Shown here in pieces: positions 1-64,000 of a stretch of DNA of 64,000 nucleotides (positions are counted from its first letter, which is position 1; each line of letters begins with the position of its first letter). The notes under the pieces were generated by a model, which was not told where the DNA came from, did not search any database, and saw only the letters and a program-made list of their open reading frames with translations. Both the position numbers and the translations under genes were made by a program. The stretch is from assembly GCF_039535095.1 (NCBI RefSeq), contig NZ_BAAAWN010000001.1, positions 5,022,001 to 5,086,000 on the forward strand. Reading direction: 5' to 3'. The DNA comes from Arthrobacter ramosus (GTDB lineage Bacteria > Actinomycetota > Actinomycetes > Actinomycetales > Micrococcaceae).

Positions 1-1601
1 ACAAGCCGTTGGGCGTCTACCTTGCCCGCGTGTTTGAGGGCAAGAAATCGACCCGTGTGGAGCGGTTGTTCTACCGGCTATCCGGGGTGGACCCAAACAC
101 CGAGCAGAGATGGTCCATCTACCTGCGCAGCGTGCTGGTCTTCTCCGCCGTGTCCATCCTGGTGGTGTTCCTGCTCCAGCGGCTCCAAGGCGTGCTGCCC
201 GGAAGCAATTCATTGCCTGGCGTAGATCCGTGGACGGCCATGAACACGGCCATTTCCTTCGCGACGAACACCAACTGGCAGGTGTACACCCCTGAGACCA
301 CCATGGGCATCTTCGCGCAGATGTGTCTGCTTGCCGTGCAGAACTTCCTGTCAGCCGCGGTTGGAATCGTGGTGGTGGTCGCCCTGATCCGCGGCATCGC
401 CAGAACCCGGACGGACAAGCTAGGGAACTTCTGGGTCGATCTGGCCCGCACCTCCTTCCGCGTGCTGCTCCCGATGGCTGTCCTCGCGGCCATCGTGATG
501 GTGATCGGCGGTGTGGTGCAGAATTTCTGGTCCACCGACGTCGTCAACCAGGCGACGGGCGTGACCCAGACGATCCCCGGTGGCCCGGTGGCCTCCCAGG
601 AAGCCATCAAGATCCTGGGAACCAACGGCGGCGGCTATTTCAATGCCAACTCGGCGCACCCGTTCGAGAACCCGAACGTCTTCATCAGCATGTTCGAAGT
701 CTTCCTGATCCTGCTCATCCCCTTTGCTTTGCCGTACGCCTATGGGCGCATGGTGGGGGACCAGCGGCAGGGCTACACGGTAGCCGGGGTCATGGGCACG
801 CTCTGGTTGGGCTCCACGGCCCTGATGGGCTGGGCCGTTGCCGGCGCACAGGGGACGGCGACCGCTGCTGCCGGAGGTTTGGGGGAAGGCTTCGAGCAGC
901 GCTTCGGCGCGGCCCAAAGCGCCATCTTTGCCACGGCCACCACCTTGACGTCTACCGGTGCGGTCAACGTCGCCCACGATTCCCTGCCGCCGTTGGCGGG
1001 CGGAGTCGCCATGGTGAACATGATGCTCGGCGAAGTGGCCCCCGGCGGCACGGGATCCGGGCTCTATGGCCTGCTCATCCTCGCGATCGTCTCCGTGTTC
1101 ATTGCCGGGCTGATGGTGGGCCGCACCCCGGAATTCCTGGGCAAGAAGATCGGACCCCGGGAAATGAAGCTCGCGGCCATGTATATCCTCGTGACACCTA
1201 CCGTGGTTCTGGCCCTGGCCGGGGTCACCGTCCTTCTTCCGGACGCCGTGGCCAATGCACCTGCCTCCGGACCGCACCAGTTCAGTGAAGTGCTCTATGC
1301 CTTCACCTCCGGCGCGAACAACAACGGCTCGGCGTTCGGCGGGATCACCACCTCCGGACCGTACCTGTCGGTGATGATGAGCCTCGCCATGCTGCTGGGC
1401 CGCTATCTGCCCATCGTGCTGGTGCTTGCCTTGGCTGGTTCCCTGGCGAAACAACCCAAGATCCCGGCGTCATCCGGGACGGTTCCGACCCACGGTTGGC
1501 TCTTCGGTTCTCTCTTGCTCGGCGTCACGGTGATCATGACCGCGTTGAGCTACTTCCCGGCCCTTTCCCTGGGCCCCCTCGCAGAAGGACTCCTCAAATG
1601 A
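1..1601 (+). CDS. kdpA: KdpA, potassium-binding channel subunit (5' end outside window)
   Basis: Membrane subunit of the high-affinity K+-importing KdpFABC ATPase; it forms the selectivity filter and the entry path for K+. The frame is open from base 3 with no start codon, so the N-terminus lies upstream of the window. Filter-type loops are visible: TNTNWQ near residue 80, [19 protein letters not shown] near 205, TSTGA near 315 and [11 protein letters not shown] near 435. About 530 residues are present, which is nearly full length for the family. Its TGA overlaps the kdpB ATG (ATGA), so the two are translationally coupled. Whether kdpF lies upstream cannot be seen. Confidence 0.97.
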
Positions 1602-3736
1602 CCCGGTCCAACACGGCATTAGCCTCGGACACCGCCGCCCAGACATACGCCGACGGCAATCCCCTGGGTACACCGGGGGAGCACAAGCACCACACCAAGG
1701 CGCCGGCCAAGCTGGACCTTGCCAGCCTCCGGTCTGCCTTGCCGGTTGCGGTGCGGAAGCTCGCGCCGCGCCAGATGATTCATTCTCCGGTGATGTTCAC
1801 CGTGCTGGTCGGCGCGGCTCTTTGCACGGCCATCTGTATCTTCAAGCCGGCCGTGTTCGGCATCTCGGTGACCGTCTGGCTTTGGCTGACGGTGCTCTTC
1901 GGTACCTTGTCGGAGGCCATCGCCGAGGGACGGGGCAAGGCCCAGGCAGACAGCCTCCGGGCCAGCCGGAAAGGCGTTGTTGCCAGGCGTCGGCTCGAGG
2001 ACGGCACCCTCAAAGAGGTACCGGGAACGGAACTGCGGAAGAACGACGTCGTCATCTGCGAAGCCGGGGACGTTATCCCCTCCGACGGCGAAATCATCGA
2101 GGGCCTGGCGAGCGTGGACGAATCCACCATCACAGGTGAATCGGCGCCCGTCATCCGCGAATCCGGCGGCGACCGTTCCTCGGTGACCGGAGGAACCAAG
2201 GTGCTCTCGGACCGGATCGCCGTCCGGATCACGGCCGAGGCAGGCGAGACGTTCATCGACCGGATGATCAAGCTCGTGGAAGGCGCCGTCCGGCAAAAGA
2301 CGCCCAACGAAATCGCACTCCACGTCCTCCTGGTCTCCCTGACCATCGTGTTCCTGGCAGTCACCATGAGCCTGGCCCCGTTCGCTTCCCTGGCGGGCGC
2401 AACCCCGTCGCCGATTGTCCTCGTGGCGCTCCTGGTCTGCCTGATCCCCACGACTATCGGGGCGCTCGTGCCCGCCATCGGCATCGCAGGCATGGACCGC
2501 CTGGTGCAACACAATGTCCTGGCCACTTCCGGCCGCGCGGTCGAAACCGCAGGAGACATCACCACGCTGCTGCTCGACAAGACCGGCACCATCACCTACG
2601 GCAATCGGCGCGCGGTCAACTTCTTCCCCGCCAACGACGTCGACCGCACGGAACTCATCGAAGCGGCCCGGCTCTCCAGCTTGGCCGACGAGACCCCGGA
2701 AGGACGCTCGATCGTGGATCTCGCCGCAGAAAAGGGTGTCGGCGGCCCAGACCTGGCTGCTCTCCTGAAGGGCTCGGAAGACTTCGCCGTTGTCGAGTTC
2801 AGCGCCAGCACCCGCATGAGCGGCCTGGACCTCGACGGGACTAAGATCCGCAAGGGGGCCGCAGCCGCGGTCGCCAAGTTCGTCGCGGATGCCGGCGGCC
2901 ACACGCCTGCCGAGGTGGACTTGAAGGTGCAGGAAATCTCGGCCCAGGGCGGCACCCCGCTGTTGGTGGCCGGCGTCGGGAACGACGGCGGAGCCCGGGT
3001 CCTGGGCACCATCCACCTGGCCGATGTGGTCAAGCCGGGCATGCACGCCCGCTTCGCCGAACTGCGCCGGATGGGCATCCGGACTGTGATGATCACGGGG
3101 GACAACCCCATCACGGCCAAGGCGATTGCCGCCGAAGCCGGGGTGGATCACTTCGTTGCCGAAGCCACCCCGGAAGACAAGATGGCCGTCATCAAGGAAG
3201 AACAGGCCGAAGGGCGGCTGGTGGCCATGACCGGCGACGGCACCAACGATGCCCCGGCCCTGGCAGCGGCGGATGTCGGCGTCGCCATGAACTCCGGTAC
3301 GCCGGCGGCCAAGGAAGCCGCCAACATGGTGGACCTGGACTCTGATCCCACCAAGCTCATCAACATCGTGGGCATCGGCAAACAGCTGCTCATCACCCGC
3401 GGCGCCCTGACCACGTTCTCGGTGGCGAACGACGTCGCGAAGTACTTCGCGATCGTTCCGGCGCTGTTCACAGCCGCGTTTCCGGGGCTCGGCCTCTTGA
3501 ACATCATGGGCTTGTCCACGCCGTCCTCGGCCATCCTGTCCGCGGTGATCTTCAACGCCCTGATCATCATCGCACTGGTTCCGCTCGCCTTGCGCGGCGT
3601 CAAATACCGTGCAGTCTCGGCAAACCAGGCGCTGGCCAGGAACCTCGCGATCTACGGCCTGGGCGGTCTCATAGCTCCCTTCATCGGGATCAAACTCATC
3701 GACCTGCTCATTTCCCTCATCCCCGGCATCGGCTAG
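1598..3736 (+). CDS. kdpB: KdpB, P-type ATPase catalytic subunit
   Basis: ATP-hydrolysing subunit of KdpFABC. The start is the ATG overlapping the kdpA stop, preceded by AGAAGGA. The open frame begins 34 codons earlier, but that would run inside kdpA. P-type hallmarks are present: TGES in the actuator domain, DKTGT with the phosphorylated Asp, TGDNPITA, and the hinge motif [19 protein letters not shown]. The N-terminal ~60 residues form a hydrophilic tail containing HKHH. The product is about 712 residues, slightly longer than the enterobacterial enzyme because of that tail. The gene is followed by kdpC after 9 bp. Confidence 0.97.
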
Positions 3737-3745
3737 GAGCCCACC

Positions 3746-4357
3746 ATGAACACCCTTCCCGGCTATCTTCGGCAAGCAGGAACGGCGCTGCGGTTCCTGC
3801 TCCTGGCCACCGTTGTCCTTGGATTGATCTACCCGCTGGCGATTTTCGGGGTCGGCCAGGCTGTTGCGCCGTTCCAGGCCAATGGTTCCATCGTGAAAGA
3901 CTCGGCCGGAAAGCCCGCCGCTTCCGCCCTGATCGCGCAAGTCTCTGCCAACGACGCTGGCAACCAGAACCCGTTGTGGTTCCACGCCCGCCCCTCGGCT
4001 GCCAAGTGGGACCCGGGGGCGTCAACCGCCAGCAACCTGGGACCCAACGATTCCAAACTGCTCGACGCCGTCAAAGCCAACCGTGCCGCCGTCGCCGCCG
4101 CAGAGGGGGTCAAGGAGTCCGACGTCCCCGCCGACGCCGTGACGGCGAGCGGTTCCGGGCTGGACCCGCAGATCTCGGTGGCTTACGCCCGGCTCCAGGT
4201 GCCCAGGGTGGCCAAGGCTCACGGGCTGAGTCCCGAAACGGTGCAGGCCATGGTGGACCGCCGCACAGTCACGGGACTTGAGGCCTTCCTGGGGCAGCCG
4301 TCCGTGAACGTCACGGAGCTGAACCTGGACGTGGCCGCAGCGGCGCCGGCTAAGTGA
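3746..4357 (+). CDS. kdpC: KdpC, chaperone-like subunit of the potassium ATPase
   Basis: Single-span periplasm-facing subunit that stabilises the KdpFABC complex and raises nucleotide affinity. 203 residues. The N-terminal hydrophobic segment (residues ~14-36) is followed by the family features FHARPSA, ASNLGP and a C-terminal GLSPETVQAMVDR stretch. A GGAG sequence precedes the ATG. It is the third gene of the kdp operon, directly after kdpB, and 54 bp before kdpD. Confidence 0.96.
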   Translation: MNTLPGYLRQAGTALRFLLLATVVLGLIYPLAIFGVGQAVAPFQANGSIVKDSAGKPAASALIAQVSANDAGNQNPLWFHARPSAAKWDPGASTASNLGPNDSKLLDAVKANRAAVAAAEGVKESDVPADAVTASGSGLDPQISVAYARLQVPRVAKAHGLSPETVQAMVDRRTVTGLEAFLGQPSVNVTELNLDVAAAAPAK

Positions 4358-4411
4358 GCGTTGCCGGGCCCGCGGGCAACTGCCGCGTTCAACAAGTGAA
4401 AGAATGACCAC

Positions 4412-7054
4412 ATGGCACGGGCAACGCTGCGCATTTTCCTCGGGGCAGCCCCGGGGGTAGGGAAGACCTACGCCATGCTTGAAGAGGCCCACCGGTTGAG
4501 CGGACGCGGTGAAGACGTGGTGGTGGCTTTCGCCATGGACCATGGGCGCAGCGATACCCGTGCCTTGTTGGACGGCTTGGAAGTCATTCCACCGCACACC
4601 ATCGCGTATCGGGACACCAGCTTTGAAGAGATGGACGTCGACGCGGTCCTGGCACGCAAGCCGAGCACCGCCGTCGTCGATGAATACGCCCACTCGAATA
4701 TCCCCGGAAGCCGCAACGCCAAGCGCTGGCAAGACGTCGAGGAACTGCTCGACGCCGGCATCAACGTCCTCTCTACGGTCAACGTGCAGCATCTGGCATC
4801 CCTCGGTGACGTCGTGAGCGCAATCACCGACGTCCGGCAGGCGGAGACTGTGCCCGACGACGTCGTGCGGCGTGCCGATCAAATCCACCTTGTTGACATC
4901 TCGCCGGAGCTGTTGCGGCAACGGCTGGGCGACGGCAAGATCTATTCGGCGGACAAGATCGACGCCGCGCTGTCCAACTATTTCCGGATGGGCAACCTGA
5001 CGGCATTGCGGGAACTGGCACTGCTGTGGCTGGCTGACCGCGTGGACGAAGGGCTCGCGAAGTACCGTTCGGAACAGGGGATCGAGGCGAGCTGGCCCGC
5101 CCGGGAACGGATCGTCATCGGCCTCACCGGCGGGCCCGAAGGAGAAGTCCTCGTCCGCCGCGCAGCACGGATCCTCAAGCGCGTCAACGGCGGCGACTTG
5201 CTCGCCGTGCACGTCCGCGCGGCCGATGGAGTGGCCGCGGAATCTCCGCAAGCGTTGGAGGCCCAGCGCCTGTTGGTCCGGGATTTGGGCGGCAGCTACC
5301 ATACGGTGGCGGGGGAGGATCCGGCCAAGGCTTTGCTTGACTTTGCCCGCAGCGTGAACGCGACGCAGATCGTCGTCGGGATTTCGCGGCGCCGGTCCCT
5401 GGTGGGGAGGCTGACCGGCCAGGGGATCGGCAACCGGGTGGTGCGTGACTCCGGCGATATTGACGTGCACATGGTTTCGCATCCTCTGGGTGGCCGGGGT
5501 GTCGACCGTCCGCGGCAGCGGGACCTTGGCCGCACCAGGGTGATCGTCGGGTTTGCAATGGCGGTGGTCCTTCCGGTTCTGTTGCAGCTCCTGCTGGCCG
5601 CGAGCCCTTCGCACAGCATTGCGACGGCGGTGCTCCTCCAGCTCACGGGCTCGGTTGCCGTTGCCCTGGTCGGCGGGTTGTGGCCCGCCCTGCTTGGTGC
5701 CCTGTGGAGCAGCCTGTTGGTGAACTTCTTCTCCATACCGCCCGTGGGAACCCTGACCATCAGCGACCCCGAGAACATCCTTGCCTTGCTGGTCTTCGTG
5801 GGCGTTTCAGCCGCAGTGGCCGCCGTCGTGGACGTCTCGGCCAGACGCTCCAAGGAAGCCGCCCGGGCCCGTGCCGAGGCCACCACCCTGGGTGATCTCA
5901 CGCGTGGGGCATCGAGCGCCGAGGACACCGTCGAAGAACTCTTGAAGCAAGCGCTGGACGTATTCCAGATGCGCGGGGCGGCACTCTACAGAGCCGCGGG
6001 TTCCACTGGCGGGGCGGCCGGCGGCTGGCGCCTCGTCGCGAAGGCCGGAGAGGCCGCACCACTCCCTCCCGACGGCGGCGAAAACACCGAACAGATCGAC
6101 GCCGGAACCCGGCTGGTCCTGTCCGGCCGCATCCTGCCAGCCAGCGACCGCCGGTTGCTCGGCGCCTTCGGGGCACACCTTTCGGCCCAGCTCGAGCGGC
6201 GACAACTGGCAGCGAGCCGACGGGAGGTCATGCGCTTGGCCGAGAGCAACACCATGCGCACTTCCATCCTGCGCGCCGTCTCCCACGACCTGCGGACTCC
6301 GTTGGCCGGGATCAAATTGGCCGTGGGCGGCTTGCGGCAAAGCAACGTCCATTACACACCCGAGGAGGAACAGGAGCTGCTGGCAACCATCGAGGAATGT
6401 TCGGACAGGCTGGACGTCCTCGTGGGAAATCTCCTGGACATGTCCCGCATAACCTCGGATTCGGTGAACGCCCTCATTCGCCCGTTGCGCTGGTACGAAG
6501 TGATCCCGACCGCCCTGCATGGCATACCGCCGGGACGGGTGCGCGTCGACCTGCCCGGAAACATGCCGGAGATCGACGCCGACGCCGGGATGCTGGAACG
6601 CGTCATTGCAAACATCGTGGAGAACGCCATTAAGTACGCACCGGATTCCGATGTTGTACTGGTGGGAGCCGCGGGTGGCTTCAGTTCGTCCACCCTGGAC
6701 GGTAGGCCGTCCGGGGAGCTGCGCATCATCGACCACGGCCAAGGAGTCCCCGCCGAAAACGTGGTCAGGATGTTCCAGCCGTTCCAGCGGCTCAACGACG
6801 TCCCTTCCTCCACCGGGGTTGGTTTGGGGCTCGCCGTGGCCAAGGGATTCACGGAAGCGATGGGAGGCACCCTCACCGCCGAGGAGACTCCAGGTGGCGG
6901 CCTGACCATGGTCATTCGGCTTCCGCTGTCCACAGGGGTCGCGTTCCCGAACGAGGAGGCGCAAGCTCCCATGGAAGCGCAATCGGTTCTTTTGGAGCGC
7001 CGCCATGTGCCGCCGTCGTGCAGCTCAGATAGTGCATCCGGGGAGGCAAGATGA
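4412..7054 (+). CDS. kdpD: KdpD, sensor histidine kinase for potassium/turgor
   Basis: Membrane sensor kinase that controls kdp expression through KdpE. The N-terminal KdpD domain starts with the Walker-like GAAPGVGKTYAML (residues ~8-20). A universal-stress-protein-like domain lies at ~230-350, a four-helix membrane block at ~375-485, and a GAF-like segment at ~500-610. The DHp box SHDLRTPLAGIK carries the phospho-accepting His, and the HATPase domain has a GLGLAVAKGF G-box. 880 residues, typical for the family. It overlaps kdpE by ATGA, so kinase and regulator are co-translated. Confidence 0.96.
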   Translation: MARATLRIFLGAAPGVGKTYAMLEEAHRLSGRGEDVVVAFAMDHGRSDTRALLDGLEVIPPHTIAYRDTSFEEMDVDAVLARKPSTAVVDEYAHSNIPGSRNAKRWQDVEELLDAGINVLSTVNVQHLASLGDVVSAITDVRQAETVPDDVVRRADQIHLVDISPELLRQRLGDGKIYSADKIDAALSNYFRMGNLTALRELALLWLADRVDEGLAKYRSEQGIEASWPARERIVIGLTGGPEGEVLVRRAARILKRVNGGDLLAVHVRAADGVAAESPQALEAQRLLVRDLGGSYHTVAGEDPAKALLDFARSVNATQIVVGISRRRSLVGRLTGQGIGNRVVRDSGDIDVHMVSHPLGGRGVDRPRQRDLGRTRVIVGFAMAVVLPVLLQLLLAASPSHSIATAVLLQLTGSVAVALVGGLWPALLGALWSSLLVNFFSIPPVGTLTISDPENILALLVFVGVSAAVAAVVDVSARRSKEAARARAEATTLGDLTRGASSAEDTVEELLKQALDVFQMRGAALYRAAGSTGGAAGGWRLVAKAGEAAPLPPDGGENTEQIDAGTRLVLSGRILPASDRRLLGAFGAHLSAQLERRQLAASRREVMRLAESNTMRTSILRAVSHDLRTPLAGIKLAVGGLRQSNVHYTPEEEQELLATIEECSDRLDVLVGNLLDMSRITSDSVNALIRPLRWYEVIPTALHGIPPGRVRVDLPGNMPEIDADAGMLERVIANIVENAIKYAPDSDVVLVGAAGGFSSSTLDGRPSGELRIIDHGQGVPAENVVRMFQPFQRLNDVPSSTGVGLGLAVAKGFTEAMGGTLTAEETPGGGLTMVIRLPLSTGVAFPNEEAQAPMEAQSVLLERRHVPPSCSSDSASGEAR

Positions 7055-7728
7055 GCAACGTCCTGGTGGTGGACGACGATCCCCATATCGTCAAGGCGCT
7101 GCGGATCACGCTCCAAGCCCACGGTTACACCGTAGCCACCGCGTCCGACGGCGAATCGGCCTTGCGCTCTGCCGCCCAACATCCGGTGGGCGTCTTGATC
7201 CTCGACCTCGGGCTGCCGGACATCGACGGAACCACGGTCATCACCCGCTTGCGTGAATGGAGCAGTGTGCCCATCCTGGTCCTCTCCGCACGGCACGGCT
7301 CCGACGACAAAGTTGAAGCCCTGGACGCCGGCGCAGACGACTACATCACCAAGCCCTTCGGGCTCGATGAGCTGCTGGCGCGTCTCCGGGCGATCCTGCG
7401 GCGCACCGCGGATCCGGGCGAAGAAGCGCCCGTGCTGGTCACGGAATCGTTCACTGCGGACCTTGCCATGAGACGCGTGACGCGCGACGGCGAGGACGTT
7501 CGGCTGACACCGACGGAGTGGAGGATCCTGGATCTCTTCGTGCGCAATCCCGAGAAGCTGATCACCCAGCAGCAGCTCCTCAGCGAGGTCTGGGGCCCGG
7601 CCTACGCCAAGGAAGCCAATTACTTGCGCGTGTACATGGCGCAGCTCCGGCGGAAACTCGAACCGGAGCCAGGGAACCCGCGCCACTTGATCACCGAGGT
7701 GGGGATCGGGTACCGGTTCATGCCGTGA
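7051..7728 (+). CDS. kdpE: KdpE, OmpR-family response regulator
   Basis: Transcriptional activator of kdpABC, phosphorylated by KdpD. The receiver domain has the acidic pair DDD near residues 8-10, the phospho-acceptor Asp in ILDLGLP and the Lys in TKPFGLDELLARL. The C-terminal winged helix is of the OmpR type (TPTEWRILDLFVRNPEKLITQQQLL to VGIGYRF). 225 residues, full length and intact. The last ~160 bp of this gene occur a second time at 50912-51070. The TGA is followed by bases that match the 3' end of the ABC exporter at 51 kb, evidence of a former convergent overlap. Confidence 0.96.
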   Translation: MSNVLVVDDDPHIVKALRITLQAHGYTVATASDGESALRSAAQHPVGVLILDLGLPDIDGTTVITRLREWSSVPILVLSARHGSDDKVEALDAGADDYITKPFGLDELLARLRAILRRTADPGEEAPVLVTESFTADLAMRRVTRDGEDVRLTPTEWRILDLFVRNPEKLITQQQLLSEVWGPAYAKEANYLRVYMAQLRRKLEPEPGNPRHLITEVGIGYRFMP

Positions 7729-7768
7729 GGCGGGCCGCGGCGCCGGCGAACTCCACAGTCCCTCCGGC
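7570..7768 (+). repeat. Left copy of duplicated kdpE 3' end / exporter tail
   Basis: This 199-bp segment recurs in direct orientation at 50912-51111. By eye there are about eight substitutions and a single 1-bp indel, roughly 95% identity. It covers the last ~53 codons of kdpE and 40 bp beyond its stop. Those 40 bp are the antisense of the last codons of the ABC exporter gene, which is complete only at the other copy. Similarity stops abruptly after CCTCCGGC at 7768. Confidence 0.9.
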
Positions 7769-7847
7769 AGTATCGCTCGCCCGGCGTGCCGGCAAGACCG
7801 AGGACATCATACTCATGCGCAACCTCGCCTACGCGCGCTGAGCACAA

Positions 7848-8010
7848 CCGGACAGGAATCTGTGGACCTCATCCGGGCTGTCCAACCTCGCGGATGGTGT
7901 CTTCAAGACTGCGCTGCCGCTGCAGGCCGTTCAAGTCACGCAGTCGCCAACGCTGGTTGCCGGCCTGACGGTCGCAGCGACAGTTCCCTGGCTGCTCTTC
8001 GCCCTGCCCG
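7848..8010 (+). pseudogene. MFS transporter N-terminal fragment
   Basis: One frame of this stretch reads NLWTSSGLSNLADGVFKTAL followed by PLQAVQVTQSPTLVAGLTVA and ATVPWLLFALP, the usual first two membrane segments of an actinobacterial MFS permease. No start codon or Shine-Dalgarno sequence is visible, and the frame breaks after LPG near 8010. It is a fragment of about 55 codons between the kdpE duplication boundary and the split glycosyltransferase gene. The remaining bases 7769-7847 and 8011-8067 hold nothing I recognise. Confidence 0.6.
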
Positions 8011-8067
8011 GGTGCGCCGCAGGGCAATCAGTCAGCAGCGGGCGGCTGGGAGCGAGAACGGAAGTCC

Positions 8068-9327
8068 TCAGGTCCTGGCGGGGATACCTTCCACAGGACG
8101 ATGGTCAAGGATTGCTGCCGCGGGAGGCGATGGACGGCTTCTTAACGCGAGGAACAAGCCAATCGTTGAGACTGAAATGAGCAGCAGAGACTCCCGAAGG
8201 AGTATGCCCAAGGGTGCGAGCAGGGTCGGGCCGTTCTGCAGCATGTGCTCGCCCAGATCCGTTCCATGGATCAGCAGAACGAGCGCGGCAGCTGCTACGA
8301 ATACGCGAGTGGGCTTCCGGCCCAGGAACCAAAGCACGACGAGAGCCGGGATCAGATATACCCAGTGGTGCAACCAACTCACAGGTGAGACAAGGCTGGC
8401 AGTCATTCCAACGGCCAGAACTGCCGCCAGCATTTGTCCCGCACGGAAGATCTTCGCGCCCGCGAACAGGCCGAGAACGGCCACAACGATGACGATCACC
8501 TTGGACGGTGAGACTGCCCAATGCCCGATCGCTGCGGCCGCCCCCTGTATGGAGTTGTTACCCGCGCTGGCAAACTGGGTGCCGAGATCAACCTTTGAGC
8601 TGAGCTGCCACACGTCTGAGAACCAGTAGGTGACCGACATGGTGGGAAACAGGATCCCGCCGATAATGACCGTCCCGGCGAAACCCGCAACCGCCGAGAC
8701 CGCCATACGCCATTGTCTTGTTATCAAGAGATATGGAATGAAGATGGCCGGGGTCAGCTTGATACCGGCCGCGATCCCGATCAACACCCCTTTCGGAACG
8801 AACCGGGACCACCGTCCATTCGTGTGACGAACGAAATCCGCGAGACAGAGTCCGGCGAGGAACAAATTGATCTGACCCCACACCAAGTGCTGCGCAACGA
8901 TCGTGGTACAGCAGCCCAGAAGAAGAAGCGTGAGCCATATCGTCCGTCGCCGGGGCAAGGACCGCGGCAGGCAAACACCAATGATGAACGCCAAGGTTGC
9001 CACGCAGCCGGTGGTCCACAGCACGAAGGACGTCTGGGCAGGAAGCAAGCTCGTGACGGATAAGAGCGCGGCTGAGAACGGCGTGTAGACGAAAGGCAGG
9101 CCCTCGGAGGGCAGAAGTTCCCCAAAAAGGTTGCGGGCATAAACGTCTTCCCCCGGCCAAGATGCCACCGAGGCGTACCGATAAACCAGGAAATCCACCG
9201 GAGGGTAGACGCCGAGGCCAAGCAGATACAGGGCCCTTCGCAGATGAGCGTGGTTAGGGCCGTCTGCCGCCGAGGGCAGGAGCGTGTCCTGATGCCGCTG
9301 CGGCGTGGTGCGGGAGGAGAGAGGTCA
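8068..9327 (-). pseudogene. GT87 (DUF2029) membrane mannosyltransferase, 3' part, split by an IS
   Basis: Polytopic glycosyltransferase of the GT87 type, which uses polyprenyl-phosphate mannose in lipoglycan assembly. The conserved opening DFLVYRYASVA and later hydrophobic helices cover the whole domain. The frame continues upstream of the GTG at 9198 through LRRALYLLGLGVYPP up to the ISL3 boundary at about 9328, so the normal 5' end is missing. A candidate 5' piece lies beyond the IS at 10717-10841. Internal initiation at 9198 might still yield a shortened protein. Family assignment is by recognisable sequence pattern; substrate is inferred. Confidence 0.7.
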
Positions 9328-10716
9328 GGGCCTCTTTGAATTGGTAGCGACCAAGCTTCCAAATAAAAAAGAGACCCTGATATGGCCAATGCTACTTCCT
9401 GTCCGGGCGGTCGCTGGTGCGAGCGGGCCGACGCGCTTCTTGGTGTCGACGGCATCCACGTCTGCTCTGTCACGGCGGCCGGTTCCGGCCTGGTTCTGCA
9501 CGTTGAGACAGCCGAAACCGTCAGCGGTTGTCCGGACTGCGGTGTCGTCGCGGTTGGCCACGGCCGCCGGCAGGTCCGGCTCCATGACACCCCGTGTTTC
9601 GGGCGGCCGGTGCGGCTGCTGTGGGCCAAGTGTGTCTGGCGCTGCCCGGACCCTGACTGCCCCAGAACCACGTTCACCGAAGAACATGCGTTGGCCGGGC
9701 CCCGGGCAAAACTGACTGCCCGGGCCGTTGCGTGGGCGACCGACGGCCTGCAGCGTTTCGACACCTCCGTCTCCGCCCTGGCCCACCAGCTCGGCGTCTC
9801 CTGGCACACGGCCTGGGACGCCATCAAGGCAGAGGCCGCCCGGCGGATCGCAGCGGCCGGCCGGCTGGCAGGGGTGAACGCGCTAGGCGTGGATGAGCAT
9901 GTCTGGTCCCATACCGGGCCGCCGGGTTCCGGCATGGTCACCGGGATCGTGGACCACACCCGCGACGCGAACGGTGTGGTGCATGCCCGGTTGCTGGACC
10001 TTGTTCCGGGGCGGTCCGGGAAGGCCTACGCCGACTGGCTCAAAGACCGCGGGGAGGAATTCACCGCCGGCATCAAAACGGCGGCGCTGGATCCGTTCCG
10101 CGGTTACGCGAACGCGATCCGAGACGAACTGCCCGAAGCCATCACCGTCCTGGATGCCTTCCATGTCGTGAAACTGGGATCAGCCATGGTCGATGAGGTC
10201 CGCCGCCGGGTCCAGCAGGACACCCTCGGGCACCGCGGACGCAAGGGCGACCCGCTCTACGGGATCCGCCGGACCCTGCAGATCGGCGCCGAACACCTCA
10301 CCGACAAACAATCCGCCCGGCTCGACGCGAAACTCACCCTCGGGGACCCGGACCACGAAGTCACCCTGGCCTGGCAGTGCTACCAGAAGCTCCGCAACAT
10401 CTACCACGCCCGGCCGGAGCGGGGCAGGGAACTCGTCAACGAGGTGATCTCCTCCTTCCCGTCCTGCCCGATACCGGAAGTCTCCCGACTGGGCCGGACA
10501 CTCAAACAATGGAAGGCAGCGATCCTGGCCTACTTCGACACCCACGACGCGGCCAACGGGCCCACTGAAGCGATCAACGGCGTCATCGAAACCACCCGCA
10601 GAATCGCCCGCGGCTTCCGCAACTTCACCAACTACCGACTCAGATGCCTACTCGCCGCCGGCGGCCACCGCCCCTACCGGATCAAACAGACCAACCATGC
10701 CTAAATGCGAAGAGCC
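9328..10716 (+). mobile_element. ISL3-family insertion sequence
   Basis: About 1.39 kb around a single transposase gene. The ends are imperfect inverted repeats: the left end reads GGGCCTCTTTGAATTGG, and the right end, read inward, GGCTCTTCGCATTTAGG. A clean 8-bp target duplication is not visible (AGAGGTCA left, AGATACAG right). However, removing eight bases would put the two halves of the interrupted gene in the same frame. Boundaries may be off by a few bases. Confidence 0.75.
9382..10704 (+). CDS. ISL3-family transposase
   Basis: 440-residue DDE transposase. An N-terminal ISL3-type zinc ribbon has CPDC near residue 35 and CVWRCPDPDC near 75, followed by a helix-turn-helix around HQLGVSWHTAWDAIK. 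The catalytic core shows GVDEHVW, LDPFRGYANAI and the C-terminal PTEAINGVIETTRRIARGF box with the acidic residue. The frame is complete, so the element may be active. The promoter is probably in the AT-rich 50 bp before the ATG. Confidence 0.93.
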   Translation: MANATSCPGGRWCERADALLGVDGIHVCSVTAAGSGLVLHVETAETVSGCPDCGVVAVGHGRRQVRLHDTPCFGRPVRLLWAKCVWRCPDPDCPRTTFTEEHALAGPRAKLTARAVAWATDGLQRFDTSVSALAHQLGVSWHTAWDAIKAEAARRIAAAGRLAGVNALGVDEHVWSHTGPPGSGMVTGIVDHTRDANGVVHARLLDLVPGRSGKAYADWLKDRGEEFTAGIKTAALDPFRGYANAIRDELPEAITVLDAFHVVKLGSAMVDEVRRRVQQDTLGHRGRKGDPLYGIRRTLQIGAEHLTDKQSARLDAKLTLGDPDHEVTLAWQCYQKLRNIYHARPERGRELVNEVISSFPSCPIPEVSRLGRTLKQWKAAILAYFDTHDAANGPTEAINGVIETTRRIARGFRNFTNYRLRCLLAAGGHRPYRIKQTNHA

Positions 10717-10841
10717 AGATACAGGCTGGCAAAGAGGATCCCCAACACCAGGACAATTGTCATTATTGGCCACATCCGACCAACAATGCTCAAAGTTTCG
10801 GCTGATGTGAAATAACGTTTCCGAGGGATCTTAGTATGCAT
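10717..10841 (-). pseudogene. Candidate 5' fragment of the split GT87 gene
   Basis: From the ATG at 10841 this frame encodes a short basic N-terminus (MHTKIPRKRY) and one strong membrane segment, MTIVLVLGILFASLYL, and then runs into the right end of the ISL3 element. The GT87 part at 8068-9327 has the same strand and lacks an N-terminus. Joining the two with one 8-bp copy removed gives a continuous frame (FASLYL-SSRTTPQ...). That the two belong together is inference. Confidence 0.55.
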
Positions 10842-10873
10842 TCTGCCAATCCATTCAGGTGCTTTACAGCCGA

Positions 10874-11098
10874 CTACGTGGCCGGCGTCTCTGAGCGGCG
10901 CCGACCACGCCCGTCAATGCTGATGGTCTTGATGATGGTTAGCAGCCTCGCAAGTAGAAGGCATTCGTGATCTCCCAAATGCCATAGTCTCCAGGCGGCC
11001 GATGCCGCCGGTGCCGCTACCGCAAAAGCGGCGACCCCCAACATGGTGGCGGCGCCGACTGCACCTACCCTCTTCAAGGTCTTTGACTTCACATTCAC
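10874..11098 (-). CDS. Small secreted peptide, possibly a degenerate bacteriocin precursor
   Basis: 74 codons from a GTG preceded at the right distance by AGGAGG. The N-terminus is a clear Sec signal peptide: KSKTLKRVG, a long alanine/valine core and a cleavage site near ASA-A at residues ~33-35. The mature part (WRLWHLGDHEC...) is short and does not look like a typical exported domain. The signal peptide resembles those of lactococcin-972-like peptides. A shifted frame in the mature region reads GDYGIWEITNAFY, vaguely like that family, so a frameshifted bacteriocin is possible but not shown. The gene lies directly upstream of the split GT87 gene on the same strand. Confidence 0.5.
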   Translation of the reverse strand: MNVKSKTLKRVGAVGAATMLGVAAFAVAAPAASAAWRLWHLGDHECLLLARLLTIIKTISIDGRGRRRSETPAT

Positions 11099-11485
11099 AA
11101 TGTCCTCCTGCGAGTGATGGCGGGTAGGGCGCCCGGCGAAGCAGAGGCTTCACGATGAAAGTATGCAGGCCTGATGTATTAGTCAAGACCTTTTAATAAC
11201 AGGTCAGGAGACTTTAATTTAAGGGTTCGAAATCATAATCGATCGACCGCGCGTCAGGTTTCGACACTTACTCAGTCCTTATTTATAAACCACTCAATTT
11301 GAGATCTTTCTATACTCAATTTTGGGCAATGGCCACTCAATGGGAGCAAAATTCTTGACACCGATGGGTGGGAAGTGGTCTAAGTACTTTCATCAAATCG
11401 AAGAAGGCATGGCCGAAAGGGGTGCATCAGCAGCGATGCGCCCGGTTCCGCCGGCCCCATCGCAGGACGTTACGCCCTGGTTCAG
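11099..11485. other. AT-rich gene-free stretch, with the left 22-bp repeat array
   Basis: No convincing gene. The segment 11160-11350 is markedly AT-richer than its surroundings. It contains the ribosome binding site and presumed promoter of the small secreted peptide, and the repeat array listed separately. The rest (11342-11485) contains nothing I recognise. Confidence 0.6.
11255..11341 (-). repeat. Left array of four 22-bp repeats with an ATTGAGT core
   Basis: Read on the minus strand, four units follow one another at 21-22-bp spacing. They begin ATTGAGTGGCC, ATTGAGTATAG, ATTGAGTGGTT and ACTGAGTAAGT. The first (11321-11341) matches the first unit of the array at 14171-14258: ATTGAGTGG, two different bases, ATTGC. 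The two arrays are in inverted orientation on either side of the LuxR gene. Tandem short repeats within inverted ends are typical of IS21-family termini. Confidence 0.65.
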
Positions 11486-14047
11486 TCATCCGTCATTTGT
11501 TTGGGCGTTTCGAGCGTGCTCATAAAGGGACTGGCGCGTGGTGGTTCCGGTCTTGCCAAGGGCCCTGGAGATGTGGTTTTCCACGGTCCGGGGGCTGATC
11601 CCCAGGAGGGCAGCGATTTCGGGGGTGCGTTGGCTGCCTGCCAGGATGGCGATTTCTCTTTCCCGGGCGGTCAGGCCCTGGGGTTGGCCTCCGGTGTCGA
11701 GGGTCAGTTGTTCTCCTTGCGACGGGAAGCGGTCTTCGAAGACTGAGGTGATCCGCTGAAGGGTCTTGGCCAAGCCATGGTGTCGTTTGTGGAGAAAGCG
11801 CCTTAATGTGCTTTTCAGGAGCCTGGTGATCGCGGGAAGGTCGGAGTCGGCTTCGTATTGGTCCAGGAGAATCTTCAGTAGTTGGTGGTCCCGGTCACGA
11901 ACGGCACCGGCGATGGCGAGGAACTGGGCATGGGTGTTCGCGCCGTTTTCCTGCAGTAGCCGTTGGGTGGTCTCCAGGATCTTGTATCCGGGATAGAGGG
12001 ACAACATGAACAATGAGGCATACACGGCTTCGGTGATGTAGCCGCGGTCCAGTTGTTGTTCCAGAAGGTCCGCGGCGTTTTGATCAAAGTCGGCTGGATC
12101 GGCGTATTTCCGGGTAACGAGTTCATAGACTGCTTTACCGGTTCCAGGCAGGGGGCCGATGTCAGCGACGTCTTTGCGTGCCTGAATCCCCAGCGAGGGG
12201 ACGTTCTTACCGGAGCTGGCCAAAACGCGAAGGCCGGCGATTCTGAGCATGGCGTCGTGGAGGAAGTTCACCAGGAAGCCGGGCCGGCCGAGCGCGAAGA
12301 CACTGGCCATCACCCGGTCAGCTTCCTTGCTGAGTCCCTGTTGCGTCATGGCCAGTACCGCGACGTAGCTGCTCGCGACGAAGCCGAACTGATCAAGGCG
12401 GCGCCGCGCCGCAGCGCGTTGGCTGAGGGAGAAGATCAGTGCTTCCTCGCCGTGGCCGGCAATATGGAGAGCGAGTCCACGGACGAAGGGTTCCACGCTT
12501 GCGGCGATTTCGAAGCCGTCCGCAGAGTCAAGGGCCCGGAGGGCCGCCTGGGCATCGAAGCGGTAGAGCTCCAGAATGCCCCGGATGACCGGCAGAACGC
12601 CGCTCTCGGGGTGGTGGCTGCCCAGCCCGTCCAAGGTTTCGTCGAGGTTTGTGGGCATTCGGTCGAAGGACGCTTCGAGGTAGAGCGCGAACGCCTGGGC
12701 TTCTGCTTTCCAATCGGGGTGAGCTTGGCCGATGTCCTGGAGTATGCCCGTCGCGGCCGCTAATTGCCCGCCGCTGACGATGGCCCACAGCGCCCGGGTC
12801 ATGGCGAAGAAGAAATGGTCGGCAGGATCAGCGCCGGCCGTCTCAGTTTCGCCGAAGACTTGTTCGATGCGTGAGGGGTCGATCGGGCCGCCCCAATAGA
12901 ACTTGAGGAACGCTGCTGCGTTGGACATGGTCTTTTCGGAGTCCCAGACGTCGAACTGTGACTCTTCCAGATCCCGTAGCTGGTCTTGGAAGTGCTGCGT
13001 CGCAGCCGTACCGGCGCCGGCTTCATTTCGCAGGTCTCTGATCAGTTCGGCCAGAAGTTCAGGCGGGGAAGTCTTTACCGGCCGGTCAGGGGAATCGATC
13101 TCCCGGCTAATCCGATCCGCCAGCACCCTGCGGGAGGATCGCACGTGAGGGTCACGGAAATGGTCGACAACAATGTGTGGACTGACTCCTACCCACATGG
13201 CTCCGCCGCTGTCTTCGGTGAGCGCAACCAGCCCCCGCATTTCGAGCCTGTCCAGGATATCTGTCTCAACTACTGGCTTCAGGGACCCCAGCGGCCGGGG
13301 ACCCAGCACAGACAGGGTATGCAAAGCCGTCCGTTCATCGGCGCTGAGGCCATGAAGGAGTGCCTGGACGGTGCTCTGGAGATATTCGTTCCAGAGCGTG
13401 TTCCCGCACATGGTCCACTGTCCATCGCGGAGGATAAGCTGCTTGCTCAGCTCGGCGCTTTCGGCGATCCTGACCACGAGCCGCGGGTTGCCTCCGGATT
13501 TCATGAGCACGGCGGTGGTCAAATCCACGTCCGGCGGCGACCCAAGCGTCTGGGCCAGGAGTTTGTTGACTTGATCGTAATCAAGAGGACTGAGTCGTAT
13601 CGTTGCCTCCGGCCATCGGGCAGGCGTGAACACGGAGGCCCCTGAGCCCAGGGGGGCATCGTCCATCGTCACCACCAGCGGCCGTTGGGTCCGCCTCTGG
13701 ACAATGTCAACGACCGCGGCTGATTCCTTGTCGAGCTCATCGATATCGTCAACAACGATGGCCCGCGGGCCTCGCTGCGCCAACTGTTCGGCGAGCACGT
13801 TCGCGACTCCTAGCGGCCCATTCTCTTGCCCGCGCCCGTCCAGTCCGAGTGCGCCAATCCCTGCGAACGGGGTCTCATTCAGGAGCCGCGAACCCAAGAG
13901 GCTGTAGACAGTGACTCCGGCCTTTTCGAGGCCAGCGGCGATCGACTCCAAGACCGTTGATTTTCCACTACCAGGGCCGCCGACGATCCGAACACTGACG
14001 CCGCGGGCCACGTAGGCAAGCGCCCGTCGGGCTTCCTCTTCGAACAC
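11486..14047 (-). CDS. Large ATP-binding LuxR-family regulator (LAL/MalT type)
   Basis: 853-residue transcriptional regulator with an N-terminal STAND-type ATPase and a C-terminal LuxR helix-turn-helix. Walker A GGPGSGKST is at residues ~23-31 and Walker B AIVVDDIDEL near 100. A long helical repeat region fills ~300-770. The DNA-binding domain is LTAREREIAILAGSQRTPEI followed by AALLGISPRTVENHIS near the end. The ligand is unknown. The whole gene lies between two inverted arrays of 22-bp repeats, so it may be cargo of a relic IS21-like unit. No target genes are evident nearby except possibly the small secreted peptide and the split GT87 gene. Confidence 0.88.
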   Translation of the reverse strand: MFEEEARRALAYVARGVSVRIVGGPGSGKSTVLESIAAGLEKAGVTVYSLLGSRLLNETPFAGIGALGLDGRGQENGPLGVANVLAEQLAQRGPRAIVVDDIDELDKESAAVVDIVQRRTQRPLVVTMDDAPLGSGASVFTPARWPEATIRLSPLDYDQVNKLLAQTLGSPPDVDLTTAVLMKSGGNPRLVVRIAESAELSKQLILRDGQWTMCGNTLWNEYLQSTVQALLHGLSADERTALHTLSVLGPRPLGSLKPVVETDILDRLEMRGLVALTEDSGGAMWVGVSPHIVVDHFRDPHVRSSRRVLADRISREIDSPDRPVKTSPPELLAELIRDLRNEAGAGTAATQHFQDQLRDLEESQFDVWDSEKTMSNAAAFLKFYWGGPIDPSRIEQVFGETETAGADPADHFFFAMTRALWAIVSGGQLAAATGILQDIGQAHPDWKAEAQAFALYLEASFDRMPTNLDETLDGLGSHHPESGVLPVIRGILELYRFDAQAALRALDSADGFEIAASVEPFVRGLALHIAGHGEEALIFSLSQRAAARRRLDQFGFVASSYVAVLAMTQQGLSKEADRVMASVFALGRPGFLVNFLHDAMLRIAGLRVLASSGKNVPSLGIQARKDVADIGPLPGTGKAVYELVTRKYADPADFDQNAADLLEQQLDRGYITEAVYASLFMLSLYPGYKILETTQRLLQENGANTHAQFLAIAGAVRDRDHQLLKILLDQYEADSDLPAITRLLKSTLRRFLHKRHHGLAKTLQRITSVFEDRFPSQGEQLTLDTGGQPQGLTAREREIAILAGSQRTPEIAALLGISPRTVENHISRALGKTGTTTRQSLYEHARNAQTNDG

Positions 14048-14619
14048 TTCCGAACTCCTAACGCAGACACCCAGGCTTTGAAGCGTGAGCCTAGCGGCCC
14101 TTCAAATCTGAGGAGAGCGCCCCGAAGCGCTAGCCTGACAACACATCCGACGCTACGGCCAAAAATGATCATTGAGTGGGAATTGCACTGAAAATGAGTG
14201 TGCGAAGCACTGGAAATGAGTGTGCATTGCACTGAAAGTGAGTGGTGAAGTTGCGTCGGAGTAGGTGCGACCCGCACCCTGCTTTGGTCGGCGGACAGGA
14301 CCGATCCACAACCGTACCGGTGAGATTCCGTGATTGTGCCGGCTGCCGTCGTCAACTCCAATGCCACCGGGAAGGACTGAAAGTCAGCCTGACACGAGCC
14401 AAGGAAAGATCGCCCAGATCGACACCGCGCTCCAACGCCCTATCAGTGCGGTTCACGGTTCACGCTCGGCAGGCCTGCCTTCGCCTCACTTGCCGGTCGA
14501 ACAATCCACATCACCGCAGAGCTGACGACGCACAACGCAGTCGCGTGCCAATTAGCTCGGCCGTCTGTGCGCCCGGGGAGTTGGTTTCTGCACAATGGAT
14601 CCCATGGTGGTCAGAACTC
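14048..14619. other. Gene-free stretch upstream of the LuxR regulator
   Basis: Contains the LuxR upstream region and the right repeat array. Several frames stay open for 60-120 codons, but none has a believable start, ribosome binding site or recognisable protein sequence. It looks like decayed DNA between two mobile units. Confidence 0.5.
14171..14258 (+). repeat. Right array of 22-bp repeats with an ATTGAGT/AATGAGT core
   Basis: Units start at 14171, 14193, 14215 and 14237 with exact 22-bp spacing. The second and third are almost identical (AATGAGTGTGC...GCACTG). It mirrors the array at 11255-11341 across the LuxR gene. Best explained as a transposase-binding terminus of IS21 type; a regulator-binding array is the alternative. 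Confidence 0.65.
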
Positions 14620-15009
14620 ATGGGAGGCACCCTGCGCTCTCTCACCGGAGTGCATCATCCAGTCGCGTTGACTTTGGGGCTTCAGTCCCGGCCCGACCTT
14701 CGGGACGCTTCCGCGCCCATACTCAAGGACGCCGAAGCCTGGCATCGGGGCCAGGTAGATGAGGTTCATGGCTGGAAGGATCCGCGAGCCGAGAACTTTT
14801 TGCCATTCAGGGTCATGGCTCTTGTTAGGGCGTTACTCCGACGTAAAGATCGGCGTCGGTTCACCACAATTAGTTTCTTGGTGCTGCCCCTCGCCGGCAC
14901 TATCGGATGGGAGCTGCAGCCAGGGCAATTTGTCATTTCCAAACATCTCGCCCGAGACACCAAGCGGTTTGAAAACTGGTTTGCCGGGCAGCTACTTGCC
15001 GGCCAATAG
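14620..15009 (+). CDS. Hypothetical protein, possibly truncated
   Basis: A 129-codon frame whose C-terminal half looks protein-like: a hydrophobic stretch (SFLVLPLAGTIGWEL) followed by a charged tail ending KHLARDTKRFENWFAGQL. I do not recognise a family. The ATG at 14620 is arbitrary, since the frame is open upstream without a clear ribosome binding site. It sits 130 bp before the IS21 element and could be a remnant. Confidence 0.35.
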   Translation: MGGTLRSLTGVHHPVALTLGLQSRPDLRDASAPILKDAEAWHRGQVDEVHGWKDPRAENFLPFRVMALVRALLRRKDRRRFTTISFLVLPLAGTIGWELQPGQFVISKHLARDTKRFENWFAGQLLAGQ

Positions 15010-15140
15010 ACGTCAGTGGTGGCAGGGGAAGATTCCTGCCGCCACCACGGCGCAGTTTCTAGACCCAGCCGCGTCCGTCAGCGGGAATGACGTTGCACTG
15101 TCCGCCCGTGGTACCTCTGGGACATACCGACAACAATCCG

Positions 15141-15238
15141 TGTCAATGGCCATCAGTTTCTGCCCACCGGCGGCCAGTGAATGTGCCCGCTGGTGGCCAG
15201 CAAAACTGCCCGGTGATGGCCAATAGATCTGCCCACTG
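15141..15238. repeat. IS21 left terminal repeat array
   Basis: Contains spaced repeats of TGGCC and TGCCC (complement of TGGGCAG) at about 22-24-bp intervals. They match, in inverted orientation, the right end at 21464-21560. For example, GTGGGCAGATCT and CGGGCAGTTTT occur in both. Confidence 0.85.
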
Positions 15239-15272
15239 AATGGTTCGGCGGGATTGGCCATCTTCGGTCGTG

Positions 15273-16061
15273 TTAGTTCAGTTGGGTGACTCCTTTTCCG
15301 GCGAGGGCCTGGGTGAGGCGGATGGAGTCACCGCTGGTTTGGCAGACGTGGGCGTGGTGCAGGAGCCGGTCCACGGTGGCCGTGGCGAGGGTTTTGGGCA
15401 TGAGCTCGTCGAAGCCGGCCGGGTGCAGGTTCGAGCTGATCGCGACGGAGCGTTTTTCGTAGGCGGCGTCCACGACCCGGTAGAGGCCTTCGGCGGCGTC
15501 GGTGGCCACGGGTAGCAGGCCGATGTCATCGATCACCACGAGTTCGGCGCGGAGGATTCTGGTGACCGCGCGGGTGACGCTGTCATCGGTGCGGTGGGCC
15601 CGGATCAGGGCTCCGAGGTCCTCGAGCCGGAACCACGCCACGCGCATCCCGGCTTCGACGGCCTGTTGGCCGAGGGCTTCGAGGAAGAACGTTTTCCCGG
15701 TCCCGGAGGGTCCGCAGACGACGAGGTTTTCCCGCCGGGTGATCCATTCCAGCGTCCGCAGTGCCTGCTGGGTCGGGGCCGGGATCGAGGAGGCTGCGGG
15801 GTCCCAGGCGTCGAATGTTTTACCCGTGGGGAAGCCTGCTGCTTTGCGGCGGGTGGCGAGCATGGACCGGGCCCGGCCGGCTGTTTCTTCGGTGAACAGG
15901 GCCTTGATGACCTCGGCCGGTTCCCAGCGCTGGGCTCGTGCGGTGGCGATGAGTTCCGGGGCGAGGGCCCGGGCGTGGGGCATCTTCAGCTGGCGCATGA
16001 GCGCTTCGAGGTCTGCCGGCAGTGCCGGGGCGGTGGTGTTCGTGGTGGTGACCGGGCTCAT
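15273..16061 (-). CDS. istB: IstB, IS21 transposition helper ATPase
   Basis: 262-residue AAA+ ATPase, the partner of the IstA transposase. Walker A GPSGTGKTFFLEALG is near residue 100 and Walker B VVIDDIGLLP near 165, followed by the helper-specific AYEKRSVAISSNLHP. The ATG overlaps the istA stop by ATGA, the standard IS21 arrangement. The frame is intact, but the element cannot move by itself because istA is broken. Confidence 0.94.
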   Translation of the reverse strand: MSPVTTTNTTAPALPADLEALMRQLKMPHARALAPELIATARAQRWEPAEVIKALFTEETAGRARSMLATRRKAAGFPTGKTFDAWDPAASSIPAPTQQALRTLEWITRRENLVVCGPSGTGKTFFLEALGQQAVEAGMRVAWFRLEDLGALIRAHRTDDSVTRAVTRILRAELVVIDDIGLLPVATDAAEGLYRVVDAAYEKRSVAISSNLHPAGFDELMPKTLATATVDRLLHHAHVCQTSGDSIRLTQALAGKGVTQLN

Positions 16062-16945
16062 CGGTTCTGCTCCTTCGGCGTAGCGAACGGTCCGGCGCCC
16101 ATAGCTGCCCAGGCGCCGGTGCCCTGGGTCAGGGACCGGGTCTCGTCCGCGGAGTGGGCGGTGGTGCGTTGGATATTGGCGTTCAGTATCGAGGCGAGGT
16201 CCGGGTGTGCGAATCGGCCGTGGACTGCTGCGTTGCCCAGGGCTTTATCGACTTCAGCGGTCCCGGCGATTTTGGCCAGGGTCACGGCCTCGGCCATCTT
16301 CACGTTCATCCTGGCAGTGCCGGCCGCCGCGGCCTCCAGAAGCCAGGTCTTGGCGCCCTCACCGATGGCCAGGAACTCGGCCTCGCCGGCGCTGCGGGCC
16401 TTCACGGCATAGTCGCCCGGGATTCTGGTCCTGGCCCCGGGGAAGTGCTCATCGATGATCGCGGGGCTGCCGGGCCTGGCCCGGCCGTGGCGTGCGACCT
16501 CGATCGGACCGGACGGGCCGTGGTGGACGATGACGATCTGTTCGTCGGGCCCGGTGCCGTGGCAGCGGACGAACACCCGGGCTCCGAGCAGGTGCGCGGG
16601 CACGGAGTACTGGGCGTTTTCGAAGGTGACCATCGGGGTGTTCTCCGGAACGGTGCGGGCCAGTCCGAACGCGACCGTGTGCGCGGTCTCCGGGATCCGG
16701 TGCAGGCGGGATGCCTCCTCTGCCAGCACCGCGGCCGGCTTACGCCGAGTGGTACGGTGCTCACGGTTGTTTACTTCGTCCATGAATGCCTGGCAGGCGG
16801 CCTCGAGCTCGGCGAAAGAACCGTACTCAGGCCGGAGGTTAGTGTCCTTCGGCACGAGGTCGGCCTTGGCCAGTTTCACGGACGCTTCGACTCCACCCTT
16901 CGTGGCAGGGTCCGCGGGCTGGCAGGTCAGCACGGTGATCCCGTA
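16058..16945 (-). pseudogene. istA: IstA transposase, C-terminal part
   Basis: Encodes the C-terminal half of an IS21 transposase, starting at YGITVLTCQPADPATKGGVE, with the conserved GGVE acidic residue of the DDE core, and ending at the istB overlap. The frame is disrupted upstream by the recombinase element whose end lies at 16946. The missing N-terminal half is at 20720-21388. Confidence 0.88.
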
Positions 16946-16991
16946 TTCTCTGAACTCGCCCAACAGGGGTGCCCGTTGGTGCCGGTGATGC

Positions 16992-19427
16992 TCAACTTTT
17001 CTTGGTGGAGGGCCATCCGAGCGAGACGGTCGGTTGGCCGGTGCGGCGCCGTTGAGCTTGGGCGAGTTTGTCCTCGGCTCCGGCGAGACTGACTTGTAGG
17101 CCCTCGATCTCGCCGAGCCAGCCTTCGCGTTCGGCCTCGGCGATGCGGGCGAGGAGGTTGTCGCGGATCTCGAGGAGCCGGCCATGTTGGGCAGGGTCGG
17201 GCCAGAGCATCGGGCAGCGGATGCAGGCGTGCTCGTGGATGCAGGGGGTTCCGAAGGCTCGCCCGCAGGTCCCGGTCGCGACCTTGCGTTTCTCGAAGTG
17301 CCCGAGGAACTCTTCCCATTCCTCGTTGGTGGGGGTGCGGTACTCCTCGCTGGGCCGCAGTGATCGTCTGCGGGCGAGGAACGCCAAGTGGGCGTCGACT
17401 GCCTCGGTGGGGTAGACAGCCTTGTAGCCCATGGTGGTGTTGATGTCGCGGTGTCCGGCAATGACCTGCGCGATGTGCGGCGGCAGCCCACTGAGGACGG
17501 CGTCCGTGATGAACAGCCTTCTGAAATCGTGGGGTGTGACGTGCAGCGGCTCGCCCGTGACCGGGTCCGTCAGACCCGACTGCTCCAGGGCTTCGGTGAG
17601 CAGATCGCGGATCAGTCCTGGGTTTATAGCCCGCTGCTCGCCCACGACGCTGCGCTGGAACAGGACTGGTGCGGCTGGCCTCCAGATTCGCTCATTCTGG
17701 TCGTATGCCTCGACTAGCGGAACGGCTCCGGTCTTGGGGTCTTGGACGCGGCGGATGATGAGGCTGAGGACGTCGGCCAGTTCGGGACTAACCACCAGCA
17801 GCCGCTCGGTGTCGGTCTTGGATGGGGCGATCTGCAGCAAAGGAACGAGCTCTCCGCTGGTGGGCAGCCGGTATTGGACCAGGCTGTGGTGGGACAACTC
17901 GGTTAGTTCCTCGACGCGGATCCCGGTGGCACGAAGGACCTCGACCGCGGCGAAGGCCCAGAACGCGTGCTCTTCCTCGTGGCCCAGATCGCGCCGCTGT
18001 CCAGTGTCGGGGTCGACTGCCCAGATCTTCGCGGCAGCCGATCGTGATGGAGCCACTCGCATCAGGGTCTGACCGGCCGCGGTGAACATCGTTCCCGGGG
18101 CCGCCTGGTTTGCCGATTCCAGCAGCGCGGCGGCGTCCTTCCGGTGCCGGTTAACGCTCTCGACCAGGACCGGCAGTACCGGCAGACGTTGTCGCGTGCG
18201 GGCGTCCATGCGGGACTTGCGGTGCCGCTGGGACTTGCGGCGGTCGATCTCCTCCCTTCCGATCGGGCAGGGAGCAACCCAGCGCGCCCAGCGGGCCGGG
18301 TCCTCGACGGCCCACTGGGCCAAGTCGAGGTAGAGCGCACGGACAGGAGTCAGGCATTCGCGGTAGTTGACCCGCTCGACTTCGATGTTTCGCTTGCGTC
18401 CGTCGGGACCGGTGGCGGTACGGGTGATGGTGCGCAGCCGCCGCTTCCAGGCGCCGGCGACCCCGGTGGGGAGGACCAGGCTGTCAACGCCGGGGTGATG
18501 GCGCTCCACGTCGGCCCAGAACAGGCCGGCCAGGTGGTAAGCGATCGAGGTCAGGCTGCGGTAGTCGAGAGTCGGCTGGCGTTCCTTGAGGTAGGCGACC
18601 AAGAGATCGCGGATGTGACGGGAGGAGAGCTGGTACTGGTCGATCAACTCTTCAGGGGTCTTCTGTCCGGCGACGCGCAAGTGACGCAACGTGGCTGGTG
18701 CGGCGGGCCCGAAGGACCCCATCTCGTGCAGCAGTCGGTAGAACAGGCCGGTCGAGCCGACATTGGTGCCGCGCGCGGCGGCTTCGGCGTCCAACACCTC
18801 CAAGACGTCACCAGGGGTGGCGTCACGGATCGTCCCGCCCTTTGCCGAGACCAAAGCCGCGGCGCGGTAAAGGTTACGGGTCAGCGCCGCCTGGGCGACC
18901 TTCGGGTCGGCTGAGCACCGGGCCCGGAGTTCGGCGAATCCGTCGGGATCACGCATGGCCGCCATCGTCCGGGCCAGTGACCCCGCCCCGAACGCCGCGA
19001 CGCTCAACCAGGCAAGCGAGGGGCGGATCAGGTCGGCGCCGAGCATGATGTGGAGGGAACGGAAGAACTGCTCCTCATCCCATGGGCTCTCCCGGCCGAG
19101 GCTTCGCAGCCAGGCCAGGGGAATCTGCCGCCAGGATCGACCCTCTGCTTCGACGCCGGTCGCCGACCACTTTTCCTGCCAGGTCGCGCCCGGATGTTCG
19201 CCGAGCCAGTCGAGAACCCATCGGCTGCCCTGACGCGGGACGCTCATGTGATCGCTCGCCTCGGCATGCCGCGATCGCATGCGGGTCAAGGCGGCCGCCC
19301 GGTCCAGCATCGTTGCGGGCCAGTCGGTATCGGCGGGTCGGGCCCGAAGCGCCCCACTCAGCAATGGCGCAGTGGCGGCGGACGTACCACCTTGCGTCTG
19401 GGGATCGTCGATGATCAGGACAGTCAT
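16992..19427 (-). CDS. Large tyrosine recombinase (TnpB-like)
   Basis: 811-residue site-specific recombinase. The catalytic region includes the first Arg box ATGIRVEELTEL (~535), HxxR-type TPHDFRRLFITD (~665) and GHRDINTTMGYKAVYP with the nucleophilic Tyr (~700). A Cys/His cluster (GTCGRAFGTPCIHEHACIRC) follows near 760, then a coiled tail. The cluster and tail are shared with the broken copy at 22092-22900. It overlaps the preceding recombinase gene by ATGA. The intact catalytic residues suggest it is functional. Confidence 0.85.
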   Translation of the reverse strand: MTVLIIDDPQTQGGTSAATAPLLSGALRARPADTDWPATMLDRAAALTRMRSRHAEASDHMSVPRQGSRWVLDWLGEHPGATWQEKWSATGVEAEGRSWRQIPLAWLRSLGRESPWDEEQFFRSLHIMLGADLIRPSLAWLSVAAFGAGSLARTMAAMRDPDGFAELRARCSADPKVAQAALTRNLYRAAALVSAKGGTIRDATPGDVLEVLDAEAAARGTNVGSTGLFYRLLHEMGSFGPAAPATLRHLRVAGQKTPEELIDQYQLSSRHIRDLLVAYLKERQPTLDYRSLTSIAYHLAGLFWADVERHHPGVDSLVLPTGVAGAWKRRLRTITRTATGPDGRKRNIEVERVNYRECLTPVRALYLDLAQWAVEDPARWARWVAPCPIGREEIDRRKSQRHRKSRMDARTRQRLPVLPVLVESVNRHRKDAAALLESANQAAPGTMFTAAGQTLMRVAPSRSAAAKIWAVDPDTGQRRDLGHEEEHAFWAFAAVEVLRATGIRVEELTELSHHSLVQYRLPTSGELVPLLQIAPSKTDTERLLVVSPELADVLSLIIRRVQDPKTGAVPLVEAYDQNERIWRPAAPVLFQRSVVGEQRAINPGLIRDLLTEALEQSGLTDPVTGEPLHVTPHDFRRLFITDAVLSGLPPHIAQVIAGHRDINTTMGYKAVYPTEAVDAHLAFLARRRSLRPSEEYRTPTNEEWEEFLGHFEKRKVATGTCGRAFGTPCIHEHACIRCPMLWPDPAQHGRLLEIRDNLLARIAEAEREGWLGEIEGLQVSLAGAEDKLAQAQRRRTGQPTVSLGWPSTKKS

Positions 19428-20644
19428 GATCGTGACCCTCCGAACAGGACTTGCAGGGTCTCGGGAGCATAGCCCGGCGCTGGAACTGGAGCCGCCCGCC
19501 GCGGGGCTTGGCGGGTCTGTTGCTCGTGGTGGTCCAAGACGCGCCGGATCACTTCCTGCTTCCGCGGACTCAGGTAGATCTGCGTGGTCGTCAGCAGCGC
19601 GTGCCCGAGCACGAACTGGACATCGGTCAATGGCAGATTCGGGTCCTCAGCCATCCGGTAGGCCGCAGTATGCCGCAGTCCGTGGAGCGTCGCATCGCTC
19701 CCCGCCGCGCGGACCGCCCGTTCGAACATTCGGTGCACCGCATGGTAAGTCAGGGGACGATAGGGCTCACGCAGCGTCCACCAGACCGGCTGCGACCGTC
19801 CTTTTGGCAGGCGTCCTTGCATCTCGAGCTCATAGAGCCGCAACCAGACGAACGCATCAGGTGAAGCCGGCAGTTCCTGACTCGAACCCGAGCCCTTACG
19901 GATCACCGTGATCACCTGCCGGCCCGGATCAACGCCGCTGCGCAGGGCCGACAGTAGCTCCGAGGCCCGGGCCCCGGTCGAGACATAGAAAGCGACCATC
20001 GCGCGATCCCGGTGTGAGGGCAGGCGAGCAAAGATCTCGTTGAACTTCTCGTCAGGAATGCTGCGCGGGATCCTCGAGGCAAGTCGCGGCCGGAACAGGC
20101 CGCTCCGCTCGTTCCGGTAGGGCTCCATTGGATTGTGATGGGCATGCGCCCGACCCCCGCGCCGTGAACGCTCCAACGGGAACGGGTTGAGCAGTGGCCC
20201 AGCCCCGGTCTCGAGATGGAAGTCGTAGAACCGGCGCAGCACCGTCTCGCTGTGCGCCCGGACCGCCGGCGAATACGGGACCGGCTTCGACCAACGCCGC
20301 ACCGACTCATCGGGCCTGCGCCAATGAGATCGTTGCGGCTTGCCCGCCACCAGCATCCAGCGGGCGAAGTCACGGGCATCGACCCGGCTCGCCCGGTTCC
20401 AGTCGACCTCGATCGCCCAGAGGAAGCGGAACCACCGCAGCAGGTCCATCCCGTACGAACGCAGCGTCGAGGCCGATCTGCCCGCCGCCTGCAATTCATC
20501 GAAGAACGCCGACACCGCCGCGATCGGTACGCCTCCGGCATCAACAAGCCGACACGGCCTACCCGGGTCCCCTGTGCTCTCAACCGCCCCTACCAACGGC
20601 ACCGACAGTCGAGCCAGGTCTCTGTCCACGTCTTCGCTCATCAC
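19424..20644 (-). CDS. Tyrosine recombinase (TnpA-like)
   Basis: 406-residue integrase-family protein. A SAM-like N-terminal DNA-binding domain (AAGRSASTLRSYGMDLLRWF, ~50-70) precedes the catalytic domain, which has STGARASELL with the first Arg (~240), LHGLRHTAAY (~330) and LGHALLTTTQIYLSP with the Tyr (~360). It is the first gene of the two-gene unit and probably acts together with the 811-residue partner. The start is either of two adjacent ATG codons (20644 or 20641). Confidence 0.88.
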   Translation of the reverse strand: MMSEDVDRDLARLSVPLVGAVESTGDPGRPCRLVDAGGVPIAAVSAFFDELQAAGRSASTLRSYGMDLLRWFRFLWAIEVDWNRASRVDARDFARWMLVAGKPQRSHWRRPDESVRRWSKPVPYSPAVRAHSETVLRRFYDFHLETGAGPLLNPFPLERSRRGGRAHAHHNPMEPYRNERSGLFRPRLASRIPRSIPDEKFNEIFARLPSHRDRAMVAFYVSTGARASELLSALRSGVDPGRQVITVIRKGSGSSQELPASPDAFVWLRLYELEMQGRLPKGRSQPVWWTLREPYRPLTYHAVHRMFERAVRAAGSDATLHGLRHTAAYRMAEDPNLPLTDVQFVLGHALLTTTQIYLSPRKQEVIRRVLDHHEQQTRQAPRRAAPVPAPGYAPETLQVLFGGSRS

Positions 20645-20719
20645 AAAACAAAACCGTAGACAGCGAACCAGAAACTAGGCGTCAACCAGCACAAACGCGT
20701 GTCGTAGTTCAGTAAACGG

Positions 20720-21388
20720 GTAGTGCCGGGCGAAGTCCAGGGTCTGCTGGTTCCGCACCGGGACCCCGGCGACATGCGCGGTGGTGACGGTTTTCTCGTT
20801 GTCCGTCAGAACATAGGTCGGTGCCCCGCCCAGGATGCGGAAGCAGCGGTCCAAGGCGGCGAACACGCTCGGCGCGGTCCTGTCCCGCAACGGGATCACG
20901 ATCCGGAACCGGGAGAACGCCAGCCAGGCCACGAACAGGATGGTCTTCACCCCGCCGACGCGTGGCCCGTCGCCAAAGTCATACTGCAGCCACATCCCTG
21001 GCTCTGTGATCCATGGCCGGTGAACGCGGGTGTGGCCCAGCCGCCATGCGGCTTTGACCTGCGCGATCGCACGGCGGGTGGACCGCTCCGACCCCGCATA
21101 GCCCAGGGCGAGGAGCTTCTCGTGGGCCTTGTCGGCCCGGATCCGCCCCTTGGACGCCTCGATCCATTCCTCAATTTTGGGCAGGAATACGTCCGTGACG
21201 CGGGGCCGGAGCGCCGGTTCGGCGATTGGCCGGCCGGCGTCCCGGGCCGCGACATGCCTGGCAACAGTGTGGTGCGAGCATCCAGTGAGCTCCGCCGTGG
21301 CGCGCAACGATCCGGTCAGATCGTAGGCAGCAAGAATTTCCATGATTTCTCCGTCATGCTTCATACAGGGCCTCTTCCTGGGCGACAT
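20720..21388 (-). pseudogene. istA: IstA transposase, N-terminal part
   Basis: Encodes the helix-turn-helix N-terminus (LAAYDLTGSLRATAELTGCS) and the start of the DDE catalytic core (WLQYDFGDGP...; YVLTDNEKT) of an IS21 transposase. The frame reaches LDFARHY and then enters the recombinase element, adding a short foreign tail before a stop. With the element removed it joins to YGITVLTC of the C-terminal part. Confidence 0.88.
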
Positions 21389-21463
21389 TTGATGCGACTA
21401 GACACCGTCATCAAATCCCGGGGAGAGGCCCCCGCCGCTTAAGACGCGGCAGGTTCAGTAAGG

Positions 21464-21560
21464 AAGTGGGCAGATCTCATGGCCACCGTCGGGCAGTTTT
21501 ACTGGCCGTCAGTGGGCATTTTCGTGGCCGCCTACGGGCAGTTTTTCATGGCCGCTAACA
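21464..21560. repeat. IS21 right terminal repeat array
   Basis: Four repeats of TGGGCAG/CGGGCAG followed by TGGCC at 22-24-bp spacing, ending in CTAACA. Mirrors the array at 15141-15238 and lies between istA and the target duplication. Confidence 0.85.
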
Positions 21561-21566
21561 AATCCG

Positions 21567-21898
21567 AAGAGGGACCGTTGGAATACGTTTTTAGAGGTGG
21601 GTTTGAGATCCCCGGGCGGTTCAGGATCCAAGGACCGCGGGTCATACTCACCATGAGCCCCTCGCAGCTTGAGTTTCGACCCAGATCCCGTTGGTGGGCG
21701 CGCCACCTCGGCCCTTGGCGGCTCGAGCGTTCCGCCGTCCGCGAGCTTTATCCGGGCCGTCCGCATCCCTTCTATTCCTGGGGACGGGTGAACTTTCTCG
21801 CCAAGGAGAACATGCCGTGGACATTTCTGGCCGAATGGCCTGAGGGTGTCGTTGGAGCCGCCGAAGAGCTCGGCTACCCGGTCCGGCACCAGAAGTAG
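21567..21898 (+). pseudogene. Hypothetical protein gene interrupted by IS21 (3' part)
   Basis: The frame reads SEEGPLEYVFRGGFEIPGRF onward for about 110 residues, a well-behaved soluble sequence with GPRVILTMSPSQLEF and WTFLAEWPEGVV. I do not recognise the family. If the IS21 and one AATCCG are removed, the frame continues upstream as ALSARGTSGTYRQQ-SEEGPLEY, so the 5' part lies left of 15140. Its true start is unclear. The ATG inside the IS end (21540) could give a chimeric product. Confidence 0.5.
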
Positions 21899-21909
21899 AG
21901 GTTCCTTCT

Positions 21910-22000
21910 ATGACCATGGTCGAGACCTATAGTCCATGGGCCTACGCCGCACTCGGCGTTGTGGCACTCGCCCTCGGCTTGGTCCTTGCCGTGGACCACC
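21910..22000 (+). pseudogene. Truncated membrane protein start
   Basis: An ATG 11 bp after the preceding gene opens a frame MTMVETYSPWAYAALGVVAL followed by ALGLVLAV, a clear transmembrane N-terminus. The sequence then loses coherence before the recombinase relic that begins near 22090. Probably the second gene of a two-gene unit with the IS21-interrupted gene, cut off by the relic. The boundary is approximate. Confidence 0.45.
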
Positions 22001-22091
22001 ACGGTTCGGTGGCGCCGGGGTGTCCCCTAGTCTCCAGGGCTGGGTCCGGCGGGGAGGCGATTGATATTGCCGCCGCGCGCAACAACAGAGT

Positions 22092-22900
22092 TCAGGGTGC
22101 AGAAGTGGACGGGGCCGTTGTCTGCTTCTGCAGCCGGATGGCCCGGTCACGTTTGTCACGCAGGTGTCCCAAGGTAAGTTCCAGCCCGTCGACCTCGCCT
22201 TTCCACCCCTCCGTCTCTGCTCGTTCCCTTCTGGCGATCAGGTCGGCTTCCAGTTCGTCCAAGCGAAGAATCATCCGGGGTTCAACATGGAGCATGGGGC
22301 AGCGAACGCGGGCGTGCTCGTGCGCGCAGGGCGTGCCGTAAGGGCGGCCGCAGGCGCCCAGTTCAACTTTGCGTTTATCAAAATGATCCTCGAACTCTTG
22401 CCACTCGGCATCGGTGACGCGGGCGTATTCATGGTCCGGACGCATCGCCCTGCGGTTGGCCAGGTGCATCTGGTAGTGCCGGACGACGTCTTCATCGAAC
22501 ACGGCAACGTAGCCCTTTGGTGGTCTGCACGTTCGCGTGCCCCAACAGGGCGGCTCCGATGTGGATCGGAGGGCCGTTGTTGACCAGGTCGGTCGCGAAG
22601 ATCCGTCTGAAGTCGTGCGGGGTGAATGCAAGCCCTTCAAATTCGGGCCGGTCTTCGGCGGCCGCGGTGCAGGCTGTGCGCAGGAGTTTTGCGATCCGGC
22701 TGGTGCTGAACACTCCGCGCAGCGGCCCGCGGGAATGCTGGAAAAGGAAAGGAAGCGGCTCGCTGTGTTCCCGCTCCTGTGGGTCCCAACGGCGAATCAA
22801 GGGGATGGTCCCAAGACTTTCCTTGTGCCGGCGGATCACAAGCTCCGTGGCCGGCTGTTGGGTGCTGACGGTCCGTCGCAGAGCTCCTGCCCGTCATCAC
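22092..22900 (-). pseudogene. Broken copy of the TnpB-like recombinase, C-terminal part
   Basis: Homologous to the last ~280 residues of the 811-residue recombinase at 16992-19427. It shares TPHDFRRIFATDL, LGHANVQTTKG, GACGRPYGTPCAHEHARVRC and the coiled tail. A 1-bp insertion (AAAGGG where AAAGG is expected, near 22517) shifts the frame between the catalytic His region and the Tyr region. The N-terminal two thirds are missing. Confidence 0.85.
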
Positions 22901-23207
22901 CTGTTTGGCTACGACGATGCTCCTATACGCGTCAAATTTCGGTTTGGGCTACTTGCTTGGTCCTCCGGTCGAGAGGACCCTGACTTTTCATAGCAAGTGT
23001 TGATGGCACGTTGAGGACATGTTGGCCGGGCGTCGGCCGCCACATGGCGGGGAGAGGATCGCGAGGGCCTGCCATGGATCTGTCAGGTCGAGAATCGGGG
23101 TCGTGCTCGTACTGGGGACGGAGACGCGAGGCCATGAATGTTCGTGCAGACGCCCTGGTGTCTCGTCCCCAGTTGGGGGAGGCCCTCCAGGGCGCCTGCC
23201 GCCGCGC
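22901..23207. other. Gene-free stretch
   Basis: Nothing with coding character on either strand and no recognisable repeats. It separates the recombinase relic from the HD-domain gene. Confidence 0.5.
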
Positions 23208-23846
23208 TTATTCCGACCAGTCGGAGCCCTGGATGACTTCCACGAAGTCGCCGCGCTGGAATCCGGGGACGAAGTGGGCGAGCACGTCTGCCTTGACGTT
23301 GCCGAACGTGGTTTCCGGCCGGTTCTTGATGCCCTCGGTGAATGCTTCAAGGATGCGGTTCTTGAAGTCCGGCCGGGGGTGTGCCGCGACCACGGCGGCA
23401 CGCTGTTCGTCGGAGATGGCATCGTAACCGATGCCCAGGACATCCAGTTCGACCCCGCGGGTCACCAGGGCAATCTCGGGGGCCATGTGCAGCGGAATCT
23501 CCGGGGTGGTGTGCAGCGCGATACCCGTCCAGACCCTGTCGGCCGCCTCGCCGGTGATCCCGTGGGAGTGCAGGAACCGACGGGCCTCGTCTGCGCCGTC
23601 GATCTCGAATCGCTGGTCGGTGCGGCGGTACTTTTCGGTCAGGCCGAGGTCATGAAACATTGCCCCGACGTACAGCAGTTCCGGGTCGAAATCCAGGCCC
23701 TGCGCGCGGCCGCGCAGCGACCCGAACACGAAGACCCGGCGGGAGTGGTCGAACAGCAGCGGCGATGCAACCTCGCGTACCAGTTCGGTCGCCTCCCGCG
23801 CCAAAGCGCTGTCGGGAATATCCACGCCCACGATCGATTCAGCCAT
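23208..23846 (-). CDS. HD-domain phosphohydrolase-like protein
   Basis: 212 residues from the ATG at 23846, which has an AAGGAAAA-type ribosome binding site; the longer open frame upstream runs into the divergent promoter. The metal-binding HD signature is visible: FDHSRRVFVFGS (~35) and AMFHDLGLT (~65), then LHSHGITGEAADRVW and IALHTTPEIPLHMAPE. It resembles the cyanamide-hydratase/HD hydrolase group; the substrate is unknown. It is divergent from the AraC-type regulator with about 100 bp between them, so joint regulation is likely. Confidence 0.8.
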   Translation of the reverse strand: MAESIVGVDIPDSALAREATELVREVASPLLFDHSRRVFVFGSLRGRAQGLDFDPELLYVGAMFHDLGLTEKYRRTDQRFEIDGADEARRFLHSHGITGEAADRVWTGIALHTTPEIPLHMAPEIALVTRGVELDVLGIGYDAISDEQRAAVVAAHPRPDFKNRILEAFTEGIKNRPETTFGNVKADVLAHFVPGFQRGDFVEVIQGSDWSE

Positions 23847-23948
23847 CTTGTTTTCCTTTTCCTCTTCGGTTGGTGGTCTCCTCCAGCTTCGCCCGGCAGG
23901 GTAGGGTGGTGCCATGTCCATACGGCCACGAAAACCACAATTTCAGAC

Positions 23949-24947
23949 ATGACTCAGCGGGTGGGCTTTATCGTCTTCGACGGCGTGACGATGCTCGACG
24001 TCAGCGGTCCCGGCGAGGTGCTGCACCAGGCACTCCGCGCCGGCCTCCCGTACACGTCGGTCCTGGTCTCCCCCCGCGGCGGCAGTGTCACGGCATCCTC
24101 CGGGCTGGTGATGGCGGGCACCACTGCGGCGGCCGACGCCGGGCCCCTCGACACGGTTGTCGTCGTCGGCGCCGACCGGCTCACCGAACCGGACCTCGAC
24201 GACGAGCTGCTGGCCACCGTCTGCACGCTCGCTGAGCGGGCGGGACGGGTTGCTTCAGTGTGCACCGGTGCATTCGTGCTTGCCGAGCTCGGCCTGCTCG
24301 ACGGCCGCCGGGCAACCACCCATTGGCGGCATACCGAAACCTTGGCCCGCCGCTACCCCCGAGTGCACGTGCAGCCGGATGTCATCCATGTCCGCGACGG
24401 CCGGTACATCACCTCGGCGGGCATCACCGCGGGAATTGATCTGGCGCTGTCGCTGGTGGAGGAGGACCACGGGGCGGAGTCAGCCCGGGACATAGCCCGC
24501 GAGCTGGTCGTGTTCATGCAGCGCCCGGGCGGGCAGTCCCAGTTTTCCACGGCCCTTGCCATGCCTCCGGCCCGCAGCAGCCTGCTGCGGTCGCTGACCG
24601 CAGCAGTGCACGCCGATCCGACGGCCGAGCACACGCTGCCGGCAATGTCCGCGGCCGCAGCGGTCAGTGCCCGGCACCTGACCCGCCTGTTCCAGGCGGA
24701 GCTGGGCACCACGCCGGCCCGCTGGGTTGAACGGGTCCGCCTCGACCGGGCCCGGCAACTGGTGCTCGATGGCCACAGCATCACCGCAGCGGCCGAGCGC
24801 AGCGGGTTCGGCAGCGACGAAACCCTCCGCCGCGCTTTCGGCCGGTACCTGGGCATCACGCCGACCGAATACCGGACGCGCTTCGCCACCACCAAGCCGG
24901 CTATGCGAGTTCCGGGGTCCTTTGAGCGAGGGACTCGATGTGATTGA
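23949..24947 (+). CDS. GlxA-type AraC-family regulator with DJ-1/PfpI domain
   Basis: 332 residues. The N-terminal DJ-1/PfpI-like amidotransferase fold (residues ~5-170) has a Cys in the nucleophile elbow SVCTGAFVLAELGLL. The C-terminal pair of helix-turn-helices carries AAVSARHLTRLFQAELGTTP and AAERSGFGSDETLRRAF (~235-320). Probably a transcriptional regulator of the divergent HD-domain gene. The 3' end overlaps that of the convergent tetR gene by about 47 bp. Confidence 0.88.
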   Translation: MTQRVGFIVFDGVTMLDVSGPGEVLHQALRAGLPYTSVLVSPRGGSVTASSGLVMAGTTAAADAGPLDTVVVVGADRLTEPDLDDELLATVCTLAERAGRVASVCTGAFVLAELGLLDGRRATTHWRHTETLARRYPRVHVQPDVIHVRDGRYITSAGITAGIDLALSLVEEDHGAESARDIARELVVFMQRPGGQSQFSTALAMPPARSSLLRSLTAAVHADPTAEHTLPAMSAAAAVSARHLTRLFQAELGTTPARWVERVRLDRARQLVLDGHSITAAAERSGFGSDETLRRAFGRYLGITPTEYRTRFATTKPAMRVPGSFERGTRCD

Positions 24948-25545
24948 GCGCGGTATCGAGCGCGATCTCGAGCAGTCTCGGGTTCCGTTGCGCCTGGGTC
25001 ATGATCAATCCGCCTTGCAGAGCGGCGAACAGCGAGACGGCCAGGTCGTTGGGATCGGCCGTTGCCGGAAGGTCCCCGCGATCCCGCATGGCGGCCAGAC
25101 CGGACGCGATGGTGCCCTGCCACGTCTGGAAGCCTTCGCTGAAGTCGGCCTGCGTGTCCGGCTCGATCTCGGTGACCTGGCTGACGAGTGAACCAAAGGC
25201 GCAACCCCCCACGCAGTGGCGTTCTATCTGCACCTCGACGTGAAAGCGAGCCCATGCCCGGAGCGCCTCGAAGGAATCGAGTGTGCTGGCCAGGGGATCG
25301 GTGCAGAGCAGGGCCGCCTTCGCTTGGAATTGGACGACGGCGCGAATGAGTCCGTGCTTGTCGCCGAAGTAGTGGTAGATCTGGGAAGAGCTCACGCCCG
25401 CCTCGGCAAACACATCCTCCAGGCTCGTGCCTGCCACGCCGCGCTCGAACATCAGGCGCGCGGCCACCTCGGTGATTCTCTGTCGTGTCGCCTGGCCTTT
25501 GGCCGTGAAATAGACCGCAGGCGCCCGCGGGGTCTTTGTTTCCAT
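24901..25545 (-). CDS. TetR-family repressor
   Basis: About 214 residues. The N-terminal DNA-binding helix-turn-helix is TRQRITEVAARLMFERGVAG followed by TSLEDVFAEAGVSSSQIYHYF, and the C-terminal part is a helical ligand domain with a conserved C-x4-C pair (ERHCVGGCAF). The start is the ATG at 25545; a GTG three codons upstream (25554) is possible. It is divergent from the YciI-like gene. The shared intergenic region carries an inverted repeat (TTTTGG-N10-CCAAAA), and a second copy lies before the MFS gene, so both transcripts are probably under this repressor. Confidence 0.88.
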   Translation of the reverse strand: METKTPRAPAVYFTAKGQATRQRITEVAARLMFERGVAGTSLEDVFAEAGVSSSQIYHYFGDKHGLIRAVVQFQAKAALLCTDPLASTLDSFEALRAWARFHVEVQIERHCVGGCAFGSLVSQVTEIEPDTQADFSEGFQTWQGTIASGLAAMRDRGDLPATADPNDLAVSLFAALQGGLIMTQAQRNPRLLEIALDTALNHIESLAQRTPELA

Positions 25546-25561
25546 GGTCACCACCCTACAC

Positions 25562-25659
25562 CTTATGGATCACGCATGCCATTATTTTGGGTGTGACATT
25601 CCAAAACAACTGATGCAGTGTTGGCACACCCTTCAATTGGAAGGAGTTTTCCAAAATGA
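25562..25659 (+). promoter_or_regulatory. Promoter/operator block, copy 1 (TetR target)
   Basis: Contains TTTTGG, ten bases, CCAAAA, an uninterrupted inverted repeat, followed by GTTGGCACACCCTTCAATTG. About 100 bp are repeated with roughly 75-80% identity at 26722-26820 in front of the MFS gene. It lies between tetR and the YciI-like gene. Confidence 0.7.
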
Positions 25660-25701
25660 CGGGCTGGAATCGCCCTTTGCTTATCTGCTGGAGTCTGAAC
25701 A

Positions 25702-26031
25702 ATGATTGACGAAAACGGCCCCCACTATTTTGTCTCGTTCCAAACGCCGGGCCCGAAATGGGTCAAGGGAGTGAAGTACAACGGGCAGCCCGACTTCCTG
25801 GATCATGTCGGCTACATGACCAAGTTGCAGGAGAGCGGCCGGACCGTCCTCAGCGGCCCGTTTATGGAGAAGGCAGGCGGCCTCAACGGCGTGCTGGAGG
25901 ACGGTGGCATGACAATCTTCAAGGCCGCAGATCTCGATGAAGCGACCAAAATCAGCGCGGACGATCCGAGTGTGAAGTCGGGCATGCTGAACGTGGTCGT
26001 GAAGATGATCTGGGTGCCCTTTCACTCGTGA
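25702..26031 (+). CDS. YciI-like domain protein
   Basis: 109 residues of the dimeric ferredoxin-like YciI/YCII fold: YFVSFQTPGPKWVKG, HVGYMTKLQESGRTVLSGPF and a C-terminal strand region. These proteins are usually fused to or encoded beside enzymes of small-molecule metabolism; the activity is not known. First gene after the TetR operator and probably co-transcribed with the EthD-like gene. Confidence 0.8.
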   Translation: MIDENGPHYFVSFQTPGPKWVKGVKYNGQPDFLDHVGYMTKLQESGRTVLSGPFMEKAGGLNGVLEDGGMTIFKAADLDEATKISADDPSVKSGMLNVVVKMIWVPFHS

Positions 26032-26113
26032 TCGCTCCACTGAGGCCGATGTGCTGACAGGGCCGCTACACCGCGCGGTGCCAGGGCACAGCCAACCGAA
26101 TGAACGGAAAATC

Positions 26114-26479
26114 ATGATCAAGATGAACGTGTTCCTCACCCGCCGAGCAGACCTCACGCGCGAGGAATTCAACGAATACTGGACGAACACCCACACCCCG
26201 CTCCTCGCGGCGATGCCGGCGAACGCCGAGAATGCCCGCAAATACGTACAGTTCCACAGCACCGGCGAGCAGATCCCTGGCCTGCCGTCCGCCTCATACG
26301 ACGGGATTGCCGAAGTCTGGGTCGACGACCTTGCCGGGGCCAAAGCACTCTTCGTCAACGACTACTACGACACGGTCATCGCCGGTTCAGCGGCGACGTT
26401 CACTGACACCGACGCGCTCACAAGGCGCACCGGTCAGACGATAGTTCGTCTGACGGCGGAGGAGTTGCCTCATGAGTAG
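26114..26479 (+). CDS. EthD-domain protein
   Basis: 121 residues from the ATG at 26114; the frame is open 21 codons further upstream but without a ribosome binding site. The EthD ferredoxin-like fold is recognisable from MNVFLTRRADLTREEFNEYW and the later EVWVDDLAGAKALF. Family members support degradation or cyclisation of aromatic and ether compounds. It lies in the TetR-controlled set. Confidence 0.78.
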   Translation: MIKMNVFLTRRADLTREEFNEYWTNTHTPLLAAMPANAENARKYVQFHSTGEQIPGLPSASYDGIAEVWVDDLAGAKALFVNDYYDTVIAGSAATFTDTDALTRRTGQTIVRLTAEELPHE

Positions 26480-26546
26480 CGAGTTGGATCGAGCAGCGGC
26501 TCCGGGCACCCCGGAGTACATCGCCGCGTCCACGGCCGCCGAGTAG
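26472..26546 (+). pseudogene. 24-codon stub after the EthD gene
   Basis: The ATG overlapping the EthD stop opens a frame MSSELDRAAAPGTPEYIAAS that ends after 24 codons. The position and overlap suggest the start of a former next gene in the operon, deleted later. Bases 26547-26721 contain nothing recognisable. Confidence 0.35.
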
Positions 26547-26721
26547 TCCCCGGGTCGCGCCTTGCGCGGAAACAACGCCGCTGCGCGCGTGGCATGCCAC
26601 CCGCGCAATGGCGTTTCTCATGCGCGCGCTTGGCTTCGAGAAACATTGCGACCGATGCGACCCCGCTCGTCGAGGCCATGCCGCCGGGTCGGGTTCACGC
26701 GATTGATGGCGCGGAGACAAG

Positions 26722-26820
26722 CTTTATGGCTTGTGCATTCCATTATTTTGGGTTTTACATTCTAAAATAAGTGGCGCAGAGTTGGCACATCCTTCAATTG
26801 GAAGGAACATGCCAAAATGA
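26722..26820 (+). promoter_or_regulatory. Promoter/operator block, copy 2 (before the MFS gene)
   Basis: Near-repeat of 25562-25659. It has the same half-sites with one change (TTTTGG, ten bases, CTAAAA) and the same GTTGGCACATCCTTCAATTG segment. A putative -10 hexamer TAAAAT overlaps the right half-site, which would allow repression by steric block. Confidence 0.65.
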
Positions 26821-26833
26821 AAGGTCGCCGGAA

Positions 26834-28027
26834 ATGACCTCCACTCTCGCCCCGCAGACGCAAAGCGCCGTCAGGGACAAGTTGCCGCTGGCCGGGCTGT
26901 TCGCGCTCTTCACTGCGGGATTTGTGTCCGTGTTGACGGAGACGCTGCCCGCGGGGCTGCTCCCGCAAATGAGCAGCGCCTTCGGCCAAAGTGAGTCACT
27001 CACCGGCCAAACGATCACGATCTACGCGGTCGGTTCCGCGGTCAGCGCGATCCCGTTGAGCACCGCAATGACCAGGTGGGGGCGACGCAACGTCGTACTG
27101 GCCGCGCTGATCGGCTTCATCCTCGCCAACACCGCAACGGCGCTGGCCCCCACGATCGGCTTCGCCTTCGGAGCCCGCTTCGTCGCGGGGATCGCGGCCG
27201 GCCTGATCTGGTCGAACATCGGCGGCCACGCTGCCCGCCTCGTCCCCGGCAAACTGCAGGGCCGCGGGATCGCCATCGCGATGGCAGGCACACCGGTGGC
27301 GCTCTCGCTGGGACTTCCCGCCGGGGCGTTCCTCGGCACGGTCGTCGACTGGCGGTGGGTCTTCGGCATTGTCACCGCGATCTCGGTGCTACTCGTTGGT
27401 TGGGTGCTCTGGAAACTGCCCAACTTCGAAGGCCAGGCACTCGGTGACCGGGTGAAGCTCAAAGACGCCATTATGCTCCGCGGGATCCGCACGATCCTCT
27501 GGACCCTCGCAGGCTTCGTCGTCGCGCACAACCTCCTCTACACCTACATCGGGCCGCTCGTGGCCCACGCCGGCATCGCCGACCAGCTGCAGTGGGTGCT
27601 CTTCACCTTCGGTGTCGCCTCCATTCTCAGCATCTGGATCATCGGCACCTTCATCGACCGGCACCATCGGAAGCTGATCGTGGCCAGCATGGCCCTCTTC
27701 GCCCTCGCCGCCCTCGCGATCGCACTCTCCGACGTCAGCACCCTCCTGCTCTACGTCGCCGTCGCCGCCTGGGGTCTGACCTTCGGCGGGGCCACGACGC
27801 TGTTCCTCACCGCCGGCTCCCGCGCCGCCGGAGCGGCCGCGGACGTGGCCCAGGCCATGATCGTCACCGTCTTCAACATCGGCATCGCCCTCGGCGGCCT
27901 CATCGGCGGCATCTTCCTCGCCGGCTTCGGCGTCATCTCGATCCCCTGGCTCGCGTTCATCATCATGATCCCAACCCTCATCTGGGTCGCCCTCGGAAAG
28001 ACACACGCCTTCCCCGCCAAGTTCTAA
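26834..28027 (+). CDS. MFS efflux transporter (DHA1 type)
   Basis: 397 residues with twelve predicted membrane segments. Family motif A-like sequence STAMTRWGRRNVV follows TM2, and RFVAGIAAGLIW lies in TM4. It resembles drug/arabinose exporters. The start is the ATG at 26834; the frame extends upstream through the operator block. With the TetR operator in front, it is probably induced by the compound that the neighbouring YciI/EthD/SDR proteins act on. Confidence 0.87.
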   Translation: MTSTLAPQTQSAVRDKLPLAGLFALFTAGFVSVLTETLPAGLLPQMSSAFGQSESLTGQTITIYAVGSAVSAIPLSTAMTRWGRRNVVLAALIGFILANTATALAPTIGFAFGARFVAGIAAGLIWSNIGGHAARLVPGKLQGRGIAIAMAGTPVALSLGLPAGAFLGTVVDWRWVFGIVTAISVLLVGWVLWKLPNFEGQALGDRVKLKDAIMLRGIRTILWTLAGFVVAHNLLYTYIGPLVAHAGIADQLQWVLFTFGVASILSIWIIGTFIDRHHRKLIVASMALFALAALAIALSDVSTLLLYVAVAAWGLTFGGATTLFLTAGSRAAGAAADVAQAMIVTVFNIGIALGGLIGGIFLAGFGVISIPWLAFIIMIPTLIWVALGKTHAFPAKF

Positions 28028-28104
28028 CCCAGAATTCGCCGGCGCCACCGTCGCGAACGTCCAACACCGATTCACTCACAACAGCACAAACGAAAGGCAC
28101 CACC

Positions 28105-28854
28105 ATGGCTCCCGAGCTAGCAGGAAAAACCGCCCTCATCACTGGATCAACGAGCGGCATCGGCCGCGCGACAGCAGACGCTCTCGTCGCACTCGGCGCG
28201 CACGTCATCATCTCCGGCCGCGACACCGACCGGGGCAACACGGCCGTGCAGGAGATCCGGTCCACCGGCGGAAACGCTGACTTCCTCGCCGCAGACCTCG
28301 GCAACCCCGCAAGCGTCCGCGAACTCGCGAACACAGCACACACGATCAGCGGCGGACACATCGACATCCTGATCAACAACGCCGGAATCTACCCCTTCGG
28401 ACCCACCGCCGACTTCACCGACGATCAATTCGACGCCGTGTACGACGTCAACGTCAAGGCTCCGTTCATCCTCTCCGGCGTTCTCGCGCCAAAAATGGCA
28501 GAACGCGGCCACGGCGCAATCGTCAACATCTCGACGGGCCTCGCCACACGAGGCCTGAGGGGCGCCGCGCTCTACGGGTCCAGCAAGGCAGCCGTGGAAC
28601 TCCTCACCAAAGCCTGGGCCGCGGAATTCGGCCCCGCCGGAGTCCGCGTCAACGCGGTCAGCCCGGGTGCGATCGCAACAGAAGGAACCGCACCCCTCGG
28701 CACGAACCTCAATGACATGATCGCGGGCGCACCGGCCGAACGCCTCGGACGGCCCGACGAGATCGCATCCGGAGTCGCGTTCCTCGTCTCCGACGCCGCC
28801 CGCTACATCCACGGCGTCATTCTCCCCGTCGACGGCGGCGACGGCGCGGTCTAA
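28105..28854 (+). CDS. Short-chain dehydrogenase/reductase
   Basis: 249-residue classical SDR. It has the cofactor motif TGSTSGIG (residues ~14-21), NNAG (~90), a catalytic Ser in VNISTGLA, and Tyr/Lys in YGSSKAA (~157-161). The end VDGGDGAV is also typical. Arg residues after the glycine motif suggest NADP(H). The ATG follows GAAAGG. It lies 77 bp after the MFS gene, same strand. Confidence 0.92.
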   Translation: MAPELAGKTALITGSTSGIGRATADALVALGAHVIISGRDTDRGNTAVQEIRSTGGNADFLAADLGNPASVRELANTAHTISGGHIDILINNAGIYPFGPTADFTDDQFDAVYDVNVKAPFILSGVLAPKMAERGHGAIVNISTGLATRGLRGAALYGSSKAAVELLTKAWAAEFGPAGVRVNAVSPGAIATEGTAPLGTNLNDMIAGAPAERLGRPDEIASGVAFLVSDAARYIHGVILPVDGGDGAV

Positions 28855-28937
28855 ACAACCCGCGGCGGCGGCCCAGGCATGCGTCGGGGCCGCCGCCGAC
28901 ACCCGACCATCTCCCGCTCAACCCGAAAGGCACCGAA

Positions 28938-29066
28938 ATGAACACGATGCCGTCCGAACAAAGCGCCCTCATCACGGGCTCGACCGGCGGCATCGTGCGA
29001 GCAATCGCCGAACTCCTCGCCTGAGGCGCGATCGTTCCCGTCGACGGCGGCCTCCGCAACAGCTAG
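28938..29066 (+). pseudogene. Internally deleted second SDR gene
   Basis: Begins as an SDR (MNTMPSEQSALITGSTGGIV RAIAELLA) and ends as one (GAIVPVDGG LRNS), with everything between, about 200 codons, absent. An in-frame TGA at 29022 separates the two ends. This is a deletion relic of a paralogue of the preceding SDR gene. Confidence 0.75.
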
Positions 29067-29106
29067 GCCCCCTCCAATCCGCTATCACGCAAACAAAGGA
29101 CACACC

Positions 29107-29565
29107 ATGACAGCCACACTCACAGCCGAGGATCGCCTCGACATCGCGGACCTTCTCTACCGTATCGGCGCCGGCCTGGACAATGCCGACTCCGACCTGC
29201 TGTCGAGCGCATTCGCCAAGGACGCGACGTTCGACTTCGGGCCCGCGGCCCGGTTCTCCGGAATCGACTTCCCGGTGCTCGAGGGACGCGAGCAGATCGT
29301 TGGCGGCCTGATCGGCGCGCTGGGGGCCCTCGACACCTTCCACCAGGTCTCCAACCCGCGAATCACCGTCACGGATGGTGAAGTCGTGCTCACCACCTTG
29401 ATCGAGGCTGCTCATTTTCCGGCCGGCGACCACAGCCGCCACTTCCTCATGAAGAACCGACACACGTCGAGGGTCGCGCGCGTCGACGGCGTCTGGCTCG
29501 TCACGAGCAACGTCGCCGACGCTGCCTGGGTTGATGGAGACGTGAACGTTCTCCTGGGCCGCTAG
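29107..29565 (+). CDS. SnoaL-like (NTF2-fold) protein
   Basis: 152 residues. The cone-shaped NTF2/SnoaL fold is suggested by LTAEDRLDIADLLYRIGAGL, FAKDATFDFGPA, ALDTFHQVSNPRI and the C-terminal RVDGVWLVTS. Such proteins act as small hydrolases, isomerases or cyclases on aromatic or polyketide-like substrates. Last gene of the set starting at the MFS gene. Confidence 0.82.
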   Translation: MTATLTAEDRLDIADLLYRIGAGLDNADSDLLSSAFAKDATFDFGPAARFSGIDFPVLEGREQIVGGLIGALGALDTFHQVSNPRITVTDGEVVLTTLIEAAHFPAGDHSRHFLMKNRHTSRVARVDGVWLVTSNVADAAWVDGDVNVLLGR

Positions 29566-30000
29566 CCACCTGGCCTATCTCGTCGGCACCGGATTCCCCG
29601 GGCCCGTCCCCGGTTTTCTCTTCACTCCGGTCTTTTCTTCGCGGGCCAACCGGCTCGAACGAATGTCGGGAGGGCCGCTGCACCACGGCGAACCCAACGC
29701 TGCTGGTCACCAGCGGCGTCCCGCCGTTCACCGCCACCAACAAACGCGGCCCCCGGAGTGCCGCGCGCTACCTCAACGTCAGAGACAGCATTCATGCTGG
29801 ACTTCAGACCCGATCAGCTCCCACACCAGTGCCCTAAGGAAGCTGGCCGGTGGCACTACCGACCCGGACCCGCATTGTCGTCAGGGACGAAACAACCAGT
29901 TCAGCTAAGCTGAATCCATAGATTTCCTTTTGCAGAGGGAAAACCCCAGGGGCCGGCACATGCCGGCCCCTGGTTGCTTAACCACCAACCAGCCCCCCGG
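29566..30000. other. Gene-free stretch with a strong hairpin
   Basis: No credible gene on either strand; short open frames are proline/arginine-rich, as expected by chance at high GC. The only clear element is the hairpin at 29945-29972. Confidence 0.55.
29945..29972. terminator. Hairpin, probable bidirectional terminator
   Basis: A 12-13-bp perfect stem (CCAGGGGCCGGCA paired with TGCCGGCCCCTGG) and a 2-4-base loop. It lies between the ends of the plus-strand SnoaL gene set and the minus-strand surface locus. There is no U-tract, as is common in actinobacteria. Confidence 0.6.
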
Positions 30001-30126
30001 TCAATGCCCTGCCATCTGCCACAGCTCCAGACCCATCCTTGCCGCCGTCAACAGCAGTGCCCCAGCCGCGATCCAGACGCCGGCGATCTGCCAGGCACTG
30101 GCCCGCGGCCGCCGTCCATCCTCCAT
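30001..30126 (-). CDS. Small membrane protein
   Basis: 41 residues: a basic start (MEDGRRPRASAWQ), one transmembrane helix (IAGVWIAAGALLLTAARM) and a short tail ending LWQMAGH. A GGAAGGGGA ribosome binding site precedes the ATG. Not recognised. It is on the same strand as the surface locus but 370 bp away, so membership is uncertain. Confidence 0.5.
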   Translation of the reverse strand: MEDGRRPRASAWQIAGVWIAAGALLLTAARMGLELWQMAGH

Positions 30127-30493
30127 GCTTCCCCTTCCCTCACCCAGTGGGGAGACCATCCTAGAAGCCAGGAACGACACCCAACCGGCCCGCCGCCGCA
30201 GCCCGGATGCGTTGTGCACCCGATACCCACAACCACCGCGGCAAACCAGCCACAGACTGTGGACAACCCGGGCCCGACCATCCACAGAAAAGACCCGGCG
30301 CGCCCCCGGAACCCGGGCGCGCCGCTGCGGTCCACCCAGATCCGGAGAACTCAGGTACGGGACAGGCCTAGCGGGCCAGATGGTCCGGAAACCGGACATC
30401 GGTGGGAGCCAGCCCCGGGCGCGCTCCTGGTGGAGTCCGTTATTCCGAGCCGTCGATATTCCAGTCTCCAGCCACGGGAGCTACCCAATGGGC
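30127..30493. other. Gene-free stretch
   Basis: Nothing recognisable; presumably the upstream region of the small membrane protein and the terminator region of the GT2 operon, though no hairpin stands out. Confidence 0.45.
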
Positions 30494-30772
30494 TTAGCCG
30501 GACCCGGGTCCTTGTCTTGACCGGGTGTTGACGAAGTCCGTGGCCTCGTTCACGGCCGGGGCATCGGGGTGGATGCTCCGGGTCTCCGAACGCTGGTTCC
30601 GGGTGCGGATCCAGTCGCCCGGGTGCAGTTTCGGGAGGATTTTGGCGATGGTCAGCGCGCCGTACATCAGGGTGTTGATGGCAACGAAGGTCGCCAGGAC
30701 GGCGAACCAGTCGGAATGCAGGAGTTCCTCGGGGAACAGGATTCCGGCGGGAAGAGCAGCGGAAATAGCCAT
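30494..30772 (-). CDS. Small membrane protein paired with the GT2 synthase
   Basis: 92 residues. Two hydrophobic segments (AALPAGILF..., WFAVLATFVAINTLMYGALT) are followed by a charged cytoplasmic tail. The ATG is 2 bp after the GT2 stop, so it is co-translated with it. No family recognised. Small partners of processive polysaccharide synthases are common, which suggests a helper role; this is inference from position. Confidence 0.7.
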   Translation of the reverse strand: MAISAALPAGILFPEELLHSDWFAVLATFVAINTLMYGALTIAKILPKLHPGDWIRTRNQRSETRSIHPDAPAVNEATDFVNTRSRQGPGSG

Positions 30773-30774
30773 GA

Positions 30775-32208
30775 TCACTGCACCTTCGAAGTTTCGCCGG
30801 TCTGTGCATGGTTGAGGTGTTTCCATTTGGCTTGCCGGCCCAGGGAGATGTCGATGATTCCCCTGACATAAACAACGTTGAGAAACATATCGAAGAACAA
30901 CTCCGGAAAGAGCGTGACGGCCAGGAGGCGTGCCCGCCAGCCGCCCTTCCACGCCGTGACAACCCGCTCGATCGAGAAAACGACGCCGATTCCCAGCCAG
31001 AACGGGAACCAGACCCAGATATCGAGCGACAGCACCATCAAGAGGACCAGCAGGAGGTAGGCGCTGAGCGCAATGACCCCATAGCCGATGCCGAACTGCT
31101 GCGCCCAGTAGCGAAGTGTCTGCGGCGTGGCGCCGTAAGCCCCGAGGTTTTCCAGGGCGCCCCGCTGCCAACGGAGCCGCTGTGCCCACAAGGTGCGGAA
31201 GTTCGGCATCAACTCGGTGACGACGGTGCATTGCATGGGGGAAATCATCAGGCCACCGAGGGACTTCAGGGCAATCGTGAGTTCATTGTCCTCGGTCAGG
31301 GATGCGGTGTCATATACGTCTCCGCGAATTCCCGGGATCGATTCACCCCGGCCCCGGGCTACGGTGCGCAGTGCCCGGGGACGGAAGATCGAGGCCGTGC
31401 CGGTCAGCACAAAAACGCGGCCGCGCCGTCGTCCGATTTCACGGGAGTACCGGATGTATTCGTTGCGCTGGAACTGGCCGACAATTCCGTGTCCCTCTTC
31501 CCCGTAAAAGAGGCCCCCCACGGCCATCAGGGCCCTGTCATTGCTCAGCCGCGCAACCGCGGCCTCCAGGAACCCATCGTCAAGGCTTGTGTCGGCATCC
31601 ATCACCATCACGACGTCGTTATCGCCCTGGCCGGGGAGCAGCCACTTCAGTGCCTGGTTGAGTGCGCCGGCTTTCTTCTTCGTGTTGTTCACCGATTCGA
31701 AGACCTCGACCCCGGCCTCGCGGGCAAGGGCGGCAGTTGCGTCCGTGCAGTTGTCGGCAACCACAATCACGCGTTCCGGGCGATGCGATTGAGACATCAG
31801 GGAGGCAATGGTGGCCGGCAACGAAGCTTCTTCGTTGTGTGCGGGGATCAGCACGGTCACCGTGACCGGGCCGGCGTACACGCCGCGGGTTTCCGCCATG
31901 ACGATCTTCGGGGCAAGCGGTGTCCGGGGATTCGCGGAGCGGCGTGATCTGTTCGCGATGCGCCGCTCCAGCAACGCCACCCCGGCCGAGAGCAGAAGTG
32001 CAAAGGCGATGGCCGCGAGAATCACGCGGGGTTGCGGCGCCTCCGAGTCGTAGAGAATCCTCCAGACGCCCAGGACGATGCCCTCGGCCCGCGACTCGGC
32101 CGCTGAATTTCCCGTCGCGGATATGGCGAACCACAAAAGGGCCGCCGCACCGCCGACCGTGACGGCGATGACGATGCCGACCATGCGTTGAAAGAGACCT
32201 TGACCCAT
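30775..32208 (-). CDS. Processive GT2-family glycosyltransferase
   Basis: 477-residue membrane polysaccharide synthase. N-terminal helices (residues ~5-90) precede a GT-A domain with VTVLIPAHNEEASLPATI (~115), the DAD motif (VMVMDADTSL, ~205), the acceptor acid in TEDNELTIA (~310) and the QRLRWQRG box (~360) that marks processive enzymes of the chitin/poly-GlcNAc/hyaluronan type. C-terminal helices follow. The product is probably an exported beta-linked polymer; the sugar cannot be told. It lies in the same strand run as SipW/TasA-like genes and a diguanylate cyclase. Confidence 0.88.
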   Translation of the reverse strand: MGQGLFQRMVGIVIAVTVGGAAALLWFAISATGNSAAESRAEGIVLGVWRILYDSEAPQPRVILAAIAFALLLSAGVALLERRIANRSRRSANPRTPLAPKIVMAETRGVYAGPVTVTVLIPAHNEEASLPATIASLMSQSHRPERVIVVADNCTDATAALAREAGVEVFESVNNTKKKAGALNQALKWLLPGQGDNDVVMVMDADTSLDDGFLEAAVARLSNDRALMAVGGLFYGEEGHGIVGQFQRNEYIRYSREIGRRRGRVFVLTGTASIFRPRALRTVARGRGESIPGIRGDVYDTASLTEDNELTIALKSLGGLMISPMQCTVVTELMPNFRTLWAQRLRWQRGALENLGAYGATPQTLRYWAQQFGIGYGVIALSAYLLLVLLMVLSLDIWVWFPFWLGIGVVFSIERVVTAWKGGWRARLLAVTLFPELFFDMFLNVVYVRGIIDISLGRQAKWKHLNHAQTGETSKVQ

Positions 32209-32306
32209 GCGCGAATGCTAACAGTGCTTCTTCACCTGGAAGATTCATTAATCGCCGCCATCGGATCCGCAAGGTTGGTCAGGGCATGACCTAGAACGCC
32301 GCGGAG

Positions 32307-32741
32307 TCAGCACACGACGGTGCCCGTGAAGGGTTGACCTATCCACACATTGCCGGTTGATACCTGGTACAGCCCGTGGATCTGGTAGGTCCAGGTGCCC
32401 TGCGTTGCATTGGGTTTGGTGAACGTTCCGGCGGTCGTCTTCGTATTGCCACCGCAGGGGTTCGCCACCGTGAAATCGTAGGACGTGGCGCGTGGCACCG
32501 TTCCGTAGCTAACAACAACGATGCTGAGGCTGCGTGCCACGCAGGTGGCCATCACACTTGCGCCGGTCGGTGCAGGCAGCGACATCGTCCCGACGCTGGT
32601 TGAATCGGAGTCCATTCCAGTGAACGCAGCTTGGGCGATACCGGGAGCGAAAACCAGGATGGCAGCCGCCGCCAGGACCGCCGCGACCCGACCCAACGCA
32701 GGCGTCTTCGCGACGTCGGCGGTGCTCCGGCTTCTACGCAA
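32307..32741 (-). CDS. Secreted SipW-type substrate with an FN3-like body
   Basis: 144 residues. The signal peptide (LGRVAAVLAAAAILVF...) ends near AQA-AF. The mature start AFTGMDSDSTSVGTMSLPAP resembles SipW-dependent (TasA/CalY) exported proteins. The remainder has paired Cys residues (ATCVARSL and NPCGG; final VVC) and a pattern like a fibronectin-type fold. It lies between the signal peptidase and the GT2 gene. Confidence 0.7.
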   Translation of the reverse strand: MRRSRSTADVAKTPALGRVAAVLAAAAILVFAPGIAQAAFTGMDSDSTSVGTMSLPAPTGASVMATCVARSLSIVVVSYGTVPRATSYDFTVANPCGGNTKTTAGTFTKPNATQGTWTYQIHGLYQVSTGNVWIGQPFTGTVVC

Positions 32742-32838
32742 GGTCAGCGGCTTTCTGTCAGGCCCGGGGGTCCGATCTCATTCTCACCTTTTGATGTGGC
32801 AAAAACAGCGGGCCCGGTTGGGTTCTATCGGGACATTC

Positions 32839-33864
32839 TCAGGCGGCGCGCCGGGCGTTCGTGGCGACCAGTGCTTTTTCCAACTGTGGCAGGTGCCGCC
32901 GTATTTCTTCGCCGGCTTCAACCGCAGCGGTGTGATCGGTCATCACCAGGGCTCGTTCCAGGCGGACGCAGTGCTGTTCCATCCGGAGCGCCCCCACCAT
33001 CGAGGAGCTGGTTTTCAGGCTGAGCACTGCGTTCATGGCCAGTTCACTGTTCCCGGTGCTCAACGCATCGCTGATCCGGTCCACCCGTTGTGGCAGCATC
33101 CTGGTGTAGGTGGCCGCAAAGTTCCCGGCGGCCTCCTTGCTTCTCAGCTCCCGTGCCAGGCGCTTGAGGGGGCGGCGATCAAAGGCCGGCAGGAGGCGTT
33201 CCGCCCGGCGGTCAACCCGTAGCGCTTGGCTGGCGGCGTCGTCGTGTTCGGGCTTTTTCCGCCAGATGGAGACGAGCACCATGACCACCAGGGCGGCCGG
33301 AGCGCCATACATCAGGACCTTCAAGACGACGGGATCACGAAGTGCCCGGATTGCGTTGCCGAGGTAGGGAACCGTGAATACCTGCCGGTCCACGTGGCCT
33401 CCTGCCAGGGTTGCTGTCAAGGGGTCGGCGCCGTTGTTCGCGTCGCCCTTGGTGCGGACGGTGGCAGTGCCTTGGCTGTTCACTGCCAAGTCGATGATCC
33501 GGTGGGTCTCAACCCGCTGGTCCTCCACCGGAATGTGGTAGGTGATGATGTCCCCGACCTTCAGGTCCCGGACCGCCACGGGAACGGTGACGACCACGTC
33601 TCCCGGGTTGATCAGCGGCGACATCGAGCCGGTGAGCATGGTGCTGGTCTCGTAGCCGAAGACGCGGGGCCCGACGGCGAGGAACAGGAACGCGACAACC
33701 GCCGCGACCATCAACGTGGTCGTGATGAGCCGAACGAAGGACCGGGCTATCCTCGAGCCAGTGCCGTGCTTATCCCTGGTGCCCGGCTTTTCGGTGGCCG
33801 GCGTCGCCGTCGTCGCGTCAGCCCGGGTGACCGGTGGCGTGTCGCGGAACAGTGATGCGGTCAT
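32839..33864 (-). CDS. SipW-type signal peptidase I fused to an HPt-like domain without the His
   Basis: 341 residues from the ATG at 33864. A membrane anchor (~44-64) precedes a signal-peptidase domain of ER/SipW type, with catalytic Ser80 in MLTGSMSPLINPGD, His121 in ETHRI and Asp141 in KGDANN. A second helix follows at ~180-200. The C-terminal ~245-335 is helical and aligns with HPt domains (AVLSLKTSSSMVGALRMEQH), but the phosphorylated His is replaced by Leu281. It presumably processes the two neighbouring TasA-like proteins. The fusion is unusual; the extra domain may bind a receiver domain without phosphotransfer. Confidence 0.85.
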   Translation of the reverse strand: MTASLFRDTPPVTRADATTATPATEKPGTRDKHGTGSRIARSFVRLITTTLMVAAVVAFLFLAVGPRVFGYETSTMLTGSMSPLINPGDVVVTVPVAVRDLKVGDIITYHIPVEDQRVETHRIIDLAVNSQGTATVRTKGDANNGADPLTATLAGGHVDRQVFTVPYLGNAIRALRDPVVLKVLMYGAPAALVVMVLVSIWRKKPEHDDAASQALRVDRRAERLLPAFDRRPLKRLARELRSKEAAGNFAATYTRMLPQRVDRISDALSTGNSELAMNAVLSLKTSSSMVGALRMEQHCVRLERALVMTDHTAAVEAGEEIRRHLPQLEKALVATNARRAA

Positions 33865-33950
33865 GGCTGGGGGTTCCGTTCCTAAGGGTGGCCCTCCGCG
33901 TCGCGGTACTTTCTGCTGGATGCGACGGCGGAGGGCCGGGGTATGGCTAT

Positions 33951-34574
33951 TTACTTGCTGGTTGCGGTGCGCTGGGTGCCCGTGAAGTTGAAAGCGACGG
34001 TGCTGCTCAGGCCCTGGAAGGTGTTGTCTGCCGTTGACGGCAGCGTCAGCGTGACCCGCAGGTTGTCGGTCTGGCCTGCGTTGACCGTGCTGAGGTTGTT
34101 CAGGGCGAGGTTCGACCCGGTGACGGCGTGGGAAGCCAGTACCGAGGTGGTGGTGCCGGAGCAGGTGTAGGTGTAGGCGGGGGCGGTGCCGGCCTCGGTC
34201 CACGGGACGGAGCAGTTGTCGATAACCATCTGCAGTCCGTTGGTCGCGTCAGTGTCCAGCTTCGAGGTCGGCAGGGCCGAGGTGGTCAGGGTGATCGCCG
34301 AGAGCCCCTGGTTGCCGGTGGCGTTGCTCAGGGTGGCTGTGCGCTGCACGGTGTCGCCGGGGACCAGACCCGAAGCGGCGACGCTGAGCCGGTTCCCCGC
34401 AGTGTTGGATGCGCCGAGTGCGATGTTGACGGTGCCGGAGGCGACGGTGTTGCTGGCCGAGGTGCTGGAGGTGAAGGCACCGTAGGTTCCCAGTCCCGCC
34501 ACGCCGGCAGCAGTGCCGACCAGGGCCAGGGATGCAATGACTTTGCCGGTGGTGGTTTTCAGGTTGAGACCCAT
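33951..34574 (-). CDS. TasA/camelysin-like SipW-dependent secreted protein
   Basis: 207 residues from the ATG at 34574. The N-terminus KTTTGKVIASLALVGTAAGV then AGLGTYGAFTSSTSASNTV is the typical long signal peptide of SipW substrates, with the mature start at AF(T)S. A Thr/Ser/Asn-rich beta-domain follows, with one Cys pair (NCSVPW...YTCSG). In Bacillus such proteins form biofilm fibres. Directly upstream of the signal peptidase, 86 bp apart. Confidence 0.82.
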   Translation of the reverse strand: MGLNLKTTTGKVIASLALVGTAAGVAGLGTYGAFTSSTSASNTVASGTVNIALGASNTAGNRLSVAASGLVPGDTVQRTATLSNATGNQGLSAITLTTSALPTSKLDTDATNGLQMVIDNCSVPWTEAGTAPAYTYTCSGTTTSVLASHAVTGSNLALNNLSTVNAGQTDNLRVTLTLPSTADNTFQGLSSTVAFNFTGTQRTATSK

Positions 34575-34827
34575 GATGTTTTCCGTTTCTTGAAGCCCGT
34601 GAGACCGGGACTTTGCTGTCCGTTGATTTCTACTTTCCACGTTGAGTTTTAGGAAGCTGCAAGGACCCCGCAAGGAATTCTTCAAGTTTGGCTAAGTTTT
34701 CGATCAAGTAGTTTTCGAGTGGTCGGGGCGGCCACTCTGTACCTTCCGGGTAGTGGAAGCGAGTAGCCGGCTCATTAGCCACGGTGGACGTCGGGGATCG
34801 GCCGGCCCATGAGTCCCGCGCCCAAGG

Positions 34828-35979
34828 CTAGGTGTAGGAGGCCCCGATGATTGAGCGGTTCCGGCCGAGGCTTTTGGCTATGTACAAGGCGATGTCCGCG
34901 GCGGAGATGAGTTGCTCCAGATCCGCGGCGTCTTCCTCGATGGGGATGATGCCGTAGCTGGCCGTGGGCATCGTGAAACCGGCCGCCGCGCCCGCGGCTT
35001 CAAAGCGGTCACTGATGTCGGCGGCGATCGCCTGTGCCCTCAGGGCACTGACCCCGGGCAGGAGAAGAACGAATTCCTCTCCTCCCATCCGTCCGGCGAG
35101 GTCCCCGGAACGGACTGCTGCCCTGCACGCTCCAGCGAAGGCCTTCAAGGCTGTGTCCCCTGCCGCGTGCCCGTGGTTGTCGTTGATGGATTTGAAGTGG
35201 TCAAGGTCCGCCAGGACCAGGGCGCCGTGGTTGCCGTCCACGCGGAACCTTCGGAGCCTGTCGCCGGCCGCGTCAAGGAATCCGGCACGGTTGAGGAGCC
35301 CGGTAAGTCCGTCCTGGGTTGCGGCGGTCCTGAGGACTTTGGTCTGGTTCTCGCTGCTGAGCGCGAACATGCTGAACGAGGCGACCGCCAGGAAGGCCAT
35401 GCCCATCAGGGTTGTGGGCGCCGGGCCGACATAGGCGTTGTACCAGGATCCGCGGGGGCCGTCGCGAACGAAGGCGAGGAGGCGGCAGAAATAGAACGCG
35501 GCGACCGAAGCGGCGGCGATCGCCATGGCCATACGGAGCCTTGAGACTTCCGTGTCTCCCAACGCCAGCTCCCGGGCTGCGAGCCCGATCATCAGGCACA
35601 TCGTGACCAGGAACACCAGATCACCGGCCCAGGGATTGGTGGCCGGGCTGTCCACGGCGGCGGCCAGCGCGGAGCATGCCGGTCCTCCCGCCAGTATCCA
35701 GGCAGAAGCCGGGACTGCTCTCAGGGAGCGGGCGCTGGCCCAGATTGAGGCTGCCCCGCCCACCAGCAGAGCGTTCCCGACAGGGTTGGCCAGCCAGCGG
35801 TTGGGGGTCTCCTCGAGCAGGAAGGTGGCGGATCCGGCCAGGAACAGGGCCATTGAAACGCACCACCACGCACTGTACGGGGACCGGGTGCTTCGGAAGT
35901 CCGCGAAGTAGAACAGGACGCCCAGCGTGAATGCCACCACGGCGAACGCCACCCGGAGGCTTTCAGTGTCAAGGTTCAT
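34828..35979 (-). CDS. Membrane-bound diguanylate cyclase (GGDEF)
   Basis: 383 residues. Six or so membrane helices (1-~215) are followed by a GGDEF domain: DGLTGLLNRAGF, DLDHFKSINDNHGHAAGD, the active site RMGGEEFVLLLPG, and ALYIAKSLGRNR near the end. It makes the second messenger c-di-GMP. The I-site RxxD is not obvious. Its position in the surface locus suggests control of the GT2 synthase or of fibre secretion, which is inference. Confidence 0.9.
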   Translation of the reverse strand: MNLDTESLRVAFAVVAFTLGVLFYFADFRSTRSPYSAWWCVSMALFLAGSATFLLEETPNRWLANPVGNALLVGGAASIWASARSLRAVPASAWILAGGPACSALAAAVDSPATNPWAGDLVFLVTMCLMIGLAARELALGDTEVSRLRMAMAIAAASVAAFYFCRLLAFVRDGPRGSWYNAYVGPAPTTLMGMAFLAVASFSMFALSSENQTKVLRTAATQDGLTGLLNRAGFLDAAGDRLRRFRVDGNHGALVLADLDHFKSINDNHGHAAGDTALKAFAGACRAAVRSGDLAGRMGGEEFVLLLPGVSALRAQAIAADISDRFEAAGAAAGFTMPTASYGIIPIEEDAADLEQLISAADIALYIAKSLGRNRSIIGASYT

Positions 35980-36176
35980 TGCCAGGTACCGCCGGTCCGC
36001 CGGAATCTGTTTTCAGTTGAGTGGTCACTGTCGCACACACCGCGATGGAATCCGGGCGTGACGCACCGAAACGACGGCACCCCCGCGGTCGCTTTCGTCC
36101 GTGTGCGACGGACCGGCAGGTAGGTCCATGTCTCCGCCACGGGACTTGCGGGTCTGGAAGTCATGGCCGCGGACTC

Positions 36177-37109
36177 CTACGGGCCGAGCTTCACTGTCTC
36201 CGCACCAAGATCAGCTCCTCCCGTGGGGAGGCTGGCGAGTGAGACGAATTTGACGAACTTACCGATGATCCCCGTGCACGAGCCTCTGCAGCTTGGCGTT
36301 CCAGTGTTGTTCCAGGACTGGGACGGGAAGTTGAATCCAAGGATCTGGAACGCGGCGAAGCCCTTGATATGGAAATTTCCGCTGGCATCGATACTGTCGA
36401 AGACCGGCAGAAGGACCGTCTGGCCTTCCAGGGACGTGAACGTCGGCTTGCACAGCTGCTGGTTCGGCATGCTATCGCCGTTCTTCGACGAAACTGCCGG
36501 ATTGGCGATGGTCACCGTTGATCCGCAGACGGCAGAGGTGTCCGGCGTCAGCCAGCCGAAGCCGCCGGGAATGATCTGTCCGGACGGGCTGTCGCTGATA
36601 CATGTGGTGGATCCGTGGAGGGACAGCAGCTGCACCGTGCCGGAGAGGTCGAACTGGCATTCGGAGAAGGTCACGGGCAGTGCGGTCGTGAGTCCGGACG
36701 GGGACCCCCACTTCGCGGTGGAGGAGGCCGGGACGTCGGCACGCGGAATGCCGAAAATTCTCGCGAACAAGAGCGTTACCCCGCTGCCGTTAGCGTCTCT
36801 GGCGGCCGATGTCACTACGACAGTGCCGGGTGAAGGAAACGACGGCGCCGGCGCGTCGGCCATGCCGCTGTTGCTATTGGCTTTCGCGAGCTGCAGGGCG
36901 GTCCCGGAGGCTGCCGACACACACAGTGCGGTGCCCCGTTTGGCGCAGTCCTGGGCGATAGCCAATGCCGCCGCATCCGCACCGTTCTGTATCTGGGCCT
37001 TCTGGGCATAAAGCATGCCTTCGTCGACGGCGATCGCCGCGAACCCGAGCAGCACGACCATGAGCAGCGCCACCATAACCGCGACCGCGCCACGTTCCTT
37101 CTCTCTCAT
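36177..37109 (-). CDS. TadG/TadE-like surface protein
   Basis: About 310 residues. An N-terminal single anchor (EKERGAVAVMVALLMVVLLG FAAIAVDEGMLYAQKAQIQN) is the hallmark of putative Flp-pilus TadE/G-like proteins, followed by a large extracellular part with several Cys pairs. No tad ATPase or flp pilin gene is nearby, so this is an isolated member. Either of two adjacent ATG codons could be the start. Confidence 0.82.
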   Translation of the reverse strand: MREKERGAVAVMVALLMVVLLGFAAIAVDEGMLYAQKAQIQNGADAAALAIAQDCAKRGTALCVSAASGTALQLAKANSNSGMADAPAPSFPSPGTVVVTSAARDANGSGVTLLFARIFGIPRADVPASSTAKWGSPSGLTTALPVTFSECQFDLSGTVQLLSLHGSTTCISDSPSGQIIPGGFGWLTPDTSAVCGSTVTIANPAVSSKNGDSMPNQQLCKPTFTSLEGQTVLLPVFDSIDASGNFHIKGFAAFQILGFNFPSQSWNNTGTPSCRGSCTGIIGKFVKFVSLASLPTGGADLGAETVKLGP

Positions 37110-37351
37110 CAACAGAAAGCCCCCAATGAACGTGCGCAGGAACGGTGCCCGGAACCATCATGCCCCGCCCGCAGCCGCCGCGCGGCTGGATCCGACCAAG
37201 ATGAGAAAGTACTAGGCAAGTCCTTGGCAAGCCTTGCGCAAATCCTGCGTTTTAGTCACCTGCACCAACCACCCCGGACTCCGGTGAGGGTTCCGGTCGC
37301 GGTGGCGGACGCCGAGTTCGCTTCGGACGGTTGTCGGAACATACTGAATGA

Positions 37352-37990
37352 ATGCAAACAACCCGCGGCTTGGACAGGCTTGTTTTCTTCACGGATGCCG
37401 TGACGGCTATCGCCATCACTCTGCTCGTGCTGCCGCTGGTCGACTCCGTCACCCAGGCGGCCCACGACGGGTTGAGTGCTGAGCAATTCATCGGGAACAA
37501 TTACGCGGCGATCTCTGGCTTCGCCTTGAGTTTCGTGGTGATCGCCCGGCTCTGGCTTGCCCACCATTCGACGTTCGAGCATGTCAGGTCCTACAGCAGT
37601 CCACTCCTGTTGCTCAACTTGTTTTGGGCGTTCACGGTGGTGGTGTTGCCGCTGCCGACGGAAATGGTGTCCCAGTTCAGGACTTCGCCCCTCTCGGTCG
37701 GCGTCTACATCGGGACGATGGCAGCGAGCAGCCTCACGCTCACGGCCATGACGCTCTTGATCCGGAAGCATCCGCGGCTTGAGATGGAAGAGAATCCCAT
37801 GCCCGGCCGCGAAGTGTTCTCCAACGCCGTTTCGACGATCGGGTTCTTCATCGCCCTTATCGTGGGAGTGCTCGTGCCGGCCGTCAACTTCTACGCGCTG
37901 TTGATTATTTTGCTGACCGTCCCACTGCAGCGGGTCTACGATCGACGATCAGCTGCCGCGCGGCTGGCGCCAGCCGCGCAATCATCTTAA
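37352..37990 (+). CDS. TMEM175-family (DUF1211) potassium channel-like protein
   Basis: 212 residues, six membrane segments. The first helix carries RLVFFTDAVTAIAITLLVL, matching the family motif RxxxFSD except that Ser is Thr. Prokaryotic members are tetrameric K+-selective leak channels. Single gene, convergent with the ligase remnant on the right. Confidence 0.85.
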   Translation: MQTTRGLDRLVFFTDAVTAIAITLLVLPLVDSVTQAAHDGLSAEQFIGNNYAAISGFALSFVVIARLWLAHHSTFEHVRSYSSPLLLLNLFWAFTVVVLPLPTEMVSQFRTSPLSVGVYIGTMAASSLTLTAMTLLIRKHPRLEMEENPMPGREVFSNAVSTIGFFIALIVGVLVPAVNFYALLIILLTVPLQRVYDRRSAAARLAPAAQSS

Positions 37991-38216
37991 GGCGGAGTTC
38001 TGGCGTTTTCTGGTGTCACCGTTGGGTTGCTGTGCAGTCTCGGGATTCAGAAGACTGAGGTCCTTGACTAGAGCGAGTGGTGCCGGTGCCTGCCAATCCG
38101 TTCCCAAACGTCGGCTCACTCGTTGTTGCATTCAATACAGCATTGAGACATGGCGGAAGCCTTCACTTGTGGCGTCTGACATCAAACTCTTATCGTCATT
38201 CTGAGTCCCTTGAATT

Positions 38217-38585
38217 TCAGGGGATATCGAAGGGTGATGAAACCTCATCCGGGTGCAACTCGGGTCGGACCCGCAGCAGGCGCACTGGATGCCGGAACGA
38301 GCGGCCGGACCACGCCACGTCCGCCGAGACTTCCACGACAAGCGGTTCCACCAGCGTCAGACGCACCGTGCCCCGTTCTTTGCTGAACCTGTCCAACATC
38401 GTCTCGGTGATCTCTTCCGGCCACGGATGATCCCCGCGAGATGCCCGCAAATGCATCGCAAGGGATCTGCCGGCATGCGCCGACAGGGGAGTGGAGCGGC
38501 CGACAATCCGCAGCCGCCCGGCAACCGGAAGGCCGACCACCGCAGCCGTGGGCTGTGTTCGCGGGCCGATGACCGCCGCACACAC
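38217..38585 (-). pseudogene. ATP-dependent DNA ligase, C-terminal fragment
   Basis: Open frame from CAAVIGPRTQPTAAVVGLPV through WPEEITETMLDRFSKERGTV and VRLTLVEPLVVEVSADVAWS to the stop: the OB-fold end of an actinobacterial LigC/LigD-type ATP-dependent ligase. The catalytic Lys domain is absent. The preceding ~60 codons of the same ligase are at 50723-50910. The two pieces meet at a shared 5-bp CACAC, with the 12.1-kb element between them. Confidence 0.82.
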
Positions 38586-38806
38586 GTTCTGTACCCTGGA
38601 ATCTGTTGTTGCTTTGATTCGTCCCCGTCGATTCCGGCTCGGAAGTGACAATCGCGGTGAGGCGTCGGTTCAGCCGCTACCGGGCTCCGGCGCCGCTCGG
38701 GTGCCAGCCGTTCATGCCTGGGGGAATGGGCGGGTGATCAATGTCGGACACTGGATCGCAGGCCTCGCCTCATTAACGGCAGTCCGGTGGAAAGCCCCCG
38801 TGTCCG

Positions 38807-39034
38807 TCAGGCTCGCAGGGAATCTTCCATCCCCGGACGCGTGGACGAGGTAGACCCGTTGTGGCCTCGGGAGGGTGCGGCTCCCGCTTGTGCGTGGCGC
38901 GGCGTCGATGCGGCAGGGGCCGACCCAGCGGGTGGGCAGCAGGAAGAAGTGCAGGAGAGTTCTTGCTCGCGGCGGCGTTCCCGTTCCGCGGCTAGCTTGT
39001 TCTTTGCTTTTTTGCGCACTTTGCTGGCGGGCAT
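38807..39034 (-). CDS. Small basic protein
   Basis: 75 codons. The start MPASKVRKKAKNKLAAERER is lysine/arginine-rich and looks genuine. The remainder is Ser/Pro/Ala-rich with CTSSCC. No recognised family. It lies 130 bp after the CDF gene on the same strand, near the left end of the element. Confidence 0.4.
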   Translation of the reverse strand: MPASKVRKKAKNKLAAERERRREQELSCTSSCCPPAGSAPAASTPRHAQAGAAPSRGHNGSTSSTRPGMEDSLRA

Positions 39035-39164
39035 GAAGTGGTCTCTTTCTGGTCGTGTGTACCGCTTAAGGCGGCAGGATTGACGCCCCTGATCGCTGAG
39101 GGCGGGGATCCACGGATTTGTTGAGCAGGGGCTCACCCCGCAGTCCGGACTGCGGAACCTCGGT

Positions 39165-40004
39165 CTACGGGATCTCCCGGAGGCCCAATCGGGGCGATGG
39201 CGGGCTGCCGCGGCGGGCCGTTTCCGTTGAACATTCGGGGCAACACCCGTCGGTTGTCCCGGTGCTGGTCCCTGGTTCCACATCGTTTCCGGCTGACTTC
39301 GCTGTATCTGGCTGAACGACGTCGCAACCGTCATCGGCGTCCCGATCGACCGCCGATCCCTGATTGCCGGGTTGAGGAACAACGCAACAGGCCTCTCCGC
39401 GCCAGGCATCGATGCCTTCGCGGGCGGCGGCCAGGGCGATGACCATGGCGGCGCCCGCGTCGGCCCACCACCAGCCCAGGGCGCTGTTGAGCACCAGACC
39501 AGCGAGGAGAACAGCGGAGAGATAGGTGCAAAGCAGGGTCTGTTTGGAATCTGCTACCGCAGTCCGTGAACCGAGTTCACGGCCGGTGCGGCGTTGCAGC
39601 CAGGACAGGACGGGCATGACGGCAAGGCTCAGGGCCGCGATGACAATGCCCGGTGCCGAGCGCTGCGCTTCGCCACCGCCTGCAAGAGAGCGGAGCGAGT
39701 CCACGGTGACGAACGCGGCCAGCGCGAAGAAGGAGACCGCGATGATGCGCAGCGTCAGGTGCTCGCGTCGTTCGGGGTCCCTGGCGGAAAACTGCCAGGA
39801 CAAGGCAACGGCAGAGGCCACTTCGATCACCGAATCGAGTCCGAAGCCGATCAGTGCAGACGAGTCCGCGATGCCACCGGCCCAGAGTGCCACGACGGCT
39901 TCGATCACGTTATAGGTGATGGTTGCTGCTGCGAACAGGCGGACGCGGCGGCTCAGCACGGCGCGCCGGACGACGGAGGGCGAGGAAAGGCTGCTCGATG
40001 TCAT
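39165..40004 (-). CDS. Cation diffusion facilitator-like metal exporter
   Basis: 279 residues from the ATG that overlaps the cmtR stop (ATGA). A membrane domain of six helices (~20-205) has NVIEAVVALWAGGIADSSAL, GFGLDSVIEVASA and WWWADAGAAMVIALAAAREG, as in actinobacterial cation transporters. The C-terminal tail is unusual: Cys-rich (ACCVVP, DGCDVV, DGCCPECS) and acidic, a likely metal-binding extension. Co-transcribed with the CmtR sensor, so probably a Cd/Pb/Zn exporter. Confidence 0.82.
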   Translation of the reverse strand: MTSSSLSSPSVVRRAVLSRRVRLFAAATITYNVIEAVVALWAGGIADSSALIGFGLDSVIEVASAVALSWQFSARDPERREHLTLRIIAVSFFALAAFVTVDSLRSLAGGGEAQRSAPGIVIAALSLAVMPVLSWLQRRTGRELGSRTAVADSKQTLLCTYLSAVLLAGLVLNSALGWWWADAGAAMVIALAAAREGIDAWRGEACCVVPQPGNQGSAVDRDADDGCDVVQPDTAKSAGNDVEPGTSTGTTDGCCPECSTETARRGSPPSPRLGLREIP

Positions 40005-40327
40005 GCCAGGCACTCGCCGTCGGGGGCGCAGCAGGCCGGGTCCACGGCGAGCACGACGCCGAGCAGATCCGTGATCGCGCGGCCCAGCCGGGCGTCGGCG
40101 AGCTCATACCGGGTCCGCCGGCCGTCAGGAACGGCCACCACCAGCCCACACCCGCGAAGGCACGTCAGATGGTTGGACATGCTCTGCCGCGATACCCCGA
40201 GTGAGTCTGCGAGATCGGACGGGTAGCCGGGTTCCGTCGCCAGGGCCAGAAGGATCCGCGCCCTGGTCGGGTCGGAGACGGCGTAGCCGAAGCGAGCCAG
40301 CACCGGGGCATGCGTGAGGGTTTCCAT
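40001..40327 (-). CDS. cmtR: CmtR-type ArsR-family metal sensor
   Basis: 108 residues. Strongly CmtR-like: ARFGYAVSDPTRARILLAL, then SNHLTCLRGCGLVVAVPDGR with the two sensing Cys residues, then LLGVVLAVDPACCAPDGEC giving the third ligand. In Mycobacterium CmtR senses Cd(II)/Pb(II) and represses an exporter gene. The start is the ATG at 40327; an in-frame upstream extension is possible. It autoregulates, presumably through the palindromes just upstream. Confidence 0.9.
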   Translation of the reverse strand: METLTHAPVLARFGYAVSDPTRARILLALATEPGYPSDLADSLGVSRQSMSNHLTCLRGCGLVVAVPDGRRTRYELADARLGRAITDLLGVVLAVDPACCAPDGECLA

Positions 40328-40337
40328 GCAGTAAAAG

Positions 40338-40371
40338 TACATCGACCGATGTATACACGCAACTGTGTATT
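40338..40371. promoter_or_regulatory. Operators for the CmtR-type repressor
   Basis: TACATCG-AC-CGATGTA (40338-40353) is a perfect 7-2-7 palindrome. It is followed directly by ATACAC-GCAACT-GTGTAT, a second inverted repeat. Both lie just before the cmtR start. Confidence 0.75.
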
Positions 40372-40542
40372 GATCGCCACGCCAATTCCGGCGACAACAG
40401 GCCCTAGGTGAGCCGCAATGCGAACCTGGCCCACGAGCGGGGAAGGTCCGCGAGCCCGGAGCACCATTCCGCAGCCAAATCGGACGCCAAACAACAATGA
40501 AGGGCTACGGAGCGTTGCCACCGTGCCCTTCACTGTGCAGGA

Positions 40543-40842
40543 TCAGTGTTCGTCGTAATGGCCCTCGTGCTCGGCGTGCCGGTGGCCGTCATGGACGTAG
40601 TCCACATGGTCCCCGTGCTGGACGGCTTCATGTGTGCAGTCCGGTCCGCCGTGCTGGTGCTCGGCCGGGGTGTGCTCCGCCGGATCGTCATGTTCGTCGT
40701 AGTGGCCTTCGTGCTCGGCGTGCCGGTGACCGTCGTGGATGTAGTCCACGTGGTCCCCGTGCTGGATCGTGACGTGCTCGCAGTCCGGGCCGCCGTGCTG
40801 ATGCTCGACGAGTGTATGTTCAGCCTTGACTTCCTCGGTCAT
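40543..40842 (-). CDS. Histidine-rich metal-binding protein with an internal duplication
   Basis: 99 residues made of two near-identical ~45-residue units: EHQHGGPDCEHVTIQHGDHV plus DYIHDGHRHAEHEGHYDEH, then the same again with minor changes. His, Asp, Glu and one Cys per unit dominate. There is no signal peptide. It probably buffers or delivers zinc; such proteins accompany zinc uptake genes in actinobacteria. It lies alone between the cmtR and arsR/znu units. Confidence 0.8.
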   Translation of the reverse strand: MTEEVKAEHTLVEHQHGGPDCEHVTIQHGDHVDYIHDGHRHAEHEGHYDEHDDPAEHTPAEHQHGGPDCTHEAVQHGDHVDYVHDGHRHAEHEGHYDEH

Positions 40843-40879
40843 GGTGTCCTCCTTCGCTTACGCCGGGAGTGGACCGGCG

Positions 40880-41170
40880 CTAGCGTTCCTGGCTGTGTGT
40901 GATGGCGTCTTGGATGACGTGGGCCACGTGATGGTCGGTCAGGGAGTAGATCGTTTCGCGCCCGGACCTGGATGCCGTGACCAGATTGAGCCCCCGGAGC
41001 AACCGCAGATGCTGGGAGACCAAGGGCTGAGACAACTTCGTCGCCTCAGTCAGTGCGCTTACGGACGAGGGCTCGTGGGCAAGCGCGGACAGGATGAGAA
41101 GCCGCGAGGTGGCGGACAGGGCTTTGAACAGCTCTGCCGCCCCGGCAAGGGACTCCTCGTCTGGACTCAC
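40880..41170 (-). CDS. ArsR/SmtB-family regulator
   Basis: About 96 residues from the GTG at 41170, chosen because an 18-bp palindrome lies just upstream; the frame is open to 41239. Winged helix: LFKALSATSRLLILSALAHE, VSALTEATKLSQPLVSQHLR LLRGLNLV. The C-terminal helix has DHHVAHVIQDAITHSQER, the D-x-H...H pattern of the alpha5 zinc site of SmtB/CzrA-type sensors. It probably senses zinc. Confidence 0.86.
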   Translation of the reverse strand: MSPDEESLAGAAELFKALSATSRLLILSALAHEPSSVSALTEATKLSQPLVSQHLRLLRGLNLVTASRSGRETIYSLTDHHVAHVIQDAITHSQER

Positions 41171-41177
41171 ATAAAGA

Positions 41178-41195
41178 TATAAGCATGTTCTTATA
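41178..41195. promoter_or_regulatory. Operator of the ArsR/SmtB-type regulator
   Basis: TATAAG-CATGTT-CTTATA, perfect 6-bp arms around a 6-bp spacer, 8 bp upstream of the presumed GTG start. It matches the AT-rich dyads bound by SmtB-family repressors. Confidence 0.72.
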
Positions 41196-41260
41196 CCAGA
41201 GGGCAACGGTTTCCGCGCAAGCTCGAGGAATCCCGCCAAAATCCAACACCAAGCGACACG

Positions 41261-42193
41261 CTACCGGTGCCGGGAACCGGCGGTCGCGCGCGCTCCCTGC
41301 CTGGTTTCGGGGTTGGAGGAATCCGGCGACGCCGGGATGCGTGCGCGGCGCGCGAGGATCCAGGATGCTGTTGCCGCGGTGGCGTATTCGAGCGAGGCTG
41401 CGCCTGTGATGGTGAAGCTGGAGGGCAGGGTGGGCACCCAGTAGGCGAGGGCCAGCCCGGCCCAGACGGCGGCAACGGCAAGGGCGCCGGAAAGCCAGAA
41501 GGCGGTCCATGGTCTGTCGGTCAGCTTGCGGGCCGCGGCGGGGGGTGCGGCGAGGAGCCCGAAGACCAGGAGCGCGCCGACGAGCTGGCTGGCGGTGGCC
41601 GCGGTCGCGCCGAGGAGGGCCAGGAAGAAGGGGCCGAGGAACCGCACGGGGATCCCTCGGGCCGAGGCCCCGGCGGGATCGAGGGAGGCGAAGAGCAGGG
41701 GCCTGGCGATGGCGAGCAGCACCAGGATCAGGCCTGCCGCTGTCCATGTCTCGGATTGGGCCGCGGCGGAGCTGATGCCCAGGATCGAGCCGAAGAGGAC
41801 CTTCACGTTGGCGGTGCTGTCGCTCGTGCTGCTCCGGGTGGTGTAGATCGAGAGAAAGAACACCCCGAGCCCGAGGATCCAGGCAAAGGTCGTGCCGATG
41901 ACGACGTCGTCGGATGCTCCGCGTCCGCCGAAGAGGCCGAGGGCGAACCCGATTCCGATCGTCGCGGTGAACAGCCCGAGGCGTAGGTCCAGGCCGGCGG
42001 CGAGGGCGGCGAGGGCTCCGGTGTAGGCGACGTGGGAGAGTGCGTCGCCGGCGAATACCTGTCCGCGGAGGACCACGAAATGGCCGACGAGCCCGGCTAG
42101 CAGGGCCACCGCGGTCCCGGCGATGAAGGCGTTCTGCATGAAGGGCTCGGAGAGTATCCACCCTCCGGTGCCGAAGGCCGCGATGCCGGTCAT
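41261..42193 (-). CDS. znuB: Zinc ABC transporter permease (ZnuB family), second copy
   Basis: 310 residues, about eight membrane helices. Family sequences HFVVLRGQVFAGDALSHVAY and LLVFGLLAAPPAAARKLT are visible. The ATG overlaps the stop of the preceding permease gene (ATGA). Two permease genes in tandem after one ATPase are typical of actinobacterial Mn/Zn uptake operons, where they may form a heterodimer. The Arg/Pro-rich C-terminus is not conserved. Confidence 0.87.
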   Translation of the reverse strand: MTGIAAFGTGGWILSEPFMQNAFIAGTAVALLAGLVGHFVVLRGQVFAGDALSHVAYTGALAALAAGLDLRLGLFTATIGIGFALGLFGGRGASDDVVIGTTFAWILGLGVFFLSIYTTRSSTSDSTANVKVLFGSILGISSAAAQSETWTAAGLILVLLAIARPLLFASLDPAGASARGIPVRFLGPFFLALLGATAATASQLVGALLVFGLLAAPPAAARKLTDRPWTAFWLSGALAVAAVWAGLALAYWVPTLPSSFTITGAASLEYATAATASWILARRARIPASPDSSNPETRQGARATAGSRHR

Positions 42194-43080
42194 GCCCACA
42201 CTCCCGCGTTGGGGCGAGCCCGGCGGCGGCCGTGGTGCTCGCGGGCCGCCTGCCAGGCCGTGGCGGCGACGAAGGCGGCGAAGGCCAGGGAGGCAACCCA
42301 GAACCCGATGGGGTATGGCGAGAAATATGCGATCGCTTCCCCGGCCCAGGTCGCGGCCAGGGCGATCACGACCGAGAGGGCGATCCCCAGGACCGGCCTG
42401 GCGGTGAGCCGGGTCGCGGTGGCTGCGGGGGCGACGAGCAGGGAAAACACGAGAAGGCTCCCGGTGACTTGGCTGGTGCCGGCCGCGGCGACTCCCAGGA
42501 GGACGAGGAAGGCGGCCGAGACCGCCCGGACGGGGACGCCGCGTGACCCGGCGATGGCTGGGTCGATCGAGGAGAAGAGCAGTGGCCGGGCGATGCTTGC
42601 CAGGGCTGCGAGGCTCACCAGGCCGGCGACGGCCAGCAGGGCCACCTGGCCGGTGGTGACCCCGGTGATGGTTCCGAAGAGGAGGTTGTTCAGGCCGCCC
42701 AGGAAGCCCTTGTAGAGGCTGACGAACAGGAACCCGCAGGCCAGGGCGAAGGCTTGGACTGTGCCGATGGCTGCTGATTCCTCGCTGGCGCCTCCGAGCT
42801 CGCCCCCTGCCCGGCCGGTGGCGGGAAGTGCAGCGATGACCAGCGCGCCGCCGATGCAGGCCACAAAGTATCCAACTGCAGGGCTCAGGCCAAGCAACGT
42901 CGCGCCCGCGGCTCCGGGGAATCCGATGACGGCCAGGGTGTGGCCGGCGAATGATTGCCGCCTCTGGACCATGAACCAGCCGATCGCACCGGCCGCAACG
43001 GCCACGATGGTGCCGGCCTGGAAGGCATTTACCATGAAGGGATAGGCGAAGAGCTCCGCGAGGAAGCCTGCGGGATTCAC
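42190..43080 (-). CDS. znuB: Zinc ABC transporter permease (ZnuB family), first copy
   Basis: 296 residues starting at the GTG that overlaps the ATPase stop (GTGA). Helices include FMVNAFQAGTIVAVAAGAIG WFMVQRRQSFAGHTLAVIGF and the later GSLLVFSLLVAPAATA. It differs clearly from the next gene (different loop AASEESAAIG-type region), so the pair is not a recent duplication. Confidence 0.87.
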   Translation of the reverse strand: MNPAGFLAELFAYPFMVNAFQAGTIVAVAAGAIGWFMVQRRQSFAGHTLAVIGFPGAAGATLLGLSPAVGYFVACIGGALVIAALPATGRAGGELGGASEESAAIGTVQAFALACGFLFVSLYKGFLGGLNNLLFGTITGVTTGQVALLAVAGLVSLAALASIARPLLFSSIDPAIAGSRGVPVRAVSAAFLVLLGVAAAGTSQVTGSLLVFSLLVAPAATATRLTARPVLGIALSVVIALAATWAGEAIAYFSPYPIGFWVASLAFAAFVAATAWQAAREHHGRRRARPNAGVWA

Positions 43081-43910
43081 GCGTGCACCTGAGGACCGTG
43101 GGGGTGTTCGGGAGGGGCGTCGGGCTGGCCGATGACGACAAGCCTGCCCGCCCGGTCGCGCAGGACGTCTACCGGTGTGCTGTAGAGGGCCGTCAGGGCC
43201 TCGGGTGTGATCACTTGCTCCGGGGGACCGGTGATTGCGCTGCCGTGCCCGAGGTAGACCACCTGGTCGAGGTAGGGAAGGATCGGGTTCACATCGTGGG
43301 CGACCATCAGCACCGTGACACCCTCGCTGCGGCACACGCCTTGGATGAGGGCGCTCACGGATCTCTGGTTGGTCACGTCCAGGGAGTCGAGTGGCTCGTC
43401 CAGGACCAGCAGCTTTGGGCGGCGCACGAGCGCCTGGGCGATGAGCAACCGCTGCTGCTCGCCGCCGGAACACTGCCCGATCGGCCGGTTGGCATAGTCC
43501 TCGGCGCCGACGAGCCGGAGAGTTTCCCGCACCCGCGCAGTGGCCGCGCGGCCCTTCCGGCCTAGCAGCCAGCTTGGCAGAGGGGTGCCCCAGCGTTCGC
43601 CGTCCAGGCCCAGGCGCACGATATCGGTCCCGCGGATGCGCACGGACGATCCGAAGGCGTGCCGCTGGGGCAGGTAGCCGATCGTGGACCGGTCCTGCCC
43701 TGGCTTCCTGCCGAAAACGGCGACGGTCCCGGAGCTGACTGGAACCAGGCCGAGGATGGTCTTCAGCAAAGTCGACTTCCCGGCCCCGTTGGGTCCGAGG
43801 ACGGCCACGAACTGGCCGGCGTCGACCGTGAAATCGACGCCGGCCCAGACGGTTCGGCCCCCGACCGCAGCGGCCGCGCTGCGGAAGCGGACCGCCGGTT
43901 CGTTTTTCAT
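43077..43910 (-). CDS. znuC: Zinc ABC transporter ATP-binding protein
   Basis: 277 residues. Walker A GPNGAGKSTLLKTILGL (~40), signature CSGGEQQRLLIAQALVRRP (~150), Walker B LLVLDEPLDSLD and the H-loop MVAHDVN. The C-terminal ~40 residues end in PPEHPHGPQVHA, a small His-containing tail. Coupled to the permease (GTGA) and to znuA (the ATG overlaps the znuA TGA). Confidence 0.92.
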   Translation of the reverse strand: MKNEPAVRFRSAAAAVGGRTVWAGVDFTVDAGQFVAVLGPNGAGKSTLLKTILGLVPVSSGTVAVFGRKPGQDRSTIGYLPQRHAFGSSVRIRGTDIVRLGLDGERWGTPLPSWLLGRKGRAATARVRETLRLVGAEDYANRPIGQCSGGEQQRLLIAQALVRRPKLLVLDEPLDSLDVTNQRSVSALIQGVCRSEGVTVLMVAHDVNPILPYLDQVVYLGHGSAITGPPEQVITPEALTALYSTPVDVLRDRAGRLVVIGQPDAPPEHPHGPQVHA

Positions 43911-44845
43911 TTCCCGGTGGCCTGCGCCAGCGCCGTCTCGAGGGACTTGAGTTGCGTTGTCTGCCAGTCCTGGAAGGTGGCGCCCTTGGGGCTCAAGGTT
44001 TCGGTGACTGCGCTGACAGGGATGCCGGCGGCCTTGGCTGCGTCGACCTGCGCGGCGACGTCGGGGGTGGAGTTCTGGCTGTTGAACACGTAGACCTTCA
44101 GCTGCTTGCCCGTGATCTGGGACTTGATCGTCGCCAGATCTGCCGGCGACGGGTCGGTCCCCTCGCTGATGGCCTTCAGGAAGCTCGCCGGTGTGATGAG
44201 GTTCAGGCCAAGCGCGGATGCCATCGGGGCAAAGATGCTCTCGCTCGCACCGACCGGCGTTCCGGCGTACTTTGCCTTGATCTCGGCGATCGTGGCGTGG
44301 TAATCCGCCAGTGCCTTCGAATCGAACTCGGCCCGCTGGGCGTCGAAGTAGGCCGCGCTCGACGGATCGGCCTTCTTCAGTGCCGCAGTAATAGCGTCCG
44401 CGACTTTGCCCACGCTCTCCGGTGCGTACCACTGGTGCGGGTTGCCGTCATCCGGGGTCCCGGTCACAGCCCCCACCTCCACCACCGACCGGTCGCTGGT
44501 CGGGTTCGCGGCCACGGCCTTTGCCGCCCAGCTGTCATAGCCGACCCCGTTCTCAACAAACACCTTGGAGGCCGCGATCGTGCGAGCGTCTGCCGGGGTG
44601 GGCTCGTAAGCGTGCGGGTCCGTGTCCGGGTTGTTGATGATCGAGGTCGCCTGCACGTGGGTCCCCCCGAGCTCCGAAAGGATGCTTCCCCACGCGTCCG
44701 TGCTGGCCGCCACGGGGATCACCTGGACCGATGCGGCAGAACTTCCGGCGGCCGGAGACGAAGCGGATGCTCCCGTACCGCAGCCGGCAAGGGCGATCGC
44801 CGCGAGGGCGGCAACAAAAATGGCAGAGGGAAATCGACGGTACAT
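43907..44845 (-). CDS. znuA: Zinc-binding lipoprotein (ZnuA family)
   Basis: 312 residues. Lipoprotein signal with the lipobox LAGC (Cys22). Metal-binding positions of the cluster A-I family: PHAYEPTPAD (His ~77), NPHQWY (His ~137), and a Glu/Ser near GASESIFAP where Mn/Zn proteins have a third ligand. The long His-rich loop of proteobacterial ZnuA is absent. First gene of the znuACBB operon, preceded by a Zur box. Confidence 0.9.
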   Translation of the reverse strand: MYRRFPSAIFVAALAAIALAGCGTGASASSPAAGSSAASVQVIPVAASTDAWGSILSELGGTHVQATSIINNPDTDPHAYEPTPADARTIAASKVFVENGVGYDSWAAKAVAANPTSDRSVVEVGAVTGTPDDGNPHQWYAPESVGKVADAITAALKKADPSSAAYFDAQRAEFDSKALADYHATIAEIKAKYAGTPVGASESIFAPMASALGLNLITPASFLKAISEGTDPSPADLATIKSQITGKQLKVYVFNSQNSTPDVAAQVDAAKAAGIPVSAVTETLSPKGATFQDWQTTQLKSLETALAQATGK

Positions 44846-44904
44846 CAGGGGTCCATTCTTCGGGGCTGGGGGGCCGGTGTGTGCCTTACACTCAAATAGT
44901 TACA

Positions 44905-44919
44905 TGAGAATGGTTATCA
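44905..44919. promoter_or_regulatory. Zur box between znuA and zur
   Basis: TGAGAATGGTTATCA fits the actinobacterial Zur consensus TGANAATNNTTNTCA exactly in its conserved positions. It lies 60 bp upstream of znuA and 65 bp upstream of the divergent zur gene, so it can control both. Confidence 0.82.
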
Positions 44920-44983
44920 TTGTCAATCAAACTGAACCGCCCTCCGGTCGGGGGCTGGAGCGCACCGAGGGGGCGTCGCGGCT

Positions 44984-45385
44984 GTGAACAGACGAAAGAC
45001 CCGCAAGCAGGAGGCCGTGCGAGCGGCACTGGAGGGCCGGGAAGGATACCTGAGCGCCCAGGCCCTGCATCGGATCCTTGAGCAGCAGGGCACACCGATC
45101 GGCCTCTCCACCGTCTACCGGAATCTCGCCGGACTCTGCGAAGCAGGCCTTGCCGACGTGCTCCACGGCCCCGACGGCACCACCCTGTACCACACCTGCC
45201 ACTCGCCTCAGGGAATCCATCACCACCTCGTCTGCCGCTCCTGTGGCCGGACCGTCGAACTGGAGCTGACGGAAGCCGACGCTGCCCTCCGCACGGCGGC
45301 CGCAGAGCGGGGTTTCGTCCAGGCAGACCCCGCCTGGGATGTCTTCGGCCTGTGTGCAGCCTGCAGCACGCACGACGACCGATGA
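44984..45385 (+). CDS. zur: Zur, Fur-family zinc-uptake regulator
   Basis: 133 residues from a GTG. It has the winged helix STVYRNLAGLCEAGLADVLH and the family metal sites: HHHLVCRSCGRTVEL gives the first CxxC, and FGLCAACSTHDD the C-terminal CxxC. His residues HSPQGIHHH match the sensory site. It represses znuACBB when zinc is plentiful. Divergent from znuA over a shared Zur box. Confidence 0.9.
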   Translation: MNRRKTRKQEAVRAALEGREGYLSAQALHRILEQQGTPIGLSTVYRNLAGLCEAGLADVLHGPDGTTLYHTCHSPQGIHHHLVCRSCGRTVELELTEADAALRTAAAERGFVQADPAWDVFGLCAACSTHDDR

Positions 45386-45459
45386 GTTTAGGCGGCTTCA
45401 GTCGCTCGCGCGCCCTGATCCTGCACGTCCTCAAACCGGACGACGGCCAGGGCGGCGAC

Positions 45460-45596
45460 ATGGAACGGAACGCGCCGTGCCGCAGGGCCTTGGCTGTCAG
45501 TTCCCTGAACCACCGATAGCCCAGATTCAGCCAGGAAGATGAAGTGGGGTGAAATGCAGGGTGGAACCTTGGATGTCTTTCCAGCCAGGTCCCCAA
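45460..45596 (-). pseudogene. IS630-family transposase fragment
   Basis: One frame reads WLERHPRFHPAFHPTSSSWL N followed by GYRWFRELTAKALRHGAFRS, the C-terminal catalytic segment of IS630-type DDE transposases. The frame is lost on both sides; no ends are recognisable. It lies between zur and the recombinase module. The rest of 45386-45643 holds nothing else. Confidence 0.7.
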
Positions 45597-45643
45597 TCTC
45601 GAAGTCGCAAAAGTATGACTGTGAGTTGGGAGGGGCGGTTAAT

Positions 45644-46027
45644 TCACAGCTGGGATGGGAATGCCCCCCGGCGGGAGAGGGTATCTCTGAGCGAGTCTCT
45701 TTCCTCGAGCACATCCAGGAGGGCAGTCGCATAGGTTTTGAGCCGTTTGTCCAAGTCACAGTTGGCTGCGGTGAGCCGGGCATTCCGCTCCTTTTCGTCG
45801 GCTAGGGCCTTCCGCAGGTTCTCGACCTCGGGTTTTGTCCTGTTCAGCTCTCTTGCCCGCTCCTGGAACCTTGAGCTGATGTCGGGGTTGTCGTGGGTGA
45901 GCCGGTGGCGCTTGACGCCGGCGAGTTCGACGAGGCGGAGGCTTGTGAGGGGGCCGGGCACGCGGCCGTCCAGGAGATCGTCCATGCTGCGTTCGAGGGC
46001 TTGGCGGATTTTTTCCTGGGTCGTCAT
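45644..46027 (-). CDS. TnpC-like coiled-coil protein
   Basis: 127 residues. A short helix-turn-helix-like N-terminus (TSLRLVELAGVKRHRLTHDN) is followed by a coiled coil (ELNRTKPEVENLRKALADEK ERNARL...). The size, position downstream of the large recombinase and composition match the third gene (tnpC/DUF6262) of Tn554-like transposons, which stimulates or orients insertion. Confidence 0.78.
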   Translation of the reverse strand: MTTQEKIRQALERSMDDLLDGRVPGPLTSLRLVELAGVKRHRLTHDNPDISSRFQERARELNRTKPEVENLRKALADEKERNARLTAANCDLDKRLKTYATALLDVLEERDSLRDTLSRRGAFPSQL

Positions 46028-47915
46028 GGTTCTGATGGGTTTCGATGATGCTTTGGATGGACTCTCTTATGGCGGTCGTGCGCTGGTGACGGATCAGCGG
46101 GGCCAGCGAGTCGTCCGGAATGCCGGCGAGCCGGGCGCGGAGTTCGTCGATGTCAGAGCCGGTGCGGGCGATGTTGGCGCAGTCGGGTTGGCATCCGGTC
46201 AGGACCGGGCCGCCGCCATCCGTGGCCGGGATGCAGCGTGCTTTGGCGCGGTCGAATACGCAGTGGAGCCCGCGTCCGGGGTAGACCTGGAGTACGGGGT
46301 CTTGGAGGAGTTTTCGGGCTTGGCGGCCGGTGAGGAGGACCTTCCCAGCGAATTTCTCGCGTGCTACCCTGACGCGTTGTTCGAGTTCGCCGGCGGCCGG
46401 TCCGCTGAGGTGTCCTCCGGTGTTGAGGTACGCTTCGAGGTCTGTGGCCTGGTCGATCCGTTCAAGCCATTGTTCGAAGGCGAGGTCGTCCGGGAAGCCC
46501 GAGGCGTGGTTTCCGGCGTAGCCCTGGGTGACGTGGACGTTGATATGGCCGTATTGGATTGCGGCGGCGACCAAGCCGCGGGGCCGGCGCACGATGTGCC
46601 AGGCGAGGGTTCGGCGGAAGCGGCTGGGGGCGATGCGCCCGTCGGAGTCATTCGGGATGGTGTCCGGACGGCTGTTCTCGCGGCAGAAGCCGTTGACCCA
46701 TTCCGCGAACGAAGCGATGTCTCCTGCGATTTGCGTGGCTGTCCGGGCCTGGCCTGGCCGCGTTCTTAACCGGCGGGTCCTCGGCCGGTTTTCCTTGGGT
46801 CGGATGCTCCTGCCGAAGAGAAAGCGTCCGTCACCGAGTTCCTCGGCGATGGTGAAGGCTTGGGCGACGAGGGGGTGGATGACCCACGGGTTCTCACGCG
46901 TTGCGCCTTCTTCTGCCTTGCCGCCGTGGGATCCGGTTGCTCTTTTCCACCGCGTGCCGGTGAGTGTCCACAGGTCCCGCTCGGGATCGTGGTGGAGGCA
47001 CCCGGTTGTGAGGGTCAGGACCTCTCCCGGTCGCATGCCCGAGAGGTAGGCGATCACGATGTAGCAGGCGGTGTGTGTCCCGTCGGTCAGCACGCGGCCG
47101 GGAAGCCCGAGGCCTGCCGCGCGCAGCAGGGCCAGGACATGAACCAGCTTTTGATGCCGGTCCCTCTCATACAGCCTTCGGCCGGCCTGTCGGTATCCGC
47201 GTCCTCCCATGGTGGTCCTACGGTATTCGTCGAAGTTTGGGACGATGTCTGCCGAGATCTCTTCGATGAACCGGATCGCCCATGCCAGCAGGGGGACGAG
47301 CGTTGCATCGCCGATCCGGGGTATGCGGTTGTGCGGCTGGACGTCGGTGCGTGCGCCCAGCAGCTCTCTGGCGGGCGCATCGTCCCAAGGTGGAGCGTCC
47401 GGCATCGCCAGCCGCGGCGGAACCACGTCTCGGTAAGCCCATAACCGCCGCACTTCCGCGACGGAGTGCCGCCTGGACCCGTAGGAGACCCCCGAATCGC
47501 CCAGGAATGCCAAGTACTCATCGAGGCGCGCCGCGTCCAGCTCCGCGAAAGATTCCAGACCCCGTCCCGCAGCCCAGATGATCAGCCGCTCGATAGGTCC
47601 CTTCACGAACGACACCGATCGCAAGGAGCAGCGGATTCCGGCGCGGGCGGATGGCAGGGCGCGCGGATGGTCTTCGTTGATCAGCTGCCACAGGTACCCT
47701 TTGACCGCGTCCCGCCATGGTTGCGGAAGCCGTTTGAAGTTGATGCTCGTGGAGTCGCTGTGGTCCTCGAAGATCCCGGCAGTGAGGTCCCAACGGTCAT
47801 CGCCGAACCGTGACAGCGTCTCCGGGGCGATCTCCGGCCGGATCGGTCGGCCGAGCAGGACCGGAGTACCGGACACCGGTGCCGGCTGGCCGGTGTCGAT
47901 GGCGTAAAAGCTCAT
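45756..47915 (-). CDS. Large tyrosine recombinase (TnpB-like)
   Basis: 719 residues. The catalytic C-terminal domain has YLSGMRPGEVLTL (first Arg, ~295), PSRFRRTLAWHIVRRP (HxxR-like, ~430) and YGHINVHVTQGYAG (Tyr, ~460). The frame continues some 90 codons beyond the normal end and overlaps tnpC by 272 bp. That tail is Pro/Arg-rich and is probably just the shadow of tnpC, which suggests loss of the original stop. The catalytic region is intact. Confidence 0.8.
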   Translation of the reverse strand: MSFYAIDTGQPAPVSGTPVLLGRPIRPEIAPETLSRFGDDRWDLTAGIFEDHSDSTSINFKRLPQPWRDAVKGYLWQLINEDHPRALPSARAGIRCSLRSVSFVKGPIERLIIWAAGRGLESFAELDAARLDEYLAFLGDSGVSYGSRRHSVAEVRRLWAYRDVVPPRLAMPDAPPWDDAPARELLGARTDVQPHNRIPRIGDATLVPLLAWAIRFIEEISADIVPNFDEYRRTTMGGRGYRQAGRRLYERDRHQKLVHVLALLRAAGLGLPGRVLTDGTHTACYIVIAYLSGMRPGEVLTLTTGCLHHDPERDLWTLTGTRWKRATGSHGGKAEEGATRENPWVIHPLVAQAFTIAEELGDGRFLFGRSIRPKENRPRTRRLRTRPGQARTATQIAGDIASFAEWVNGFCRENSRPDTIPNDSDGRIAPSRFRRTLAWHIVRRPRGLVAAAIQYGHINVHVTQGYAGNHASGFPDDLAFEQWLERIDQATDLEAYLNTGGHLSGPAAGELEQRVRVAREKFAGKVLLTGRQARKLLQDPVLQVYPGRGLHCVFDRAKARCIPATDGGGPVLTGCQPDCANIARTGSDIDELRARLAGIPDDSLAPLIRHQRTTAIRESIQSIIETHQNHDDPGKNPPSPRTQHGRSPGRPRARPPHKPPPRRTRRRQAPPAHPRQPRHQLKVPGAGKRAEQDKTRGREPAEGPSRRKGAECPAHRSQL

Positions 47916-49440
47916 GGGATCTCCAACTCATTTTCAAGGAGGGCTCGGACAAGGCGGGCGTCTTCGGCGGAGGCTCGCCCGGCCCCCGCCTGGACATCTG
48001 CGCGCTGGAGCTGAAGGACGTCGTCGAGCCGATCGGCCGCCGGGGCGAAACGCCGATCCCACTCGGACGGCGTTATCTCGGTGCGTCGGGCTCTGAGCTC
48101 AGTGAGCATCAGGGCCTGGACCGGCACATGCCTGGGCTCGGAACGCGAGCACGGGCAGGTGAGGCAAAGGAGGAACGATGCCGTGCACGGCCGCCCCTGC
48201 TCGCTGTAAGGGCTGTGCTCGTTGTCCACGCAGGCCGATCCGACCGTGTCCAGTCTCCCGGCGAGCACTTTCCCAAGGATCTCCTCGCTGACTCCGAACC
48301 TCGCCGCTACCTCTGCCGGGTCGTGAAGGGCTGCGCGGCAGTCTTCATCGCTGAGGGTGCGGTCCAGGTTCTCGGCGCGGATCCTCTCGACCTCGCCTTT
48401 GAGAGCTACTGCCACGACATCCTGATAGCTACTGAGCGACGTTCGGTCACGGACGAGGTTGACAGAGGCAAGCGTGGCGCTGGCCTGGGCAACCGGGCGC
48501 TGGTGAAGCTCGAGGAAGGTCCGCCGGATCCGACGGGAATCCACGCGCCGGGGCATGCCGTCCCCATCTGAAAAACCCTCCAGCGGCCCGAAGAGGCCCA
48601 CAGCCGGCGTGCGGTAGCCCAGATTCCCGGGGGTTCCCAACCGATAGCTGAAGGAGTGGTAGACGATCAGATCGGGATAGGCGAGGTACTGCCGGGCGCC
48701 ACGGCCGAACTCGAGGGCGATCTCGTAAACGCCGTGGGCGGAGCCGTAGTCGTCCCGGTCCACCAATGGTCTCCGCGCGGCAGAGAGGGTCAGGTCCATC
48801 TCGGACCGCAGCGGTCCCGCGCCGTGGTTTGCTGCCACGTGTGACCAGGGCAGGAACCTCACCGAGGGCGGTCGACACGGAATGCTCGGCACTCATTCCC
48901 AGCACCGTCGATGCGTTCAGGCCCGTCATGCACATCATCAGGATTGCCATGGCCTCGGCTTCGTGCCTCAGAGGGTGCAGTTCCGAGACCAGGTCCGCGC
49001 AAGACGAGTACCGTACCTTGCCGCTGTCGCGTCGTGGGACGCCCCCGTGAACTGCGATATATGCCAGCTTCGCTGCCCTCGTTCCCGCCCGGAAACAGGC
49101 GTCTCCCGGCCGGGGGTCCCCGGACAGGTATCAGTCGGCCTCGGCCCGGGCAGCCCGGATACGCGTCACCGCCGGCTCGGACGATGCGCCTGGCCGCCCG
49201 CCGGATCTGGCGGAACTCAGCCCCGGTGTAGGCCTGGACAGCGGCGCGGGGGGTCGTCGCCCGGACCGGGGTGTAGAGGGCATCGCGGAACTCGTTCGGG
49301 ACACCGTCGACGCCTCGAAGCACGGTCGTGAGGGCGAGCACGACCGCGTTTCCTTCCCGTGTCCCCAGCATCCGCAGCTCGAGGACATATCCGGCCCGCA
49401 GCTCGCCCACGCATGCGGCCGGTCTTGGCCTGGTCAGGAT
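47912..49440 (-). pseudogene. Second tyrosine recombinase, broken by frameshifts
   Basis: Coherent protein sequence passes through three frames: GELRAGYVLELRMLG to EFRQIRRAARRIVRA; then AVTRIRAARAEAD, a TGA near 49136, YLSGDPRPGD... to MAILMMCMTGLNASTVLG; then LPWSHVAANHGAGPLRSEMD to the ATGA-overlapped end at 47912. At least two frameshifts and one stop are therefore present. The Cys cluster (LLCLTCPCSR) near the end is retained. Confidence 0.7.
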
Positions 49441-50660
49441 GAGGTTCGCGAAGGAACGCAGGGTTTCGAAGAGCCCGTCGGCGGACGGAATCGTCCGCCT
49501 CGTCCCCGCAGTCCGATGAAAGGCTCAAGATAGATGTTCCTGGTCGTGTTCACATCCGAATGCCCGAGCATCGTCTGCACCAGAGACCATGTGTCGCCGA
49601 ACTGCTCCCGGAAGTCCTCCAGACCGTCCGGTCCCTTGATGAACAGCAGGCTCCGGTCGGCCGGGGACAGGTCATTCAGGTTCGCGAGCACGGTACTTCC
49701 ACCCGGTTCGGCAATCCGCACCAGGCCACGGTCGGTTATCCCCTGGACAATCCGCCTGCCGGCCAGGCTTTCGTACAAGCCGCTCTCGAGGCCGCGGAGG
49801 ATCGCGGCGGCCCGGTCGGTCTGGACGTAGTTCCACATGCCGTCGAGCGACTCGCGGCCCATCCAGTACCGTCGGCTCCGGCCGCCCTTTGCGCAGCTGC
49901 CCGCCAGGCGAGCCGTGGCGTAGGCTTTCGCGGCACCGTCGGTAGGGAGCTCGATGAGGCAAATCGAGGCGAGCTCCTGTATGCGCAGTCCGGTCCTGTA
50001 GAGGCCGTCAACGAATGCCGCATCCCGGGTCTGGGACCGCGGCCTCCAGCGCGTCTTCTCCGCCCCGCCGGGCTCCTTTCCGTGGATCCCGACGTCACGC
50101 CACAGGCGGAACGCTCCTGGAGAGAGCCATTTGACGTCTGCTGCACGGATCGCCGAGGCTCTGGCGCGGGGGTCTCGCACCGCGACCCGGTTCCCTACCC
50201 ACGCTTGCTTTTGAGCCGCGGGAAGGAGCCGGTTCGTGCCGAGCCGGTCTGCGGCCCAGTCGTGGAAGGCAAGGATTGCGGCAAGGTCGCCCTGCCATGT
50301 CGCGCCGGAAATACGACGCGGATTATCCAAGGCCGAGGTCCTCCAGAAGCGATAGTCGAATAGATCGTTTTCGGCTGCCCCTGTCCACTCCTTGCTCCGC
50401 GTCTGGAGGAAGTTGAACCAGGTCCGAAGGGCAAATGCGTACTGTCGGTTCGTTCCCGCCGTCAGATTCCGCATCCGCCCGCTGGCAAAGAACTTGTTGC
50501 CCGCGTCATGCGGCACGCCTTCGTGATCCAGGAACAACGGGCGCCCTGCATCGAGCCGCACACCCAGCCGGCCAACGCGGGCCAGGAGACCGTCATCCCG
50601 TGCTGGGCCGGAGTCCTTGGCGAAGTGCAGCCACCACGTCCCGCCGCCAGATTCGACCAT
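49434..50660 (-). CDS. TnpA-like tyrosine recombinase lacking its HxxR segment
   Basis: 408 residues. The N-terminal core-binding region (NRQYAFALRTWFNFLQ) and the catalytic Arg box (YRTGLRIQELASICL) are present, as is LGHSDVNTTRNIYLEPF with His and Tyr. The stretch that should hold HxxR is missing: FIKGPDGLE runs directly into DFREQFGDTW, an in-frame deletion of roughly 80 residues by comparison with the family. The C-terminus after EPF also looks frameshifted. Probably inactive. Confidence 0.7.
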   Translation of the reverse strand: MVESGGGTWWLHFAKDSGPARDDGLLARVGRLGVRLDAGRPLFLDHEGVPHDAGNKFFASGRMRNLTAGTNRQYAFALRTWFNFLQTRSKEWTGAAENDLFDYRFWRTSALDNPRRISGATWQGDLAAILAFHDWAADRLGTNRLLPAAQKQAWVGNRVAVRDPRARASAIRAADVKWLSPGAFRLWRDVGIHGKEPGGAEKTRWRPRSQTRDAAFVDGLYRTGLRIQELASICLIELPTDGAAKAYATARLAGSCAKGGRSRRYWMGRESLDGMWNYVQTDRAAAILRGLESGLYESLAGRRIVQGITDRGLVRIAEPGGSTVLANLNDLSPADRSLLFIKGPDGLEDFREQFGDTWSLVQTMLGHSDVNTTRNIYLEPFIGLRGRGGRFRPPTGSSKPCVPSRTSS

Positions 50661-50722
50661 GGCCCGACAGTACGACCGATCTCATGAATCCTCCTTGCAA
50701 CACGTACGAAATGGCGAGAGTT

Positions 50723-50910
50723 CACACGACGTCCACGGACCGGCGGTACTTCACCTTAACCACTGCTTCTTGCCGCCCACGTAAACCTGGGAAGCCCCCT
50801 TGCAGACAAGGCCTTCAATGCCGGTAGCTGGCATTTCCTCGAACCAGGACACCGGCAATTCCCGGTCCTTGGTCACTGGGAGAGGTTCAATGGGGCAGAC
50901 CAGTCCCGTG
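50723..50910 (-). pseudogene. ATP-dependent DNA ligase, internal fragment
   Basis: Reads TGLVCPIEPLPVTKDRELPV SWFEEMPATGIEGLVCKGAS QVYVGGKKQW and, after a 1-bp deletion, KVKYRRSVDVV: the end of the adenylation domain of a LigC-type ligase. At its 3' end it meets the zinc element at CACAC. At its 5' end it is cut at the kdpE duplication boundary (50911). Confidence 0.8.
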
Positions 50911-50911
50911 C

Positions 50912-51111
50912 CAGCAGCTCCTCAGCGAGGTCTGGGGGCCTGGCCTACGCCAAGGAAGCCAACTACCTGCGCGTGTACATGGCGCAGCTCCGGCGGAAAC
51001 TGGAAGCGGAGCCCGGGAACCCGCGCCACTTGATCACCGAGGTGGGGATCGGATACCGGTTCATGCCGTGAGGCGGGCTGCGGCGCCGGCGAACTCCACA
51101 GTCCCTCCGGC
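50912..51111 (+). repeat. Right copy of duplicated kdpE 3' end (frameshifted remnant)
   Basis: Second copy of 7570-7768. It starts inside kdpE at CAGCAGCTCCTCAGCG, carries one extra G (TGGGGGCC for TGGGGCC) that breaks the kdpE frame, and keeps the kdpE stop at 51068-51070. The exporter stop codon lies at 51061-51063 on the other strand, so the two genes overlapped tail to tail. Confidence 0.9.
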
Positions 51112-52941
51112 CTCGACAAGCCGTGCGTACGCGCCGCCGGCATCGCGAAGCTGTCCGGGCGTTCCAGCCTCGACGATGGCACCCCGGGCCAGCACTGCCA
51201 GCTGGTCGGCTTTCTCCACTGTGGAGAGCCGGTGGGCGATGGTGAGCGTAGTCCGGCCAACCGCCAGCCGGTCGAGCGCCGCCTGGACCTGGGCCTCGGT
51301 GGCGTTGTCCAGGGCGGAAGTGGCCTCGTCGAGAACCAGCACTTTAGGATTGCGCAGGATGGTTCGGGCAATGGCCAAGCGTTGCTGTTCTCCTCCGGAG
51401 AACCGGTGGCCGCGGGCGCCGACCATGGTGTCCAGGCCGTCGGGCAAGCTTGCGATCAGGTCCGCGATCTGCGCGGAGGCCAGGGCGCTCCACAGGACTG
51501 CGTCGTCCGCACCGGGTGCGGCCAGCAGCAGGTTTTCCCGGATGGTGTCGTGAATCAAGTACGTCTCCTGGGACACGACACCCACGATTTTCGTCAGGTC
51601 CTCAGGGGCGATGTCGCGGACGTCCACACCGTCAATGGTGATTCGTCCGGCCGTGGCGTCATGCAAGCGGGGGACCAGCGAGCCCAGTGTTGATTTCCCG
51701 GAGCCCGTGGGGCCCACGATTGCGGTGCTGGTGCCGGCCGGAAGCGTAAGGTCGATGCCGAGCAGGACTTCAGTGCCGCCGTCGTACGCGAAACGGACGC
51801 CTTCGAAGCGGACCTCGCCGCGCACTGCGGCCGGATCCACCGGGACGGGCCGCGCCGGGGCAGTGATCTCGGGAGCCAAGTCCAGGTACTCAAAGATGCG
51901 GCTGAAAAGGGCCATCGCGGTGACCCATTGGACGCCGAGGTCCAGGAGGCTCATGACGGGGCGGAAGATCGCACCCTGCAGGGCAGTGAACGCCACGAGC
52001 GTCCCGATGGTCATGCCTCCGCTCGTGACGGGCAGTCCAGCGGCCAGGTAGATGAGCGCCGGAATGGCCGAGAAGATGATGCCCATGGTGGACATCCGCC
52101 AGCGGCCGGCCAACTGGGAGCGCATCTCCAGTCCGATCAGCCGTTTGGAGCTTTCCGTGTAGCGGTGTGCGTCGCGCTTGGTGGTTCCGAGGGTTTTGGA
52201 GAGCCGGACGCCGGAGACCGACAGTCCTTCCTCGACCTGCGTGTTCATGGTGGCCAGTTCGCTCTGCAGCGTGGACGTGATGTTGCGCCGGAGCAGGGCC
52301 ACCCGGCGGGTGAACAAGACTGCCGGCGGGATCACTATCAGGGACAGGAGCGAGAGCCCGGGCGAAATGGCGACCATGGCGATGGCGGTGGCAATTGCCG
52401 TGGTCAGGTTGGACGCAACACCGGTCGCGGTGGAGGTGATGACCTGCTGCAGGCCGGAAATGTCGTTGTTCAACCGCGACTGCACCTCGCCGCTGCGGGT
52501 CCGGGTGAAGAATCCCAGTGATTGCTGCTGCAGGTGTGTAAACAAGCGCGTGCGCAGCGTGTGCATGATCTTCTGGCCCATGCCCGTAGTCATCCAGGTC
52601 TGCAGCACGCCGATGAGTGCGGTTGCGGCTGCCACGGCGATCAATCCGGCGGCCAGCCACGCGAGAAGCGGTAGATCCTTGCCGGGGAGCGCGACGTCGA
52701 TGATGTGGCGGACGAGGAACGGCTGTGCCAAGCCGATGATGCTCGACGCGCTGATGAGAAGCACGACGGCGGCAATGGTCACCTTGTGCGGTGTGAACAG
52801 CCCGGCGATCCGTTTGAGGCTCACGGGATGCTGTTTTAGCTGGGTGCGGTCGGCAGGATTGAGGCGGGCGGGGCCGCGGCCGGGATTTCGGGCTCCAGCG
52901 CCCGGACGATGGGGATTTTGGGTGAGGATATTCTCCGTCAT
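51061..52941 (-). CDS. ABC exporter, fused membrane and ATPase domains
   Basis: About 626-residue half-transporter (MsbA/LmrA type). The membrane domain (~55-330) is followed by an ATPase with GPTGSGKSTLGSLVPRL, Q-loop GVVSQETYL, signature FSGGEQQRLAIARTI, Walker B VLVLDEATSALD and H-loop AHRLSTVE. The start is the ATG at 52941 with GGAGG seven bases before it, rather than the GTG three codons upstream. Divergent from a MarR regulator, a usual sign of drug or toxicant export under repression. The 3' end overlaps a kdpE remnant. Confidence 0.92.
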   Translation of the reverse strand: MTENILTQNPHRPGAGARNPGRGPARLNPADRTQLKQHPVSLKRIAGLFTPHKVTIAAVVLLISASSIIGLAQPFLVRHIIDVALPGKDLPLLAWLAAGLIAVAAATALIGVLQTWMTTGMGQKIMHTLRTRLFTHLQQQSLGFFTRTRSGEVQSRLNNDISGLQQVITSTATGVASNLTTAIATAIAMVAISPGLSLLSLIVIPPAVLFTRRVALLRRNITSTLQSELATMNTQVEEGLSVSGVRLSKTLGTTKRDAHRYTESSKRLIGLEMRSQLAGRWRMSTMGIIFSAIPALIYLAAGLPVTSGGMTIGTLVAFTALQGAIFRPVMSLLDLGVQWVTAMALFSRIFEYLDLAPEITAPARPVPVDPAAVRGEVRFEGVRFAYDGGTEVLLGIDLTLPAGTSTAIVGPTGSGKSTLGSLVPRLHDATAGRITIDGVDVRDIAPEDLTKIVGVVSQETYLIHDTIRENLLLAAPGADDAVLWSALASAQIADLIASLPDGLDTMVGARGHRFSGGEQQRLAIARTILRNPKVLVLDEATSALDNATEAQVQAALDRLAVGRTTLTIAHRLSTVEKADQLAVLARGAIVEAGTPGQLRDAGGAYARLVEAGGTVEFAGAAARLTA

Positions 52942-53026
52942 AAGCACCACCTCCAGTGGCGAGCGGGGCGCGGGAATCGCGCCTTTCTAATACAGAGGCT
53001 ACCTCACTATGTGGTTACGGGTCAAA

Positions 53027-53041
53027 TTGCTAGACTGGCAA
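53027..53041. promoter_or_regulatory. Probable MarR operator
   Basis: TTGCTAGACTGGCAA, a palindrome with arms differing at one position (TTGCYAG), one base before the marR start and 85 bp upstream of the divergent exporter. Confidence 0.6.
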
Positions 53042-53042
53042 A

Positions 53043-53474
53043 ATGCACTCACAGCCCTCCGATTCTGCCGACCTTGGCGATCTCTTCCATGCCGCTTTCC
53101 GAGGGCTGCGCCGGACCTGGGCCGAGCAGCTGTCGCCCTGGGAGCTGACGCCGCACCAGTGGCGGGCGCTCATGACGCTTATGCGCCCGGCGCCCGGGGA
53201 GCCGATGCGGTTGAAAGACCTGGCGGAACGGCTGCGCATTGCGCCGCGTTCGGCCACGGAAGTGGTGGACCAGCTGGAGGTCAAAAGCCTCGTCCGTCGC
53301 GATCCGGACCCCACGGACCGGCGGGCCACCCTTGTCGCCGCCACCCCAGCCGGCCAGCAGCTCTTCGCGAAGATCAGCGCCGAACGTCGCGGCAAGTCGT
53401 CCGAGTACTTTGCCCGGCTCAGCGCAGAAGATCGCGACGAGCTGGCCCGGATTCTGGGGCAGCTCAGGGATTGA
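53043..53474 (+). CDS. MarR-family regulator
   Basis: 143 residues. Winged helix: LTPHQWRALMTLMRPAPGEP, RLKDLAERLRIAPRSATEVV DQLEVKSLVRR, with the wing DPDPTDRRATLVAATPAG. Typical size. It probably represses the divergent ABC exporter and itself through the palindrome at its start; the ligand is unknown. Confidence 0.9.
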   Translation: MHSQPSDSADLGDLFHAAFRGLRRTWAEQLSPWELTPHQWRALMTLMRPAPGEPMRLKDLAERLRIAPRSATEVVDQLEVKSLVRRDPDPTDRRATLVAATPAGQQLFAKISAERRGKSSEYFARLSAEDRDELARILGQLRD

Positions 53475-53526
53475 AGCCAACGCCGCTTCCCTCCCAAGTT
53501 GCCGCAGAGTAGGTAGAGTCGAAGCC

Positions 53527-54066
53527 ATGACTCGCCGGAAGGTTCCAGTTGCCCTCGTCGCGCTCCCTTTCGCGTTGTGCCTTATCGCACTTGCGCCAGC
53601 GGAGACCGCAGGGGCCGCATCCTGCGATTCGCAAGGCCTTCTAGGGGTAGTTGGCATGTGCTCTCCCGGCAGCTCCCCATCTCCCCGGCCGACGGGCAAA
53701 GCAACCCCGTCCACCACGGCCAGCCCACCGGTACAACCGCAACCCCAGCCGGATCCCGGCGTCGCAGTTCCTCCCGGTGGCGCTTCAACGACCGCGCCGG
53801 CGGTGACCGCCGAACCGGCACCCACCCAGGTGGCGCCACCCGCTACGATCACCGCTGCGGTGCCGTCGCCGATCGTTTCCAATCCGAGCCCCTCGACGCA
53901 AAATTCAGCCTCGGCGGCGGCCGCCCGCATTGACCCCGGCGCCCCTGCCCAGAGCGACCATCCCATCGCTCCAACCGTCTCGGTGGCTGGAATCCTGGTG
54001 GCCTTCGGCGGAACCCTCATTGCCGCGGGCGGCGTCGTTGGCCTCAGAAGATTTCCGCCGCTCTAA
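53527..54066 (+). CDS. Secreted Pro/Ala/Thr-rich protein with C-terminal membrane anchor
   Basis: 179 residues. A signal peptide (RRKVPVALVALPFALCLIAL then APAETAGAA), a short Cys pair (SCDSQGLLGVVGMCSPG), a low-complexity Pro/Thr/Ala linker (~55-140) and a C-terminal helix (VAGILVAFGGTLIAAGGVVG) followed by basic residues. This looks like a wall-spanning surface protein; no enzymatic domain. Confidence 0.65.
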   Translation: MTRRKVPVALVALPFALCLIALAPAETAGAASCDSQGLLGVVGMCSPGSSPSPRPTGKATPSTTASPPVQPQPQPDPGVAVPPGGASTTAPAVTAEPAPTQVAPPATITAAVPSPIVSNPSPSTQNSASAAAARIDPGAPAQSDHPIAPTVSVAGILVAFGGTLIAAGGVVGLRRFPPL

Positions 54067-54079
54067 TCCCGGCCCCTGA

Positions 54080-54191
54080 GATACTGAGCGAGTCCGAATT
54101 GAGCGAGGCGATTACGCACTTGGCGTTCTACGCGGGCTGGCCGAAAGCGATGTCCGCCATGGCGGTCGCCAAGCAGGTGTTTGCCGAGTAG
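54080..54191 (+). pseudogene. Carboxymuconolactone decarboxylase-family C-terminal scrap
   Basis: The last ~35 codons read ELSEAITHLAFYAGWPKAMS AMAVAKQVFAE and stop, the characteristic C-terminal helix of CMD/AhpD-like proteins. The rest of the gene is missing; upstream is the end of the secreted protein gene. Confidence 0.7.
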
Positions 54192-54245
54192 CCAAGTTCA
54201 CGTCAGAGGGCGCTTGGCCCCCTCTTTCCCGGTTGCTGGCCGAAG

Positions 54246-54689
54246 TCAGGCCTGCGGGGTCTGCCCTTGGAGGGAGGCAATCTGTGCCCGCGCGGCTGCG
54301 ATGAGCTCCTCGTTAGTGTTGGCGTGGCCGTTGAGGCCCCAGCCGCCGTCGGGGGCTTCCGTGAGCAGGACCCAGGTTCGATCGGGCAGTGTCGGATCCG
54401 CGGCCGCCGTCGCGACGAGCGCGGTGAGCTGTTCGACCAAAGCGAGCTGCTTTTCGCGGTTCAGTGCACCCGCGTTCGTGAGCACCTGGACGCGCACGTA
54501 GTTGCTGTCGCCGTCGACATTCGACAGATCCCCCTCCGGGAGTTCGTGGATAAATGCCGCCGTGTTCTTGCGGAACATCGGGATATCCGGAACCTGCTCC
54601 ACCCGCATCACCGTCGATGCCAGATCAACGGCGAGCTGATGCTTGTCGGCAAAGGTTCCTGTCGTGGCGTACACGTCGATCATGGGCAT
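54246..54689 (-). CDS. Tautomerase-family protein
   Basis: 147 residues with PMIDVYATTGTF after the initiator Met, leaving the catalytic N-terminal Pro of the 4-oxalocrotonate tautomerase superfamily. A second half from LVEQLTALVATAAADPTLPD suggests the double-length (fused) form. The substrate is unknown. Single gene with a convergent CMD scrap. Confidence 0.82.
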   Translation of the reverse strand: MPMIDVYATTGTFADKHQLAVDLASTVMRVEQVPDIPMFRKNTAAFIHELPEGDLSNVDGDSNYVRVQVLTNAGALNREKQLALVEQLTALVATAAADPTLPDRTWVLLTEAPDGGWGLNGHANTNEELIAAARAQIASLQGQTPQA

Positions 54690-54751
54690 GATGCTTCTCC
54701 TCTTCGATGTGGGTCAGCGGTCATTTCTTGTGCCATCCTTGCACTTTGATG

Positions 54752-55906
54752 TCACCGTGTCTTCCTCTGGGCGATCATTTGCGGGTCGTCCGGCTTGACG
54801 TCCTTGGAAGTGCGGTTCTTTGGCCGGTGCGGCATGATCGGTTCGGACGCGAAGCGTCGTGGGCCACTCCACATTGATGGCGGGGCGTCGATCGCGTAGG
54901 CAAGGGCGTATGCGACCTTCTCGTAGTTGACGCGCCAGCCCCTGAAGTGGGGCCACGCTTGTTCCGCCGTCACCTCAACCGGGTAGTCGACGGCCCGCAT
55001 GAGCTCCACGGCCGCTTGAAAGTCTTCGAATTTCACGTCGAGTTCGGAATCGGGATCTGGGTCTTCCTCGACCGGGATACGAATAGCCCGCGCCACTTGA
55101 TTCAGGCAGGTGAAACCCATCCGAAGGACCAGCCGCGCCCGGGTGCTCGGGGCAGACCCCGGACTCAAGGAAAGCTGCAACGCGGCCGCGTCCATGACGC
55201 TGAGGAGGGAGTTGAGCCAGTTGGATTGCGGTGAAGGTGAACGGAACCACACCAAGGTGAGGTAGGTGCTGTGTGATTCGGCTACATCCGCGGCCCATCG
55301 CTCCCACCTTTGGTAAAGCTCGCTGAGCTCGCTCGTACTGGTTTGAGCGGCCATGCCAAACCGTGTGCGCACAAGAAGCTCCGGTCCCCATGAAGGTGAA
55401 CCTGCCCGCGATACCAGGAGCGTTACCTCCGACTCCCGCCTATTGAAGGCTGCATAGAGGGTTGGTAAGTAACCAATCTGCAAAGCGATGACAATCAACC
55501 CGGTATACGCGGCAACGTAAACCAACACCGTATTGCCGACATTCGATGGCGCAGCGTAGCCGAGGGTGAACATCGCGGAGCCGGCCTCGCTTGAAGCTGC
55601 CCAGTAGTCGCCGTCGACGAAGGGAAGGAGCAGGAGGCTGAACGACAGATCGAACAGGATCACCCAAACCAGCAGGCGGACGAAGAGCGCCATCGGAGAC
55701 TGCCAGGCAAGGATCCGATCACGCGCTTCGTACGAGGTGACGGGTTTTGTGATGGCAAAGAAGATTTTCGCAGTGACCAAATGGGTCACCCGTGAAAGGT
55801 TGCTGTGCAGCGGACGTGGCACGATCAGCGTTCCGATCACACTCATCCAGTTCAGGAGCAACCCAACCAACCCGACTGAAAAACACGCCCACACGATTAC
55901 TGTCAA
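54752..55906 (-). CDS. Two-helix ion-channel-like membrane protein
   Basis: 384 residues. Helices near 3-28, 72-95 and 122-148. Between the last two lies SAMFTLGYAAPSNVGN, resembling a K+ channel pore loop (TLGY), and the segment ALQIGYLPTLYAAFNRRESE is shared with bacterial potassium-channel-family proteins. A long soluble C-terminal domain follows. The filter sequence is not the canonical TVGYG, so ion selectivity is uncertain. Confidence 0.7.
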   Translation of the reverse strand: MTVIVWACFSVGLVGLLLNWMSVIGTLIVPRPLHSNLSRVTHLVTAKIFFAITKPVTSYEARDRILAWQSPMALFVRLLVWVILFDLSFSLLLLPFVDGDYWAASSEAGSAMFTLGYAAPSNVGNTVLVYVAAYTGLIVIALQIGYLPTLYAAFNRRESEVTLLVSRAGSPSWGPELLVRTRFGMAAQTSTSELSELYQRWERWAADVAESHSTYLTLVWFRSPSPQSNWLNSLLSVMDAAALQLSLSPGSAPSTRARLVLRMGFTCLNQVARAIRIPVEEDPDPDSELDVKFEDFQAAVELMRAVDYPVEVTAEQAWPHFRGWRVNYEKVAYALAYAIDAPPSMWSGPRRFASEPIMPHRPKNRTSKDVKPDDPQMIAQRKTR

Positions 55907-56089
55907 TGCGCTCTTTCGACGTTGTTGGACACCAATTCAGCTATTGACCACCGGAAAGGACAAAGCTGGTGAGGCTCGTATCATTCATTCCACCGTCGGA
56001 CCTTGTCAAGGGTGATGGGCTCCGTCGTGTTGTAGGGTGTGCCGTGTCACCCAGCAACGCGTGGCCGGACAGCTCAGGAGATAACCATC

Positions 56090-57022
56090 GTGGTAAGCCA
56101 TCTCATCCTCGGCGCGGGACTGGTAGGCGGGACGCTCGCGAGGCAGCTCTCCGCCCGTGGAGACCAGGTCACACTCGGCACGCGCAGCGGCACTACGATC
56201 CCTGGTGCGACTCCCGTGAAGCTGGACGCCAGCAACCCGGCCGATGTGACACAGGCTGCGTGCGGAGCCGGCGCGATCTTTGTGTGCACCAACCCGCCGT
56301 ACACCAAGTGGGTAGCCGACTGGCCACCGATCTTCGACGCTGTGATCACTGCGGCCCGTGACTCCGGGGCCGCGCTTGTACTCATGGGCAACCTCTATGC
56401 GTACGGACCGCCGGCCGGTCCGATGACCGAGCACTCACAGCTCGCCACCACCGAGAAAAAGGGCCTGGTACGCAAGGCGGGTTGGGAGAAAGTGCTCGCC
56501 GCGCACCAACGCGGTGAAATCCGGGCCGTGGAGGTTCGTGCCAGCGACTACTTCGGTCCCGGGGCTGCGGGGATGTCGACACACCTTGGCGGTGGCTTCT
56601 TCGAACCACTCCTGGCTTCCAAAACGGCGCGGGTCGTTGGGAACCCTGCGCTAGAGCACAGTTGGAGCTTCCTTCCCGATATCGCCGCGACATTGATCGC
56701 AGCTGCCGACCACACGGGCGAATGGGGGCGCGCCTGGCATGTGCCGAGTGCATCCGTCCCCCGTTCGGAAATCGTGCGGCAGGTGAACGAGCGCTGGGGC
56801 GTCAATGGTCGGGTCGCGCGGATCCCGCAATGGTTGCTCAGCGCTTCAGGCACGGTCATTCCCATCCTGCGCGAGATCTCGGCTTCAAGCTACCAATTCA
56901 CGATGCCCTTCGTGATCGACTCCGCGGAGACGCAGAAGATGCTGGGTGTCACGGCAACACCATGGCACGAAGCGCTGGAGGTCACGGTGGACAGCTACCG
57001 TAAGCCGTTAACAAGCAACTAA
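56090..57022 (+). CDS. NAD(P)-binding Rossmann-fold reductase/epimerase
   Basis: 310 residues from the GTG at 56090 (AGGAGA upstream). Rossmann start HLILGAGLVGGTLARQLSAR; later LVLMGNLYAYGPP, VRASDYFGPGA and WSFLPDIAATLI follow extended-SDR/NAD-dependent epimerase patterns. The YxxxK is replaced (NLYAYGPP region), so it may be an atypical SDR or NmrA-like protein. A terminator hairpin follows. Confidence 0.78.
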   Translation: MVSHLILGAGLVGGTLARQLSARGDQVTLGTRSGTTIPGATPVKLDASNPADVTQAACGAGAIFVCTNPPYTKWVADWPPIFDAVITAARDSGAALVLMGNLYAYGPPAGPMTEHSQLATTEKKGLVRKAGWEKVLAAHQRGEIRAVEVRASDYFGPGAAGMSTHLGGGFFEPLLASKTARVVGNPALEHSWSFLPDIAATLIAAADHTGEWGRAWHVPSASVPRSEIVRQVNERWGVNGRVARIPQWLLSASGTVIPILREISASSYQFTMPFVIDSAETQKMLGVTATPWHEALEVTVDSYRKPLTSN

Positions 57023-57051
57023 AGCGCCTAGATCACGCGGTGATCCACGAT

Positions 57052-57089
57052 AAATGCCCCGGCACCATCACATAGTGCCAGGGCATTTT
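57052..57089 (+). terminator. Rho-independent-like terminator
   Basis: AAATGCCCCGGCAC, a 9-base loop, then GTGCCAGGGCATTTT: an imperfect stem with one bulge followed by four T. It ends the reductase gene; the remaining bases to 57231 hold nothing else. Confidence 0.7.
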
Positions 57090-57231
57090 CGCGTCCTGCC
57101 AGAGGGCCACTCCGATCACAGGAGCGGCCTCTCTGGCCCTGTCGGTCTTCTATTGTTGATACGCGCTCACGGCCTCATGGTCATGCATTCGGGGTCGCCG
57201 CGGCCCTACGGACCATTTCGGTCCCCGGGCA

Positions 57232-60141
57232 TTAGAACCCTCCCGACGTCGCGCCGGCAGACCCAAACGAGGGGGTCGTTAAGGTCGAGTTGGAGCCTGG
57301 TTGCCAGGCGTCTGCGGATGCGGGGTAGTTGGCTTCCTGGCGCTTGATGCATTTCCATTCGATGGCAGTGTTCGGCGGGAGGTCGCTGATCGTTCCGGTC
57401 CAGGTGGGGTAGGAGGTGGGGTCGAGCTTGACGGCGCCGGCCGGTGACCAGTTCCCCAACCCGGGGACGTTGCCTACGACGTAGACCGACTGCCCGCTCG
57501 TGGTGGTGCCGTTTGAGCAGGTGAAGCTGGCTGATACCGGGGTCTGGCCGAGGGTGAACTGGAAAGACTTCGTGGTCCCGACCGCGGTGCTGTCGGATTT
57601 AGCGACGACGAGGTTGCCTCCAGCGTTGTACCAGCCGCTGGCGGCGGCATCGAAGGCTGCCTTGTTCGCGTACTGGGTCAGCGGCATTCCGTTCAGCGTT
57701 ACGGCGGAGGCCTGGGTTTCGTCGGTGACGAGTTGGACGACGTTCTGGCGGCTGTCCGGCGCTCCGGTGTAGGTGCCTGATGATGCGGCGATGTTCACGG
57801 TTTCGGTGGACCCTGACAGTTGCTGGGTGATGCCGGTGAGGCGCTGCGCCCCGGTCTGGTAGTTGACCGACTTGCCGTCGTCTTCGGTAAGGGTGAAGTT
57901 GGAGGCGTTGGTGTCGGGGTAGACCTGGGCGACGAGCTCGTTGCGGGTGGTGGCGTCGGTGCGGGCGCCGGTGACGTTCATCGTTTTGTCATCGACGTAC
58001 ATCTTGGGCAGGATCGCTCCGGCCTTGGCGAATGCGGGGAGCTGGAAGACTCCGTTGGTCCATTCGGGCAGGTTGTTCACCCACTGGCCGGTGCTGACGT
58101 ACTTCTTGTTCGTGTGGTAGTCGTACCAGGTGCCGGCGGGCAGGTACATGTTCCTCTGCCGTTCGCCTGATGCGGCGACGACGCCGACAAGCATGTTCGG
58201 TCCGATCATCTTCTCGCTGCCCATGGTGCGGACGTTGGGGTCGTTCTGGTAGTAGTACACCAGCGGCGGGGCGAGGGGGTCTCCGGTGCTGTAGGCGTTG
58301 TGCGCCACGGAGTAGTAGTACGGGGTGAGCTCGTAGCGCTGGCGGAGGTTGGCCAGGTTGCTGGGGACGTCGCCGATCTTGTCGGGGGCTGTCTGCTGGC
58401 AGTTGCAGGTGTTGTCGGTGTGGGGGCGGATCGGGACGTCGAACCATGCGGAATTCGCGAACCATTGGGTGTAGATCTCGTTGATGTCGGACCCGGCGAT
58501 GGCCTCGTCACGGTGGAAGCCGCCGATATCGGAGCCGAAGTAGTCGATGCCGGACATCGACATCTCCATCTGGACGTTGGTTTGGTCTGCAAGGGCGGTC
58601 ATGCGGGTGGCGATGTCACCGGACCACATGGCTGCGCCGTCGCGCTGGATACCGGCGGCTCCGGAGCGGGAGAGCAGGAAGGGCCGCTGGGTTGACGAAG
58701 CGGCGGTGTACCCCTTGGCGACACTGTTGGCCCATTCCAGGGCATACAGGTTGTGGTAGTCGGCGTGGGCGTGTTTGCCGGGCAGCAGGCCGGAGGTCCA
58801 GTCGTTGGAGTCATACATTTCGGGTTCGCCGAGATCGAGCCAGTGGCCGAGGATGCCCATGTTGACGAGTGGCTGTTCCTTGGTGGCGGCCCAGTAGGCG
58901 CCGGCGGCCGGCTGGGTTCTGTCGATCATGCTTCCGCGGCCCCACCAGTCGTTGGCGCTGAGGTAGACGGGGTCGCAGGTGGGGCAGCCGGCGCGGGCCA
59001 GGAAGCCTTGGTTGGCAAGGTTGGTGTATTCGGGGAGTCCTTTGCCGATGTAGGACTCTTCGATGGTCATGAGGCCGACGCCCTGGTTGTCGCGGTAGTC
59101 GGCGATCTTGGACGCGGCGTTGGGGAAGTTGGTCGGGTCGAACTGGAGGGTACCCATCTTGGTGTTGTCCGAGCCTGCGGTGACGCCACCGAACCATTGC
59201 AGGTCGAGCATGAATCCGTCGACGGGGAACTTGTCGGCGCGCAGGCCGGCCAAGGTGTTGTCGATTTCGGTCCAGTTCTTGTACCCGTATTCGGAGTTCC
59301 AGAGCCCGAATGCCTTCTGCGGTGGCACCGGGGGGTGGCCGGTGAGGTTCATGTAGCTCTTGCGCAGGTCCGGCAGGCTGGGACCGGCCATGACGTACCA
59401 GCGCAGCTGGTCGCCGTAGGTGTCCATGGTCCAGGGGTCTGCGGTGAGGTTCCAGTCCTGCTTGTAGACCTGGTCGACGAAGAGGCCGTAGTTGGCATTG
59501 TTGGCGCCGACGGCGAAGAGGACGGGGATCTGGGTGTTTCCGACTGGGCCGTTGTCGACGTCGTAGTTCATGGTGTTGCCGTAGGCGCCGGGGGAGGAGC
59601 GGTCGACTCCAACCCTGTCGCCATCGGCATTGCCGCCGGTGAAGAATTCTTCGCCGAGGCCGTAGGCGTCCTGCATGGCGGACTTGGTGAAGGACAGCCC
59701 CTTCCACGCTGCCGTCAGGTTCCGTGGGCAGACTGTGTGCAGCAGCAGGGCCGGCGTCCGGGTCGTATCCGTGACGTCGGCGCACATGGTCGTGGTGTTG
59801 ACGCTGACCTGGATGTGCGCGCTGCTGGCGGTCGAGGCGGTCTGGGTGAAGGCGGTGGGGCCTGCGTAGCTGGTCGATGCGACTTGGTCGGTGGTGGGGA
59901 TGGCCACTCCGGCGCCGGGCCCGGATCCGGTGCCCATTTCGAAGTGGACCAGGTCGTCGCTGAGGAACTCCGCGACCAGGTAGTCGCCGGCTCCGGTGAA
60001 CTGGACGCGTTGGATCCCTGCCGCGTGGGCCGGGACGGCGGTCACAAAGGTGGCCCCGGCGGTTGAGGAGAGCAGCAGCATCATTCCGACGAGGATCCCG
60101 CTGAGGCGGTTTCGGCGCCGGTCTCGGCGCGGGGCGGTCAT
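57232..60141 (-). CDS. ctsZ: Secreted GH31 6-alpha-glucosyltransferase (cycloalternan pathway)
   Basis: 969 residues from the ATG overlapping the ctsY stop (ATGA). A signal peptide (LSGILVGMMLLLSSTAGAT) is followed by a GH31 catalytic domain with FMLDLQWFGG, the nucleophile region GHWLDLGEPEMYD and the acid/base region MWSGDIATR. The C-terminus is a CBM20-type starch-binding domain (VYVVGNVPGLGNWSPAGAVK...AIEWKC). Tandem with a GH31 isomaltosyltransferase, this matches the ctsY/ctsZ pair that makes cyclic tetrasaccharide from starch in Arthrobacter globiformis. Assignment rests on architecture and neighbours. Confidence 0.78.
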   Translation of the reverse strand: MTAPRRDRRRNRLSGILVGMMLLLSSTAGATFVTAVPAHAAGIQRVQFTGAGDYLVAEFLSDDLVHFEMGTGSGPGAGVAIPTTDQVASTSYAGPTAFTQTASTASSAHIQVSVNTTTMCADVTDTTRTPALLLHTVCPRNLTAAWKGLSFTKSAMQDAYGLGEEFFTGGNADGDRVGVDRSSPGAYGNTMNYDVDNGPVGNTQIPVLFAVGANNANYGLFVDQVYKQDWNLTADPWTMDTYGDQLRWYVMAGPSLPDLRKSYMNLTGHPPVPPQKAFGLWNSEYGYKNWTEIDNTLAGLRADKFPVDGFMLDLQWFGGVTAGSDNTKMGTLQFDPTNFPNAASKIADYRDNQGVGLMTIEESYIGKGLPEYTNLANQGFLARAGCPTCDPVYLSANDWWGRGSMIDRTQPAAGAYWAATKEQPLVNMGILGHWLDLGEPEMYDSNDWTSGLLPGKHAHADYHNLYALEWANSVAKGYTAASSTQRPFLLSRSGAAGIQRDGAAMWSGDIATRMTALADQTNVQMEMSMSGIDYFGSDIGGFHRDEAIAGSDINEIYTQWFANSAWFDVPIRPHTDNTCNCQQTAPDKIGDVPSNLANLRQRYELTPYYYSVAHNAYSTGDPLAPPLVYYYQNDPNVRTMGSEKMIGPNMLVGVVAASGERQRNMYLPAGTWYDYHTNKKYVSTGQWVNNLPEWTNGVFQLPAFAKAGAILPKMYVDDKTMNVTGARTDATTRNELVAQVYPDTNASNFTLTEDDGKSVNYQTGAQRLTGITQQLSGSTETVNIAASSGTYTGAPDSRQNVVQLVTDETQASAVTLNGMPLTQYANKAAFDAAASGWYNAGGNLVVAKSDSTAVGTTKSFQFTLGQTPVSASFTCSNGTTTSGQSVYVVGNVPGLGNWSPAGAVKLDPTSYPTWTGTISDLPPNTAIEWKCIKRQEANYPASADAWQPGSNSTLTTPSFGSAGATSGGF

Positions 60142-63100
60142 GGCCTGCCCACTGTGAGGTTGTCGAGGTTGATGGCGGCTGTGTTGGCCGTGTCGTAGGA
60201 GATCTTCACCGAGCGCCGTCCTGAGCTGAGGGTGGTGCTGATGGTTGCGGTGCCCCATGTGTCCCAGTTGGCCAGAGTGGGCAGTGTGAGGGTTCCGACG
60301 GAGGTTCCGTCGACGTAGATGGTCCGGGTGGCTGGCCCGCCTGTGGCGTTGGCGTAGCGGAAGGTGAGTTGGTGGGTTCCGGTGGCGTTGGCGCTGACGT
60401 CGAATGTGAGGGAGGAACCGGCGGCGGTGAAGCCGTCGACGAAGCCGGTGCCGGTGAATCCGGGGTGGTTGGTGTTGGTGGTGGTTCCTGTTGCGGTGGC
60501 GAATTCCGCTTCGTATGCGCTCTTGTTGACCCCGGAGAGGATGACGGTGCGGGTGGTGGTTCCGGAGGCGATCTTGATGAGTGTGAACTGCTGGACGGGA
60601 TCCCAGTACCAGCCGGTTGCCGCGGCGGTGAGGCCGCTGAGCGTGCTGTAGGCGGTCAGGGCGATTCCGTCGACTGTGATGGTGCTGGGGACGGTGGTGT
60701 TGACCTGGAGGGTTGCGGTGGTGGCGAGCGGCGGCACGGTGGCGATGACCTGGTGGCTGCTCCAGTTCTCAGTGCTGGTGATCTGCTTGACGGTACCGGC
60801 GGCGTCGTCGAAGTAGTCGGCCGAGGTGGTTCCTGCGGGGTAGATCCGGAAGACCAGGTTCGTGTAGTTGTAAACGTCGTTGCCGATGCTTCCGCCGTAT
60901 TCGTAGTTGGCGTTGAGGTTCAGTGGGATGATGGCGCCGTCGCGGGCGTACACCGGGATGGTGGAGGTGTCGGCGATGTAGGTCTTGTTGCCGGGACCGG
61001 AGGCCTTGCCGCCGTTGGTGACGTCGTGCCATTCCCCGCCGGGGAGGTAGAGCGTGACCGAGGTCGCCCCTTGGGTGGTGATCGGGGCGACGAGCAGCTG
61101 GCGGCCGAACATGTACTGCATGTCCAGGGGGGCCGCCGAGGCGTCCCCGGGGAAGGCCAGCCGCATGGTCTGCAGCAGGGGCAACCCGGTCAGGGAAGCG
61201 TTCTTGGCCTCGGTGTAGATGTAAGGGATCAGGTTCATCCGCGTGTTGGCGAACTTGCGGAACGTGGGGACCACCGTTGTGTCGCCCGTGCGGGCCTGGA
61301 CGTTCCAGGGGGTCCGGGCCTCTGACGGACTGGGATCGGACTTCTCGGAGTGGTACTGCATCATCGGTGAGTAGGTCTGCTGGGCGGCGGCCCGCAGGTA
61401 GAGCTCGCTGCTCGGGAAGGTCCCGGTGAAGCCGGCCATGTCCCACGCCCAGAAAGGAATGCCGGACTCCCCGCCGCTCAGGCCTGCACGCAGGGCCTGC
61501 TGGAAGGCCGAGAACGTCGAGGCCTGATCCCCGGCCCAGTAGATGGAGTGTGCCTGCGCACCCGCGGTTCCGCCGCGGCTGAACAGGACCCCGTCTCCGT
61601 TCTTCTTGGTCTGAACATAGGTGCCGTAGGCGCCGGTGTAGGCGTTGGTATACCCGTTGTGCATCTCGTCGCCCTTGCGGCCGTCGGAGAAGGAAGCGTT
61701 GCGGCCGAAGACCATCTCGCCGCCGTCGGTCTTCATCCCGTCGATGCCGACATCGTCGAAGAGGTAGGCGCGCTTGCTCATCCACCAGGACGTCGCCGCG
61801 GCATTGGTGAAGTCCGGCATGGTGCTGTCCCCGAACCATTCCCCGGTGGGGATCCGGTATTGCCCGCCGACCCCGTCTCCGATCAGGTAGCCCTGGGCGG
61901 CGGCGTAGCTCTGGTCGTTGAGGTGCTGCTGGGGCGCGGTGGCGGGGTTGGTGCTGAAGTCCTGCTTGAGCACGGGGATCTGCCACAGGACGACTTTGAT
62001 GTTCTGGGCGTGGGCGGCGGCGACCATGGCCTTGGGGTCGCTCCACTCGCCGCCGGACGGGAAGGTGAGGTCGGTGTAGGCCAGGGCGCCGCTGCCAGGC
62101 TTGGCGGTGTAAGTCGCACCGTGCCAGACGTAGAAGGTGGCCTCGTCGCTCCACTGCTCCAGGACCAGGACACTGTGAGGGATGTTGTTGCTTGTGACGT
62201 TGGCGAGCTCGTTCGTGACCTCGGTCTGGGTGTTCCACTCGTTGGCGGACATCCACAGGCCGAACGCCCATTTCGGGGGCAGCCATGGGCGTCCGGTGAG
62301 AGAGGTGTAGGCATCCAGGATGTTTCCCTGGGTACCGGTGAGGAAGTGATAGTCGACGGTGGAGTCGAGCGCGCCGCCGGTGTCGACGGTGAAGCCGACC
62401 ATGTCGGAGAGATAGGTGCACACATTGAACAGCGAGTAGCGCGTGCTGGGGACGTACACCCCGTAGCCTGCGGAGTTGGTGAAGAACGGGACCGACATGT
62501 AGGTGCGGTGGGTGGGTCCTTGATCCTGGTACTGGTTATAGACGTAGTTGTCGACGTCGTGGCCGCGCTGGTCCAGGTAGTCGTACCGTTCGCCGAAGCC
62601 CTCGAACCGTTCTCCGGCGGGGGTCAGCCAATGGTCCTCGATCTTGGTGACTGTGGTGGCGCCGTCGCTGGCCCATCCGGTGTTCCGGAATATGGCCGGG
62701 TCGTACTGTTGGGCAATCAGCGTGGTGCCGTCGGCCTTGTAGACGGAAACGCGGTAGGGGCTCTTCTGGATCTTCACCTTCAGCGCGCTGGTGGCCAGTT
62801 GTAGCGTGGTGCCTGTGTCGGTGACGGTGTAGCCCGTGGCGCCCGTGATATTCAGGCCGGTGCCGTGGGGTGCGATCTGGACGTGGAAGCGGTCTGGCGC
62901 AGGGAAGGTGTAGCGGATCTTGGGGGAGAAGCTGCCGGAGGTGTCGCTGACAGCGACGTCGACCGAGGTGCCGTTGTCGGTGTAGCCGCTGACGTTGCCG
63001 GTGCCGGACCAGTCGGTGACGGCGAAGCTGAACGGGCCGCTGGTGATCGCGCCTGCGCCGTCGACGTCGGCGTGGACGGTGTAGGTGATCTGGTCGCCCC

Positions 63101-63473
63101 TCGCGAAGGAGCCGAGGTTGACCTTCCAATAGCTGTTGTTGCCATTGTTGTAGTCGAAGGAGCAGCCAACGTCGGTCTGGGCGACCCCGTTCTTCGTCCA
63201 GGAGACCCAGCATGTCTGTCCGGGAGAGATTGGCCATGTGGTCGAGTGCAGCTGGACCGTCTGGGTGGACATCGGGTCGCGCGGACCGCGTTCGGTCGGC
63301 GTGGTGCTGTACAGCTGGTCGTAGCCGGTGGGCCCGTGGAAGACGCCGGTGAGGGTGTCAGCTTTGGCCGATTCTGCGCCGAAGACCGCCGGTAGCAGGG
63401 CCAGGGGCACCGCGCCCAGGATGCCGAGGACGGCTGTGCGGCGGGATATTGTCGGCGTGACTGAAACGGACAT
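60138..63473 (-). CDS. ctsY: Secreted GH31 3-alpha-isomaltosyltransferase (cycloalternan-forming)
   Basis: 1111 residues. A twin-arginine signal (ISRRTAVLGILGAVPLALL) precedes beta-domains (~40-220) and a GH31 core with WLPPKWAFGLWMSANEW, VLVLEQWSDEATFY, the nucleophile region GIDGMKTDGGEMVFG and the acid/base region YWAGDQAS. The C-terminus carries a CBM35/CBM6-like domain (YEAEFATATGTTTNTNHPGF... LDNLTVG). It couples isomaltosyl units into the cyclic tetrasaccharide. Follows the ROK gene by 30 bp. Confidence 0.82.
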   Translation of the reverse strand: MSVSVTPTISRRTAVLGILGAVPLALLPAVFGAESAKADTLTGVFHGPTGYDQLYSTTPTERGPRDPMSTQTVQLHSTTWPISPGQTCWVSWTKNGVAQTDVGCSFDYNNGNNSYWKVNLGSFARGDQITYTVHADVDGAGAITSGPFSFAVTDWSGTGNVSGYTDNGTSVDVAVSDTSGSFSPKIRYTFPAPDRFHVQIAPHGTGLNITGATGYTVTDTGTTLQLATSALKVKIQKSPYRVSVYKADGTTLIAQQYDPAIFRNTGWASDGATTVTKIEDHWLTPAGERFEGFGERYDYLDQRGHDVDNYVYNQYQDQGPTHRTYMSVPFFTNSAGYGVYVPSTRYSLFNVCTYLSDMVGFTVDTGGALDSTVDYHFLTGTQGNILDAYTSLTGRPWLPPKWAFGLWMSANEWNTQTEVTNELANVTSNNIPHSVLVLEQWSDEATFYVWHGATYTAKPGSGALAYTDLTFPSGGEWSDPKAMVAAAHAQNIKVVLWQIPVLKQDFSTNPATAPQQHLNDQSYAAAQGYLIGDGVGGQYRIPTGEWFGDSTMPDFTNAAATSWWMSKRAYLFDDVGIDGMKTDGGEMVFGRNASFSDGRKGDEMHNGYTNAYTGAYGTYVQTKKNGDGVLFSRGGTAGAQAHSIYWAGDQASTFSAFQQALRAGLSGGESGIPFWAWDMAGFTGTFPSSELYLRAAAQQTYSPMMQYHSEKSDPSPSEARTPWNVQARTGDTTVVPTFRKFANTRMNLIPYIYTEAKNASLTGLPLLQTMRLAFPGDASAAPLDMQYMFGRQLLVAPITTQGATSVTLYLPGGEWHDVTNGGKASGPGNKTYIADTSTIPVYARDGAIIPLNLNANYEYGGSIGNDVYNYTNLVFRIYPAGTTSADYFDDAAGTVKQITSTENWSSHQVIATVPPLATTATLQVNTTVPSTITVDGIALTAYSTLSGLTAAATGWYWDPVQQFTLIKIASGTTTRTVILSGVNKSAYEAEFATATGTTTNTNHPGFTGTGFVDGFTAAGSSLTFDVSANATGTHQLTFRYANATGGPATRTIYVDGTSVGTLTLPTLANWDTWGTATISTTLSSGRRSVKISYDTANTAAINLDNLTVGRP

Positions 63474-63503
63474 CGTTGCCCTGCTTTCTTTTGAGAGTGA
63501 AGC

Positions 63504-64000
63504 TCACCCAGCGGAGCGGCCGATGAGGGTCGGCTCGTCGCTGTTCAAGCGGAGGTTGGGTTCGAACAGCTCGTTGAGCAGGAGGCTTGCGGCTCCGCGT
63601 GCCCAGGCCTCGTCGTCCCACGCCTCGGCGTGGATCGAGAGTCCGTCCTGCAGTCCGTCAAAAACGGTCTCGTTGAGAGCGCGGCGGAACGCAGGCATGA
63701 TGAGGTCGAGATTATGCGTACCTTCGCCGGCCAGGAGGAGCCGGTCAGGGTTCAGGATGTTCACGACGTTGCCGACAGCCCGCCCCAGATGTTGGCCGGC
63801 CTCGGCGAAGACCCGTGCTGCACGCTGGTCCCCGTCCCGGGCCATCGTGCCGGCCTCGTCGACCGAGACGCGCCGTCCCAGCTCACCCGCGAGGGATCCC
63901 AGGAGGGCCGGCTCGCCGATCACGGCCTCCAGACAGCCGCGGCCACCGCACTCGCACTCCGGGCCTTCGGGCACCACCTTCATGTGGCCGAGCTCGCCGG
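63504..64000 (-). CDS. ROK-family regulator or sugar kinase (5' end outside window)
   Basis: C-terminal ~165 residues of a ROK protein, open to the right edge. The zinc-binding signature GHMKVVPEGPECECGGRGCLEA is complete, followed by RAVGNVVNILNPDRLLLAGEG. Without the N-terminus it cannot be decided whether a helix-turn-helix is present. It precedes ctsY in the same direction, so a sugar-responsive repressor of the cts genes is likely. Confidence 0.85.
   Translation of the reverse strand, partial: GELGHMKVVPEGPECECGGRGCLEAVIGEPALLGSLAGELGRRVSVDEAGTMARDGDQRAARVFAEAGQHLGRAVGNVVNILNPDRLLLAGEGTHNLDLIMPAFRRALNETVFDGLQDGLSIHAEAWDDEAWARGAASLLLNELFEPNLRLNSDEPTLIGRSAG

Follow-up and report, generated by a model that had tools for sequence, protein, structure and literature searches.

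Arthrobacter ramosus is a soil bacterium, and one locus of its chromosome raises the question how a complete set of genes for metal import and export came to lie in the middle of a DNA ligase gene. In the analyzed window, a stretch of 64,000 nucleotides, a 12.1-kb element (38586-50722) splits an ATP-dependent DNA ligase gene, with a CACAC core on either flank (38581..38585 at the cargo end, 50723..50727 at the gin end). The C-terminal ligase piece, which includes the first core copy, lies at 38217..38585 on the minus strand and was recognized by tblastn (80% to the ligase of G421, locus L054) and by the junction; its stretch 38232-38585 matches residues 222-338 of this intact 343-aa homologue. 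The upstream piece (50723..50920, minus strand) corresponds to residues 156-221. The empty site in G421 reads GACGTC-GTGTG-CGCTGCGG, encoding V-D-V-V-C-A-A-V, and VDVVCAAVIGP is read uninterrupted across the site in the intact ligase. The initial annotation had placed the element inside the ligase gene, given its coordinates and predicted this empty site; all three were borne out, as the two pieces are present and meet at the shared CACAC and the intact ligase reads through without a break. Its further claim that the pieces fit exactly holds for the shared CACAC, but the upstream piece has defects: its coverage begins near residue 156, its homology runs in three reading frames and it is fused to a kdpE fragment at ~50912. 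A second copy of the kdpE end (200 bp, 50912-51111; 95.5% identical to 7570-7768) abuts the ligase piece here. The ligase of the window is today a truncated, frameshifted and degraded fragment.

The same annotation had proposed to look for the same element ends elsewhere and for uninterrupted ligases, and both were found. The elements of ISL-30 (Arthrobacter, L021) and OM7 (Paenarthrobacter, L009) lie between the two halves of a ligase gene that is cut at the same codon as in the window, and have the same two ends; site and orientation are as in the window, while the cargo is different. In Hiyo8 (L008) one end was found together with the gin-side ligase half. With two relatives holding both ligase halves and a third holding one, a chance match of CACAC was rejected. 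The integration site is identical in the three two-sided copies (window, ISL-30 and OM7) and the core measures 5 bp, the two OM7 cores (GTCTG and GTGTG) differing by one mismatch in these 5 bp. A umuDC pair was rejected as OM7 cargo because its place is next to the ligase, beyond the island boundary. The island end on the cargo side, GTTCTGTACCCTGGAATCTGTTGTTG (38586..38611), carries a motif that was also found at the far ends of the elements of OM7, ISL-30, G462, G438 (C48) and G458, and is common to elements sitting in other targets. A search of the window with this motif gave three matches, at 38587, at 22080 and, of poor quality, at 12034, against a background of 0.3 matches per 64 kb in 50 shuffles; it also matches L055, L099, L109, L119 and L024 at places that are not known ends. 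When genome contigs were scanned with a single protein, matches were obtained in ISL-30 and Hiyo8 only, and a DNA search found the island once in its own genome, plus two short matches.

The cargo consists of metal genes whose frames are open, namely znuACBB with an smtB-type and a His-rich gene, a divergent zur, and a CDF gene with cmtR. All except zur lie on the minus strand. The CDF-family metal efflux protein (39165..40013, 282 aa; PF01545) is 69% to an FB24 plasmid protein, and the adjoining ArsR-family regulator (40001..40342, 113 aa) is 92% to an FB24 protein. The latter is named CmtR-like only, because its 128.9 bits do not reach the NF047906 cut-off of 150 bits. The His-rich protein (40543..40842, 99 aa), for which Pfam gives no match, has a homologue in L074 and is built of two tandem units, the repeat in the gene (40547-40681 and 40691-40825) being 82% alike. 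It is followed by an SmtB/ArsR-type metal regulator (40880..41239, start uncertain; PF01022, NF033788 above cut-off), two ABC-3 permeases (permease 2, 41261..42199, start uncertain; permease 1, 42190..43080; both PF00950, 79% and 82% to L074) and a znuC-type ABC ATPase (43077..43967; PF00005, 80% to L074). The znuA-type metal-binding protein (43907..44845, 312 aa) passes PF01297 (7e-48; 163.8 bits against a cut-off of 29). The Zur-like Fur-family regulator is encoded on the plus strand (44984..45385, 133 aa; PF01475). Between zur and znuA lies a tentative candidate regulator site, TGAGAATGGTTATCATTGTCA (44898..44925), which is retained in L074 with two changes; set against a Zur consensus it is a three-mismatch match, one of three such matches in the window. 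The putative function of the block would be Zur-type-controlled zinc import in scarcity and, under CmtR/SmtB-type control, export of divalent metal that is toxic or in excess.

How did this block reach the ligase? Very probably, an island of the GInt type (genomic island with three integrases) entered the ligase site carrying the metal block, which has since most likely been locked into the chromosome by losses in the gin genes. A gin operon, recognizable though degraded, with three recombinase-type genes and a small one, lies at one end of the island. By analogy with the family, its products would join the circular island to a single short target by recombination, and the island would land at a fixed point and in a fixed orientation, leaving a short core repeat. 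The target is the DNA for VDVV|CAAV in the ATP-dependent ligase, and the relatives share this site with other cargo. Later loss of pieces from three gin genes would have trapped the metal block in the chromosome. As an alternative, the ligase could first have received the gin element alone, and another process could have added the block to it later. We consider this rather unlikely. The 6.5-kb block also exists outside gin elements, in G438, another genome of the genus, at 92.7% identity; the 20 kb inspected there gave no match to gin or ligase. Compared with G438, the block has edges of its own, one at ~38894 and one directly behind zur (45386). Against a later insertion, the cargo genes that were scanned gave no transposase match, and the block is positioned as GInt cargo is described to be (PMC5385486): it begins close behind ginD (ginD end 45644, zur stop 45385) and stops ~310 bp from the island end (block edge 38894), within the GInt range of 0.2-0.4 kb. 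The two accounts may overlap. Further znu clusters in Sinomonas (L074) and G162 (L075) share with the window the znuA-C-B-B order and nearby smtB-type and His-rich genes, and L074 also the divergent Zur-like gene; unlike in the window, no gin match was found there, and the CDF-cmtR pair was not found with the queries used.

A role of the importer in the uptake of manganese or another metal, instead of zinc, is unlikely. The ligand pattern of the binding protein (H78, H137, E202, from the alignment) leaves room for such a metal, Mn-binding proteins are among its solved relatives, and one NCBIfam match is a Mn protein. However, the Glu is common to four of four aligned homologues, the best profile matches are the zinc proteins AztC and AztB (both below cut-off), and the regulator next to the importer has as its nearest solved relatives 3mwm and FurB (2o03), the latter named a zinc uptake regulator. 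The initial annotation of a zinc-type gene set as island cargo was borne out; calling it a zinc uptake regulon goes further, since "zinc" draws on the relatives of the regulator and on family names, and the binding protein has the pattern H-H-E.

We assign the island to the GInt type, related to but distinct from Tn554, with the reservation that it was set against published Gin proteins by description. As far as the accessible text of PMC5385486 describes them, GInts share with the window an operon of four genes, three for recombinase-type proteins and one for a small helical protein, as well as cargo directly behind the operon, a short far end, a single fixed target and short imperfect repeats. 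Differences exist as well. Published GInt repeats are 10-17 nt, while the core here has 5 bp, and the targets given in that text are the start of an ABC transporter gene and the ends of ssb and ribonucleotide reductase genes, not mid-ligase. AT-rich stretches are described for the far end of GInts; here its GC content is 0.646 over 38586-38893 and 0.527 over the last 55 bp (38586-38640), which gives no clear AT richness. The same portion names copper and mercury resistance as cargo and makes no mention of a zinc import set, and the word "Actinobacteria" is absent from the main text of the paper. In published GInts it is GinC that lacks a catalytic set, but in the window-type module it is the recombinase-like product of the second gene. 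Therefore, gene order may be nearer to that of the strand-biased circularizing integrative elements (SEs), which are described, in the part of PMC10214605 available, as having four genes with the second, Tfp, lacking the catalytic set. The order of protein types fits the SE order intA, tfp, intB, srap, SE proteins being compared by description, while SEs are reported there from Gammaproteobacteria. RIT elements are described as having three recombinases, each catalytic and 315-410 aa long (PMC10214605, same portion); the ISL-30 proteins have 494, 597 and 701 aa and the second lacks a catalytic set. A Tn554-family transposon in the strict sense is improbable: site-specificity, tyrosine recombinases and a small helper gene are shared, and one classification places ginABCD subfamilies within the Tn554 family (PMC8865565), but Tn554 has three genes (tnpABC) and no Tfp/GinC-like gene according to the available text of PMC10214605, and the candidate was rejected as the module has four.

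The Tn554-related recombinase module noted at first is present, with four genes and damage in three. GinD, the small helical protein, is encoded by an open frame (45644..46027, minus strand like the whole module; 127 aa, 81% to ISL-30 GinD). The third gin gene, encoding a large recombinase (46029..47915), lacks 210 bp near 47075; the second (47915..49509) has lost its start and shows homology in three frames; and ginA, for a tyrosine recombinase (49515..50660), lacks its end and 219 bp near 49620 that include the HxxRH box. This 219-bp loss removed H390, R393 and H394 of GinA, another of ~308 bp near 49510 took the end of ginA and the start of the second gene, and ginB is frameshifted. Relative to all three relatives (ISL-30, OM7 and Hiyo8) the losses amount to 210, 307-309 and 218-219 bp, as read from one assembly. 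Several frames are also spanned by ginA and ginD of OM7 and by ginA-C of Hiyo8, and among the four copies only ISL-30 has all four gin genes open (494, 597, 701 and 130 aa). As all four gin genes are required in a Pseudomonas GInt, according to the text available (PMC5385486), and because gin segments are lost and ginB is frameshifted, the window island is probably immobile. The suggestion of a mobile element stands for the site-specific insertion with the same ends in relatives, but probably not for this copy. That the losses are an assembly artefact of an intact island is very improbable: a single assembly without reads was used, yet the genome is in one contig, and three separate losses plus frame changes are confined to the gin module, next to cargo genes with open frames.

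Across the genus, 13 of 16 gin elements found adjoin ligase or umuC, and 11 sit at four precise positions, three of which are inside DNA for catalytic motifs. Two landing sites are in ligase, one at motif IV (EGLV|VK) and one immediately after motif V (VDVV|C); the other two fall in motifs of UmuC, a Y-family polymerase (VDVN|CFY and VY|SIDE). On balance, we lean towards the reading that Micrococcaceae gin islands repeatedly target catalytic-motif DNA of accessory DNA-repair genes (ligase and umuC), with a gain in transport and GinA-linked site shifts; the landing site would shift between umuC and ligase with the GinA lineage. On the same reading, one island lineage could enter ligases only ~28% alike because the motif DNA is common to gene families, and since such repair genes can ride on plasmids, islands would be carried along at the price of a gene that can be spared. 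Among the listed matches of an open-literature search, covering titles and the starts of abstracts, neither gin elements in ligase or umuC nor a zinc import set as gin cargo was found. Islands with zinc-response genes have a precedent, since Zur-regulated genes on a Vibrio island are reported in the accessible part of PMC8248653.

Taken together, these results add a new target for gin-type islands, in Arthrobacter, for which both the empty and the occupied site are cleanly represented. They present a complete metal import and export block as island cargo that yet also exists outside the island, and a late stage of island life in which the cargo is open and the mobility genes are broken. The landing pattern in ligase and umuC motifs may serve as a rule, open to testing, for site choice and site change in such elements.

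The host, whose 5.25-Mb genome is a single contig of which the window covers bases 5,022,001-5,086,000, was taken to be an Arthrobacter, in the sense of the genus shared with ISL-30 (G466) and Hiyo8 (G489). In comparison with the intact 343-aa ATP-dependent ligase of G421, residues 156-221 corresponded to window 50725-50920 (upstream piece) and residues 222-338 to 38232-38585 (downstream piece). Read in the ligase sense, the junction beside the gin module (ginABCD, three recombinase-type genes and the small ginD) was GACGTC-GTGTG-AACTCTCGCC and that on the cargo side ACAGAAC-GTGTG-TGCGGCGG. The uninterrupted G421 gene reads GACGTC-GTGTG-CGCTGCGG across the site and represents the empty site with the core present once. 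As the junctions recurred in ISL-30 (GACATC-GTGTG-AACTCTCGCC and ACAGAAT-GTGTG-CGCGGCC), on the Paenarthrobacter plasmid OM7 (GACGTG-GTGTG-TTCTCTCGCC and ACAGAAG-GTCTG-CGCGGCC) and, on the gin side only, in Hiyo8, where the letters around the core were those of the window, the site-specific island within the ligase gene (38586-50722) that the initial annotation had delimited proved real. Both ligase halves were present in three copies (window, ISL-30, OM7) and one half in one (Hiyo8). Cargo was unlike among the same-site copies, with an MFS transporter in ISL-30 and a nitrilase-family protein, an asparaginase and a LacI-type regulator in OM7.

In ISL-30 all four gin genes were open, encoding 494, 597, 701 and 130 aa. 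A Pfam integrase domain was detected in the first gin protein and, weakly and under the cut-off, in the third, and was not found in the second. Alignment of seven proteins revealed conservation of R226, H390, R393, H394, H440 and Y450 in the first protein and of R365, R504, R505, H527 and Y536 in the third; no such catalytic set was present in the aligned second proteins. The layout, in which a trio of recombinase-type genes and one small gene are followed by cargo and a short far end, is also that of GInts (genomic islands with three integrases), for which excision and integration in Pseudomonas required all four genes (PMC5385486). PMC10214605 treats GInts, SEs, RITs and Tn554 as separate kinds, and the rule given in PMC10121019 asks for three integrases plus a short gene, one or more of the integrases being a homologue of a GInt integrase. 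Three integrases and a short gene are present here, and the module is filed as GInt-type by this gene layout. The initial description as a Tn554-like recombinase module does not hold in the strict sense, the four-gene module being best read as a GInt-type relative of Tn554.

Alignment against Hiyo8, OM7 and ISL-30 showed three losses in the gin genes of the window: 208-210 bp near 47075 (split by the aligner into 101 + 107 against Hiyo8), 307-309 bp near 49510 and, near 49620, 218-219 bp. The loss at 49620 corresponds to about 73 GinA residues around 349-415, including H390, R393 and H394, and that at 49510 runs from the 3' end of ginA into the beginning of the second gin gene, whose homology is spread across three frames; the ginD frame was open. 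Such damage is common in this group: ginA and ginD of OM7 and ginA-C of Hiyo8 also span several frames, and ISL-30 alone among the four copies at ligase residue 221 had all four genes open. The window island is probably immobile, and the best reading is of a GInt-type element that is broken but has a metal cargo still open.

The zinc-type gene set that had been proposed as cargo was confirmed, with all checked frames open: zur (+, 44984-45385) is followed, after a 138-bp gap, by znuA, znuC, two permease genes and smtB-type, His-rich, cmtR-like and CDF genes (minus strand). The gap contains TGAGAATGGTTATCATTGTCA, kept with two changes in the related znu-type cluster L074. Among solved structures, the Zur-like regulator was nearest to 3mwm and FurB. 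The binding-protein ligands H78, H137 and E202 were invariant in four aligned proteins, one of them the additional ZnuA that the host encodes at 1.38 Mb. Zinc is the likely metal. The His-rich protein is built of two units in tandem (40547-40825), 82% alike in DNA.

A DNA search with 40900-45400 matched the cargo block in five of 204 genomes of the genus, host counted. G438 carried a counterpart of 38894-45386 at 92.7%, adjoined by a CopC-domain gene, and G498 one of 40543-45392 at 94.4% without CDF-cmtR; only the smtB/His-rich part was shared by G464 and G388. For both G438 and G498, a 20-kb stretch was searched with the gin, ligase and UmuC queries, without a match. In a ZnuA search of 395 family genomes, a sample that excludes G438 and G498, only the host and the more distant clusters of G150 (ZnuA 82%) and G162 (57%) lay beyond the E 1e-70 cut-off. 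The CDF-cmtR pair occurred on Arthrobacter and Pseudarthrobacter plasmids (78-81% DNA identity), and a protein search returned a 96% ZnuA on a metagenome contig of 2.4 kb, too short to show neighbours. ZnuA, CDF and Zur were not found in other gin elements (14 stretches of at most 20 kb, some partial). G464 also has a broken ligase gene (in G464:C1:1605000-1621000), with another Zur-/ZnuA-like pair (33-35% identity) and a closely similar version of the smtB/His-rich genes only a few kb away.

Of 121 genomes sampled from the genus, 48 contained a match to the C-terminal ligase piece (E <= 1e-8), many of them in uninterrupted frames of roughly 340-380 aa, which marks the ligase as an accessory gene. 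The ligase gene in the window has lost its 5' part: from 50912 a 200-bp duplicate of the kdpE end takes its place, and the remaining upstream homology is spread over three frames. The duplicate (50912-51111) is 95.5% identical to 7570-7768, kdpE itself lying at 7051-7728, and is fused to the ligase remnant. Elsewhere in the host genome the ATP-ligase domain had two further matches, in open reading frames that encode 374 and 876 aa. A second remnant in the same genome, G000:C1:2697797-2697934, starts just past the island's target codon, at residue 3 of the downstream piece in one search and at residue 223 in another, and may mark the place of an earlier insertion. A 17-residue ligase-tail match at window 30374-30424 (E 0.002) is perhaps a further scrap. 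At 16992-20644 (-) the window also holds a second tyrosine recombinase pair (406 and 811 aa, PF00589), with an IstB gene and an rve-domain, transposase-like frame nearby, and at 22080-22106 a sequence much like the far end of a gin island; together these may form a second, different element.

GinA was matched in 14 of all 206 genomes of the genus, giving 16 elements when the three Hiyo8 rows were counted as one and G407 and G438 as two each. Three elements occupied ligase residue 221 (window and ISL-30 with both halves, Hiyo8 with one) and three residue 194-196 (G407 with both halves and core GGTCAA; G357 and G418 with just the gin side, their genes sharing about 28% identity with the query and being named ligases from that match alone). 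UmuC residue 109 was the target in G462, G438 and G458, all with both halves, and residue 18 in G407 (second element, both halves) and G447 (one half). Thus 11 of 16 elements lay at four positions, seven of them with both halves. With G490 and G217, which adjoin umuC at an unmapped position, 13 of 16 adjoin ligase or umuC; no target was assigned for G421 (beside an SRAP-domain frame), the second G438 element and G123. Three of the four positions fall inside what we take to be catalytic motifs (ligase motif IV; VDVNCFY and YSIDE of Y-family polymerases), and the window's site presumably lies a few codons past ligase motif V. GinA matches were obtained in 10 of the 395 family genomes, three of them (G000, G217, G357) already counted. 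From one side only, G226 and G050 fit UmuC 109 and G262 UmuC 18; G052 adjoins umuC, G269 adjoins a DprA-domain frame, and G221 and G099 had no target assigned. A stretch of about 60 kb in G407:C1 holds two gin elements of different lineages: the one at ligase residue 194/195 is about 30 kb long, and the other lies at UmuC residue 18. umuC adjoins the ligase gene on the OM7 plasmid (L009:3636-6469) and in G226 (L023:12518-14221), and therefore several gin target sites lie in one small repair-gene cassette. On plasmids, GinA relatives occurred in 167 of 72,556 records (E <= 1e-20), led by Streptomyces, Agrobacterium, Sphingobium and Rhodococcus, with four-gene operons on two Streptomyces records and one from Serratia.

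In a 22-row GinA tree, from which Hiyo8, G217 and the host's own duplicates were left out, eight target labels, some resting on one side only, required seven changes, the minimum possible; shuffled labels, which ignore kinship, required 15.2 on average, and none of 200 shuffles was as low as seven. G458 entered as a partial row, OM7 and the window as one piece each, and G421 and the second G438 element had long branches of unsure placement. Elements at ligase 221 formed one clade (100/99), closest to the UmuC-109 element of G226 (98/99), and those at ligase 194 a separate clade of their own; the UmuC-109 label required three changes. The island is best read as belonging to a group of elements that lands in accessory DNA-repair genes.
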